Position numbers and translations under genes: made by a program | Part shown: in pieces, positions 1 to 45,991 of the stretch | Layout of the letters: each line of letters begins with the position of its first letter | How positions within the stretch are numbered: position 1 is the stretch's first letter | Source of the DNA: Aquabacterium sp. | Lineage (GTDB): Bacteria > Pseudomonadota > Gammaproteobacteria > Burkholderiales > Burkholderiaceae_C | NCBI RefSeq assembly: GCF_014378415.1 | Contig: NZ_JACMNS010000171.1 | Span: forward strand, 1-45,991 | Direction of reading: 5' to 3' | Length of the DNA: 45,991 nucleotides | The notes under the pieces: model-generated | Told to the model about the DNA's origin: nothing | What the model saw: the letters and a program-made list of their open reading frames with translations, nothing else | The model's database searches: none

Positions 1-136
1 GCGACAGCTTGACCAGGCCGCAGGCCAACACCGCGGCCAGCGCCAACCCTGCCAGCGCGGCAGACGCGGCATTCATCCAGCGGATGTCTTGCGGCATCTC
101 GCTGGCATGGGGGTTGAGGGCGGCGTTGGCCAACAT
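1..136 (-). CDS. ftsQ: FtsQ cell-division protein, N-terminal fragment
   Basis: Only the first 45 codons are in the window; the gene continues past the left edge. The reading frame gives a short cytoplasmic N-terminus containing DIRWMNAAS followed by a hydrophobic Ala/Leu-rich stretch, as expected for the single membrane anchor of FtsQ, the bitopic divisome protein that links FtsL/FtsB to late division proteins. It begins 16 bases after the ddl stop, the normal dcw order (ddl-ftsQ-ftsA-ftsZ). The POTRA and beta domains cannot be seen. The identity rests on position and on the N-terminal pattern, so it is good but not complete. Confidence 0.85.
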   Translation of the reverse strand, partial: MLANAALNPHASEMPQDIRWMNAASAALAGLALAAVLACGLVKLS

Positions 137-152
137 GGTCAAGTCCTGGTCC

Positions 153-1124
153 TTACTTGGCGGAGTCCAGCGTGGCCGAGGCCAGCAGGGTAAGGCAGAG
201 TTGCTCGTAGCTCAGGCCAGCGGCCTTGGCGGACATCGGGACCAGGGAATGGCTGGTCATGCCGGGCGAGGTGTTGATCTCGAGCAAGAATGGCTGGCGG
301 TCGGTGTGGCGGATCATCACGTCGGCACGCGCCCAGCCCCGGCAACCCAGGGTCTTGAAAGCACGCAGCACTTGATGGCGAATCTCGACCTCTTCGTCCG
401 CGCCAAGCTGGCTGGGGCAGAGGTATTTGACCTCGTCGGTGAAGTACTTGTTCTGGTAGTCGTAGTTTCCACCGGGCGCGACGATGCGGATCACCGGCAG
501 GGCTTGCGCCTCGCCCTGCACCAGCAACACCGGGCAGGTGGTTTCCTCGCCTTCGATGAACTGTTCGCACAGCACTTCAGGGTCGTGCTGGGCGGCAGCG
601 GCGTAGGCGGCGGCGCACTGCGAGGGGTCGGTCACCTTGGTCAGGCCGATGGACGAGCCTTCGCGCGAGGGCTTGACGATCATGGGCGCGCCCAGCACGG
701 CCAGGGCCTGCGAGCATTCTTCGGCGCTGGAGACCATGCGCCAGTCGGGCGTGGGCAAGCCTTCGAAGCGCCAGATGCGCTTGGTCATGATCTTGTCCAT
801 GGCGATGCTGGAGGCCATCACGCCGGAGCCGGTGTAGGGGATGCCCAGCAGTTCCAGTACGCCTTGCACCGTGCCGTCTTCACCGCCGCGTCCGTGCAGG
901 GCGATGAAGCAGCGGTCGAAGCCCTCGGCCTTCAGGTCTTGCAAGGGGCGTTCGGCCGGGTCGAACGCGTGCGCGTCCACACCCTGCGATTGCAAGGCCT
1001 TGAGCACGCCCGAGCCCGACATGATCGAGATGTCGCGCTCGGCCGAGGTGCCGCCGAACAGCACGGCAACCTTGCCCAGCGACTTGACATCGATGGTGGG
1101 CGCAGGCAGTTGTGAGGTACTCAT
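153..1124 (-). CDS. ddl: D-alanine--D-alanine ligase
   Basis: This 323-residue ATP-grasp enzyme joins two D-alanines to make the dipeptide that MurF adds to the muropeptide. The N-terminus carries [16 protein letters not shown], the family signature, followed by [17 protein letters not shown], the GIPYTGSGV segment, the [16 protein letters not shown]-binding region and the [15 protein letters not shown] metal/substrate motif near the C-terminus. Length matches the DdlB type found inside dcw clusters. The ATG lies 7 bases after the murC stop, so it is probably translated from the common operon mRNA. Nothing is missing or odd. Confidence 0.98.
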
Positions 1125-1131
1125 GTCTTCA

Positions 1132-2535
1132 TCAATCCTTCAACAGTTCGACGACCTTGGGCGGCACGCCACCCATGGAGCCGGCGCCCATGCAGATCAC
1201 CACGTCGCCACCGCGCGTGTTGTGCGCGATGGCGCCTGGCAGGTCGGCCATGTCATCCACAAACAGGGGCTCGACCTTGCCGGCCACGCGCACGGCGCGG
1301 GTCAGCGCGCGGCCATCGGCAGCCACGATGGGTTGCTCGCCCGCGGAATAGACCTCGGTCAGCAAGACGGCATCGGCCGTGCCCAGTACCTTGACGAAGT
1401 CCTCGAAGCAATCGCGCGTGCGGGTGTAGCGGTGCGGCTGGAAGGCCAGCACCAGGCGTTGGCCCGGGAAAGCACCGCGCGCGGCGCTGATCACGGCGGC
1501 CATCTCGACCGGGTGGTGGCCATAGTCGTCAATCAGGGTGAACTGGCCGCCATCGGCCGCGCGCAACTCGCCATAGCGCTGGAAGCGCCGACCCACGCCG
1601 GTGAACTCGGACAAGGCCTTGGCAATGGGCGCATCAAGCAGCTCAATTTCGGTGGCCACGGCGATCGCGGCCAAGGCGTTGAGCACGTTGTGCACGCCGG
1701 GCAAGTTCAGGGTGACCGGCAAATCAGGCATCACCACACCATTGCGGCGCTGAACCACAAAGCGCATCTGGCCGCCGGGCAAGGCTTCGACATTGACCGC
1801 GCGCACCTGGGCGTCTTCACCAAAGCCATAGCTGATGACGGGCCGCGAGATCAGCGGGATGATCGAACGCACGCCCGGGTCATCGGCACACAAGATGGCC
1901 GCACCGTAGAAAGGCATCCGGTGCAGGAAATCGACGAAGGCCTGCTTCAGCTTGGCGAAGTCATGGCCGTAGGTGTCCATGTGGTCGGCGTCGATGTTGG
2001 TGACGACCGACAGGATGGGCAGCAGGTTCAAGAAGGAGGCGTCCGACTCATCGGCCTCGACCACGATGTAGTCGCCCTTGCCCAAGGCCGAGTTGGCCCC
2101 TGCGCTGTTGAGCTTGCCGCCGATCACGAAGGTGGGATCGACCCCGGCCTCGGCCAGGATGCAGGTGACCAGCGAGGTGGTGGTGGTCTTGCCGTGCGTG
2201 CCGGCGATGGCGATGCCGCGCTTGAGGCGCATCAGCTCAGCCAGCATGACGGCGCGCGGCACCACGGGGATGCGCTTGGTGCGCGCGGCGATCACCTCGG
2301 GGTTGTCGCCCCGCACGGCGGTAGACGTGACCACGGCTTCGGCGCCCACCACATGGTCGGCATCGTGGCCGATGAACACCTTGATGCCCAGCGAGGCCAG
2401 GCGGCGCGAGGTGGCGCTGTCGCTCTGGTCCGAGCCGGACACGGTGTAGCCCAGGTTGTGCAGGATCTCGGCGATGCCGCTCATGCCGGCCCCGCCGACA
2501 CCGACAAAGTGGATGTGTTTGACGGCGTGCTTCAT
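1132..2535 (-). CDS. murC: UDP-N-acetylmuramate--L-alanine ligase
   Basis: MurC (467 residues) adds L-alanine to UDP-MurNAc, the first amino-acid step of cytoplasmic peptidoglycan precursor synthesis. The three-domain Mur ligase layout is visible: an N-terminal Rossmann segment with [15 protein letters not shown], the ATP-binding loop [10 protein letters not shown] near residue 110, the [10 protein letters not shown] and [11 protein letters not shown] motifs of the central domain, and DDYGHHPVE in the C-terminal domain. Its ATG overlaps the TGA of murG (ATGA), so translation is probably coupled. All expected catalytic motifs are present. Confidence 0.98.
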
Positions 2536-3644
2536 GCTGACGCCCTTTTCTTCGAACTGGTGGTCACTAGTTTCTCGATCTCGTTGGCGACGGCCGCCGC
2601 CGCTTTCGGGCGGGCCAGCGCGCGGGCTTGGGTCGCCATGGCCTGCAGTCCATCACGCGTCAGGGCCTGCAGGCGCTGGGCCAGCGAGTCGGCGGTCAAT
2701 GACGTTTGCGGCAGGTGCACGGCGGCACCATGCTCGGCCATGTAAGCAGCGTTGTCGCGTTGGTGCGAGGTGGTGGACACCACCAGCGGCACCAGGATGC
2801 TGGCCACGCCAGCGGCGCACAGCTCGCTGACCGTGATGGCGCCGGCCCGGCACACCAGCACATCGCAGTCGGCCAGGCGCTGCGCCATGTTGTTGATGAA
2901 GGGGACGACCTCGACATCGCGCACGGTGTCGAGGCCCAAAGCGGCGTAGTCGGCCTTGACGTCGTCGAAGTTGGCCATGCCGGTCTGGTGGGTGACCTTG
3001 GGGCGCTGGTCAGCAGGGATCTTCGCCAGCGCTTGCGGCAAGACCTTGTTGAGCGTGACCGCACCCAGGCTGCCCCCGACCATCAGCACGCGCAGTGGAC
3101 CGGTGCGGCCCTGAAAGCGATCAGCTGGCACGGCGATGGCCTCAATCTCGGCACGCACCGGGTTGCCGGTGACGCGGGCCAGCTTGGTGCTGTTGGCCGC
3201 TGGGCCGTCGAAGCCGAAGGCCACCACATCGGCCACCGGCAGCAAAGCGCGGTTACTCATCAGCATGGCGGCATCGGCATTGACCAGCACCAGGGGCAGG
3301 CCACGTGCCGCCGCCATCATGCCGCCCGGGAAGCACACGTAGCCGCCCATGCCCAGCACGGCCGAGGCCTTGCGCTTGCCCAGGATGTTGAAGCATTCGG
3401 TGAAGGCTTTGAGCAGGCGCATGCCACCGGTCATGCTGTGCACCAGGCCCTTGCCACGCAGGCCGTTGAAAGCGATGGTGTCCAGCGGGATGCCGGTGGG
3501 CGGGACCAGGCGGTTTTCCATGCCAGTGTCGGTGCCCAGCCAGCTGATGGTCCAGCCACGCGCTTGCAACTCCTTGGCCACGGCCAGGCCGGGCATGATG
3601 TGCCCGCCCGTGCCTGCCGCCATGATCACGAGGTGACGGCTCAT
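2532..3644 (-). CDS. murG: Lipid II synthase MurG (GlcNAc transferase)
   Basis: This 370-residue GT28 glycosyltransferase works at the inner face of the cytoplasmic membrane, transferring GlcNAc from UDP-GlcNAc to lipid I. Visible signatures are the glycine-rich N-terminal loop [25 protein letters not shown] in the first Rossmann domain, VGGSLGA at the start of the second, and [10 protein letters not shown] plus HQRDNA in the UDP-GlcNAc pocket. The start ATG overlaps the ftsW stop by the ATGA arrangement, and the stop overlaps murC. Length and motifs are ordinary for the family. Confidence 0.98.
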
Positions 3645-4915
3645 GCCCGACCTCCGCGCATCAACTGCCTGTTTTCAATGTCGACCCGCAGCACGATGGC
3701 CAGCGCGATGCAGTTCATCATCACGCCCGAGCCGCCGTAACTCATCAGGGGCAGAGTCAGGCCTTTGGTGGGTAACACGCCCAGGTTCACGCCCATGTTG
3801 ATGAAGGCCTGGCCACCCATCCACACGCCCACGCCTTGCGCCACCAGGCCCGAGAAAACCCGGTCCAGCGCGATGGCCTGGCGGCCGATGTGGAACAGGC
3901 GGCGCACCAGCCAGAAGAAGGCGCCGATGACGATGGCTACGCCCACGAAGCCCAGTTCCTCGCCGATCACGGCCAGCAGGAAATCGGTGTGGGCTTCTGG
4001 CAGGTAGTGCAGCTTTTCAAGGCTGGAGCCCAGGCCTTCGCCAAAGACCTCGCCACGGCCGAAGGCGATCAGGGAGTGGGTCAGCTGGTAGGCCTTGCCC
4101 AAGGCGTGTTTCTCATCCCACGGATCAAGGTAGGCAAAGATTCGCTCACGCCGCCAGGGGCTGAGCGACACCATCAACGCGAAGGCGCCCACCAGCACGG
4201 CCGTGATCAGGAAGAACATGCGCCCGTTGACGCCGCCCAGGAACAGGATGCTCATGGCGATCACGGCGATCACCATGAAGGCACCCATGTCGGGCTCGGC
4301 CAGCAACAGCAGGCCCACCACGGCGACGGCCACGGCCATCGGGGCCACGGCGCGGAAGAAGCGCTCCTTCACCTCCATCTTGCGCACCATGTAGTCGGCC
4401 GCATACAAGGTGATGGCCAGCTTGGCCAGCTCGGAAGGCTGAAAATTCATCACGCCCAATGGCAGCCAACGGCGCGCGCCATTGACGCCCTTGCCCACGT
4501 GCGGGATCAGCACCAGCATCAACAGCAGCAAGGACAGCACGAACAACCAGGGCGCCACGCGCTCCCAGGTGGACAGCGGGATCTGCGTGACCAGGGCCGC
4601 CACCATCAGCGACAAAATCAGGAAGAACAAATGGCGATTGAAGAAATAGGTGGGCGTGTACTTGGCAAACTTGGGGCTGTCGGGCAAAGCGATCGAGGCT
4701 GAATAGACCATGATCAGGCCCAGGGCCAACAGCGACAGCACCACCCACACCAGCGACTGGTCAAAGCCCATCACCTTGGAGGGCTGGACCAGGATGTTGA
4801 TGCGGTCGCGCACGGGTAAGGCCCCTTGGCCCTCGCCAGATTGGCCGCGCCAGTTTGACCAGCGGTCGCGCAAGCCACCCAGCCACGACATGGGATTGAG
4901 GACGCTGGCGTTCAT
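3641..4915 (-). CDS. ftsW: FtsW septal peptidoglycan polymerase (SEDS family)
   Basis: This is a 424-residue polytopic membrane protein of the SEDS family, the glycosyltransferase that polymerises lipid II at the septum together with FtsI. A cytoplasmic N-terminal tail of about 50 residues precedes about ten hydrophobic segments. Family signatures include [18 protein letters not shown], the long periplasmic loop with [11 protein letters not shown] and IGEELGFVG, and the C-terminal [10 protein letters not shown]. The conserved acidic residue after LAEPD is present. It overlaps murD upstream and murG downstream by four bases each. RodA is the alternative, but the dcw position favours FtsW. Confidence 0.97.
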
Positions 4916-6696
4916 GCGACCTCTCCCCGCTCGATGGCCAGCTCACGCACGGTGTCGATGAACACCTGGGCTCGGTGACCGTAGTTGCGGAACATGTCCA
5001 GGCTGGCGCAAGCGGGGCTGAGCAGCACCGCGTCGCCAGGGTGGGCTTGTTCGAAAGCCCAGCGCGTGGCGGCCTCCAGGCTGTCGTGCCTTTGCAAGAT
5101 CAAGGCCGCGCCGTTGGCATGCCTCACGCCTGACAGAATCTCTTGCAAGGCCGGGCCATCGCGGCCGATCAAGGCCACAGCGCGTGCATGGCGGCCCACG
5201 GGATCGAGCAAAGGCGCGAAGTCCTGGCCCTTGCCATCGCCGCCCAGGATGAGGACGAGCTTGCCCGGCGACAGGTCAGCGCCCAGGCCCAGCAGCGCGG
5301 CCACGGTGGCGCCCACATTGGTACCCTTGCTGTCGTCGATGGCGTCAATGCCCGCCACGCTGGCCACGTGCTCCACCCGGTGCGACTCGCCACGGTACTC
5401 GCGCAAGCCATGCAGCATGGGCGCCAGCGGGCACCCCACCGCCGTGGCCAGGGCCAGGGCCGCCAATGCATTCGAGGCGTTGTGGCGACCACGGATGCGC
5501 AAGGCGTCGGCCGGCATCAGGCGCTGCAGGATGAGCTCATCCACATCGCCCTTCTTGCGCTTGATGGTGGGATCGGCCTCCAGGGCGCGCATCAACCAGG
5601 CCATGCCGCTCTCAGTGACCAAGCCGAAGTCGCCAGGGCGCTGGGGCGCATCCAGGCCAAACTTGACCAGGTGGCGGTGCACGACTTTGGCCGCACGCCC
5701 CTTGCCCCCCGACTTGATGACTTCGGGCTCGGGCACCATGGCCAGCACGGCCGGGTCATCACGGTTGATGACCATGATGGCGTGCTTGCCGTAGATGCGG
5801 GCCTTGGCGGCGGCGTAGGCTTTCATCGTGCCGTGCCAGTCCAGGTGGTCCTGCGTGACGTTCAGCACCACGGCCGCGCTGGGCTCGAAGTTGCTCACGC
5901 CATCGAGCTGGAAGCTGGACAACTCCAGCACCCAGACTTCAGGCAGGACTTCAAACACCGGTGCAGACGGAGGGGGCGGGGTCAGGACGATCAGGGGCTC
6001 GTCGGCATCGTCGGAGATGGCAGCGGGCGTGGGTTCCGACGCGGCATCAGGCGCCGCATCAACAGGCTGCACCGCAACGTCATCAGAGTCTTCAAACAGC
6101 GTCTCGGCGACCAGCGGTTCGTCGATGGCAGTGACCGGCGCGGCTTCGTCAATCAGCTCTTCATCGGCCACGACCACCACTTCAGGCTCCAGGTCCAGCG
6201 CAGTACCCAAGGTGTCCAGCAAGGTGGGCCCGATGTTGCCCGCCAAGCCCACGCGTTTGCCGGCCCGTTCGATCAACTGCGCAGTCAAGGACGTGGTGGT
6301 GGTCTTGCCATTGGTGCCGGTGATGGCGATCACCTTGGGCGCGTAGCCCCGGTCGGCCTTCAGGTCGTCCAGGGCCGAAGCGAACAACGACAACTCGCCG
6401 CGCACCGGGATGCCCAGCTCAGCGGCTTTTTCAAGCAAGGCGGCCACATCGGCCGAGGTCGGTGCCAGGCCTGGGCTCTTGAGCACGAGGTTGACGCCGT
6501 CCAGCAACTCCAGGCCCAGCCCCACGTGCAAGATCGCGCCGGGCACATGATGCGCCAACGTGGCAGCCTGCGGTGGCGCCTCGCGCGTGTCGGCCACGCG
6601 CACGGTGGCCCCGCAGCGCGCACTCCAGCGCGCCATGGCCAAGCCGGAGTCGCCCAGACCCAGGATCAGCACAGTGAGGTTGCGGAGGTAGTGCAT
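4912..6696 (-). CDS. murD: UDP-N-acetylmuramoyl-L-alanine--D-glutamate ligase with large acidic insertion
   Basis: MurD adds D-glutamate to UDP-MurNAc-L-Ala. The core motifs are intact: [14 protein letters not shown] at the N-terminus, the ATP loop [12 protein letters not shown] near residue 125, [37 protein letters not shown] and DDSKGTN. The protein has 594 residues, against roughly 440-500 for most MurD. The extra length is mainly a Glu/Asp/Ala/Pro-rich stretch at about residues 170-252, between [11 protein letters not shown] and [11 protein letters not shown], which are nearly adjacent in ordinary MurD. The frame is open throughout, so this is an insertion and not a frameshift. A second small expansion (around [12 protein letters not shown]) I recall as common in Burkholderiales MurD. 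The start is 19 bases after mraY. Confidence 0.96.
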
Positions 6697-6715
6697 GTGT
6701 TCGGCGCTGGGCGGC

Positions 6716-7894
6716 TCAGCGCAGCTTCAAGGAGGACAAACCCAGCAGGCACAAGAGCATGGTGATGATCCAGAAGCGGACCACGACCTGCGTTTCTTTC
6801 CAACCAGATTTTTCAAAGTGGTGGTGCAGGGGCGCCATCAGCAGGATGCGGCGACCCTCGCCAAATTTCTTCTTGGTGTATTTGAAGTAGCCCACCTGCA
6901 CCATGACCGACAGCGCCTCGAGCACGAAAACGCCGCCCATCAAGGCCAGCACGATTTCCTGGCGCACGATCACGGCGATGGTGCCCAAAGCGCCGCCCAG
7001 GGCCAGCGCCCCGACGTCGCCCATGAAGACCTCGGCCGGGTAGGCGTTGAACCACAAAAAGGCCAGCCCCGCCCCCGCCATCGCGGCGCAAAAAATCATC
7101 AACTCGCCCGCCCCCGGGATGTGCGGCAGCAGCAGGTACTTGGAGAAAACAGCGTTGCCGGTGACGTAGCAGAAGATGCCCATCACGGACCCCACCATCA
7201 CCACCGGCATGATGGCCAGGCCATCCAGGCCGTCGGTCAGGTTGACGGCGTTGCTGGTGCCCACGATCACGATGTAGCTCAGCACGATGAAGCCCCACAC
7301 GCCCAGCGGGTAGCTCACCGTTTTGAAGAAGGGCACGATCAAATCGGCCTTGGGCGGCAGATCGTTTGAAAAGCCAGAACCGATCCAGCGGAAGAACAGC
7401 TCCAGCACGCGCAGGTTGTTGGTCTCGGACACGCTGAAGGCCAGGTACAGCGCGGCAATCAAGCCAATGACGGATTGCCAGAAATACTTCTCGCGCGAGG
7501 GCATGCCCTCCGGGTCTTTGTGCACCACTTTGCGCCAGTCGTCGGCCCAACCAATGGCACCGAAGCCCGTGGTCACGATCATCACGATCCACACGAATCG
7601 GTTGGACCAGTCGAACCACAGCAGGGTTGACACGCCAATGGCCAGCAGGATCAGCGCGCCACCCATGGTGGGCGTGCCGCGTTTGGTCAGGTGGCTTTGC
7701 ATCGCGTAGTCGCGGATGGGCTGGCCAATCTTCAACTCGGTGAGCTTGCGGATCAGGGTGGGGCCCAGCGCCAAGCCGATCAGCAAGGCGGTCATGGCCG
7801 CCATCACTGCGCGGAAGGTCAGGTACTGGAACACGCGCAAGAAGCCCCACTCGGGGTGCAGCACCTGCAGCCATTCGGTCAGGCTAAGCAGCAT
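6716..7894 (-). CDS. mraY: Phospho-N-acetylmuramoyl-pentapeptide-transferase
   Basis: MraY makes lipid I by moving phospho-MurNAc-pentapeptide onto undecaprenyl phosphate. I start it at [10 protein letters not shown] (392 residues), not at the ORF-track start eight codons upstream, because family members begin there; the ATG still overlaps the end of murEF by about 11 bases. About ten membrane segments are visible. Signatures include KRGTPTMGG, the Asp pair in [41 protein letters not shown] and the histidine cluster [13 protein letters not shown]. It sits in the usual place between murF and murD. Confidence 0.98.
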
Positions 7895-10844
7895 GGGCAC
7901 CTCCCAACAGCACGGCAACGACTTGTTCCATTTTCATGAAGCGAGACCCTTTGACCAGGACCGACGCGGCTTCAGGTGCGCCGGTCTTGGCGTTGAGCGC
8001 AGCCACGATGTCGGCAGCACTGTCGAAATGTTGGGCGCTGGGGCCAAAGGCTTGGGCCGCATGCGCACACAAGGTGCCAGCGGTCCAGAACTGCTCGATG
8101 CCACGCTCGCGGGCGTAACGCCCCGCTTCTTCGTGGAAAGACGGGCCTTGGTTGCCGACCTCACCCATGTCGCCCAGCACCAGCCATTGCGGGCCCGGCA
8201 AGCCGGCCAGCATGTCAATGGCGGCAAGCACCGAATCCGGGTTGGCGTTGTAGCTGTCGTCGATCAGGGTGACATCGCGGCCTTGGCGCTGGATGCCATG
8301 CAATTGTGAACGGCCCTTGACCGGCTCGAAAGCTTGCAAGCCAGTCACCACCGCCGTCAGCGACGCGCCTGCCGCCAGGGCAGAAGCGGTGGCGGCCAGC
8401 GCATTGCGCACATTGTGGGCACCGGCCATGGGCAGCTTGACACTGGCCTGACCCGCTGGCGTGCGCAGCGCGATCACCCAATGTGGCGAAGGCTGGGCTT
8501 GCCAGGTGGCCTGGCCGGTGACGGCCGCTGGGCCCTCAGCGGCGAAGTCAATCACGTGGCAACCGTTGGCCAATTCGCGCCAGATCGGCGCATGCTCGTC
8601 GTCGGCCGGGAAGACCGCCACGCCACCACGCGACAAGGCCTGCAGCACCGCCCCGTTCTCACGCGCCACGGCCTCGACCGTGTGCATGAACTCCTGGTGT
8701 TCGCGCTGGGCGTTGTTGACCAGCGCCACGGTGGGGGCCGCGATGGCCGACAACTGGGCTATCTCGCCGGGGTGGTTCATGCCCAACTCGACCACGGCGC
8801 AGCGGTGCTGGCCTTGGCGCAGGCGCAACAAGGTGAGCGGCACGCCGATCTCGTTGTTGTAGTTGCCTTGCGTGGACAAGGCCGCATCGGGCAGGCCTTG
8901 CTCGGCCACCCAGGCCTGCAGGATCGAGGCGATCATCTGCGTGACGGTGGTCTTGCCATTGCTGCCGGTGACCGCGATCAGCGGGATGTCAAACCGCGAA
9001 CGCCAGCCCGAAGCCAACCAGCCCAGGGCCGCCCTCGTGTCACTGACCGTCAGGCCTGGCAGGCCCGAGCTGTCCAGACCACGCTGCACCAGGGCCGCCA
9101 CCGCACCCGCTTCGCGCGCTTGCGGCAGAAAATCGTGCGCATCGAAACGCTCACCACGCAGTGCCACGAACAGGTCGCCCTGTTGCAGGGTGCGGGTGTC
9201 AGTGTGGGCACGCAGCAAAGGAGTGGCCGGGTCGCCCGACAAGGTCGAACCCGGCAAAAGCTGTTGGGCCAAGCCAAGTGTCATCATGGGTGCGCTGCCT
9301 TGAACAGGTGCGCCAAAGCGGCGCACCAGGGCCTGGGTGGCCTGGTCGGTGTCGGAAAACGGTGTCTTCACACCGGCCACTTCCTGCATGGTTTCATGGC
9401 CCTTGCCCGCGATGAGCACCACGTCTTTCGGGTCGCAGCGCGAGATCGCATCGGCGATCGCTTCGGCGCGGTCGTCCAGCACGTCGACGTCATCGTGGCG
9501 CGCGATGCCCGCCAGGATCTGCGAGAGGATGAAGCAAGGCTTTTCATCGCGCGGGTTGTCGCTGGTCAGCACCAGGTGGTCGGCGAACTGCTCGGCAATC
9601 GCGCCCATCAGCGGGCGCTTGATCGGGTCGCGGTTGCCGCCACAGCCGAACACACACCACAACTGGCCACCACGGGCCTTGGCCATCGGCGACAAGGCAC
9701 ACAGCGCTTTCTTCAAGGCATCGGGTGTGTGCGCATAGTCCACCACCACCACCGGCTGGCCTTCTGGCGCCACGTGGGGCAAAGCCACCCGTTGCATGCG
9801 CCCGGGCACCGGCGTGAGGTTCTCGCAAGCGGCCACGGCCTGGCTCAAGGACACGCCCAGGGCGCGCAAGGCACCGATCACCGCCAACAGGTTCGACGCA
9901 TTGAACTCGCCCACCAGGTGGGTGTTGACCTCGACGTGGTCCACCGTGGCGTCCAGGTCGGCATCGCGCTCGACCAGGGTGAAGCCCATGCCATCGGCGT
10001 GGTGGGTCAGGCCGGTGGCTTGCAGGCGTGCTGTGTGCACCAGGCCATAAGTCCACAAATCCAGGCCACGCGCGCTCACACCATCGGCCAATGAACCGCC
10101 CGCCGGGTCGTCCAGATTGACCACGGCCGCGCGCAGGCCAGGCCAATCGAACAAGGCCCGCTTGGCTTCCCAGTAGGCGGCCATGCTGCCGTGGTAATCC
10201 AGGTGGTCTTGTGTGAAGTTGGTGAACTGGGCCACGCTGATGCGGGTGGCGCCCAGGCGCTGTTCTTCGATGCCGATGGACGAGGCCTCGATGGCGACGG
10301 CCTGCCAACCTTGATCCACGAATTGGCGGAAGGTGGCGTGCAAGGTGATGGGGTCGGGCGTGGTCAGGCCGGTGGGCATCAAGTCGCCGCCACCCGGCTG
10401 ACCGACACCCAAGGTGCCAATGACACCACAGCGGCGGCCCACGGCGCTCAGCGCTTGCGCGGTCCACCACGAGGTCGACGTCTTGCCATTGGTGCCCGTC
10501 ACGGCCACCACGTCCAGCTGCGCGCTGGGTTCGTTGTAGAAACCATGCGCGATCTCGGCGCTGGCGGCTTTCAAGCCCTTGAACGCCGCCACGCGGGCAT
10601 CGCCAAAAACAAAGGCCTGGGCACCATCGGCTTCGACCAGGCAGGCGCGGGCGCCATCCTGCAAGGCTTGCGCCACGAAAGCGCGGCCATCGCGCGCCGC
10701 GCCCGGCCAGGCGATGAAGCCCACACCCTGCCGCGCCTGGTCGGCCACGGCGCGGCTGTTCACCGTGAGCGACTTGACGCCCTGCTGGCGCAGCCACGCC
10801 ATGGCGTCATCGACGCACGTGAGGATCAGCAGCGAGGCACCCAT
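7884..10844 (-). CDS. murEF: Fused MurE-MurF bifunctional Mur ligase
   Basis: One uninterrupted 986-codon frame contains two complete Mur ligases. The MurE half (about residues 1-515) carries [13 protein letters not shown] and the DNPR motif ([10 protein letters not shown]), which in characterised MurE selects meso-diaminopimelate. The MurF half begins near the internal Met pair at residues 520-521 ([10 protein letters not shown]) and carries [33 protein letters not shown] and [10 protein letters not shown]. Together they add meso-DAP and then D-Ala-D-Ala to the muropeptide. MurE-MurF fusions are known in Bordetella and other Burkholderiales, so the arrangement is established, not new. The start ATG overlaps the ftsI stop (ATGA). 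A faint AAGG-like sequence precedes the internal ATG pair, but there is no strong sign of separate initiation. Confidence 0.97.
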
Positions 10845-12724
10845 CAGAAACTTTCCTCCACGCTTTGCATGGCCGTGATGTCGGGCCGCACGTCCAGATC
10901 GGGCATCACGCCAAGGCGGTTCAAGGTTTGCTCGACCACCTGGCTGAACACCGGCGCGGCCACATCACCACCAAAGTACACGCCATTGCCCGGCTCGTCC
11001 ACCATCACCGCGACGACGATGCGGGGATGGCTGATGGGCGCGATGCCCACGAACCACGAGCGGTACTTGTTGCCGGAGTAGCCCTTGCCTTCTTGCTTGT
11101 GCGCGGTGCCGGTTTTGCCACCCACGCTGTAACCCATGGCCTGGGCCTTGGGCGCCGTGCCGCCATTGGCGGTGACCATGGCCAACATCTTGCGGACCTC
11201 GCGCGCGGTCTCGGGCGAGAACACGCGCGCGCCACGCACGGGCACCACCTCATCCAGGGGCGTGCTCAAGCCCGGCTTGTAGTCGGTGCGCAAGGCCAGC
11301 TTCTTGGGCATGGCGGTTTCATCGGCATCATCGCGCTTGAGCAGGCTGATCGGGATCAGCTCGCCATCGCGCGCAAACACCGTGTAGGCCTGCGCCAGTT
11401 GCAGCAAGCTGGCCGACAGGCCATAGCCATAGCTCATGGTGACCTGCTCGATGCGGCGCCAGCTTTTATAAGGGCGCAAGCGGCCAGTGACCACGCCGGG
11501 GAAACCAATCTGCGGCTTTTGCCCCAGCCCCACCGCCGTGAACAACTCCCACATCTCTTTGGGCTGGAACTGCAGCGCCATCTTGGCCGTGCCGATGTTG
11601 CTGGACTTCTGGATGACCTGCTCGACCGTGAGGTCGCCATGCGGGTGCGAATCGGTGATGGTGGCGCCATCGATGGTCATGCGCCCATTGCCGGTGGCAA
11701 TGATGGTGTCGGGCTTGACGCGATTGGTCTCGAGCGCCCACGAGATGATGAAAGGCTTCATCGTGGAGCCGGGCTCGAAGGTGTCGGTCAAGGCCCGGTT
11801 GCGCAGTTGCGCGCCGGTCAGGTTGCGGCGGTCGGAGGGCGTGTAACTGGGCACATTGGCCAGGGCCAGCACTTCGCCGGTCTGGGCATCGAGCACCACC
11901 ACGCTGCCAGCCTTGGCCTTGTGCAGCGCCACGGCATCGCGGATGCGCTGGTAGGCGTAGAACTGGATCTTCGCGTCGATCGAAAGGCGGATTTCGCGGC
12001 CATCGTCGGCGGGGATCAAATCACCCACGGACTCGACCACGCGGCCCAGGCGGTCCTTGATCACGTGGCGCACGCCATCGCGGCCCACCAGTTGCTTCTG
12101 GTAGGCCAGCTCGATGCCTTCCTGGCCTTCGTCCTCGATGTTGGTGAAGCCCACGATGTGCGCGGCGGCCTCGCCTTCGGGATACTGGCGCTTGGTTTCC
12201 TTGATCTCGTGCACGCCCTTGATGTCGAGCGCGGCCACTTGCTGGGCCACGCTGTCGTCCACCTGCCGGCGCAGCCAGGCGAAGTTCTGGTTGCCATCCA
12301 GGCGCTTCTTCAGCTCGGCGGGTTTCATGTTCAGCAGCTTGGCCAAGGCCTTGAACTGCTCGGGCGTGGCCTCAAAATCTTTGGGGATGACCCACAAGGA
12401 AGGCGACGGCACGCTGGACGCCAGCAACTCGCCATTGCGGTCCAGGATGCGGCCTCGGTTGGCGGGCAACTCGATGCGGCGCTCGTAGCGGCTGGCACCT
12501 TGCTGCAGGTAGAAATCGTTGTGGATGATCTGGATCCAGGCGGCGCGCCCGATCAGCACAGCAAAGCCCAGGCCGATGGCACCGATCAAAAACTTCACGC
12601 GCCAGGGTGGCGTGCGTGAGGCCAGCAAAGGGCTGGTGGCATAGCGCACCGTGGGCATGGCCGAAGCGTTCTGCCGACGCGGCAAGCGGCGCAGTTTTCG
12701 GACCAGATCGCCCAGGCGGCTCAC
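10844..12724 (-). CDS. ftsI: Septal penicillin-binding protein 3 (FtsI)
   Basis: This is a 626-residue class B penicillin-binding protein, the transpeptidase that crosslinks septal peptidoglycan. A basic cytoplasmic tail is followed by one membrane anchor near residues 43-65, a pedestal domain (RGRILDRNGELLA) and the transpeptidase domain with the active-site serine in EPGSTMKPF, the SSN triad in QKSSNIGTAK, and the KTGTAHK box. The start is a GTG that overlaps the ftsL TGA (GTGA), which indicates coupled translation. All three catalytic motifs are intact. Confidence 0.98.
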   Translation of the reverse strand: MSRLGDLVRKLRRLPRRQNASAMPTVRYATSPLLASRTPPWRVKFLIGAIGLGFAVLIGRAAWIQIIHNDFYLQQGASRYERRIELPANRGRILDRNGELLASSVPSPSLWVIPKDFEATPEQFKALAKLLNMKPAELKKRLDGNQNFAWLRRQVDDSVAQQVAALDIKGVHEIKETKRQYPEGEAAAHIVGFTNIEDEGQEGIELAYQKQLVGRDGVRHVIKDRLGRVVESVGDLIPADDGREIRLSIDAKIQFYAYQRIRDAVALHKAKAGSVVVLDAQTGEVLALANVPSYTPSDRRNLTGAQLRNRALTDTFEPGSTMKPFIISWALETNRVKPDTIIATGNGRMTIDGATITDSHPHGDLTVEQVIQKSSNIGTAKMALQFQPKEMWELFTAVGLGQKPQIGFPGVVTGRLRPYKSWRRIEQVTMSYGYGLSASLLQLAQAYTVFARDGELIPISLLKRDDADETAMPKKLALRTDYKPGLSTPLDEVVPVRGARVFSPETAREVRKMLAMVTANGGTAPKAQAMGYSVGGKTGTAHKQEGKGYSGNKYRSWFVGIAPISHPRIVVAVMVDEPGNGVYFGGDVAAPVFSQVVEQTLNRLGVMPDLDVRPDITAMQSVEESF

Positions 12725-13002
12725 GGCGTGACCCCTGACGCGGCTTCATTCACATAGTGCGTGACGGCGGGCGTGGCGCTGAACATGCGCAGCTTTTCGC
12801 GCGCGAGCTTTTCAACGCGCAAGGGCGTGGCCTGCGCACGCTTGTCCAGCTGCAGGCGCTCGCGGTCGCTTTGCAACTCGTGCTCGCGGTTCTGGGCTTT
12901 TTCAAGCTCAACGAACAGGTGCCGCGACTCGTAGCTGGAGCGGATCAGCCAGACGCAGCTGATGAGCAGCATTGCCACGAGCAGCAGGTTGAGCCGCGCC
13001 AT
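12721..13002 (-). CDS. ftsL: FtsL cell-division protein
   Basis: This 93-residue bitopic membrane protein has one N-terminal membrane segment (LLLVAMLLISCVWLIRSS) followed by a charged coiled-coil-like stretch rich in Glu, Gln and Arg (LEKAQNREHELQSDRERL) and a conserved-looking KLAREKLRM segment. FtsL forms the FtsQLB bridge of the divisome. Its position between rsmH and ftsI is diagnostic, because the sequence itself is poorly conserved. I use the ATG that overlaps the rsmH TGA (TGATG); a GTG one codon upstream is the alternative. Confidence 0.95.
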   Translation of the reverse strand: MARLNLLLVAMLLISCVWLIRSSYESRHLFVELEKAQNREHELQSDRERLQLDKRAQATPLRVEKLAREKLRMFSATPAVTHYVNEAASGVTP

Positions 13003-14042
13003 CACTTGCGCCCGCCCTTGTCGTGCTTGCCACGGCCCTTGCCGCTACCTGCGCCTTCAGGCTGCGCCAGCTCGTGCGACCAGGGCACCTCACTGCGCTC
13101 AGCCACGCGCAGCACGGCAGAGCGCGAGCGCGGGTTGCCATCCACCTCGTTGTAAGACGGCTTGATGCGGCCCAGCGAATGCAGCAACTTGGCCTTGGGG
13201 GGCGCGAAGGGCGCGCGGCGATCAACCTCGTCGCGGCTGTGCTTGGCGATGAAGGTCTTGACGATGCGGTCTTCGAGCGAATGGAAGCTGATGACCGCGA
13301 GGCGACCGCCCGGCGCCAGCATCTTCAGGGCCGCCTCCAGCGCGTCTTGCAACTCTCCAAGTTCGCGGTTGACGTGAATCCGTAGAGCTTGAAAGGTGCG
13401 CGTGGCGGGGTTCTGACCGGCTTCACGCGTTTTGACCGCACCAGCCACGACGTTGGACAACTCGGCCGTGGTTCGCACGGGCTGTCCTGCCTCGCGGCGA
13501 GCCACAAGCGCCTTTGCAATCGGGCGAGCAAACCGTTCTTCTCCATAGGTCTTTATCACCTCTGCCAGCTCATCGACCGAGGCGTGGGCCAGGTAATCGG
13601 CCACGCTCTCGCCCTGGGTGGTGTCCATGCGCATGTCCAGCGGCGCATCGAAACGGAAGCTGAACCCACGCTCGGGGTTGTCGATCTGCGGCGACGACAC
13701 GCCGATGTCCATCAGCAAGCCATGCACAGGGCCCAGCCCCAGGTCGCTGACCACCTCGCCCCAATTGGAGAAGGCAGCATGCTCGATGCGAAAGCGTGGA
13801 TCGGTGATGGCCTCGGCGCCCGTGGTCGCGTGGGCGATGGCATCCGGGTCGCGGTCCAGGGCCAGCAGTTGGGCTTGGGCCCCCAGGTGCGACAAGAGCA
13901 GGCGCGAGTGGCCGCCGCGCCCGAAGGTGGCGTCCACGTACAAGCCTTGCGGATGCGGGCCCACCTGCGAATCCCACAAGGCATCGACCGCCTCGGTCAG
14001 CAGGACGGTGGTGTGCTGCCAAGGTGTTAGCGCCTGTTGCAT
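13002..14042 (-). CDS. rsmH: 16S rRNA (cytosine-1402-N4)-methyltransferase
   Basis: RsmH (MraW) methylates C1402 of 16S rRNA in the ribosomal P site. I start it at [22 protein letters not shown] (346 residues), since homologues begin with the HTTVLL-EAVD pattern; the longer ORF-track start would overlap mraZ out of frame. The AdoMet-binding segment [41 protein letters not shown], and the C-terminal [13 protein letters not shown] and [14 protein letters not shown] motifs are all present. It begins 5 bases after the mraZ stop. Confidence 0.98.
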
Positions 14043-14047
14043 CGTGG

Positions 14048-14485
14048 TCAAAAGGTGAAGTCTTGCAGGACATCGGGCATGGCCTGGGCCATGACTTCGG
14101 CCTCGTGCGCGGCGTAGCGCTGGGCATCCCACAGTTCAAAATGGCTGCCCATGCCCAGCAACATCACTTCCTTGTTCAAACCGGCGGCAGCGCGCAATTC
14201 GGGCGAGACCAGGAAGCGCGAGGCGCCGTCGATCTCGACGTCCATGGCATTGCCCAGGAAGATGCGCTTCCAGCCGGAGGCGGACATGGGCAAGGCGGCG
14301 ACCTTATCGCGGAAGGCTTCCCAGGCGGAGCGAGGGAAGACCATCAGGCAACCCTCGGGGTGCTTGGTCAGGGTGAGCTGCCCTTCGCACAGAGCCTGCA
14401 GGACGTCACGATGCCGCGCAGGCACGGCCAACCGTCCCTTCGCATCCAACGCCAACGCCGAAGCACCCTGAAAGACCAGATTCAC
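14048..14485 (-). CDS. mraZ: Transcriptional regulator MraZ
   Basis: MraZ is an AbrB-fold DNA-binding protein that autoregulates dcw transcription. The protein has two copies of the fold: [25 protein letters not shown] at the N-terminus and the repeat with [32 protein letters not shown], each with the conserved D-x-(K/S)-x-R core. I choose the GTG start giving VNLVFQG (145 residues), because GGAG lies six bases before it; a GTG four codons upstream is possible but has no ribosome-binding site. The start region coincides with phased GTG-type boxes, so MraZ probably represses its own initiation region. Confidence 0.96.
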
Positions 14486-14517
14486 ACAAAACTCCACAAA
14501 AATGCACGAAATCCCAC
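14482..14517 (-). promoter_or_regulatory. Phased MraZ-binding repeats over the mraZ start
   Basis: Read on the minus strand, four hexamers GTGGGA, GTGCAT, GTGGAG and GTGTGA start exactly ten bases apart, separated by T-rich tetramers (TTTC, TTTT, TTTT). In E. coli and other bacteria MraZ binds direct TGGGN repeats with 5-base spacers, which is the same phasing. The third box supplies the GGAG ribosome-binding site and the fourth contains the GTG start codon, so occupancy would cover the initiation region. MraZ binding here is inferred from pattern and position. Confidence 0.75.
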
Positions 14518-14609
14518 TTTAACCGATCACCTCCCCCGAAACAAGGGGGAAGTGAAAAAATCTTCAATGAAATCAAAGACTTAGGAAGTTTTTGCAAGAA
14601 GATTCCCAG

Positions 14610-14637
14610 AAAAAAAGTCCTTATGAAATAAGGACTT
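14610..14637 (-). terminator. Rho-independent terminator upstream of the dcw operon
   Basis: On the minus strand a perfect 10-bp stem, AAGTCCTTAT / ATAAGGACTT with a 3-base loop, runs into seven T residues. It faces the same way as the dcw operon and lies about 125 bases upstream of mraZ. It must therefore end a transcript that starts in the divergent intergenic region or reads through antisense to the lipase gene. No minus-strand gene is visible there. Confidence 0.8.
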
Positions 14638-14855
14638 GCAGAGGGGTGTGGAAGTGATGAATGAAGAATTTCCCCAGAATGGGTGGGGATTCCAGGCCGG
14701 ATCGGGCGGATGTGCGGACGGGTGCGACGGGTGGCGTTACCAACCTGGCGGGCGTTCATCCTTTGCCATGGTGTTTTCCAACCCCATGTTCAAGGGGGAC
14801 CTCCAGCCGCGCGTGATTTCCTGGCGGAAACCCTTTGCAAAACTGCTTTTCCTCT

Positions 14856-14883
14856 TTGTCAAAATACACACATGCGATTAATC
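14856..14883 (+). promoter_or_regulatory. Possible sigma-70 promoter of the lipase gene
   Basis: TTGTCA (one mismatch to the -35 consensus) is followed after 16 bases by TTAATC, a poor -10 match lying inside the CGATTAATCG palindrome. It lies 60-90 bases before the lipase ATG. The spacing is right but the -10 is weak, so this is tentative. The overlapping palindrome could be an operator. Confidence 0.3.
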
Positions 14884-14942
14884 GATCGCTGATAACCGGA
14901 CTACGTTTTATGGGCCGGCTTCCTAGTGACTCTGGAGAGAAC

Positions 14943-16739
14943 ATGAACTGCACCTTTTTGAGCCCCCGGGCATTAACCCTGCCGCTGGCCGCTTTGACTT
15001 TGGCGATGACGAGCGCCTACGCCGCCCCTTCCGTAGGCCCTGCCGGCATCGCTTTCTACAGCGCCCCTGCGTCTGCCACAAGCGGCGTCCATGGTGACCT
15101 GATTTCTTACCGCAGCACCACGGTCAACCTGGGCGCCACCGCGCCGACCACCAAGGCCTGGACCGTGATGTACAAGTCGACCGACTCGCTCGGCGCCGCC
15201 AATGTCGTCACCGGCACCGTGCTGGTGCCCGTGGCCGCCTGGACTGGCGGGGGCACACGCCCTACCATTTCCTACGCGGTCGGCACGCATGGCCTGGCCC
15301 AAAATTGCGCACCTTCACTGCAAATGGTGGGGGGCACTGACTACGAAGCCGCCAACATCGCCGCCGCCCTGAAGGCCGGCTACGCCGTGCTGGTGTCCGA
15401 CTACCAGGGTTACACCACGGGCAACACCCCGACCTACTTGGCCGGTGCATCACAAGGCAATGCCGTGCTCGACATCGTGCGCGCCGCCACCCAGATCCCG
15501 TTTGGCGGCATCAGCGACAGCACCAAGACCGCCGTTTGGGGTTACTCGCAAGGTGGCCAAAGCGCCGCCTGGGCCGCCCAACGTCATGCCGCCTACGCCC
15601 CCACTGTGAACCTGGTGGGCGTGGCCGCTGGCGGCGTCCCTGCTGACTTCCTGCGCACGGCCGACTACCTGAACGGCAGCGCAGGCGCGTCCTTCCTGTT
15701 CGGCGGCGTGATCGGCCTGGCCCAACAGTACCCCACCGCCATCCCACTGGACACCTTGACCAACGCTGCTGGCCAAGCCGCCATCGCCAAGGGCAAGACA
15801 CAGTGCGTGTTCGAGTCCCTGTTCGAGTTGATGAACGACAACTTGTCCGAGTACACCTTGGGCAACAAGACGTTGGACGAGTTGACGGCCATCCCCGCCA
15901 TCAACGCGACCTTGAAGGCCCAAGACCTGGGCGGCGACAAGGTCTCCGTGCCCTTGTACCAATACCATGGCAAGGCCGACGAGTTCATCCCGATCGACCA
16001 GGCTGTCAACCTCAAGAAGGCTTACTGCAGCAAGTTCTCCAACGTCAGCTTCGATGTGTTCCCCAGCGAACACATCGTGACCCAGTTCCAGGCCGCACCC
16101 AACGTGCTGACCTGGTTGGGTGCGCGCTTCGCGGGCACCGTTGCAACGAGCACCTGCGCCACCACGGCAGCCGACCCTCTGTCCACCGCCAATCCAAGTG
16201 GCGGCAACTTCGTGGTCACGCTGGACAAATGGCCACTGACCGCCACCGTGGGCCTGAAGACCCTGGCGCAAACGGTGACCTTGCCGGCCACGTCAACCTT
16301 CTCGGCTCAAAGCGACATCACCGCCAAGCGCCTGACGGGCGACCTGGTCGTGCCTGACTTCAAGCAATCGCTGAAGATCCTGGGCATCGGCTCGGCCGTC
16401 GGTCTGCGGATCACACCCGTGGGCCAGGCCACGGGCACCGTGGCCCTGGACAACCAAGGCCAGCTGAACATTGACGGTGTCGTTTACGCCAACATCACCA
16501 TCACGTCACTGTCGGGCATCTCGTTCGGCGAGTGCAAGACCGTCACGCCAGTGGCCTTCCCCATCAAGTTCACGGGACCAATCTCCTCGCTGGGCAATGG
16601 TGGCTTGAGCTTCTCTGGCACGACGTCCTTCCCGCAAATCAAGGGTTGCAGCGTGTCCGCCATCCTGTCGGCCTTCATGTCCGGCCCTGGCCAGACTTAC
16701 TCGTTCGCCGTGGCACCTCCTGCCCCTGTGAAGTACTGA
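14943..16739 (+). CDS. Secreted LIP-family lipase/esterase with extra C-terminal domain
   Basis: The product is 598 residues from the ATG preceded by GGAGAG; the longer track start has no such site. Residues 1-27 form a signal peptide ending AYA-AP. Residues about 30-410 are an alpha/beta hydrolase resembling the secretory lipase (LIP) family: SYAVGTHGLAQNCAP, VLVSDYQGY, the nucleophile Ser202 in GYSQGG, a likely acid Asp346 in HGKADEFIP and a likely His377 in PSEHIV. It should hydrolyse ester or lipid substrates outside the cytoplasm. After residue about 420 comes a Thr/Ser/Gly-rich, probably all-beta domain of about 180 residues (VGLKTLAQTVTLP, SISSLGNGGLSF-like repeats) reminiscent of actinobacterial secreted proteins. 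The gene is monocistronic and ends at its own terminator. The lipase call is strong, the substrate unknown. Confidence 0.88.
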   Translation: MNCTFLSPRALTLPLAALTLAMTSAYAAPSVGPAGIAFYSAPASATSGVHGDLISYRSTTVNLGATAPTTKAWTVMYKSTDSLGAANVVTGTVLVPVAAWTGGGTRPTISYAVGTHGLAQNCAPSLQMVGGTDYEAANIAAALKAGYAVLVSDYQGYTTGNTPTYLAGASQGNAVLDIVRAATQIPFGGISDSTKTAVWGYSQGGQSAAWAAQRHAAYAPTVNLVGVAAGGVPADFLRTADYLNGSAGASFLFGGVIGLAQQYPTAIPLDTLTNAAGQAAIAKGKTQCVFESLFELMNDNLSEYTLGNKTLDELTAIPAINATLKAQDLGGDKVSVPLYQYHGKADEFIPIDQAVNLKKAYCSKFSNVSFDVFPSEHIVTQFQAAPNVLTWLGARFAGTVATSTCATTAADPLSTANPSGGNFVVTLDKWPLTATVGLKTLAQTVTLPATSTFSAQSDITAKRLTGDLVVPDFKQSLKILGIGSAVGLRITPVGQATGTVALDNQGQLNIDGVVYANITITSLSGISFGECKTVTPVAFPIKFTGPISSLGNGGLSFSGTTSFPQIKGCSVSAILSAFMSGPGQTYSFAVAPPAPVKY

Positions 16740-16771
16740 TGAGTTTTTGCTGACCTCGTTGTCGGCCCTGG

Positions 16772-16798
16772 GCCCCTCCGTGATGGAGGGGCTTTTTT
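16772..16798 (+). terminator. Rho-independent terminator after the lipase gene
   Basis: The perfect stem GCCCCTCC / GGAGGGGC with a GTGAT loop is followed by TTTTTT. It starts 32 bases after the lipase stop codon. Confidence 0.93.
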
Positions 16799-16860
16799 CA
16801 TGGCGGCTTACGTTATTCCGGCCATGCGAAAGGCTTCCAATGGCCGACTAGGCAAAGGCC

Positions 16861-16879
16861 CTCCCCGCGAACGGGGGAG
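16861..16879. repeat. CTCCCC...GGGGAG intergenic hairpin
   Basis: CTCCCC-GCGAACG-GGGGAG is a short inverted repeat without a T tract. It sits in the 208-base gap between the lipase terminator and the first diguanylate cyclase gene, which otherwise shows nothing clear. A similar TCCCCC/GGGGGA hairpin occurs in the mraZ leader at 14532-14550. Such GC-rich palindromes may be a dispersed intergenic repeat, but only two copies are visible here. Confidence 0.45.
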
Positions 16880-17006
16880 TGGGACCGGTGCGCCGTGCGA
16901 TAGTTGGCACGGCTGAAGCCAGCCCACCAGGCAGCGCAGATTTTTTGGCCGGCGATTCGCGGATGATGGACTGGCACCCCCACCTGCTCTTGACGAGTCG
17001 CATCGC

Positions 17007-18254
17007 ATGCTGCCTCCTTCGCCCTGGTCCACCGACGAGCCCGCCCTGCTCAAACAGGTCGATGAGGCCTTGCGCGCACCGCGCCGGCTGCTCGGCTTCG
17101 AGCCAGGCATCGAACGGCGTTTTCGCAACGCTTCACACCGCGAACGGCTCAAGGCCACGCAACTGGCCAGCGTGCTGATGAGCGCTTTCATGTGCCTCTT
17201 TCTGCTCGCGGACCACGCCATGACGCCTGACGTCTTCACCCTGGCGCTGCGGCTGCGGTTGGGCTTCCTGGCCTTGGTCGCCTTGCTGACCGCCGTCACG
17301 TTCAAATGGGCTGTGGGCCGCCGGGTGCCTGAATGGTGGGCCGTGGGCATCGGACTGGCCATCGTCGGCCTGAACCTGTACCTGCTGTCGCGCAGCGAAA
17401 GCCCGCTGCGGCAACTGCAACTGCTGGGCAGCGCCATGGTGATCCTCTACCTGAACGTGCTGTTGCGCCCCCGGTTCCAACTGGCCGCCATGGCCACCGG
17501 TTTGATGGTGGTGGCCTTGGCCTGGACAGGCTTGACTCTGACCGAAGCCGCGCGCGACTTGCGGCTGTTGCTGCCAGTGCTGACGGCCATCATGGCCACC
17601 GCCAGCTGCAGCCTTTACTGCCTGTACCAGTTGGAAGCCGAGGAGCGCCACAACTACCTCATGAGCCTGCGCCACCAACTGCTGAGGTCGCGCCTGGCCG
17701 GCGTCAACGCCGAGCTGGACCAACTGGCGCGCCTGGACCCCTTGACGATGCTGGCCAACCGTCGGCACGCCGACGAACACCTGGCCCAACTGTGGCAACG
17801 CACACAACACGACCAAGGGCATCTGGCCGTGCTGATGATCGACATCGACCACTTCAAGGCCTACAACGACCGCCACGGGCACCCGGCGGGCGATGCCTGC
17901 CTGCGCGCCGTGGCACAAGCGCTGAAGCATGACCTGCGCCGAGCCGGCGACTTGCTGGCCCGCTATGGCGGCGAAGAGTTCATCGCGGTCCTGCACGGCG
18001 TGCCACCCGAAGAGGCCCTGAGGACCGCCGAGCGCATCGCCCAGGCCGTGCGCGACTTGAACATCCCCCACCAAGACTCGCCCAGCCAGCGCATGACCAT
18101 CAGTGTCGGCCTGTGCAGCGGCCAGATCAATGGACATGCCGTCTCGGCCCACGATTGGGTGGCTGCCGCCGACCAGGCTTTGTACGACGCCAAGCGCAGC
18201 GGGCGGGACCGGGCCCACCAAGCCGCTGCGCTGCAAGGCAAGGCCGCCGCATGA
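17007..18254 (+). CDS. Membrane diguanylate cyclase (GGDEF), first of a tandem pair
   Basis: This 415-residue protein has a hydrophobic N-terminal half with about six membrane segments (residues about 55-210), a short coiled-coil-like linker, and a C-terminal GGDEF domain from about residue 235. The signature reads YGGEEF (residues 321-325), an active variant, and RAGD five residues before it matches the RxxD inhibitory I-site that binds cyclic di-GMP. DIDHFKAYND and the C-terminal ADQALYDAKRSGRD are also typical. It should make cyclic di-GMP from two GTP at the membrane, with product feedback. The sensor region matches no family I can name. Its stop overlaps the next gene's ATG (ATGA). Confidence 0.92.
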   Translation: MLPPSPWSTDEPALLKQVDEALRAPRRLLGFEPGIERRFRNASHRERLKATQLASVLMSAFMCLFLLADHAMTPDVFTLALRLRLGFLALVALLTAVTFKWAVGRRVPEWWAVGIGLAIVGLNLYLLSRSESPLRQLQLLGSAMVILYLNVLLRPRFQLAAMATGLMVVALAWTGLTLTEAARDLRLLLPVLTAIMATASCSLYCLYQLEAEERHNYLMSLRHQLLRSRLAGVNAELDQLARLDPLTMLANRRHADEHLAQLWQRTQHDQGHLAVLMIDIDHFKAYNDRHGHPAGDACLRAVAQALKHDLRRAGDLLARYGGEEFIAVLHGVPPEEALRTAERIAQAVRDLNIPHQDSPSQRMTISVGLCSGQINGHAVSAHDWVAAADQALYDAKRSGRDRAHQAAALQGKAAA

Positions 18255-19468
18255 ACAATGCTTTGAAGGCCGAGTTGGCCCAAGCCTTGTCGACCAAACG
18301 CGTGGGGCTGCGCTTCGCACCCGCGCTGGAAAACCAGTTCAAACAGCACATCGCACCGCAACGCACGCGGGCGGCCCTGGCCAGCGGCGGCTTCGGGCTG
18401 GTGCTGTACGTGGCCTTCCTTCTGGTCGACTGGCTGGTGGTGCCTGATGTGTTTCGGCTGGCCCTGACCTTGCGCCTGGCCGTGATCACGCCATTGGGTC
18501 TTTTGGCCATCTACCTGGCCAACCAGCACATGGCACGGTTGGTAGCCGTGCTAGGCCCGTCGTTTGCAGACTGGTTCGCAGCCATCAGCGGGTGGGCGGC
18601 AGCAGGCACTTTGTTGGCCCTGCTCTTGTCCAGCCACAGCCCTAACGCTTATTTTTACCATGCAGGCCTGATGGTGGTGCTGCTGTACGCCACGCTGGTC
18701 CAGTCGACACGCTTTTTCGTGGCGATGGTCACGGCCGTCGGCATCCTGGCCATGCATGGGTTGGCGGGCCTGTATGGCTCCGCCATGCCGAGCGCGGTCC
18801 TGGTGCCCATGATCGACATGGTGCTGTTCGCCGTGGCCATCAGCCTGATGGCCAACTACCTGGCGGAAAAACGCCACCGGCACCGCTACCTGCTGGGGCT
18901 GCAAGACCAACTGATCCTGGCGGAACTGCAAACGGCCCAGGAAGAACTGCAACGGCTGTCACGCAGCGATGCGCTGACCCAGGTGGCCAACCGCCGCCAC
19001 TTTGACGAGTACCTTCAGCAGGCCTGGTCGCGTGCCAGCCTGGATGGTTCACCCCTGTCCATGCTGATGATCGACGTGGACCACTTCAAGGCCTACAACG
19101 ATTGCTATGGACACCAAGCCGGCGATGCCTGCCTGAAGGCGATCGCCCAGGCCCTGACCAGTTGCACGCGGCGTCCGAACGATCTGGTGGCGCGACTGGG
19201 TGGTGAAGAATTCGGCGTGCTGTTGCAACAGGCCAGCGCACCTACCGCGCGCCTCACGGCGGAGCGTGTTTGTGAAGCCGTGGCTGCGCTGCGCCTGCCG
19301 CACGAACACTCACCGACGGCCGACTGGGTGACCATCAGCGTGGGGCTGATCACCGTGCGCGCCGAAGCACCCTCGGCGGGGCCGCAAGCGATGATCTCCG
19401 GGGCCGACCAGGCCTTGTACGACGCCAAGCGCGAGGGCCGCAATCGCGTCAAGGCCGTGGTAGCGTGA
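18251..19468 (+). CDS. Membrane diguanylate cyclase (GGDEF), second of a tandem pair
   Basis: Starting at the ATG that overlaps the upstream stop, the product is 405 residues (MNNALKAELAQAL). About six membrane segments occupy residues about 40-210, followed by a GGDEF domain with LGGEEF (residues 317-321), an RPND I-site five residues upstream, DVDHFKAYND and DQALYDAKREGRN. It is a clear paralogue of the preceding protein in architecture and in its catalytic half, while the membrane halves have diverged. The two were probably made by duplication and are co-translated. The last 20 bases overlap the convergent histidine kinase gene. Confidence 0.92.
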   Translation: MNNALKAELAQALSTKRVGLRFAPALENQFKQHIAPQRTRAALASGGFGLVLYVAFLLVDWLVVPDVFRLALTLRLAVITPLGLLAIYLANQHMARLVAVLGPSFADWFAAISGWAAAGTLLALLLSSHSPNAYFYHAGLMVVLLYATLVQSTRFFVAMVTAVGILAMHGLAGLYGSAMPSAVLVPMIDMVLFAVAISLMANYLAEKRHRHRYLLGLQDQLILAELQTAQEELQRLSRSDALTQVANRRHFDEYLQQAWSRASLDGSPLSMLMIDVDHFKAYNDCYGHQAGDACLKAIAQALTSCTRRPNDLVARLGGEEFGVLLQQASAPTARLTAERVCEAVAALRLPHEHSPTADWVTISVGLITVRAEAPSAGPQAMISGADQALYDAKREGRNRVKAVVA

Positions 19469-21728
19469 CCAGCTTGGCGGCCAACAGGCGGCGAACGGTT
19501 TGCAGCAGTTGTGGTGTTTGCACCGGCTTGACCAGGCGTTCCTGAAAGCCCGACTGCAAGGCACGCAACAGGTCTGATTCAGTGCCATAGCCCGTCACCG
19601 CGATCAAGGGGACGTACCGCGTGCGGGCGTCCGCCTGCAAGCGGCTGGCCAGTTCGTACCCATCCATCGAGGGCAAGCCAATGTCCAGCATGGCCAACTC
19701 GGGCACGAAATCGTCCAGCACCGCCAAAGCGGCCAAACCATCGTGCGCGGTGCGAACGTCGTAGCCCATGTCGCGCAAAACCAGCGCGACGGTTTCGGCC
19801 GCGTCCTCGTTGTCATCGACCACCAGGATGCGCTCCTGGCCTTGCAAGGCCGGGTCACGCACATCGGGGGCCTCGGCCCAGGCAACGATGGCATCCATGG
19901 GCAACAAGGTGATCGTGAACGTGCTGCCCAGGCCGGGGCCTTGGCTTGTCGCCCTCACGCGCCCGCCGTGCAACTGCACCATGGTCTTGACGATGGCCAA
20001 GCCCAGCCCCAGGCCGCCGGATCCTCGGTGGATGGCCTGTTTGCCTTGTGTGAACAGATCAAACACCTGCGGCAGCAGCTCGGGGGCGATGCCATTGCCC
20101 TCGTCACGAACCGACAACGTCACGGCATCAAGGCCCTGCTTCAAGGTCACCTCGATCAAACCATCGGGTGACGTGAACTTGGCCGCGTTGCTGAGCAGGT
20201 TGCCCACCACCTGCACCAGCCGGACCCAGTCGCCCCAGACCATGACCGGCTGATCGGGCAAGTCAAAGCGGACGGGCCGGGCGCGCGAATCCAGCAAGGG
20301 CTTGGTCAACTCCACGGCCTGGTCCACCACGGCCTTCATGTCCACCGGTTCGCGCTGCAACTCGATCTTGCCCTGCGTGATGCGTGACACGTCCAGCAGG
20401 TCGTCCACCAGGCGGACCATGTGCTTGACCTGCCGCTCGATGATGCTCCGCTCGAACTCGTGGGCATGCGCGTCGCGGCGCGACATGAGGTGCAGCGCCG
20501 TGACGATGGGCGACAAGGGGTTGCGCAGTTCGTGGCCCAGCATGGCCAGGAACTCGTCTTTGGCCTGGTTGGCCGTCTGCGCCTGCAGCATGGCGGACTG
20601 CACCTCGGCATGGGCCACCCGCTCGGCGGCCAGCAGCCGCTCACGCTCGGCCTCGCTGCGGGCGCGCTGGTGGGCCGCGTCGAACAGGGCATCACCCACC
20701 TCCTGGATCTCGCTGATGTCGCCTTGGGGCAGCTGCACGGCTTGGCCCAGGCCCAAGGCCTGCGCGGCATCGCGCAACTGGCCCATCGGCCCATTGATGC
20801 GCCGGGCCATCGTCAAGGCAGCCAGCAGGCCGATGACGACGGACAGGAGCACCCCGCCGCCATAAGCCAACAGGGATTGGGTGGCGCCGATGGCCATCTC
20901 GGTGGCGGGCACGGCCACCGACACCGTCCAGCCAAAATCCTGCTGGTGCGTGAACGCGGTGTAGACGTCCTCGTTTTCCAGCGTGTGGGTGGGCCCGATG
21001 CCTTCGTCCCCCCCTTTGGCAAACAGCACTTGCAAGGTGGCCGACGGCGCGGAGCCCAGGAACTTGTCGTGCGCGCGGGAGCGGGCCACTCGCTTGGTCT
21101 GGGCATCCCACACCGACACCAACCAGTCCTGAGGCACCTGCTGACGCTCGATCAAGGCCCTCAAAGCCTCAGGCTGCAACACGGCCGTGAGCACGAAGAG
21201 CAATTGACCATCGCGGATGACGGGCACGCGCACCGGCACGCCCCAGGCACCGTCATAGCCCTTCCTGAGGTAGCCGACGACGGGCTGGCGGTGTTGGATC
21301 AACCATTGAAAACTGTGCGGCTCGGCCGTGCGCAGGCTGGACAGCGCCTGGCTGTTCGGCAGCGGTTTGCCCAAGGCCATCACCACACCGTCCGGGCGGG
21401 CCAGTGTGATCTGCAACCATTCAGGCCGTGTCTTGAGGACCTCTCGAGCCACGGCTTCGAAGGCGGGAGCATCCAGATGCGGACCCAGTCCAGGCGTCGT
21501 GGCCAGGGTTTCAAGGGCAGAAATGCTTGATCGCAACTCGCCGCCCACTGCGATGCTCAGGGCCCGCGCCAGGCCAATGCTGGCGCGCTCGGCTTGCAGG
21601 CGTTGCTGGGTTACCAGCGCCTGCAAACCGATGCCCGACGCCAGGGCCAGGGGCAGGATGGCGCCCAAAGCCAACAGGAACAGGCGCCGCTGAAGCGGAA
21701 CGCGGCGTGCCGAATCGGCCGGGGGCAT
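19449..21728 (-). CDS. Hybrid sensor histidine kinase with C-terminal receiver
   Basis: From the ATG at MPPADSARR the product is about 759 residues; an upstream TTG would add five, and neither start has a clear ribosome-binding site. There is an N-terminal membrane segment (LLALGAILPLALASGIG), a periplasmic sensor of about 240 residues resembling a Cache domain, a second membrane segment near residue 300, a HAMP-like linker, a HisKA domain with the phospho-acceptor in LGHELRNPLSP (about His399), an HATPase domain (GSGGLGLGLAIVK, NLLSNAAKFT) and a receiver with phospho-acceptor Asp in MLDIGLPSMDGYE. It phosphorylates its own receiver; no HPt domain is present. It converges on the cyclase pair, suggesting but not proving a joint role. 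Confidence 0.92.
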   Translation of the reverse strand: MPPADSARRVPLQRRLFLLALGAILPLALASGIGLQALVTQQRLQAERASIGLARALSIAVGGELRSSISALETLATTPGLGPHLDAPAFEAVAREVLKTRPEWLQITLARPDGVVMALGKPLPNSQALSSLRTAEPHSFQWLIQHRQPVVGYLRKGYDGAWGVPVRVPVIRDGQLLFVLTAVLQPEALRALIERQQVPQDWLVSVWDAQTKRVARSRAHDKFLGSAPSATLQVLFAKGGDEGIGPTHTLENEDVYTAFTHQQDFGWTVSVAVPATEMAIGATQSLLAYGGGVLLSVVIGLLAALTMARRINGPMGQLRDAAQALGLGQAVQLPQGDISEIQEVGDALFDAAHQRARSEAERERLLAAERVAHAEVQSAMLQAQTANQAKDEFLAMLGHELRNPLSPIVTALHLMSRRDAHAHEFERSIIERQVKHMVRLVDDLLDVSRITQGKIELQREPVDMKAVVDQAVELTKPLLDSRARPVRFDLPDQPVMVWGDWVRLVQVVGNLLSNAAKFTSPDGLIEVTLKQGLDAVTLSVRDEGNGIAPELLPQVFDLFTQGKQAIHRGSGGLGLGLAIVKTMVQLHGGRVRATSQGPGLGSTFTITLLPMDAIVAWAEAPDVRDPALQGQERILVVDDNEDAAETVALVLRDMGYDVRTAHDGLAALAVLDDFVPELAMLDIGLPSMDGYELASRLQADARTRYVPLIAVTGYGTESDLLRALQSGFQERLVKPVQTPQLLQTVRRLLAAKLVTLPRP

Positions 21729-21863
21729 GGAGGGTGAATTCAAAGTAGTGGCAACGGTTGCTCACATGATAGTCAACTTTGTCAGACCCAAGCTGAACCA
21801 CAATGCAGCAATGGCACTCCAATTGCTGACCAATGCGTTCACCCCTGCGACATCAAAGCTGAC

Positions 21864-24248
21864 ATGAATTCAAAACTGCGCCAGGCCTTGATCTGGTTGA
21901 CGCTGGCGATGGCCGCCCTGGCCATCGCGGCAGCCCTCTTTGTGGGCTACCAGGTCACGCAGGCGCCCGCGATCACCGAGCTGAAAACCACCCAGGTGCC
22001 GCAGCCCAGCGTGATCCTGTCGGCCGATGGCAAGACCATTGGGCGGGTTCAAGAGCAAAGGCTGCAGCCGGTCACGCTGGCCCAGGTCTCACCGTTCGTG
22101 ACCCAGGCCCTGATCGCCACCGAAGACCACCGCTTCCGAGAACACAAGGGCGTGGACTGGTTGCGCAGCATCAAGGCCATCCTGCGCACCGCCACTGGCC
22201 GCATGGAAGGCGGCTCCACGCTCACGCAGCAGCTGGTGCGCAACCTGTTTCCGGAAGACATCGGGCGCTCGCGCAACCTGGGCCGCAAAGTCAAGGAGAT
22301 CGTCACGGCCCTGCGCATCGAGCGCATCTACACCAAGGACCAGATCCTGGAGGCTTACCTCAACACGGTGCCTTTTCTGTACAACGCCGTGGGCATCGAG
22401 GCCGCCGCCCACACCTATTTTGACAAGCCCGCCCTTGAGCTGGACGCGGCCGAAAGCGCCACCCTGGTCGGCATGTTGAAAGGCACCAACTACTACAACC
22501 CGGTGCTGCACCCCACGCGTGCCAAAGCCCGGCGCAACCTGGTGCTGGCGCAGATGCTCAAACGCGGCGTGCTGTCCCAAGCCGACCACGACAGCGCACG
22601 CGCCGAAGACCTGCAGGTCACCCTCACCCACCAGCCGGTGGACCTGGACCTGGCCCCGCACTTCGCCGCCCAAGTGCGCCGCTGGCTGGACGACTGGGCC
22701 GACCAGAACGACCGCGACCTGTCGCGCGAAGGGTTGGTCATCCACACCACCCTCGATTCGCGCTTGCAGGAAGCGGCCGTGAAGGCGGTGGAGCGCCAGA
22801 CTGAATCCCTGCAGCACGTGGCCGATGTGGAGTGGAGCGCGGCCGCGATGCCGGTCAATTCACGCTCGCTGGACAGCTACGCTCAAGCCGCGCCAGGGGC
22901 CAAGGCCTTTGACTACTTCTGGCGCCAACACCCCAAGCTGCTGGCCGATGCCGCGCGCAAAACGCCTCACTACCGCCAGCTGATCAAGTCAGGCCAGCCC
23001 CCCGCAGACGCCCTGAAGGCCGTGATGGGCGATGCCGAGGTGATGGCCAAAGTGCGTTCCGGCAAGACGCGCCTGGAAGCCGGCTTCGTCGCCCTGGACC
23101 CACGCAGTGGTGCGGTCAAGGCCTGGGTGGGCAGCCGCGACTTTGTCGATGAGCAGTTCGACCACGTGGGCCAGGCCGCGCGCCAGCCCGGCTCCACCTT
23201 CAAGCCCATCGTGTACGCCGCCGCTTTGGAGTCCGGCATCTTGCCGACGCGCACTTACGCGGACACGCCCATTGAAGTCAGGCTGGGCAATGGCAAGGTT
23301 TGGCGGCCCACCGACATGTCGGGCAGCACGGGCGAGTCCATGACCATGTGGCAAGGCCTGGTCTTGTCCAAGAACACCATCACCACCCAGGTCATGCAGG
23401 ACGCCGGCCTGCCACGCATCACCGCGCTGGCCAAGGCCATGGGCATCACCGACAGCAAGCTCGACCCGGTGCCCTCCATGGCCCTGGGTACCAGCCCCGT
23501 CACACTGCTGGAGATGGCCACGGTGTACGCCACCATTGCCAGCGGCGGTGAGCACAAGCAGCCCTATTTCGTTGAACGAATCACCGACAAGCAGGGCAAA
23601 GACGTGGCGGTCTTCGGCCCCAACAAAGTCGACAAGGCCCTGTCGGCCGACACGGTCAACAACCTGATCGACATGATGCGCGGCGTGCTCACCTACGGTA
23701 CCGGCACCATGCTGCGCACGCGCTTCGTGCCTGAAGGCGACCTGGCCGGCAAGACCGGCACCACGCAGAACAACACCGACGGCTGGTTCATGGTCATGCA
23801 CCCGCAACTGGTGACCGGCGCCTGGGTGGGCTTCAACGACCAGCACGTGACCATGCGCGGCAGCTATTGGGGCCAGGGCGGCCACAGCGCGCTGCTGCTG
23901 GTCGGCGATTTTTTGCGCACCGCTTTCAAGCAAAAGCTGGTGGATGCGCAGGCGGCGTTCGCCAGCCCACGGCGCCCACCGGTGACGGGCAGCGGCGAAT
24001 GGAACCCCAGCAGCGACGAGGTCGATGAAAGCGTGCCTGTGCTGGATTCAGAGGGCAACCCGATCACGGCCGACCCGGCTGGCGAACAACCGAGCAACCC
24101 CGCCATGGAAGAGGATGGCGAGGCGCCGCCCAAGACATCGGACGAGCTGGACCAGTTGGTGAACCGGCTGGGGCGCTCGTCAGACAATCGCCCGGCCATC
24201 ACGCCACCACCCGCGCCAGACCGCCCGGCTGAAGCTGCCAGGCCCTGA
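21864..24248 (+). CDS. Class A penicillin-binding protein (transglycosylase/transpeptidase)
   Basis: This 794-residue protein is anchored by one N-terminal membrane segment and has a GT51 transglycosylase domain (IATEDHRFREHKGVDW, EGGSTLTQQLVRN, KVKEIVTALRIER, NTVPFLYNAVGIEAAA) followed by a transpeptidase domain with active-site Ser in GSTFKP, the SKN motif (VLSKNTITTQ) and KTGTTQNN. It polymerises and crosslinks lipid II in the periplasm. The C-terminal tail of about 90 residues is Pro/Glu/Asp-rich and looks disordered. The layout fits the PBP1 group, but 1a, 1b and 1c types cannot be separated safely, so no symbol is given. It is divergent from the hybrid kinase across a 135-base gap. Confidence 0.95.
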   Translation: MNSKLRQALIWLTLAMAALAIAAALFVGYQVTQAPAITELKTTQVPQPSVILSADGKTIGRVQEQRLQPVTLAQVSPFVTQALIATEDHRFREHKGVDWLRSIKAILRTATGRMEGGSTLTQQLVRNLFPEDIGRSRNLGRKVKEIVTALRIERIYTKDQILEAYLNTVPFLYNAVGIEAAAHTYFDKPALELDAAESATLVGMLKGTNYYNPVLHPTRAKARRNLVLAQMLKRGVLSQADHDSARAEDLQVTLTHQPVDLDLAPHFAAQVRRWLDDWADQNDRDLSREGLVIHTTLDSRLQEAAVKAVERQTESLQHVADVEWSAAAMPVNSRSLDSYAQAAPGAKAFDYFWRQHPKLLADAARKTPHYRQLIKSGQPPADALKAVMGDAEVMAKVRSGKTRLEAGFVALDPRSGAVKAWVGSRDFVDEQFDHVGQAARQPGSTFKPIVYAAALESGILPTRTYADTPIEVRLGNGKVWRPTDMSGSTGESMTMWQGLVLSKNTITTQVMQDAGLPRITALAKAMGITDSKLDPVPSMALGTSPVTLLEMATVYATIASGGEHKQPYFVERITDKQGKDVAVFGPNKVDKALSADTVNNLIDMMRGVLTYGTGTMLRTRFVPEGDLAGKTGTTQNNTDGWFMVMHPQLVTGAWVGFNDQHVTMRGSYWGQGGHSALLLVGDFLRTAFKQKLVDAQAAFASPRRPPVTGSGEWNPSSDEVDESVPVLDSEGNPITADPAGEQPSNPAMEEDGEAPPKTSDELDQLVNRLGRSSDNRPAITPPPAPDRPAEAARP

Positions 24249-24268
24249 CTGAATTCCCAAGCTTGTGA

Positions 24269-24430
24269 ATGCGGGAAGATGACTGCCTATTCATACAGTC
24301 GACATCCAGCGGCAGCAGCCAGCGTGGCTCGGTGGCGGTGGATTTCGGCATCACGCAGGTGGTCGATAACCTGGGCATCCACGCGGTCATCCACCAAGCC
24401 ATTTTTCCGGACCACGACCTGGCGCTGTAG
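24269..24430 (+). pseudogene. Unrecognised 53-codon ORF, probable gene remnant
   Basis: This frame is too short for the ORF track: ATG after TTGTGA, ending TAG. From about residue 14 it shows strong GC-at-third-position codon use and a protein-like sequence (GSVAVDFGITQVVDNLGIH, then a tail ending PDHDLAL). The first dozen codons look like non-coding sequence, and no ribosome-binding site precedes the ATG. This is what the 3' end of a deleted gene would look like. I do not recognise the family. An intact small protein is the alternative. Confidence 0.4.
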
Positions 24431-24527
24431 GTCTCAACCTACGCCTGTACTTCTGATTGACCGATGGACGGCCGTGCTCTCCCACGCAATACTGGGGCTC
24501 TACCTGCAGTCATGATCGGATTCAGCC

Positions 24528-25436
24528 ATGCTGAAGAATTGGTTCAAGCTTGCCGCTGTGCTGGGCATGCTGGCAACCCTGGTGGGGTGTTCAGCCACGC
24601 GAGCAATCAATGCGCTGGTGCCCAGCGACACCTACCGACTCACCCCCGACGTGGCCTATGGCCCGCAAGCACGCCAGTTGCTGGACGTGTACCAACCCAA
24701 AGGCGAGCCGCCCGATGGGGGCTTTCCGGTCGTGGTGTTCTTCTACGGGGGCACTTGGCACATGGGCGAACGCGCGCAGTACCGCTTCATGGGCGAAGCC
24801 CTGGCGGCGCACGGCATGGTCGCCATGGTGGCCGATTACCGCCTCTACCCCGAAGCGACCTACCCGGGCTTCCTGCCCGACTGCGCCAAAGCCGTCGTTT
24901 ACGCCCTGAACGAATCAGCGCGCTTCAGCGGCAACCCGCGCCGCGTGGTCGTCATGGGCCACAGCGCGGGCGCCTACAACGCCGCGATGATCGCGCTCGA
25001 CCCACGCTGGCTGTCACAGCAAGGCCACCGCGTGTCAGAGCTCGCCGGTTGGATCGGCTTGGCCGGCCCCTACGATTTCATCCCCATCGTTGATCCGCAA
25101 ACACGCGAAACCTTCCACCACCCCGATGTGCCGCTGGAATCCCAGCCCATCCGCCATGTCAGCGCGGCAGCACCGCGCACCTTCCTGGCCGTGGCCAAGG
25201 AAGACAAGGAGGTCAACCCGGAACGCAACAGCGCGCAGTTGGCCGAGAAGCTGAAAACGGCGGGCGTGCCGGTGGATCTGAAACGCTATGACCACGTGGG
25301 CCACATCTCCTTGGTCGGCTCCTTCGCGCAACCCCTGCGCTGGTTGTCACCGGCACTCAAGGACGTGAGCGCTTTTGTCAAAGGCCTGCCTGCGGTGGCC
25401 GGTCGGGATCACGTCAAGCCCAGCGATGTGCCGTGA
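24528..25436 (+). CDS. Lipoprotein alpha/beta hydrolase (esterase)
   Basis: The product has 302 residues. A lipoprotein signal ends in LVGC with Cys21 as the lipidation site, so the enzyme is membrane-anchored outside the cytoplasm. The hydrolase fold follows, with an oxyanion-type FFYGGTWHMG near residue 71 in place of the usual HGG, the nucleophile Ser146 in GHSAGAYN, and a C-terminal histidine in DHVGHISLVGSF. This is the carboxylesterase/BD-FAE-like class (related to ferulate esterases and kynurenine formamidase-like proteins). The substrate is unknown. It converges on the MaoC gene, with only 9 bases between the stops. Confidence 0.88.
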   Translation: MLKNWFKLAAVLGMLATLVGCSATRAINALVPSDTYRLTPDVAYGPQARQLLDVYQPKGEPPDGGFPVVVFFYGGTWHMGERAQYRFMGEALAAHGMVAMVADYRLYPEATYPGFLPDCAKAVVYALNESARFSGNPRRVVVMGHSAGAYNAAMIALDPRWLSQQGHRVSELAGWIGLAGPYDFIPIVDPQTRETFHHPDVPLESQPIRHVSAAAPRTFLAVAKEDKEVNPERNSAQLAEKLKTAGVPVDLKRYDHVGHISLVGSFAQPLRWLSPALKDVSAFVKGLPAVAGRDHVKPSDVP

Positions 25437-25445
25437 AACCCGATG

Positions 25446-25895
25446 TCATTGCGGTCGGCGCGGCACCACCAGTTTGGCCGTCAGCACCTGCACGGTGTCG
25501 CCATGGTGATTGCGCGTCTCGCTGCGCAGGGTGACCATGCCTTGGTGAGGTTTGGACCGCGAGGGCGTCACCGCCAGCACCTCACTCTCCACGTGCAGGA
25601 CATCGCCCGGGCGCGTCGGCTTGGGCCAGCCGATCTCGCCACCCGCGCCGATCAGCCCGCCCTCGACGGGCACGCCACCCTGCACCATCAGTCGCATGGT
25701 CAGGGCTGCCGTGTGCCAGCCGCTGGCGGCCAAACCGCCGAACAAGGTGCGCTTGGCCGCGTCACCATCCAGGTGAAAGGGCTGCGGATCGAACTGCACC
25801 GCGAAGGCCTTGATCTGCGCCTCGTCGATCAGGTGGGCGTCGCTGACGAAGCGCTGACCCACGGTGAAATCGTCCAGGAATAAGTTTTCGCTCAT
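25446..25895 (-). CDS. MaoC-family dehydratase
   Basis: This 149-residue single hot-dog domain protein carries the hydratase motif FDPQPFHLDGDAAK with the Asp/His pair used by R-specific enoyl-CoA hydratases, followed by FGGLAASGWHTAALTMRLMV. It likely hydrates or dehydrates acyl-CoA esters, or acts as a related MaoC-like thioester enzyme. Directly upstream on the same strand lies the 3' debris of a thiolase gene. The gene therefore probably once stood second in a fatty-acid or aromatic-acid degradation operon. Its own promoter is not evident. Confidence 0.9.
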   Translation of the reverse strand: MSENLFLDDFTVGQRFVSDAHLIDEAQIKAFAVQFDPQPFHLDGDAAKRTLFGGLAASGWHTAALTMRLMVQGGVPVEGGLIGAGGEIGWPKPTRPGDVLHVESEVLAVTPSRSKPHQGMVTLRSETRNHHGDTVQVLTAKLVVPRRPQ

Positions 25896-25911
25896 CGTCG
25901 TCTTTCTTCAG

Positions 25912-26010
25912 TCAAACGCGTTCCAGGATGGTGGCGATGCCTTGGCCGCCGCCAATGCACTGAGTGGACAAAGCATAGCGCCCATGGCGCCCAGCGGGGA
26001 ACTCATGATG
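25912..26010 (-). pseudogene. 3' remnant of a thiolase (acetyl-CoA acyltransferase) gene
   Basis: The minus strand encodes HHEFPAGRHGRYALST then QCIGGGQGIATILERV and a TGA. This matches the conserved thiolase C-terminus, where the Cys of C-x-G-G-G-x-G is a catalytic residue. Upstream of HHEF the frame dissolves into the CDF gene's promoter region, so about 360 residues are missing. The fragment is 16 bases upstream of the MaoC start. The residual sequence is intact, which suggests a recent deletion. It cannot encode an enzyme. Confidence 0.8.
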
Positions 26011-26056
26011 CCGGCGACGTCTTAGGGTTTTCTTAAGCCATGGCTAAGATGCGCCC

Positions 26057-27025
26057 ATGAACTTCAATGACCTTGCCGACGATTCCGAAGACGACCAGCA
26101 CACCCCGGCTGAGCGCGCCACCGCCGCCTCGCGCAGCACTTGGGTCAGCGTGGCCGTCAACCTGGTCCTCACCGTGGCCCAGATCACGGTCGGCATCCTG
26201 GCCAAATCCCAGGGCCTGATCGCCGATGGCATCCACTCCCTGTCCGACCTGGTGGCCGACTTTGTGGTGCTGTTCGCCAATCACCACAGCCAGAAAGACG
26301 CCGATGAACACCACCCCTACGGCCACCAGCGTTTCGAGACCGCCGCCTCGCTGATCCTCGGCGCCTTGCTGCTCGCGGTGGGCGTGGGCATGCTGTGGTC
26401 GGCCGCCCTGAAGCTGCAGTCGCCCGAGACCGTGCAAACGGTGCACGTGGTCGCGCTGTGGGCGGCGGGCGCGGCCCTCGTCGCCAAGGAGCTGCTGTTC
26501 CGCTACATGCTGGCGGTGGCCAAACGCGTCAAGTCCAGCATGCTGGTGGCCAACGCCTGGCATGCCCGCGCGGACGCGGCCTCGTCGCTGGTCGTGGGGC
26601 TGGGCATCGCGGGCAACCTGGCCGGCTACCCCATCCTGGACCCGGTCGCCGCCCTCATCGTCGGCTTCATGGTCGCGCGCATGGGTTGGGGTTTCGGCTG
26701 GGATGCCTTGCACGACCTGGTCGACCGCTCGGTCGACGAAGCCGAAGTGCAGGCCATCCGCCAAACCCTGATGGACACGCCCGGCGTGAGCAACGTGCAC
26801 GATGTGCGCACGCGCAAGATGGGCGACATGATCATCGTGGACGCGCACATCGAAGTCGATGCCCTGATCACCGTCGAAGCTGGCCACGACATCGCCGTCG
26901 AGGCCCGCCAGCGGGTGCTGCAACGCCACCGTGTGCTCAACCTGATGACCCACGTCGACCCCTGGCACCGCCCCGACCTGGACCACCCCGCGCTTGAAAC
27001 CCCGCCAGGCACCCCCACCTTCTGA
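26057..27025 (+). CDS. Cation diffusion facilitator (metal efflux) transporter
   Basis: The product has 322 residues and about six membrane segments. Family motifs are visible: GLIADGIHSLSDLVADFVVL in the second helix, the HHPYGHQRFETAASL loop, and HARADAASSL (H-x-x-x-D) in the fifth helix, which together form the transport metal site. A cytoplasmic C-terminal domain follows (GVSNVHDVRTRKMGDMIIVD, then histidine-containing segments). It exports divalent metal, probably Zn, Fe or Mn, in exchange for protons; the ion cannot be decided from sequence. A palindrome centred at 26040 lies just upstream of the ATG. Confidence 0.93.
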   Translation: MNFNDLADDSEDDQHTPAERATAASRSTWVSVAVNLVLTVAQITVGILAKSQGLIADGIHSLSDLVADFVVLFANHHSQKDADEHHPYGHQRFETAASLILGALLLAVGVGMLWSAALKLQSPETVQTVHVVALWAAGAALVAKELLFRYMLAVAKRVKSSMLVANAWHARADAASSLVVGLGIAGNLAGYPILDPVAALIVGFMVARMGWGFGWDALHDLVDRSVDEAEVQAIRQTLMDTPGVSNVHDVRTRKMGDMIIVDAHIEVDALITVEAGHDIAVEARQRVLQRHRVLNLMTHVDPWHRPDLDHPALETPPGTPTF

Positions 27026-27055
27026 GCCAGGCCAGCACGGCACAAGGAGGCCCCA

Positions 27056-27880
27056 TTGCCCATGCTCATCGTCACCACCCTGGGCCTCTTGCTGGTCGCG
27101 TGGTTCATCGGCCAACCTTGGCTGATCGAGCGGCGCCGACGCCGATGGCGCAGCCAGCCCTTCCCGCCCGCCTGGCGCGCCATCCTTAAAAAACGCGTGC
27201 CCTACCTGCGCGCCTTGCCCGCCGATCTGCAGCTTCAGCTCAAACAACACATCCAGGTCTTCGTGGCCGAGAAGGCCTTCATCGGTTGCGCTGGCCTGGT
27301 GATCACCGACGAGGTCCGCGTCACGATCGCCGCCCAAGCGTGCCTGCTCATCCTCAACCGCCGCAGAACCGACTACTACCCCGAGTTGCGCCAGATCCTG
27401 GTCTACCCCGGCGCCTTCATCGTCGACAAGGTGCACACCGACGAGACCGGCTTGCTGCAAGACCACCAACGCCAAGTGTTGTCCGGCGAATCCTGGTCGC
27501 AAGGCCAGGTGATCCTGTCCTGGCAGGACACGGTCGAAGGCGCGGCCATCCCGGACGATGCGAACAACGTGGTCATCCACGAATTTGCGCACCAGCTTGA
27601 TCAGGAAACGGGCGCGGCCAATGGCGCCCCCAACCTGCCCGGCCCGGAACGCTATCGGCGCTGGTCACGGGTCATGCACGACGCCTTTGACGAGTTGCAA
27701 GACCAGGCCGATCATGGCGAAGCCTCGCTGTTCGACCACTATGGCGCCACCAACCCGGCCGAGTTCTTCGCCGTGGCCTCCGAGACCTTCTTCGAGCGCC
27801 CGGGGCCCTTGGCCGAACTGCACCCCACCCTCTACCGTGAGCTGTGCGATTTCTACCGCGTCAACCCCTTGAGCTGGTGA
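27056..27880 (+). CDS. mtfA: MtfA-type zinc-dependent peptidase (M90)
   Basis: This 274-residue protein carries the gluzincin motif HEFAH in VVIHEFAHQLDQETG and a downstream acidic ligand region, NPAEFFAVASETFFE, typical of MtfA. In E. coli MtfA binds and inactivates Mlc, the repressor of glucose transport genes; no Mlc is in this window, so that role is not shown here. A membrane-like segment lies at the N-terminus. AGGAGG is five bases before a TTG and eleven before an ATG (27062); I list the TTG because of spacing, but the ATG giving 272 residues is equally possible. Confidence 0.92.
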   Translation: MPMLIVTTLGLLLVAWFIGQPWLIERRRRRWRSQPFPPAWRAILKKRVPYLRALPADLQLQLKQHIQVFVAEKAFIGCAGLVITDEVRVTIAAQACLLILNRRRTDYYPELRQILVYPGAFIVDKVHTDETGLLQDHQRQVLSGESWSQGQVILSWQDTVEGAAIPDDANNVVIHEFAHQLDQETGAANGAPNLPGPERYRRWSRVMHDAFDELQDQADHGEASLFDHYGATNPAEFFAVASETFFERPGPLAELHPTLYRELCDFYRVNPLSW

Positions 27881-27993
27881 TGGACTGGCCCCTCGAACTC
27901 CACGGCTCTGAAGTGCAGTTGACCGACACGGCCGATGGCGTGCAGTGCCAAGCCCCGGACGATCCCTGCTTCTCGGCGTCTTACGCCTGCTAG
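27880..27993 (+). CDS. Micro-ORF of 37 residues overlapping the mtfA stop
   Basis: An ATG overlapping the mtfA TGA (TGATG) opens a 37-codon frame (MDWPLELHGSEVQL...) ending with a Cys-containing tail and TAG. Codon third positions are GC-rich, as in neighbouring genes, and there are three cysteines. The family is not recognised. It may be a translationally coupled peptide or the residue of a larger gene. It converges on the pirin gene with 9 bases between stops. Confidence 0.35.
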   Translation: MDWPLELHGSEVQLTDTADGVQCQAPDDPCFSASYAC

Positions 27994-28002
27994 CGCGAAT
28001 GA

Positions 28003-28884
28003 TCAATACGGCCGCTTGGCCGGCAGGTCAATGCGCTCCTGGTCATCGCCCGGCACGCTCTTGAACAGCCCGTTCTCCCAATCCTGGGCGGCCTGCGCGA
28101 TGCGCTCTTTCTGGCTGGACACGAAGTTCCACCACATCAAGCGGTGCCCATCCAAAGCCGCCCCGCCGATGATCACCAGGCGCGCCTCGGTGCTGGCGCC
28201 ATTGGTCAAGACGCCTCCGTCGTCTAGCACCACCATGGTGTGCGCCGCCACGGCCTCGCCATCCAGGGTCAAGGCCTGGTCCACGGCGTACAGGGCCGCT
28301 TCGTCCGCCAGCTTGGGCAAGGTCAGGCTTTGCCCGGCCGCCAGCTTGATGTCCAGGTACAAGGTGGGCGACAAGGGCTGCACCGGCGAGGTCACGCCCC
28401 AGGCCGAACCCACCAGCACCCGGATGGTGGCGCCTGGCTCATTCACTTCGGGGATCTGGTCCGCCGGCGTGTGCGCAAACGTGGGCGCCGACTCCTCATG
28501 CGCTGGCGGCAGCGCCACCCACAACTGCAGGCCATGCGTGTGGCGGTCCGCGTGCTTCAAGTCATCGGGCGTGCGCTCCGAATGCACGATGCCGCGCCCC
28601 GCGCTCATCCAGTTGATGGCGCCCGGCTCGATGCGCTGCACCGTGCCCAGGTTGTCGCGGTGCATCATCGCGCCCTCGTACAGGTAGGTCACCGTGGCCA
28701 GCCCAATGTGCGGGTGCGGCCGCACATCGCTGCTCATGCTGGGCGCTTGCACCACGGGCCCGAAGTGGTCAAAGAAAATGAACGGCCCGACCGACTGACG
28801 CGCCGCCGCCGGCAACAGGCGGCGCACCACAAAACCACCGCCAAAATCGGATTGGTGGCCTGTCAATGTCAATGTGATTCCCAT
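28003..28884 (-). CDS. Pirin-family bicupin protein
   Basis: The ORF track starts 29 codons too early; AGGAG eight bases before the ATG of MGITLTLTG fixes the start, giving 293 residues. The N-terminal cupin shows the pirin metal ligands in RPHPHIGLATVTYL (two His), the third His in GAMMHRDNLG-type context or in GIVHSE, and a Glu in HSERTP. GPFIFFDHFGPV is a classic pirin start. Pirins bind Fe or Ni; some act as quercetin 2,3-dioxygenases, others as metal- or redox-dependent regulators. Which applies here cannot be told. Confidence 0.93.
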   Translation of the reverse strand: MGITLTLTGHQSDFGGGFVVRRLLPAAARQSVGPFIFFDHFGPVVQAPSMSSDVRPHPHIGLATVTYLYEGAMMHRDNLGTVQRIEPGAINWMSAGRGIVHSERTPDDLKHADRHTHGLQLWVALPPAHEESAPTFAHTPADQIPEVNEPGATIRVLVGSAWGVTSPVQPLSPTLYLDIKLAAGQSLTLPKLADEAALYAVDQALTLDGEAVAAHTMVVLDDGGVLTNGASTEARLVIIGGAALDGHRLMWWNFVSSQKERIAQAAQDWENGLFKSVPGDDQERIDLPAKRPY

Positions 28885-28929
28885 GGTGCTTACTCCTCGT
28901 CCGATGCTGCATTGTGACTTGGCACCAGC

Positions 28930-28961
28930 AAAAAAACCCGACCAGGTTGCCCCGGCCGGGT
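28930..28961 (-). terminator. Rho-independent terminator of the OmpA-domain gene
   Basis: On the minus strand, ACCCGGCC / GGTCGGGT (one G-T pair) with a 10-base loop runs into a T tract. It begins about 30 bases after the stop of the OmpA-domain gene. Confidence 0.85.
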
Positions 28962-28991
28962 CATGTCTCAAACCTCAAACAGCGATGCCGA

Positions 28992-29732
28992 TCAGCGGGG
29001 CGAACCCACGGCTTCGATGATCACGCGGCGATCCGGTGCGAGGCACTCAACCAGCTTCTTGTTCTTGCCGTTGTCCTTGCCCTGGCAATCGGTGCCCGTC
29101 ACAGGCTGGCTTTTGCCACGGCCTTCGATGTAGACGCGGTCAGCCGGCACGCCCTGGCCCACCAGGAAGTCCTTGACGGACTGTGCACGGCGCTCGGACA
29201 GCTTCTGGTTGTAGGCCTCGGAGCCAATGCGGTCGGTGTGACCCACGGCCACCACGGCTTCCAAGTTCAGCGTCTTAACCTTGCCGGCAAAGTCGGTGAG
29301 CTTGTCCTTGCCCGACGTCGACAAAGACGACTTGTCGAACTGGAACAGCGCATCAGCCGGGATCGTCACCTTTTGCGACGTGGCCATGGGGGCTGGGGGC
29401 GGGGCCATGGGCTCAGGCGGCGGGGTCACGACCGCGACAGGCTTAGGCTCACAAACCGCCTTGGGCATCAGGTCCTTGTCGCAAATGCAACCGGCAGGGA
29501 AGTCGCTGCCCACCACCGGGGTGTTCTGGGCCAACTCGGCCGTCCAGTAGCCCGTGCGCCAGCACTGGCCCGTCGAATTGCGCACGATCATGCGTTGCGA
29601 ATCGAGCAGGTAAGGCGTGTTGGTGGAGGCGGGCGGCACCGTGATCGACGGCAAACTTTGCGCACGCGCACTGTTTGAGATACCAAACGCGGCACACACC
29701 ACCAGTGCAGCCACCATCAATTTGCGATTCAT
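28992..29732 (-). CDS. OmpA-domain envelope protein
   Basis: The start is MNRKLMVAAL, with AAGGA six bases upstream, giving 246 residues; the track start is too long. A signal peptide ends near SARA-QS. A middle region of about 90 residues contains four or so cysteines (CWRTGYW, CICDKDLMPKAVCEP), then a Pro-rich linker and a C-terminal OmpA/MotB peptidoglycan-binding domain (LFQFDKSSLS, VGHTDRIGSEAYNQKLSERRAQSVKDFL, NRVYIEGRG-like, DRRVIIE). It probably links the outer membrane to the cell wall. There is no obvious eight-strand barrel. The 12-mer CGTCCTACAGGG lies 99 bases upstream of the ATG, shared with a DUF1328 gene at 36.3 kb. Confidence 0.93.
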   Translation of the reverse strand: MNRKLMVAALVVCAAFGISNSARAQSLPSITVPPASTNTPYLLDSQRMIVRNSTGQCWRTGYWTAELAQNTPVVGSDFPAGCICDKDLMPKAVCEPKPVAVVTPPPEPMAPPPAPMATSQKVTIPADALFQFDKSSLSTSGKDKLTDFAGKVKTLNLEAVVAVGHTDRIGSEAYNQKLSERRAQSVKDFLVGQGVPADRVYIEGRGKSQPVTGTDCQGKDNGKNKKLVECLAPDRRVIIEAVGSPR

Positions 29733-29831
29733 GATCATTCCTTTCAACACTAAAAACTCGGGGGACATATGAAACATTTGAAGTGATTGTGTCGAAAGGG
29801 GCAGGCCCGATCTGTCGGGCATGCCCTAGAA

Positions 29832-29843
29832 CCCTGTAGGACG
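29832..29843 (-). promoter_or_regulatory. CGTCCTACAGGG box upstream of the OmpA-domain gene
   Basis: On the minus strand this 12-mer is identical to one at 36229-36240 in front of a DUF1328 gene, in the same orientation and at a similar distance (99 versus 84 bases) from the start codon. A GCCCGA-TCTG-TCGGGC hairpin lies between box and gene at 29805-29820. Half-sites with the same CCTACA core lie at 33656-33689. It is likely an activator site for a regulator of this island; which protein binds is inferred. Confidence 0.5.
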
Positions 29844-29904
29844 ATGCCGATATCCGTGTCAGCGGACGCCGACTTTGCTCAGGCGGCATCCGCAGGCATC
29901 GTCA

Positions 29905-30687
29905 TCACTGCATGAACCAACCATGGCTGACCACCAATGACTGACCGGTCAGCGCATTGGTCGGGAAGGACGCGAACATCAGTGCCACCTGGGCCACGTC
30001 CTGGGTGGTGGTGAACTCGCCATCCACGGTCTCTTTCAGCATGACGTTCTTGATGACTTCGTCCTCGCTGATGCCCAAGGTCTTGGCCTGCTCAGGGATC
30101 TGCTTGTCCACCAAAGGCGTGCGCACAAAGCCGGGGCAGATCACGTTGGCGCGCACCTGGTGCTTGGCACCCTCCTTGGCCACCACCTTGGCCAGGCCGA
30201 TCAGGCCGTGCTTGGCCGTCACGTAGGGCGCCTTCAACAGCGAGGCCTCTTTGGAGTGCACCGAGCCCATGTAGATGACCGAGCCACCCCGACCGGCGGC
30301 ATACATGTGCTTCAAGCAAGCCTTGGTGGTCAGGAAGGCACCATCCAGGTGAATGGCCAGCATCTTCTTCCAATCGGCAAATTCAAACTCCTCGAGCGGG
30401 TGCACGATCTGCACGCCGGCATTGCTCACCAGGATGTCGACCGAGCCAAAACGGTCCACCGTGGCTTGCACGGCCTGGTTGACCTGGTCTTCTTGCGTCA
30501 CATCCACGGCCACGCCGATGGCCTGTGCGCCGCTGGCCACCAGCTCGGCGGCCACCGCATCGGCCGCCGCCTTGTTCATGTCCGCGATCACGATACTGGC
30601 GCCTTCCTTGGCAAACAGAATGGCGATCTCCTTGCCGATGCCGCTGGCCGATCCGGTGATGAAGGCAGTCTTGTCTTTGAGCAACAT
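29905..30687 (-). CDS. bdhA: 3-hydroxybutyrate dehydrogenase (SDR family)
   Basis: From [12 protein letters not shown] (260 residues; the track start is 51 codons too early) this is a short-chain dehydrogenase. It has the NAD loop [25 protein letters not shown], the catalytic YVTAKHG (Y-x-x-x-K), [22 protein letters not shown] and the C-terminal HGWFMQ, all characteristic of D-3-hydroxybutyrate dehydrogenases. It interconverts 3-hydroxybutyrate and acetoacetate with NAD, normally in polyhydroxybutyrate turnover. The HGWFMQ ending and [14 protein letters not shown] segment make the subfamily call firm. It is monocistronic, and the gap to the divergent BON gene is 201 bases. Confidence 0.95.
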
Positions 30688-30888
30688 GTGGGAGTCCCGA
30701 GAAGGTGAAGTAAGGAAGGTGCCCGACAGGTTATTCCCGTTTGAATACCCGGCCTGTCGGCGTTGTCTGACAACACACCGTGGCGTTGACTGATGCCGAC
30801 TCAACGAGCTCCCGCCTATTCTGAGGTCACCGGTTGACACCTTGAGTCGTCAAACCCTTTGTCCCATTGAACTCGGAAGGACCACACC

Positions 30889-31308
30889 ATGAACCACCGC
30901 CTTTTTCTGATGGCACCGCTGACCGCCGCCCTGTTGGCCCTGGCCGCCTGCGACAGCAAGACCCCCACAACAGAGACGGCAGGCCAGAAGCTTGACAGCG
31001 TCATTGCCAGCACCGAACATCAAACCGAGCAGCTCAGTGCCGAAGCCAAAGTGAATGCGGCACAAGCCAAGCAGGACACCTCCGACGCACTGCGCGACGC
31101 CTCCATCACCACCCGCGTGAATGCGCAGTTGGCGACCGACCCCGCGCTCAGCGCCATCAAGATTGATGTGGACACCAGCAATGGCCATGTCCGCCTGAGC
31201 GGCACCGCACCCAATGACTTGGCTCGCGCCCGCGCCACCACCATGGCCTCCGCCGTCACCGGCGTCATCGCTGTGGACAACCAATTGAAGATCGACAAGA
31301 AGTCCTGA
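30889..31308 (+). CDS. BON-domain lipoprotein, copy 1
   Basis: This 139-residue protein has a lipoprotein signal ending LAAC with Cys21, a Gln/Ala-rich helical linker, and one BON domain from about residue 62 (ALRDASITTRVNAQLATDPAL, VDTSNGHVRLSGTAP, VTGVIAVDNQLKI). BON domains bind phospholipid or envelope surfaces; OsmY is the best-known stress-induced example. AGGA lies upstream of the ATG. It heads a same-strand run with the DUF1328, DUF883 and holin-X proteins. A second, shorter BON lipoprotein occurs at 36.55 kb. Confidence 0.92.
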   Translation: MNHRLFLMAPLTAALLALAACDSKTPTTETAGQKLDSVIASTEHQTEQLSAEAKVNAAQAKQDTSDALRDASITTRVNAQLATDPALSAIKIDVDTSNGHVRLSGTAPNDLARARATTMASAVTGVIAVDNQLKIDKKS

Positions 31309-31356
31309 TCTCTTTTTGAATGCAGCCCTGCAACGCTGCACAACCAGGAGCACCTC

Positions 31357-31521
31357 ATGCTGCACTACGCCGTTGTCTTTTTCGTGATCGCGATCATCGC
31401 GGCCCTGTTTGGTTTTGGGGGCATTGCCGCCAGCGCCGCAGGGATCGCCAAATTGCTGTTTGTGGTTTTTGCCGTGCTGGCCGTGGCCAGTTTTCTCGTC
31501 AGCCTGATCAAGAAAACCTGA
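31357..31521 (+). CDS. DUF1328 mini membrane protein, copy 1
   Basis: This 54-residue protein (below the ORF-track cutoff) starts at an ATG preceded by AGGAG. It is almost entirely hydrophobic: two membrane segments joined by [14 protein letters not shown], the hallmark of the DUF1328 (YtjA-like) family, and a LIKKT end. Function is unknown; relatives are usually found near stress-response genes. A paralogue lies at 36325-36501, likewise beside a BON lipoprotein gene. Confidence 0.92.
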
Positions 31522-31573
31522 CCCCCGTCGGTTTCACTTGCATTGCTGTTAATCACCCTCGAAAGGAAATTCC

Positions 31574-31960
31574 ATGAATACCCCCATCAAGTCCTTCCAA
31601 CAAACCGCCTCGGAAGCGGCCGATAACGCCACCCAAACCGCTGACGGAGCCATCAAGTCCACGCAGCGCGCGGCCAACAATGCGCTCGACAACCTGGCGG
31701 ACAGGGTGCATGAAGCCAGCGACCAAGCCGCCCCGCTCATCGGCCGCTTGAGTGCCCAAGCCGAAGCCCTTGGCCGCAAGACAGTTGACGCCGTGCGCGA
31801 AGGCTCCAAGCGCGCGCGCCTGCAAGCCACCAACGCGGCCAACTCCACCGTCAGCTACATCAAGGAAGAGCCCGTCAAGTCGGTGCTGATCGCCGCAGCC
31901 GCTGGTGCCGCGCTGTTCGCCATCGCCAAGCTGGTGAGCCGCAACCGCGACCGCACCTAA
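31574..31960 (+). CDS. DUF883 family (ElaB/YqjD-like) membrane-anchored protein
   Basis: The product has 128 residues. The N-terminal about 90 residues are Ala/Gln/Glu-rich amphipathic helix without hydrophobic runs, followed by YIKEEPVKSVLIAAAAGAAL-type C-terminal anchor and a basic tail (SRNRDRT). E. coli YqjD of this family is induced in stationary phase, sits in the inner membrane and binds ribosomes; the same role is possible but not shown here. GAAAGG precedes the ATG. The next two genes match the E. coli yqjD-yqjE-yqjK order. Confidence 0.92.
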   Translation: MNTPIKSFQQTASEAADNATQTADGAIKSTQRAANNALDNLADRVHEASDQAAPLIGRLSAQAEALGRKTVDAVREGSKRARLQATNAANSTVSYIKEEPVKSVLIAAAAGAALFAIAKLVSRNRDRT

Positions 31961-31992
31961 CACCGAAGAACCTTGCCCCAGGGAGCTGCCAC

Positions 31993-32385
31993 ATGATGCG
32001 TCCACTGCTTCAACTGATGGCCACCGAGCCCGAGCTGCTGAGCGAGCACTTGCAGTCGTACGCAGAGTTGTTGGGTGAAGAAATGGGCAGCTTCCAGGGG
32101 CAGTTCAAACGCCATTGGGTCACGTTCGCGGTGCTGGCTTTGCTGGCCACCGTGACCTTGATCCTGGTTGGCGTTGGGCTCATGCTTTGGCTCATCACGC
32201 CCAGCGCCCAATTGCAGCAGTTGCAGTTGCCCTGGGCTCTGTGGCTGGTGCCCTTGGGCATGGCCGCACTGTGCGCCGCCATCGCCGTGATCATGAAACA
32301 AGAAGAGCGCACGCCCGGCTTCCAGGCCTTGCGCCAGCAAATCGCCGCCGACGTGGCCATGCTCAAGCAAGCGACCTCGTCATGA
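31993..32385 (+). CDS. Holin-X/YqjE family membrane protein
   Basis: This 130-residue protein has two strong membrane segments (about residues 45-70 and 83-105), preceded by an acidic amphipathic helix (LQSYAELLGEEMGSF). The arrangement matches the 'phage holin family' PF07332/YqjE proteins, which in proteobacteria are chromosomal envelope proteins and not lysis genes. It lies between the DUF883 gene and a third membrane protein. Its TGA overlaps the next ATG (ATGA), so the pair is probably co-translated. No phage gene is nearby. Confidence 0.85.
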   Translation: MMRPLLQLMATEPELLSEHLQSYAELLGEEMGSFQGQFKRHWVTFAVLALLATVTLILVGVGLMLWLITPSAQLQQLQLPWALWLVPLGMAALCAAIAVIMKQEERTPGFQALRQQIAADVAMLKQATSS

Positions 32386-32885
32386 GCAAGCCAACACGTT
32401 CACCCCTTCCCGCCGAAATTCGCCTGCAACAGTCCCGCGAACGCATCCGTCTTTGGCTGACGCCCCCCGATGAGGCCCCCGACGAAGAAGGCGAATCGTC
32501 AGGCCCCGCGCTGCCTGAGCAACTGCAGGCCTGGATGCGAGAACTGCGCGAACACCCCATCCTGTCCTCAACCTTCAACGCCCTGCAGGGCTGGTGGGAA
32601 AGCCACCCCTGGCGTCCCGCCACCCACCTGGCCAGCGGTCTGGTTCGAGAGGCCCTTCAGCCCCTGGCCAAAAAACATCCGCTCGGCCTGGTGCTGGTGG
32701 CCGCCGCCATCGGTGGCTCACTGGTCTGGTTCCGGCCCGGCCGTGGCTTGGTCAAATCCTTGCTGATCAAAGGCGTGGTCTCGCAATCGGTGTTGGGCCT
32801 GGCCAAACAGCCCTTTGTGGGCACGCTGGCCAACAGCGTCATCACCTGGATGCACCAACTGTCCACCCCCCGTCAACAACCCTGA
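32382..32885 (+). CDS. YqjK-position membrane protein
   Basis: The 167-residue product begins at the ATG overlapping the previous stop; the longer track ORF is out of frame with real genes before that. The first about 60 residues are charged (LRLQQSRERIRLWL-type helix, then an acidic DEAPDEEGESS stretch). Then comes a hydrophobic segment, HPLGLVLVAAAIGGSLVWF, followed by RPGRGLVKSLLIKG, which resembles the end of YqjK. It completes a yqjD-yqjE-yqjK-like trio, though it is longer than E. coli YqjK (about 100 residues). Function is unknown. Confidence 0.82.
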   Translation: MSKPTRSPLPAEIRLQQSRERIRLWLTPPDEAPDEEGESSGPALPEQLQAWMRELREHPILSSTFNALQGWWESHPWRPATHLASGLVREALQPLAKKHPLGLVLVAAAIGGSLVWFRPGRGLVKSLLIKGVVSQSVLGLAKQPFVGTLANSVITWMHQLSTPRQQP

Positions 32886-32906
32886 CGTTTCAAGCGCACC
32901 GACCCA

Positions 32907-32948
32907 AGCAAAGAGCCTGCATCTTTTAACGGATGCAAGCTCTTTGCT
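32907..32948. terminator. Long bidirectional hairpin between convergent genes
   Basis: AGCAAAGAGC...GCTCTTTGCT forms a 10-bp outer stem, and TGCATC...GATGCA a 6-bp inner stem separated by a one-base bulge on each side, with an 8-base loop. It lies between the convergent yqjK-like and cysteine-repeat genes. The T and A tracts are short (CTTT on the plus side), so termination in both directions is likely but may be weak. Confidence 0.75.
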
Positions 32949-32984
32949 TTGCCAGACCACAGGCCCCCGAAGGAGCCGCTTGCC

Positions 32985-33536
32985 TTACTTCTTGTAGTGC
33001 ATCTTGGCGCTGTCCATGCAGCTTGACTTGGCATCGCCCGACAGGGCATCGCACTTTTCCTTGGCCACCTTGTAGTCGGCGCCCATCTTGTCTTCAACGG
33101 CTTCCTTAGAAGCATCGCCCACTTCCTTGTTCAGCTTGGCTTCGGCCTTGGCCTTGGTTTCCATGGCCTTGGCTTCTTTCACGCAGACGTCCTTGTCGTT
33201 GCCGGTCTTGTCATCGCACTTTTCCTTGGCGACGTCATAAGCCGTTTCGGCCTTCACATCGGCCAGGTGCTTGCGGTCGCCAGCCTTGCCCGTGTAGTGG
33301 TATTCCAGCTCGGCCTTGGTGACCTTTTCTTTGCCCTTGGCTTCGGCCACGCAGATATCCTTGGCGTTGGCGGTCATCTTGTCACAGGCTTCCTTGTCGG
33401 CCTTGTAGGTGGCGGTGGCGGCGTCCTTGCCGACACGGTAGTCGGCCTTGGTGATCGTGCCGGCTGCATTCGCATACGACACGGCGCTCAGGCAAAGGGC
33501 CAGGACAGCGGCTTGGATGGTGGTGGTTTTAGACAT
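32985..33536 (-). CDS. Secreted Lys/Ala-rich protein with paired-cysteine repeats
   Basis: From MSKTTTIQAAV, preceded by AAGGA (183 residues; the track start is 84 codons too early), the protein has a signal peptide ending near YANA-AG. It then has three similar segments, each with two cysteines about nine apart: CDKMTANAKDIC, CDDKTGNDKDVC and CDALSGDAKSSC, each followed by an AEAK-type stretch. The rest is Lys/Ala/Glu/Asp-rich and probably helical. I recall similar Burkholderiales proteins annotated as 'cell envelope biogenesis protein TolA', but there is no TolA domain, so the name is misleading. Each cysteine pair could form a periplasmic disulfide hairpin. Function is unknown. Confidence 0.85.
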   Translation of the reverse strand: MSKTTTIQAAVLALCLSAVSYANAAGTITKADYRVGKDAATATYKADKEACDKMTANAKDICVAEAKGKEKVTKAELEYHYTGKAGDRKHLADVKAETAYDVAKEKCDDKTGNDKDVCVKEAKAMETKAKAEAKLNKEVGDASKEAVEDKMGADYKVAKEKCDALSGDAKSSCMDSAKMHYKK

Positions 33537-33655
33537 GGTGAGTTCCTTGCGAGTAGTTAAGTTATCGACCCATCGTTGCCGACAGGCTGAACTCCAGTGT
33601 CCAAAAACCGCCGCCTTCCCCCAACCAGACGGTGCCGCAAGCGCTCGTAGTTTTT

Positions 33656-33689
33656 GTCCTACGCAAGAAACTGTAGGTGAGTTCCTACA
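33656..33689. promoter_or_regulatory. CCTACA/TGTAGG palindromic operator candidate
   Basis: The perfect inverted repeat TGTAGG-TGAGTT-CCTACA (33672-33689) is preceded by a third half-site in TGTCCTACG (33655-33663). It lies 136-153 bases before the start of the cysteine-repeat gene and 93-110 bases before the receiver gene, so it may serve both. The half-site core is the same as in the CGTCCTACAGGG boxes at 29832 and 36229. NarL-family regulators typically bind paired short inverted half-sites, and one is encoded 500 bases away. Confidence 0.55.
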
Positions 33690-33781
33690 AACAGCTAGGA
33701 GATCTTCCAATGGCGCCGCCCACAGGCTGCGGCGATAATTCATTGAGACATTCACACACCGCCACACAGACTGAGCAGTCA

Positions 33782-34189
33782 ATGACACCCCTGAAAGCCT
33801 TCATCGTTGAGGACAGCCCGGTGATTCGCGAGAACCTCATCGCGACGCTGGAAGAGATGGTGTCCTTGCAGGTGGTGGGCACGGCCGAAGACGAAGCCAA
33901 TGCGGTGGCCTGGCTGAATGACGGCAACAACGTTTGCGACCTGGTCATCGTCGACATCTTCATCAAACGGGGATCAGGGCTGGGCGTGCTGCAAAAAACC
34001 CACCCGGCGCCTTCAGCGCGAAAGCACGTTGTGCTCAGCAACTACGCCACGCCCGACATGCGCCGACGCTGCCTGGAGTTGGGCGCCGACCAGGTCTTCG
34101 ACAAATCAAACGAGATCGACAGCCTGATCGATTACTGCGTGGCGCTGGTCAACCATGACCACAGCGCCAGCAGCCCCGACGCTCACTGA
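33782..34189 (+). CDS. Stand-alone response regulator receiver
   Basis: This 135-residue protein contains only a receiver domain: acidic pocket in FIVEDSPVIRENL, phospho-acceptor Asp in LVIVDIFIKRGSG, Ser in VVLSNYATPDMRRR and Lys in DQVFDKSNE. All residues needed for phosphorylation are present, but there is no output domain. It may signal by protein contact, or drain phosphate from the neighbouring kinase. The last seven bases overlap the convergent NarL-type regulator gene, an arrangement that ties it to that system. Confidence 0.9.
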   Translation: MTPLKAFIVEDSPVIRENLIATLEEMVSLQVVGTAEDEANAVAWLNDGNNVCDLVIVDIFIKRGSGLGVLQKTHPAPSARKHVVLSNYATPDMRRRCLELGADQVFDKSNEIDSLIDYCVALVNHDHSASSPDAH

Positions 34190-34815
34190 ATCAAGCCGTT
34201 CTTGAGCGCGTAATAGGTCAGGTCGCTGTTCGAAGCCAGGTTCATTTTTTCCATCACACGCGAGCGGTAGGTGCTCACGGTCTTGACGCTCAGGGACATG
34301 CTGTCGGCCATGTGGCCAATGGTCTCGCCCTTGGCCAGCCGCAGAAACACCTGGAACTCGCGCTCGGACAGTTGCTCGTGCAAGGACTTGTCAGGATCAC
34401 CGCCCAGGCCATCGGCCAGCATTTCAGCCACGCCGGCGGTGATGTATTTACGGCCACGGAACACGGTGCGGATGGCCTTGACGATTTCTTCAGGGTCGCA
34501 CTCTTTGTTGAGGTAACCGCTGGCGCCCTGGCGCAGCAAGGTCAAGGCGTAATGTTCTTCAGGGAAACCGCTCAGGATCAACACCGGCAAGTCAGGGGCA
34601 CGGGCCCGGATGGCCGCCAGCGCATCGACGCCGCTTTGATCGGGCATGGACAGGTCCATCACCAGCACGTCCACGTCACCAGCCCGCACCAGCTCCAGGG
34701 CCTCTCGGCCGTTGGAGGCTTCACCCGTGACCTTCAGGTCCACCTGGTCGGAGAAAAACTGACGCAGTCCGGCGCGCACGATGGCGTGGTCGTCAATGAT
34801 GGCAATTCGAATCAT
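34183..34815 (-). CDS. NarL/FixJ-family response regulator
   Basis: Starting at MIRIAIIDDHAIVRAGL (210 residues; the track start is 20 codons too early), this regulator has a receiver domain with DD at residues 8-9, phospho-acceptor Asp in VLVMDLSMPDQSG, and Lys in GYLNKECDPEE. A LuxR-type helix-turn-helix follows (LSEREFQVFLRLAKGETIGHMA, VKTVSTYRSRVMEKM). It is divergent from a CHASE3 histidine kinase with only 28 bases between start codons, so the two form a two-component pair. It is the most likely binder of the TGTAGG/CCTACA sites in this island, by proximity and family. Confidence 0.95.
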   Translation of the reverse strand: MIRIAIIDDHAIVRAGLRQFFSDQVDLKVTGEASNGREALELVRAGDVDVLVMDLSMPDQSGVDALAAIRARAPDLPVLILSGFPEEHYALTLLRQGASGYLNKECDPEEIVKAIRTVFRGRKYITAGVAEMLADGLGGDPDKSLHEQLSEREFQVFLRLAKGETIGHMADSMSLSVKTVSTYRSRVMEKMNLASNSDLTYYALKNGLIQ

Positions 34816-34843
34816 GGTCGACGTTCGATCAGTTGGAAGTAGG

Positions 34844-36196
34844 ATGATGACGATGATAAGCCTGACACAGATCAAACGCAGTGCCTACGCCTTTCCGTTG
34901 GCGGCATTGGCGGCGCTGGCCATGCTCTTCATCAGCGAGACCTCGTACTGGCAGGCCACGGACTCCATGGATGACATGGGCATGATGGCCCAGGCGCGCT
35001 CACAGATCAACACCTTGCTGCGCCGCCTGGTCGATGCCGAAACCAGCCAGCGCGGCTATTTGCTGACCAACCGCAAAGAGTACCTGGCGCCTTTGAACGG
35101 TGCCATCGACGACAGCAATGACGCCCTCAAATGGCTCGTCCAGTACTACGCCAAAGACACGGCCCATCAAAAAAGCGCCCAGGAGTTGCAGATCCTGACG
35201 CAGCGCAAGCTGGGCGAGGTGGCCATCACCATCCGCCTGCACGACGAGGGCAAAGATGAAGCCTGGCGCGCCATGGTCCTGTCCAACATCGGCCAGCAGG
35301 ACATGGAGTCGGTGCGTGCCGTGGCCACGGAGTTGCTGAAGGGTGAAACCAGCAAGGTCACGACCGCCCACGCGGACGTGCACAACACCCTGATGCTCAA
35401 CCGCATCGGCGTGGCCGCCATGACCGCCATCAGCTTCCTGGCCCTGACCATGTTCCTGGCGCAGACCAACGCGCTCAACGCTCAACGCCTGGCCCAAAGC
35501 CAGGCCGTCCAGGCCGAGCGCGACCAGCTGGAGTTCGAGGTCAAGCGGCGCACCACACACCTCACCGACCTGACCCGCTACCTGCAAACTATCCGCGAAG
35601 ACGAGCGTGGCCGCCTGGCCCGCGAACTGCACGATGAACTGGGCGCTTTGCTCACCGCCGCCAAGCTGGATGCCGCCCGCATCAAGTCGCGCCTGGGCAC
35701 ACTCACGCCCGAGTTGGCTGAGCGCCTGGCCCACCTCAACGACAACCTCAACGAGGTGATCGCGCTCAAGCGCCGCATTGTTGAAGACCTGTGCCCTTCT
35801 TCATTGAGCACACTGGGCCTGGTGGCTGCGCTGGAGATTCAGTCGCGCGAGTTCGCCACGCGCTCGGGCCTGCTGGTTGACTGCCACCTTAATGCCGTCA
35901 GCCTGAGCCCCTCGGCCGCGCTGACCGTGTACCGCCTGGTGCAAGAGGCCTTCACCAACATCGCCAAATACGCCAAGGCCAAAACCGTCACGGTGGACCT
36001 GAACGCCCTTGATGGCCAGGCCTGCATTGCCGTGAAAGACGACGGTGTGGGCTTTGATCCTTCGCAACAACCCAGCTCGGCGCACGGCCTGCTCGGCATG
36101 CGTTACCGCGTCGAGGCCGAAGGCGGTGAGCTGGTCCTGGAGTCATCGCCCGGACAGGGCACGCGCATCGGTGCCACCGTGCCTTTGGTTGCCTGA
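34844..36196 (+). CDS. CHASE3-domain sensor histidine kinase (HisKA_3)
   Basis: From the first of three closely spaced ATGs with GGA six bases upstream, the product is about 450 residues. A membrane segment (FPLAALAALAMLFI) is followed by a periplasmic helical CHASE3-like domain (LRRLVDAETSQRGYLLTNRKEYLAPL), a second membrane segment, and a HisKA_3 dimerisation domain with the phospho-acceptor in ARELHDELGALL (about His263). The HATPase has VQEAFTNIAKYAKAKTVTV, DDGVGFDP and HGLLGMRYRVEAEGGEL. This kinase type pairs with NarL-type regulators such as its divergent neighbour. The signal is unknown; CHASE3 often senses envelope or osmotic conditions. Confidence 0.94.
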   Translation: MMTMISLTQIKRSAYAFPLAALAALAMLFISETSYWQATDSMDDMGMMAQARSQINTLLRRLVDAETSQRGYLLTNRKEYLAPLNGAIDDSNDALKWLVQYYAKDTAHQKSAQELQILTQRKLGEVAITIRLHDEGKDEAWRAMVLSNIGQQDMESVRAVATELLKGETSKVTTAHADVHNTLMLNRIGVAAMTAISFLALTMFLAQTNALNAQRLAQSQAVQAERDQLEFEVKRRTTHLTDLTRYLQTIREDERGRLARELHDELGALLTAAKLDAARIKSRLGTLTPELAERLAHLNDNLNEVIALKRRIVEDLCPSSLSTLGLVAALEIQSREFATRSGLLVDCHLNAVSLSPSAALTVYRLVQEAFTNIAKYAKAKTVTVDLNALDGQACIAVKDDGVGFDPSQQPSSAHGLLGMRYRVEAEGGELVLESSPGQGTRIGATVPLVA

Positions 36197-36228
36197 GCAA
36201 CTCATTCGACGACAGTGTCACGGGGCGC

Positions 36229-36240
36229 CGTCCTACAGGG
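36229..36240 (+). promoter_or_regulatory. CGTCCTACAGGG box upstream of DUF1328 copy 2
   Basis: Identical at all 12 positions to the box at 29832-29843 and in the same orientation relative to its gene; 84 bases separate it from the DUF1328 ATG. It lies 33 bases after the kinase stop codon. Shared half-site CCTACA with the palindrome at 33672. The role as an activator site is inferred. Confidence 0.5.
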
Positions 36241-36324
36241 GAATGCGCGGAACGCTGATGGCTGCATCGACCGTGGAAACCTAAAGTTTCTACATCGACA
36301 GACCTCAATTTCCTGGAGATGTTC

Positions 36325-36501
36325 ATGCTGAAGTGGGCACTGATTTTTGCGGTGATTGCTCTGGTGGCCGGCCTGTTCGGCTTCACCGGCATCGCCGCCG
36401 GTGCAGCAGGCATTGCCAAGTTTTTGTTCGTGCTGTTCCTTGTGCTGTTCATCGTCGTGGTTGGCCTGGCTTTGCTGGGCATCGGCGCGATCAAGAAATA
36501 A
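36325..36501 (+). CDS. DUF1328 mini membrane protein, copy 2
   Basis: This is a 58-residue hydrophobic protein from [12 protein letters not shown] six bases before this ATG favours it over the ATG two codons upstream. Two membrane segments flank [14 protein letters not shown], the family signature, and the C-terminus is GAIKK. It is paralogous to the protein at 31357-31521. It is followed at once by a BON lipoprotein gene; in the first locus the BON gene precedes DUF1328. Confidence 0.92.
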
Positions 36502-36549
36502 GCCAAGCCGATTTCACCCTTGTTTCCCGCCCCTAAAAGGAGAATTTCC

Positions 36550-36870
36550 ATGTTTTTCAACAAACGCACCGCCGCTGTTCTGGCCCTGGCCGCCTCGTCA
36601 ATGATCATCATTTCCGGCTGCGCCGTGACGCGCGATCAATCCACCGTGGGTGAATACGTCGATGACGCTGCCGTCACCACCAAGATCAAGGCCAAGTTCG
36701 TGGACGCCAAGTCGGTAGACGCAGCCGCCATCCATGTCGAAACCTTGAACGGCACCGTGATGCTGTCGGGCTTTGCCAAGAGCCAGAACGAGAAGGACTC
36801 GGCCGCCGCCATCGCCCGCGATGTCAAGGGCGTGAAGTCGGTCAAGAACGAAATCGCTGTTCGCCCTTGA
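36550..36870 (+). CDS. BON-domain lipoprotein, copy 2
   Basis: This 106-residue protein starts at MFFNKRTAAV with a strong AAGGAG site. A lipoprotein signal ends ISGC, and a single BON domain spans about residues 45-105 (AAVTTKIKAKFVDAKSVDAAAIHVETLNG, VMLSGFAKSQ, VKGVKSVKNEIAV). It is OsmY-like in type and probably periplasm-facing. It is shorter than the copy at 30.9 kb and lacks that protein's linker. It is likely co-transcribed with the DUF1328 gene 48 bases upstream. Confidence 0.92.
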   Translation: MFFNKRTAAVLALAASSMIIISGCAVTRDQSTVGEYVDDAAVTTKIKAKFVDAKSVDAAAIHVETLNGTVMLSGFAKSQNEKDSAAAIARDVKGVKSVKNEIAVRP

Positions 36871-36945
36871 TTTAGAAATGTGGCGCCATTCTGAAAAAGT
36901 CTTTGAACGGTTTCAGGGTGGCGCTGCCATCACAGGGAGGACCCC

Positions 36946-37203
36946 ATGAACTCGAATCCCCATGACCTGGACGGCGTCGATTTGTGGTTTTTCGGTGGCA
37001 CACCGTGCCCTGATGATCTGGGCGAGGCCTGCACGTTAACTTCACACCGCGCCCCGCCGATCGACCAAGATGACACCAAGAGCCCCGCTTTTGCGCACCG
37101 ATGCCACTGCGGCGAACCCCGTGCGCGGCCAGGGCGCCCATCCGAAATCGATCACGTGGTGCCGCGCGAAGACCAAGCGTCGCTGATGTCATGCCATGTT
37201 TGA
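36946..37203 (+). CDS. Hypothetical 85-residue protein
   Basis: GGGAGGA followed by CCCC and ATG is a strong ribosome-binding arrangement, and the frame uses GC-rich third positions at first, less so later. The protein is polar and hydrophilic with four cysteines plus a terminal one, including HRCHCGEPR and GTPCPDDLGEAC, which could bind metal. No family is recognised. It lies between the stress island and the Fur-box-like site of the feo operon; it ends 28 bases before that box. Confidence 0.5.
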   Translation: MNSNPHDLDGVDLWFFGGTPCPDDLGEACTLTSHRAPPIDQDDTKSPAFAHRCHCGEPRARPGRPSEIDHVVPREDQASLMSCHV

Positions 37204-37231
37204 CCTGCCTCAAGCCGTGTGACAGAAACAA

Positions 37232-37250
37232 GTTGCGAATCGTTCGCATT
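37232..37250 (+). promoter_or_regulatory. Fur-box-like palindrome upstream of feoA
   Basis: GTTGCGAATCGTTCGCATT contains the perfect inverted repeat TGCGAA-TCG-TTCGCA, close to the betaproteobacterial Fur boxes built on (A/T)GCGAAT and ATTCGCA. It lies 18 bases before the feoA ATG, where a bound repressor would block transcription or initiation. A TTTAGAAT sequence just downstream could be the -10. Repression by iron-loaded Fur is expected from Feo biology, not demonstrated here. Confidence 0.75.
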
Positions 37251-37268
37251 TGAATTTAGAATGGGTGG

Positions 37269-37541
37269 ATGAAATCTGCTCACGCCACCGCTTCTTCGTC
37301 CATCACCCTGGACACGCTGCCTGTGCGTGTGGTGGCCACCATCCGAAGCATCCGCACCGCCACCAAAGACGGCGCGGCCCTTAAACGCCGCCTCATGGAG
37401 TTGGGCTTCGTCCCCGGAGAGCGGGTTGAGGTGCTGCGCCGCATGTTCGCTGGCAGCGGCCCACTGGCCGTGCGCGTGGGCACCAGCACCTTCGCCATGC
37501 GCACCCTCGAATCCTCCATGATCGAAGTGGTCCACGCCTGA
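37269..37541 (+). CDS. feoA: Ferrous iron transport protein FeoA
   Basis: This 90-residue SH3-like cytosolic protein partners FeoB. Recognisable are ALKRRLMELGFVPGERVEVLRR and PLAVRVGTSTFAMR, the FeoA core, ending MIEVV. It lies 25 bases before feoB and immediately behind a Fur-like palindrome. The N-terminal about 15 residues are a low-complexity Ser/Ala extension, which makes the start slightly uncertain. Confidence 0.95.
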   Translation: MKSAHATASSSITLDTLPVRVVATIRSIRTATKDGAALKRRLMELGFVPGERVEVLRRMFAGSGPLAVRVGTSTFAMRTLESSMIEVVHA

Positions 37542-37566
37542 CCCTTGCGAACCGGCAGTTCCCGTC

Positions 37567-39471
37567 ATGTCTGATGCGGCCTTAGCGCCTGTCCCCACTT
37601 CCCCCTTGACCGCCCCGCTGATTGCCCTGGTGGGCAACCCCAATTGCGGCAAAACCGCGTTGTTCAACCGCCTAACGGGGGCCCGCCAAAAGGTCGGTAA
37701 CTACGCCGGCGTGACGGTGGAGCGCAAGGAAGGCCAGTTCGTGTCGCCCGCCGGCCAGGCCTGGCGCGTGCTTGACCTGCCCGGCGCCTACAGCCTGCTG
37801 CCCACCACGCCCGACGAGACCATCACCCGCGACGTGATCGCAGGCACGCGCCCCGGCGAAGCCAGCCCCGTGGGCCTGGTCTGCGTGGTGGATGCCACCA
37901 ATCTGCGCTTAAACCTGCGCATGGTGCTGGAGCTGCAATCTCTTGATGCGCCCATGGTGCTGGTCGTCAACATGATGGACCTGGCCCGCAAACGCGGCAT
38001 CCACATTGATGTGACCCGACTGCAAGACGAGTTGGGCGTGCCCGTGATCGAAGCCGTGGCCGTGAAGGCCGGTGGCGAGCAAGCCTTGCTGGCGCAGCTG
38101 GACCGCCTGGACTGGACCAAACTTTCCAGCCAACCCGCCATTCGCCGCGTCGACCGCATTGCCGCCATCCCGGTAGAAGCCACCCACCAGCGCGTGAGCG
38201 AGTTGCTGACGCGGTGCGTGGTGATGCCCGCCTCTGGCCCCAGCCTCACCGCCCGAATCGATCAATACGCCTTGCACCCCGTGCTGGGCCCCGCGATCCT
38301 GGCCGTGCTGATGTTCCTGGTCTTCCAGGCCGTGTTCAGCTGGGCGGCCGCGCCCATGGAATTCATCGACACCGGCATGGGCGCGTTTGGTCAATGGGTG
38401 GGCGCCCACATGGGCGAAGGCATGCTGCGCGGCCTGCTGGTGGACGGCATCATCAGCGGCACGGGCAGCGTGCTGGTCTTCCTGCCGCAGATCCTGATCC
38501 TGTTCTTCTTCATCCTGGCCCTGGAAGATTCCGGCTACCTGCCCCGCGCTGCCTTTTTGCTGGACCGGGTCATGGGCAGCGTCGGCCTGTCGGGCCGCGC
38601 CTTCATCCCGCTGCTGTCCAGCTTTGCCTGCGCCATCCCCGGCATCATGGCCACGCGCACCATCGCCAATCCGCGCGACCGCCTGGTGACCATCCTGATC
38701 GCGCCGCTGATGACCTGCTCGGCCCGCCTGCCGGTGTACGCGCTGCTGATCGCCGCCTTCATCCCCAGCCAAACGGTGGGCGGCATCTTCAACCTGCAGG
38801 GCCTGGTGCTGTTCGCCTTGTACGCGGCCGGCATCCTGGCGGGCCTGATCGTGGCGCTGGTGCTCAAGCTGTTCATGCGCCAGTCGCACGCGCAGCCCTT
38901 GCTGATGGAGCTGCCCGACTACCACTGGCCGCACCTGCGCAACCTGGCGCTGGGCTTGTGGGAGCGCGCGCAGATTTTCGTCACGCGCGTGGGCACCATC
39001 ATCCTGGCCTTGATGGTCATCCTGTGGTTTTTGTCGACCTACCCGGCCCCGCCGCTGGATGCCACCGGCCCGGCCATCGAGTACAGCCTGGCGGGCATGG
39101 CCGGTCGCGCGCTGCAGGTGATTTTTGAGCCGATTGGTTTCAACTGGCAGATCTGCATTGCGCTGGTGCCCGGCCTGGCTGCGCGCGAAGTGGCGGTCAG
39201 TGCCTTGGGCACCGTGTACGCCATGTCACAGACCGGAGATGCCCTGACCGGCGCCTTGACCACCGTGATCGGGCAAGCGTGGTCCCTGCCCACCGCCTTG
39301 TCGCTGATGACCTGGTACGTGTTCGCCCCGCAATGCCTGTCCACCATGATCGTGGTCAAGCGTGAAACCAATGGCTGGGCCGTGCCCCTGGCCATGACGG
39401 CCTACCTGTTCATCTTGGCCTATGCGGCCTGCTGGGTGGTCTACCGCCTGGCCCTGGCCTGGGGGGCGTGA
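37567..39471 (+). CDS. feoB: Ferrous iron permease FeoB
   Basis: FeoB imports Fe(II) across the inner membrane. Its 634 residues start with a GTPase domain (G1 GNPNCGKTALFN near residues 23-34, VGNYAGVTVER, DLPGAYSL, NMMDLARKRG) followed by a membrane domain with gate-type motifs: LEDSGYLPRAAFLLDRVM, PLLSSFACAIPGIMATRTI and LMTCSARLPVYALLI. The two Cys of these gates (in SSFACAIPG and MTCSAR) are present. It is shorter than E. coli FeoB (773 residues), like other betaproteobacterial forms. It is followed by a cysteine-containing small membrane protein. Confidence 0.97.
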   Translation: MSDAALAPVPTSPLTAPLIALVGNPNCGKTALFNRLTGARQKVGNYAGVTVERKEGQFVSPAGQAWRVLDLPGAYSLLPTTPDETITRDVIAGTRPGEASPVGLVCVVDATNLRLNLRMVLELQSLDAPMVLVVNMMDLARKRGIHIDVTRLQDELGVPVIEAVAVKAGGEQALLAQLDRLDWTKLSSQPAIRRVDRIAAIPVEATHQRVSELLTRCVVMPASGPSLTARIDQYALHPVLGPAILAVLMFLVFQAVFSWAAAPMEFIDTGMGAFGQWVGAHMGEGMLRGLLVDGIISGTGSVLVFLPQILILFFFILALEDSGYLPRAAFLLDRVMGSVGLSGRAFIPLLSSFACAIPGIMATRTIANPRDRLVTILIAPLMTCSARLPVYALLIAAFIPSQTVGGIFNLQGLVLFALYAAGILAGLIVALVLKLFMRQSHAQPLLMELPDYHWPHLRNLALGLWERAQIFVTRVGTIILALMVILWFLSTYPAPPLDATGPAIEYSLAGMAGRALQVIFEPIGFNWQICIALVPGLAAREVAVSALGTVYAMSQTGDALTGALTTVIGQAWSLPTALSLMTWYVFAPQCLSTMIVVKRETNGWAVPLAMTAYLFILAYAACWVVYRLALAWGA

Positions 39472-39473
39472 GC

Positions 39474-39710
39474 ATGCATGGCAGCGCGATTTGGCAAGAC
39501 TTGGTGGCCCTCGGCATCGTGCTCACGGCGGCGGCCTACCTGGGCCGGCGCTGGTGGCCCACCTTGGCCAGCTTGTTGGGCCTGAAAACCACCCCCGCTG
39601 CGGCCAAAGCAGCCTGCGGCCAAGCCAATGGTGCCTGCCAGCAATGTGGCTCGTCGGGCGCCGCGCCCCAGCGAGACCACCGCATCAAGATCGTGCGGCC
39701 ACGCCAATAA
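39474..39710 (+). CDS. FeoB-associated Cys-rich membrane protein
   Basis: The start is ATG 39474 with GGGGGG seven bases upstream; a GTG overlapping the feoB stop is the alternative. The 78-residue product has one N-terminal membrane segment (LVALGIVLTAAAYLG), and after it a cysteine cluster CGQANGACQQCGSS typical of the small proteins encoded after feoB (Pfam FeoB_associated). Such proteins replace FeoC in many bacteria and may bind iron. The tail is basic (HRIKIVRPRQ). Confidence 0.85.
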   Translation: MHGSAIWQDLVALGIVLTAAAYLGRRWWPTLASLLGLKTTPAAAKAACGQANGACQQCGSSGAAPQRDHRIKIVRPRQ

Positions 39711-39742
39711 CCACGGTGGCCCCATGACACCCCCCCGCCTTA

Positions 39743-39756
39743 GGGGTGCGCACCCC
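39743..39756. repeat. GGGGTGCGCACCCC palindrome after the feo operon
   Basis: A perfect 14-bp palindrome GGGGTGC-GCACCCC lies 32 bases after the last feo gene. It has no loop and no T tract. It may be a binding site or part of a weak transcription-stop structure. No further function can be assigned. Confidence 0.35.
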
Positions 39757-39835
39757 TTGCAATGGGGGTGACAGGATGACAAATTGAGACCTACACTTGG
39801 CCTCAATAACTTCATATCAGGTTTTCTACCAATCT

Positions 39836-40036
39836 ATGCGTCCCTTGTTTGCCATCGCACCACTGGCTCTGGCGTTTGTCCTCCTGGGACCGACCACGAC
39901 AGAAGCCTCGTCCGCCGCCAGCCCCTCGCTGGTCGCGAAGGTGTGGCACCTGGTGTTTGACCGCGAAGGCAGCCCTGCCCAAGTTAAACCCGCCGGCAAC
40001 CTGACCACCGCCACCACCGCGACCCTGGCCCAGTAG
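39836..40036 (+). CDS. Small putative secreted protein, 66 residues
   Basis: ATG 39836 opens a frame that begins MRPLFAIAPLALAFVLLG, a plausible signal peptide, followed by a Ser/Ala/Thr-rich mature part ending ATTATLAQ. The track ORF starts 13 codons earlier at TTG. There is no good ribosome-binding site in front of either start. It lies between the feo operon and the TPP riboswitch and ends 34 bases before it. The family is not recognised; it may not be real. Confidence 0.4.
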   Translation: MRPLFAIAPLALAFVLLGPTTTEASSAASPSLVAKVWHLVFDREGSPAQVKPAGNLTTATTATLAQ

Positions 40037-40070
40037 CCCCCAACAGGCCAACTTGGCATTACACTGGCCA

Positions 40071-40181
40071 CTGCTCCGGGGTGTGCCTCGCGATGAATCC
40101 TTGTTCATCGTGTTGCGCTGAGATGGTCAACGACCGAACCCGCTGAACTTGATCCGGCTCATACCGGCGAAAGAAGAGCTG
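40071..40181 (+). promoter_or_regulatory. TPP riboswitch (THI element) aptamer
   Basis: The conserved THI-box parts are present in order: GGGGTG near the start, GCTGAGATGG (the pyrimidine-recognition loop), and ACCCGCTGAACTTGATCCGGCTCATACCGGCG, quoted here only as its recognisable pieces CTGAAC, TGATC and TACCGGCG. The flanking GCTC (40073-40076) and GAGC (40176-40179) form the closing stem. It binds thiamine pyrophosphate and lies before thiC, where it should shut the operon off when TPP is abundant. Confidence 0.95.
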
Positions 40182-42233
<2,052 letters not shown>

Positions 42234-42248
42234 GCGAGCGCGAGCGCC

Positions 42249-43310
42249 ATGCAAAGCATGAACATCGGCATCGCGGGCGCGGGCTTGCTGGGCCGCCTGG
42301 TGGCTTGGACGCTGGCGCACGCGGGCCACCGCGTCAGCGTCTTCGACCCGGCTGCTGGCCCCGAACCCCGCTTTGACGGGCGGGGCGCGGCAGGCTTCAC
42401 GGCGGCGGGCATGCTCAGCCCGATGGCCGAACGCGAAACCGCCGAGGCCGATGTGGCCCACCGCGGCTGGCAGTCGATTGAACGCTGGCAAGAGATCACC
42501 GACCGACTGAGCCAGGCCAGCCCCGGCGTCCCCAAGCTTTTTGTACGGCAAGGCAGCTTGTTGGTGGCCCATGGCAGCGACCAGGGCGCGGCACGCAGGG
42601 TGCTGGCCCGCCTGGTGGATGGCTCTGAACCGAGCGCTGAGGCGCAACCCCAGGCGCTGGATGCGGCGGCCCTCGCCCAGCTTGAGCCCTCGCTGCACGG
42701 CACCTTGGGCCGATTGCACGCCTGGCTGCTGGCGGGCGAGGCCCACATCGACACCGTGCGCACCTTGCTGCGCCTGCACGACGACGCGCCCGCTGTGCAG
42801 TGGCACTGGGCGCAAGCCGTGCAACACATTCAGCCTGGCCAATTGGATGGCCGCCCCTACGACTGGGTGTTTGACCTGCGTGGCGTGGGCGCCAAGGCCA
42901 GTTGCGCGGTGCGCGGTGTGCGCGGCGAGATGGTCTGGCTGCACGCGCCCGGCCTGGGCCTGAATCGCCCGGTGCGCTTGCTGCACCCGCGTCACCGCGT
43001 CTACGTGGTGCCCCGCCCAGACGATGTGGTGCTGGTGGGCGCCAGCGAGATCGAGACCGAAGACCGCTCGCCCATGTCGCTGCGCAGCGCGGTCGAGTTG
43101 ATGGCCGCCGCCCACAGCGTGCTGCCCGCCCTGGCCGAAAGCCGCATCCTGCGCATGGACACCAACCTGCGCCCCGCCCTGCCCGACCACCGGCCGCAAT
43201 GCCATGTCGAGCCCGGCCTGGTGCGCATCAACGGCCTGTACCGCCACGGCTGGCTGCTGGCGCCATCGCTGGTGGACGAGGCCCTGGGCCAGATTGGACT
43301 GCTGACATGA
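42249..43310 (+). CDS. thiO: Glycine oxidase ThiO
   Basis: This 353-residue FAD-dependent oxidase makes the dehydroglycine needed for the thiazole ring. The Rossmann motif GIAGAGLLGRLVAW is at the N-terminus, preceded by MQS; an ATG at 42258 would begin at MNIG. The DAO-type fold continues with GFTAAGMLSPMAE, the LEPSL segment, VRGVRGEMVWL, and a C-terminal LYRHGWLLAPSLVDEALG motif that binds the FAD/active site. It overlaps thiS (ATGA), so the pair is co-translated. The alternative, a general D-amino-acid oxidase, is unlikely in this operon. Confidence 0.93.
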   Translation: MQSMNIGIAGAGLLGRLVAWTLAHAGHRVSVFDPAAGPEPRFDGRGAAGFTAAGMLSPMAERETAEADVAHRGWQSIERWQEITDRLSQASPGVPKLFVRQGSLLVAHGSDQGAARRVLARLVDGSEPSAEAQPQALDAAALAQLEPSLHGTLGRLHAWLLAGEAHIDTVRTLLRLHDDAPAVQWHWAQAVQHIQPGQLDGRPYDWVFDLRGVGAKASCAVRGVRGEMVWLHAPGLGLNRPVRLLHPRHRVYVVPRPDDVVLVGASEIETEDRSPMSLRSAVELMAAAHSVLPALAESRILRMDTNLRPALPDHRPQCHVEPGLVRINGLYRHGWLLAPSLVDEALGQIGLLT

Positions 43311-43528
43311 GCTTCATCACCGTTCACACCGACCAGGGCGCCCAACAGTTGCCCCTGGGCAGCACCGTGGCCGATCTGCTGGCCCACCTGCACCAGGCCA
43401 GAGGCCTGGACGACACCGCCGTGGCCACCGCCGTCAATGGCGAGTTCGTGGCGCGCAGCCAACGCGCTCAACACACCTTGCACAATGGCGACGCCGTGCT
43501 GTGCTTCAGTGCCATCACAGGAGGTTAA
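43307..43528 (+). CDS. thiS: Sulfur carrier protein ThiS
   Basis: This 73-residue ubiquitin-like protein ends in the C-terminal Gly-Gly (ITGG), which is adenylated and then converted to a thiocarboxylate that donates sulfur to the thiazole ring. The ATG overlaps the thiO stop. The ribosome-binding site of thiG (GGAGG) lies within its last codons. Confidence 0.95.
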   Translation: MSFITVHTDQGAQQLPLGSTVADLLAHLHQARGLDDTAVATAVNGEFVARSQRAQHTLHNGDAVLCFSAITGG

Positions 43529-43530
43529 AG

Positions 43531-44349
43531 ATGCAAACCCCACGCTTTGGCCATGAGGCATGGCACATCGGCGACACACTGCTGACCAGCCGCTTCCTGC
43601 TCGGCACCGCCGGCTACCCCTCACCCCAAGTCTTGCGCGAGGCCATCATCGCCAGCGGCAGCCAGGTGCTGACCCTGGGCCTCAAGCGCACGCTGGCCGT
43701 GCCCGGTGGCGGCGACAACGGCTTCGTCGACATCATCCGCACCACCGCCCGCGAGCAAGGCGCCCACCTGCTGCCCAACACCGCCGGTTGCCGCAGCGCC
43801 CGCGAGGCCATCACCCTGGCCCACATGGCCCGCGAACTGCTCGGCACCCATTGGATCAAGCTTGAAGTGGTGGGCGACGAACAGACCTTGCAGCCCGACC
43901 CGTTTGAGCTGGTCGATGCCGCCCGCCAACTGGTCAGCGATGGCTTCGAGGTGCTGCCCTATTGCACCGACGATTTGGTCACCTGCCAGCGCCTGGTCGA
44001 TGCCGGCTGCAAGGTGCTGATGCCCTGGGGCGCCCCCATCGGCTCGGGCCTGGGCCTGCTCAATCCCTGGGCCTTGCGGACCTTGCGCGCGCGCCTGCCC
44101 CACACCACCTTGATCGTTGATGCGGGCTTGGGGGCCCCCTCACACGCCACGGCCGCCATGGAGCTGGGCATGGACGCCGTTCTGCTGAACTCGGCCGTGT
44201 CGCAGTCGGGCCACCCGGTGCGCATGGCCACGGCGTTTGGCCACGCGGTGCAGGCCGGGCGCATCGGTTTTGAGGCCGGACTGATGCCCTACAGCGACGT
44301 GGCCGTGGCCACCACGCCCGTGGGCGGCCAACCCTTCGTGCTCTTGTGA
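43531..44349 (+). CDS. thiG: Thiazole synthase ThiG
   Basis: ThiG (272 residues from the ATG with GGAGG nine bases upstream) condenses the ThiS thiocarboxylate, dehydroglycine and deoxyxylulose phosphate into the thiazole phosphate. Family features include RFLLGTAGYPS, GVNLTLGLKRTL-type stretch, the Lys in HWIKLEVVGDEQTLQPDP that forms the Schiff base, VLPYCTDDLVTCQRLVDAGC, MPWGAPIGSGLGL and DAGLGAPSHATAAMELG. It overlaps the following thiDE gene by one base (TGATG). Confidence 0.97.
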   Translation: MQTPRFGHEAWHIGDTLLTSRFLLGTAGYPSPQVLREAIIASGSQVLTLGLKRTLAVPGGGDNGFVDIIRTTAREQGAHLLPNTAGCRSAREAITLAHMARELLGTHWIKLEVVGDEQTLQPDPFELVDAARQLVSDGFEVLPYCTDDLVTCQRLVDAGCKVLMPWGAPIGSGLGLLNPWALRTLRARLPHTTLIVDAGLGAPSHATAAMELGMDAVLLNSAVSQSGHPVRMATAFGHAVQAGRIGFEAGLMPYSDVAVATTPVGGQPFVLL

Positions 44350-45991
44350 TGACAGCAACGAGCCGCCTTCCCATCCTCTGGAGCATCGCCGGCCACGACA
44401 GCGGCGGCGGCGCCGGCCTGAGTGCCGACCAGCGCGCGGCCGATGCCATGGGCGTGCACCTGTGCCCGGTGGTCGCGGCCGTGACGGCGCAGAACTCACA
44501 AGGCGTGCAGGCCGTGGTCCCCATCGATGCGAGCACCCTGGAGGCCCAACTCGCCGCGCTGGCGCTGGACCTGCCGCCACGCGCCATCAAGACAGGCCTG
44601 CTGGGCAGCGTGGCCGCCATCAAAGCCGTGGCACGCTGGGTCGATCATTTTCGGGCGGCCACACCAACTGGCGAAGACCCGCATCGGCAACTGGCCTTGG
44701 TCATCGATCCGGTGCTGGGTGCCTCGGCGGGCGGTGCCGCCTTTGCCGATCCGGCCGTGCTGGGCGCCTACCGCAAGCTGTTGATCCCCCGGGCCACGGT
44801 GATCACACCCAATCGCCTGGAAGCGGCGCGTTTGCTGGCCTGGCCTCAAGCCAGCCATGCCCTGGACCAGGGCTTGTTGCCCGAGATGGCCCGCCAGCTT
44901 CAACAGATGGGCGCACGTGGTGTCGTCATCACGGGTGGCGATGGCGCCTCGGCCTGGTGCACATCAACGACAGCCCATGCGCTCGATTGGCTGCTGACCC
45001 CGCACGCCAGCGGCTGGTTGACGGCGCCCCGGGTCGACACCTTCCACACGCATGGCACGGGCTGCACGTTCGCCAGCGGTGTGGCGGCCGCACTGGCCCT
45101 GGGCCATGTCGAAGCCGATGCGGTGGTGCTGGCCAAGATGCTGACGCACCACGCCTTGAGCCACAGCCACGCGGCGGGACCAGGCCCCGGACCAGTCATG
45201 GCCGGGTCGGGCTTCGCCACCGGCCCCGCCCACGGCGGAGCACCCCTGCCCTGCCTGGGCCTGGGCGAGGACTTGCCATGGCGACTCACGCAGCCCGCTG
45301 GCGATGGCCTGTTCCAGCGGTTCACCCCGCCTGCTGACGGGCTGTACGGGATCGTGCCCACCGCTGCCAGAATTCACGACGCGCTGCAAGCCGGCTGGCG
45401 TTGCCTGCAATTGCGGCACAAACCCGCAGAAGGATTGCACAAGCACCTGAACGACAGCGTTCAAGCATGCTCACGCTTCAATGCCCAGTTGTTCGTCAAC
45501 GACCACTGGCGCGAGGCACTCGCGCTGAGCACCGCCAGCCAGCCCCCGCTGGGCCTGCACCTGGGGCAGGAAGACCTGCTCCGAATGAGCGCCGATGACC
45601 ATGCGTTGCTGCTCTCGGCTCGCCACCGCATCATGTTGGGCCTGAGCTCACACAGCCTGTGGGAGCTGGCGCGCGCGGCGGGCTGCGCGCCCAGCTACAT
45701 CGCCTGCGGACCGGTTCAGGCCACCACCACCAAAGACATGCCCTGGCGGCCGCAAGGCACCGATAACCTGCAATGGTGGATAACTCACAGCCCTGCCCCC
45801 GTGGTCGCCATTGGTGGGCTATTAACCCCTGCGGACGTCCAGCGCTTTGCCGCCAACCAGCCCGCCGCGCTGTGCGTGGTCAGGGGCATGGGCGAGCACC
45901 ATGACGACATGGCGCAGACCCTTGAGGCCCTGCGCCATGCCGTGACGGCGGGGCAGCTTGAGGCCCAGGAGCGCATCCCTGCGCCCCTGCC
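44349..45991 (+). CDS. thiDE: Fused ThiD-ThiE (HMP-P kinase / thiamine-phosphate synthase), 3' end missing
   Basis: The frame from the ATG overlapping the thiG stop is open to the window's right edge (547 codons), which is why the ORF track omits it. The N-terminal about 280 residues form a ThiD ribokinase-like domain: SIAGHDSGGGAGLSADQRA, GLLGSVAAIKAV, VIDPVLGAS and HTHGTGCTFASG. From about residue 330 a ThiE TIM-barrel domain follows with CLQLRHKP, FVNDHWREAL, GLHLGQEDL, CGPVQATTTKDMPW and VAIGGLLTPADV. It phosphorylates HMP-P and joins the pyrimidine to the thiazole phosphate. A fused ThiDE is known in other bacteria. The stop codon is not seen. Confidence 0.95.
   Translation, partial: MTATSRLPILWSIAGHDSGGGAGLSADQRAADAMGVHLCPVVAAVTAQNSQGVQAVVPIDASTLEAQLAALALDLPPRAIKTGLLGSVAAIKAVARWVDHFRAATPTGEDPHRQLALVIDPVLGASAGGAAFADPAVLGAYRKLLIPRATVITPNRLEAARLLAWPQASHALDQGLLPEMARQLQQMGARGVVITGGDGASAWCTSTTAHALDWLLTPHASGWLTAPRVDTFHTHGTGCTFASGVAAALALGHVEADAVVLAKMLTHHALSHSHAAGPGPGPVMAGSGFATGPAHGGAPLPCLGLGEDLPWRLTQPAGDGLFQRFTPPADGLYGIVPTAARIHDALQAGWRCLQLRHKPAEGLHKHLNDSVQACSRFNAQLFVNDHWREALALSTASQPPLGLHLGQEDLLRMSADDHALLLSARHRIMLGLSSHSLWELARAAGCAPSYIACGPVQATTTKDMPWRPQGTDNLQWWITHSPAPVVAIGGLLTPADVQRFAANQPAALCVVRGMGEHHDDMAQTLEALRHAVTAGQLEAQERIPAPL

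Follow-up and report, generated by a model that had tools for sequence, protein, structure and literature searches.

Organization of the locus

The window, the whole stretch of 45,991 nucleotides of Aquabacterium sp. DNA that was analyzed, carries an island of genes around a two-component system. A lone receiver gene (33782..34189, plus strand) encodes a REC-only protein (Pfam Response_reg, E 3.4e-15) which keeps the acidic pair, the phospho-acceptor Asp and the Lys. Next to it, on the minus strand, lies the gene for a NarL-type response regulator (34183..34815), followed on the plus strand by a gene (34847..36196) whose domain matches identify a CHASE3-HisKA_3-HATPase sensor kinase, the presumed partner of the regulator. 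The regulator combines a REC and a GerE domain and thereby has the domain composition of the NarL/FixJ family (Pfam Response_reg 3.5e-29, GerE 1.2e-14). Its best NCBIfam family is UvrY/SirA/GacA (NF007018), with a score of 171 bits that is below the curated cut-off of 280, and it is 37% identical to UvrY of E. coli. The recognition helix (KTVSTYR, within SVKTVSTYRSRVMEKM) is like those of EvgA and UvrY and unlike those of NarL or RcsB. Divergently from the receiver gene, a gene on the minus strand (32985..33536) encodes a secreted cysteine-repeat protein with a signal peptide and repeats, for which no Pfam or NCBIfam family was found. The protein is built of repeated Cys-containing units (KEACD...AKDICVAEAK), and many genera have homologues close to the corresponding receiver gene. 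Elsewhere in the window, a TPP riboswitch (40067-40192, plus strand; Rfam RF00059, 65.2 bits) is located 5' of an open reading frame starting at about 40300, a thiC-like position.

A preliminary description of this DNA had pointed to a perfect TGTAGG-N6-CCTACA palindrome between the two divergent genes, and its sequence, arms and coordinates proved exact when re-checked. The palindrome is the 18-mer TGTAGGTGAGTTCCTACA (TGTAGG-TGAGTT-CCTACA; 33672..33689, plus strand), and the exact pattern TGTAGG-N6-CCTACA has a single copy in the whole 3.83 Mb genome. Palindromy alone is little evidence, because the window contains, irrespective of sequence, 18 inverted repeats that are perfect in the 6-N6-6 form. 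Unlike this bare symmetry, the particular sequence is non-random: with up to two mismatches TGTAGG-N6-CCTACA was observed 8 times versus 0.52 expected, and CCTACA occurred 16 times versus 5.0 expected. Two models were used to score the site. A sequence-only covariance model built from 27 receiver promoters matched 33672..33689 with 31.8 bits (E 9.4e-9 for the window and 7.7e-7 genome-wide), this promoter being itself among the 27 training sequences. The composite model, which was trained without the genus of the window and without the receiver promoter of the window, gave this promoter a score of 34.8, the best control score being 12.5.

The palindrome is conserved upstream of the lone-receiver gene in Burkholderiales

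Eighty Burkholderiales loci were collected via the neighbouring NarL-type regulator. Fifteen exact copies of TGTAGG-N6-CCTACA were present in 14 of these loci and none in the reversed control, and exact arms with spacers of 4, 5, 7 or 8 nucleotides were absent from all 80 loci. In annotated loci the box was recurrently located immediately 5' of the lone-receiver gene. When the 700 bp 5' of this gene were scored in 82 Burkholderiales loci, an 18-mer matching at 11-12 of 12 positions was found in 63 of them, compared to 0/82 for the reversed controls. The box of the receiver gene was still there in most sampled loci in which the regulator is only 71-74% identical. In one genome (G008) a 50%-identical regulator is adjoined by a box of its own, TGTAGGCCGACGCCTACA (L250:1137-1154), so that the box may reach beyond the orthologue group.

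The palindrome keeps fixed distances to a predicted promoter whose -35 region is poor

An alignment of 64 non-redundant loci anchored on the box revealed two further conserved blocks past it. One is CCGATGG, at +35..41; the other, at +62..67, is a -10-like hexamer with the variants gATAAT, cATACT and gACACT. Sequences similar to CCGATGG (5 of 7 or better) were found at offset 35 in 32/64 loci, and no other offset had them in more than 4. The -10 motif was found at offset 62 in 30/64 loci and one position further, at offset 63, in 9; the median for the remaining offsets was 0. The corresponding elements in the window are CCAATGG in the -35 region of the receiver promoter (33707..33713, plus strand) and the -10-like GATAAT (33734..33739, plus strand). 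The predicted transcription start is near 33746, about 36 nt 5' of the ATG of the receiver gene, which puts the centre of the box near -66. A search for a consensus sigma-70 promoter at the receiver promoter found none, because the -35 is poor. The CCGATGG block equals the -10 in conservation but shows no likeness to TTGACA; it may represent a non-canonical -35/sigma contact or a weak third half-site. Class I activators have their operator at a fixed distance 5' of a promoter whose -35 is poor, and the receiver promoter has this layout. Given the fixed distance of about 66 bp and the poor -35, an activator-dependent promoter is therefore expected. The fixed distances to the CCGATGG and -10 blocks place the palindrome in the promoter and support the earlier idea that it is an operator.

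A second predicted operator belongs to the cysteine-repeat gene

The preliminary description had also mentioned a third half-site near the palindrome, in the gap between the two divergent genes. The half-site (TCCTACG) exists, and it makes up the right arm of another predicted operator at 33646..33663 on the minus strand (CGTAGTTTTTGTCCTACG on the plus strand, CGTAGGACAAAAACTACG on the minus strand) and not a part of the palindrome. This operator reached a composite score of 17.8 versus the control maximum of 12.5, and CGTAGTTTTTGTCCTACG is conserved in 5/5 compared Aquabacterium-type genomes. In these five genomes the gap between the 33646-33663 box and the palindrome varies by indels, which rules out the half-site as part of the operator of the palindrome. 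At the standard distance from the second operator lies a -10-like GACACT (33596..33601, minus strand) of the cysteine-repeat gene. Instead of sharing a single operator, the two divergent genes each have one of their own, the palindrome belonging to the receiver promoter.

Related predicted operators are located 5' of other genes of the island

The composite model identified operators 5' of five genes of the window, with the receiver gene ranking highest and followed by a BON operon (28.2), a hydrolase gene (27.8), an OmpA-family gene (27.4) and the cysteine-repeat gene. The covariance model recovered the same set and added a sixth operator in a DUF1328 promoter; its E-values are weak for two of the operators, those at 24426 (0.07) and 33646 (0.16). 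The operator of the BON-DUF1328-YqjD-YqjE operon, TGTCGGCGTTGTCTGACA (30755..30772, plus strand; 15.8 bits, E 0.001), is followed by CTGATGC (30790-30796) and TATTCT (30817-30822) on the same strand. That of the OmpA-family gene (28992-29732, minus strand) is TATCGGCATCGTCCTACA (29835..29852, minus strand; 12.5 bits, E 0.012). An alpha/beta-hydrolase gene (24528-25436) is preceded by TGTAGGTCTCAACCTACG (24426..24443, plus strand; 10.0 bits, E 0.074), with CCGATGG at 24461-24467 and AATACT at 24488-24493 on the plus strand. The operator added by the covariance model (36220..36237, plus strand; 14.4 bits, E 0.0029) belongs to a DUF1328-BON promoter, in which CTGATGG (36255-36261) and TAAAGT (36282-36287), both on the plus strand, lie at the standard distances; its left arm is weak and its right arm strong. 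The two copies of a 12-mer that had been noted before, CGTCCTACAGGG at 29832-29843 (minus strand) and 36229-36240 (plus strand), are both present, one overlapping the OmpA operator and the other lying partly within the DUF1328-BON operator. They hold the strong arms of these two operators, which can be seen as copies of the putative operator with reduced symmetry, each 12-mer marking the stronger arm.

Co-occurrence of the box and the NarL-type regulator

The regulator (E <=1e-70) and the composite module of box, CCGATGG block and -10 (E <=1e-3) were called in 251 genomes of the family. The regulator was present in 129 and the module in 45, distributed as 44 of the 129 genomes with the regulator versus 1 of the 122 without it (Fisher p 7e-14). 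Of the 68 module sites, 24 lay no more than 2.5 kb from the regulator, a further 11 no more than 25 kb from it, 32 beyond that distance or on another contig, and 1 came from a genome lacking the regulator. The 32 unlinked sites, which belong to 21 genomes, showed the same tendency on their own when set against the single site without a regulator (p 6e-6); both Fisher p values are indicative only, as related genomes are not independent. At a distance from the regulator, the module precedes, among others, BON genes, a CsbD-YqjD-YqjE cluster, OmpA-family genes and glycine-zipper lipoprotein genes, where we take the names CsbD and glycine-zipper from reading the sequences and not from database matches. 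In nearly all loci the box adjoins the island regulator, and it is tied to a gene cluster in which this NarL-type protein alone is evidently DNA-binding; co-occurrence by itself does not distinguish the regulator from its neighbours in the cluster.

Within the genus, the short palindrome pattern TGTMGGANNNNTCCKACA was counted 33 times versus 17 for the control in genomes with the regulator and 55 versus 66 in genomes without it (p 0.018), a weak signal because short patterns are noisy, which made the composite module necessary. In the genome from which the window comes, modules outside the island are weak (next-best E 0.01) and mostly inside genes; we do not claim them as operators, and the regulon may be small there. 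One weak module, ATGCGGTGATGTCCTACA ... CGCCGATGC (L159, about 1496-1560; contig C137 near 19702-19760), is located 5' of a gene for a ferritin-like protein, a possible further regulon member.

Comparison with known response regulators

The published GacA/UvrY box is TGTAAG-N6-CTTACA (PMC4950607; PMC8523701), and activating GacA sites lie at -75 (rsmY) and -196 (rsmZ) (PMC4950607). The box described here is the same type of 18-bp palindrome with 6-bp arms and an N6 spacer, its arm TGTAGG differing from TGTAAG by one base, and in both systems sites lie about 66-75 bp 5' of the start. The regulators belong to the same NarL-type subfamily and have the same kind of recognition helix. The right arm, however, varies to CCGACA or CTGACA among the loci, and the palindrome of the window, with its arms TGTAGG and CCTACA, is not a literal TGTAAG-N6-CTTACA. 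In one relative (G080; L203, about position 1500) the orthologous receiver promoter has the GacA box in its literal form, TGTAAGAATTGTCTTACA, and CCGATGG and CATACT are found there at the usual distances from it.

The targets of Gac/Rsm and BarA/UvrY are small RNAs that bind CsrA/RsmA, whereas the predicted targets here are protein-coding stress and envelope genes and the lone receiver. An Rfam search of 28000-38000 returned no match, and the predicted start is only about 36 nt from the ATG of the receiver gene. The kinase of Gac/Rsm is the hybrid BarA/GacS, in contrast to the CHASE3-HisKA_3-HATPase protein of the island. The box is thus GacA-like, yet the system falls outside Gac/Rsm by the family cut-off, the kinase type and the small-RNA target.

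EvgA of E. coli was compared by protein alone. Its recognition helix (SNKTVSTYKSRLMEKL) is almost that of the regulator (SVKTVSTYRSRVMEKM), and the two proteins are 28% identical overall. NarL and NarP are of the same protein family, and the HisKA_3 kinase is NarX/NarQ-like, but their recognition helix (TESTVKVHVKHMLK) differs. Nor do TGTAGG arms separated by N6 correspond to the half-site of NarL or to its 7-2-7 spacing.

Alternative explanations for the palindrome

As the GacA-box promoter of csrA1 of Marinomonas is reported to be repressed, the box could be a repressor operator through which the regulator blocks promoters. This is unlikely in our view: the centre near -66 is clear of the -35 and -10, the poor -35 points to an activator, and the rsmY GacA site at -75 activates. 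The position predicts activation, without proving it. The operator might also be bound, in place of the island regulator, by another GacA/UvrY-like protein, such as the 44%-identical one encoded on contig C43, whose recognition helix (KTVSVYR) is very similar; such regulators may share sites. A homologue of about 44% identity is, however, present in nearly all 42 genomes of the genus, yet strong modules (E <=2e-4) track the island regulator, beside which the box is almost always found, and occur in 6/12 genus genomes with it versus 1/30 without it. We therefore regard binding by the homologue as improbable.

The palindrome could also be an RNA hairpin or a transcription terminator, for instance of leftward transcription, since the minus strand resembles a terminator at 33690-33671, where a 7-bp stem is followed by TTTCTTG. 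In the alignment, however, the pair of columns 6-17 (the fourth pair) is broken in 19/27 sequences without compensatory change, the flank contains no conserved T-run, and no Rfam family matched in 28000-38000. A hairpin would also leave the fixed link to the downstream -10 unexplained, and this reading is very improbable. The uncompensated broken pair and the position 5' of the -10 contradict the possibility, raised at the outset as a refutation of the operator, that the palindrome acts only as an RNA structure. That the palindrome arose between the two genes by chance has hardly any probability left: such repeats are common enough in the window (the 18 noted above), but more than 60 loci keep the box at the same gene and the same distance, and conservation of the arms, the N6 spacing, the gene and the distance rules chance out.

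A putative regulon of envelope and general-stress genes

Taken together with the form of the known GacA/UvrY box, the conserved arms and N6 spacing and the co-occurrence with the regulator support the original proposal that the palindrome serves a dimeric NarL-type regulator as its operator. With high confidence, we propose that the palindrome is the operator of the regulator encoded at 34183-34815, in a CHASE3-kinase system that would activate the receiver gene and envelope and general-stress genes. A signal sensed by the kinase would lead to phosphorylation and dimerization of the regulator, and the helix-turn-helix of each subunit would occupy one arm of TGTAGG-N6-CCTACA. Centred about 66 bp 5' of the transcription start, the dimer would bring RNA polymerase to a promoter with a usable -10 and a poor -35. 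The first target would be the lone-receiver gene, whose product may compete for phosphate or tune the kinase and in this way form a feedback loop. Copies of the module would turn on the BON, OmpA-family, DUF1328, YqjD/YqjE, cysteine-repeat and hydrolase genes of the island; in other genera, genes for CsbD and for glycine-zipper lipoproteins would be turned on as well. The envelope and general-stress theme of these targets is suggested by their gene families.

No description of the motif or the regulon was found in the literature searched, most subscription journals being outside its coverage. We lean, with some reserve, towards an undescribed Burkholderiales regulon, in which a GacA-like regulator outside the CsrA small-RNA pathway would directly activate sigma-S-like envelope and stress genes, with feedback by the receiver. 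The analysis provides a candidate binding site, a promoter architecture and a target list for a two-component system present in about half of the sampled genomes of the family. It would link CHASE3 sensing to CsbD, BON, OmpA, DUF1328 and YqjD-type genes, and a GacA-like box would here be used for the direct control of protein genes. In E. coli, yqjD and yqjE are raised by RpoS (PMC10746276), and the system may for this reason be an alternative wiring of the general stress response.
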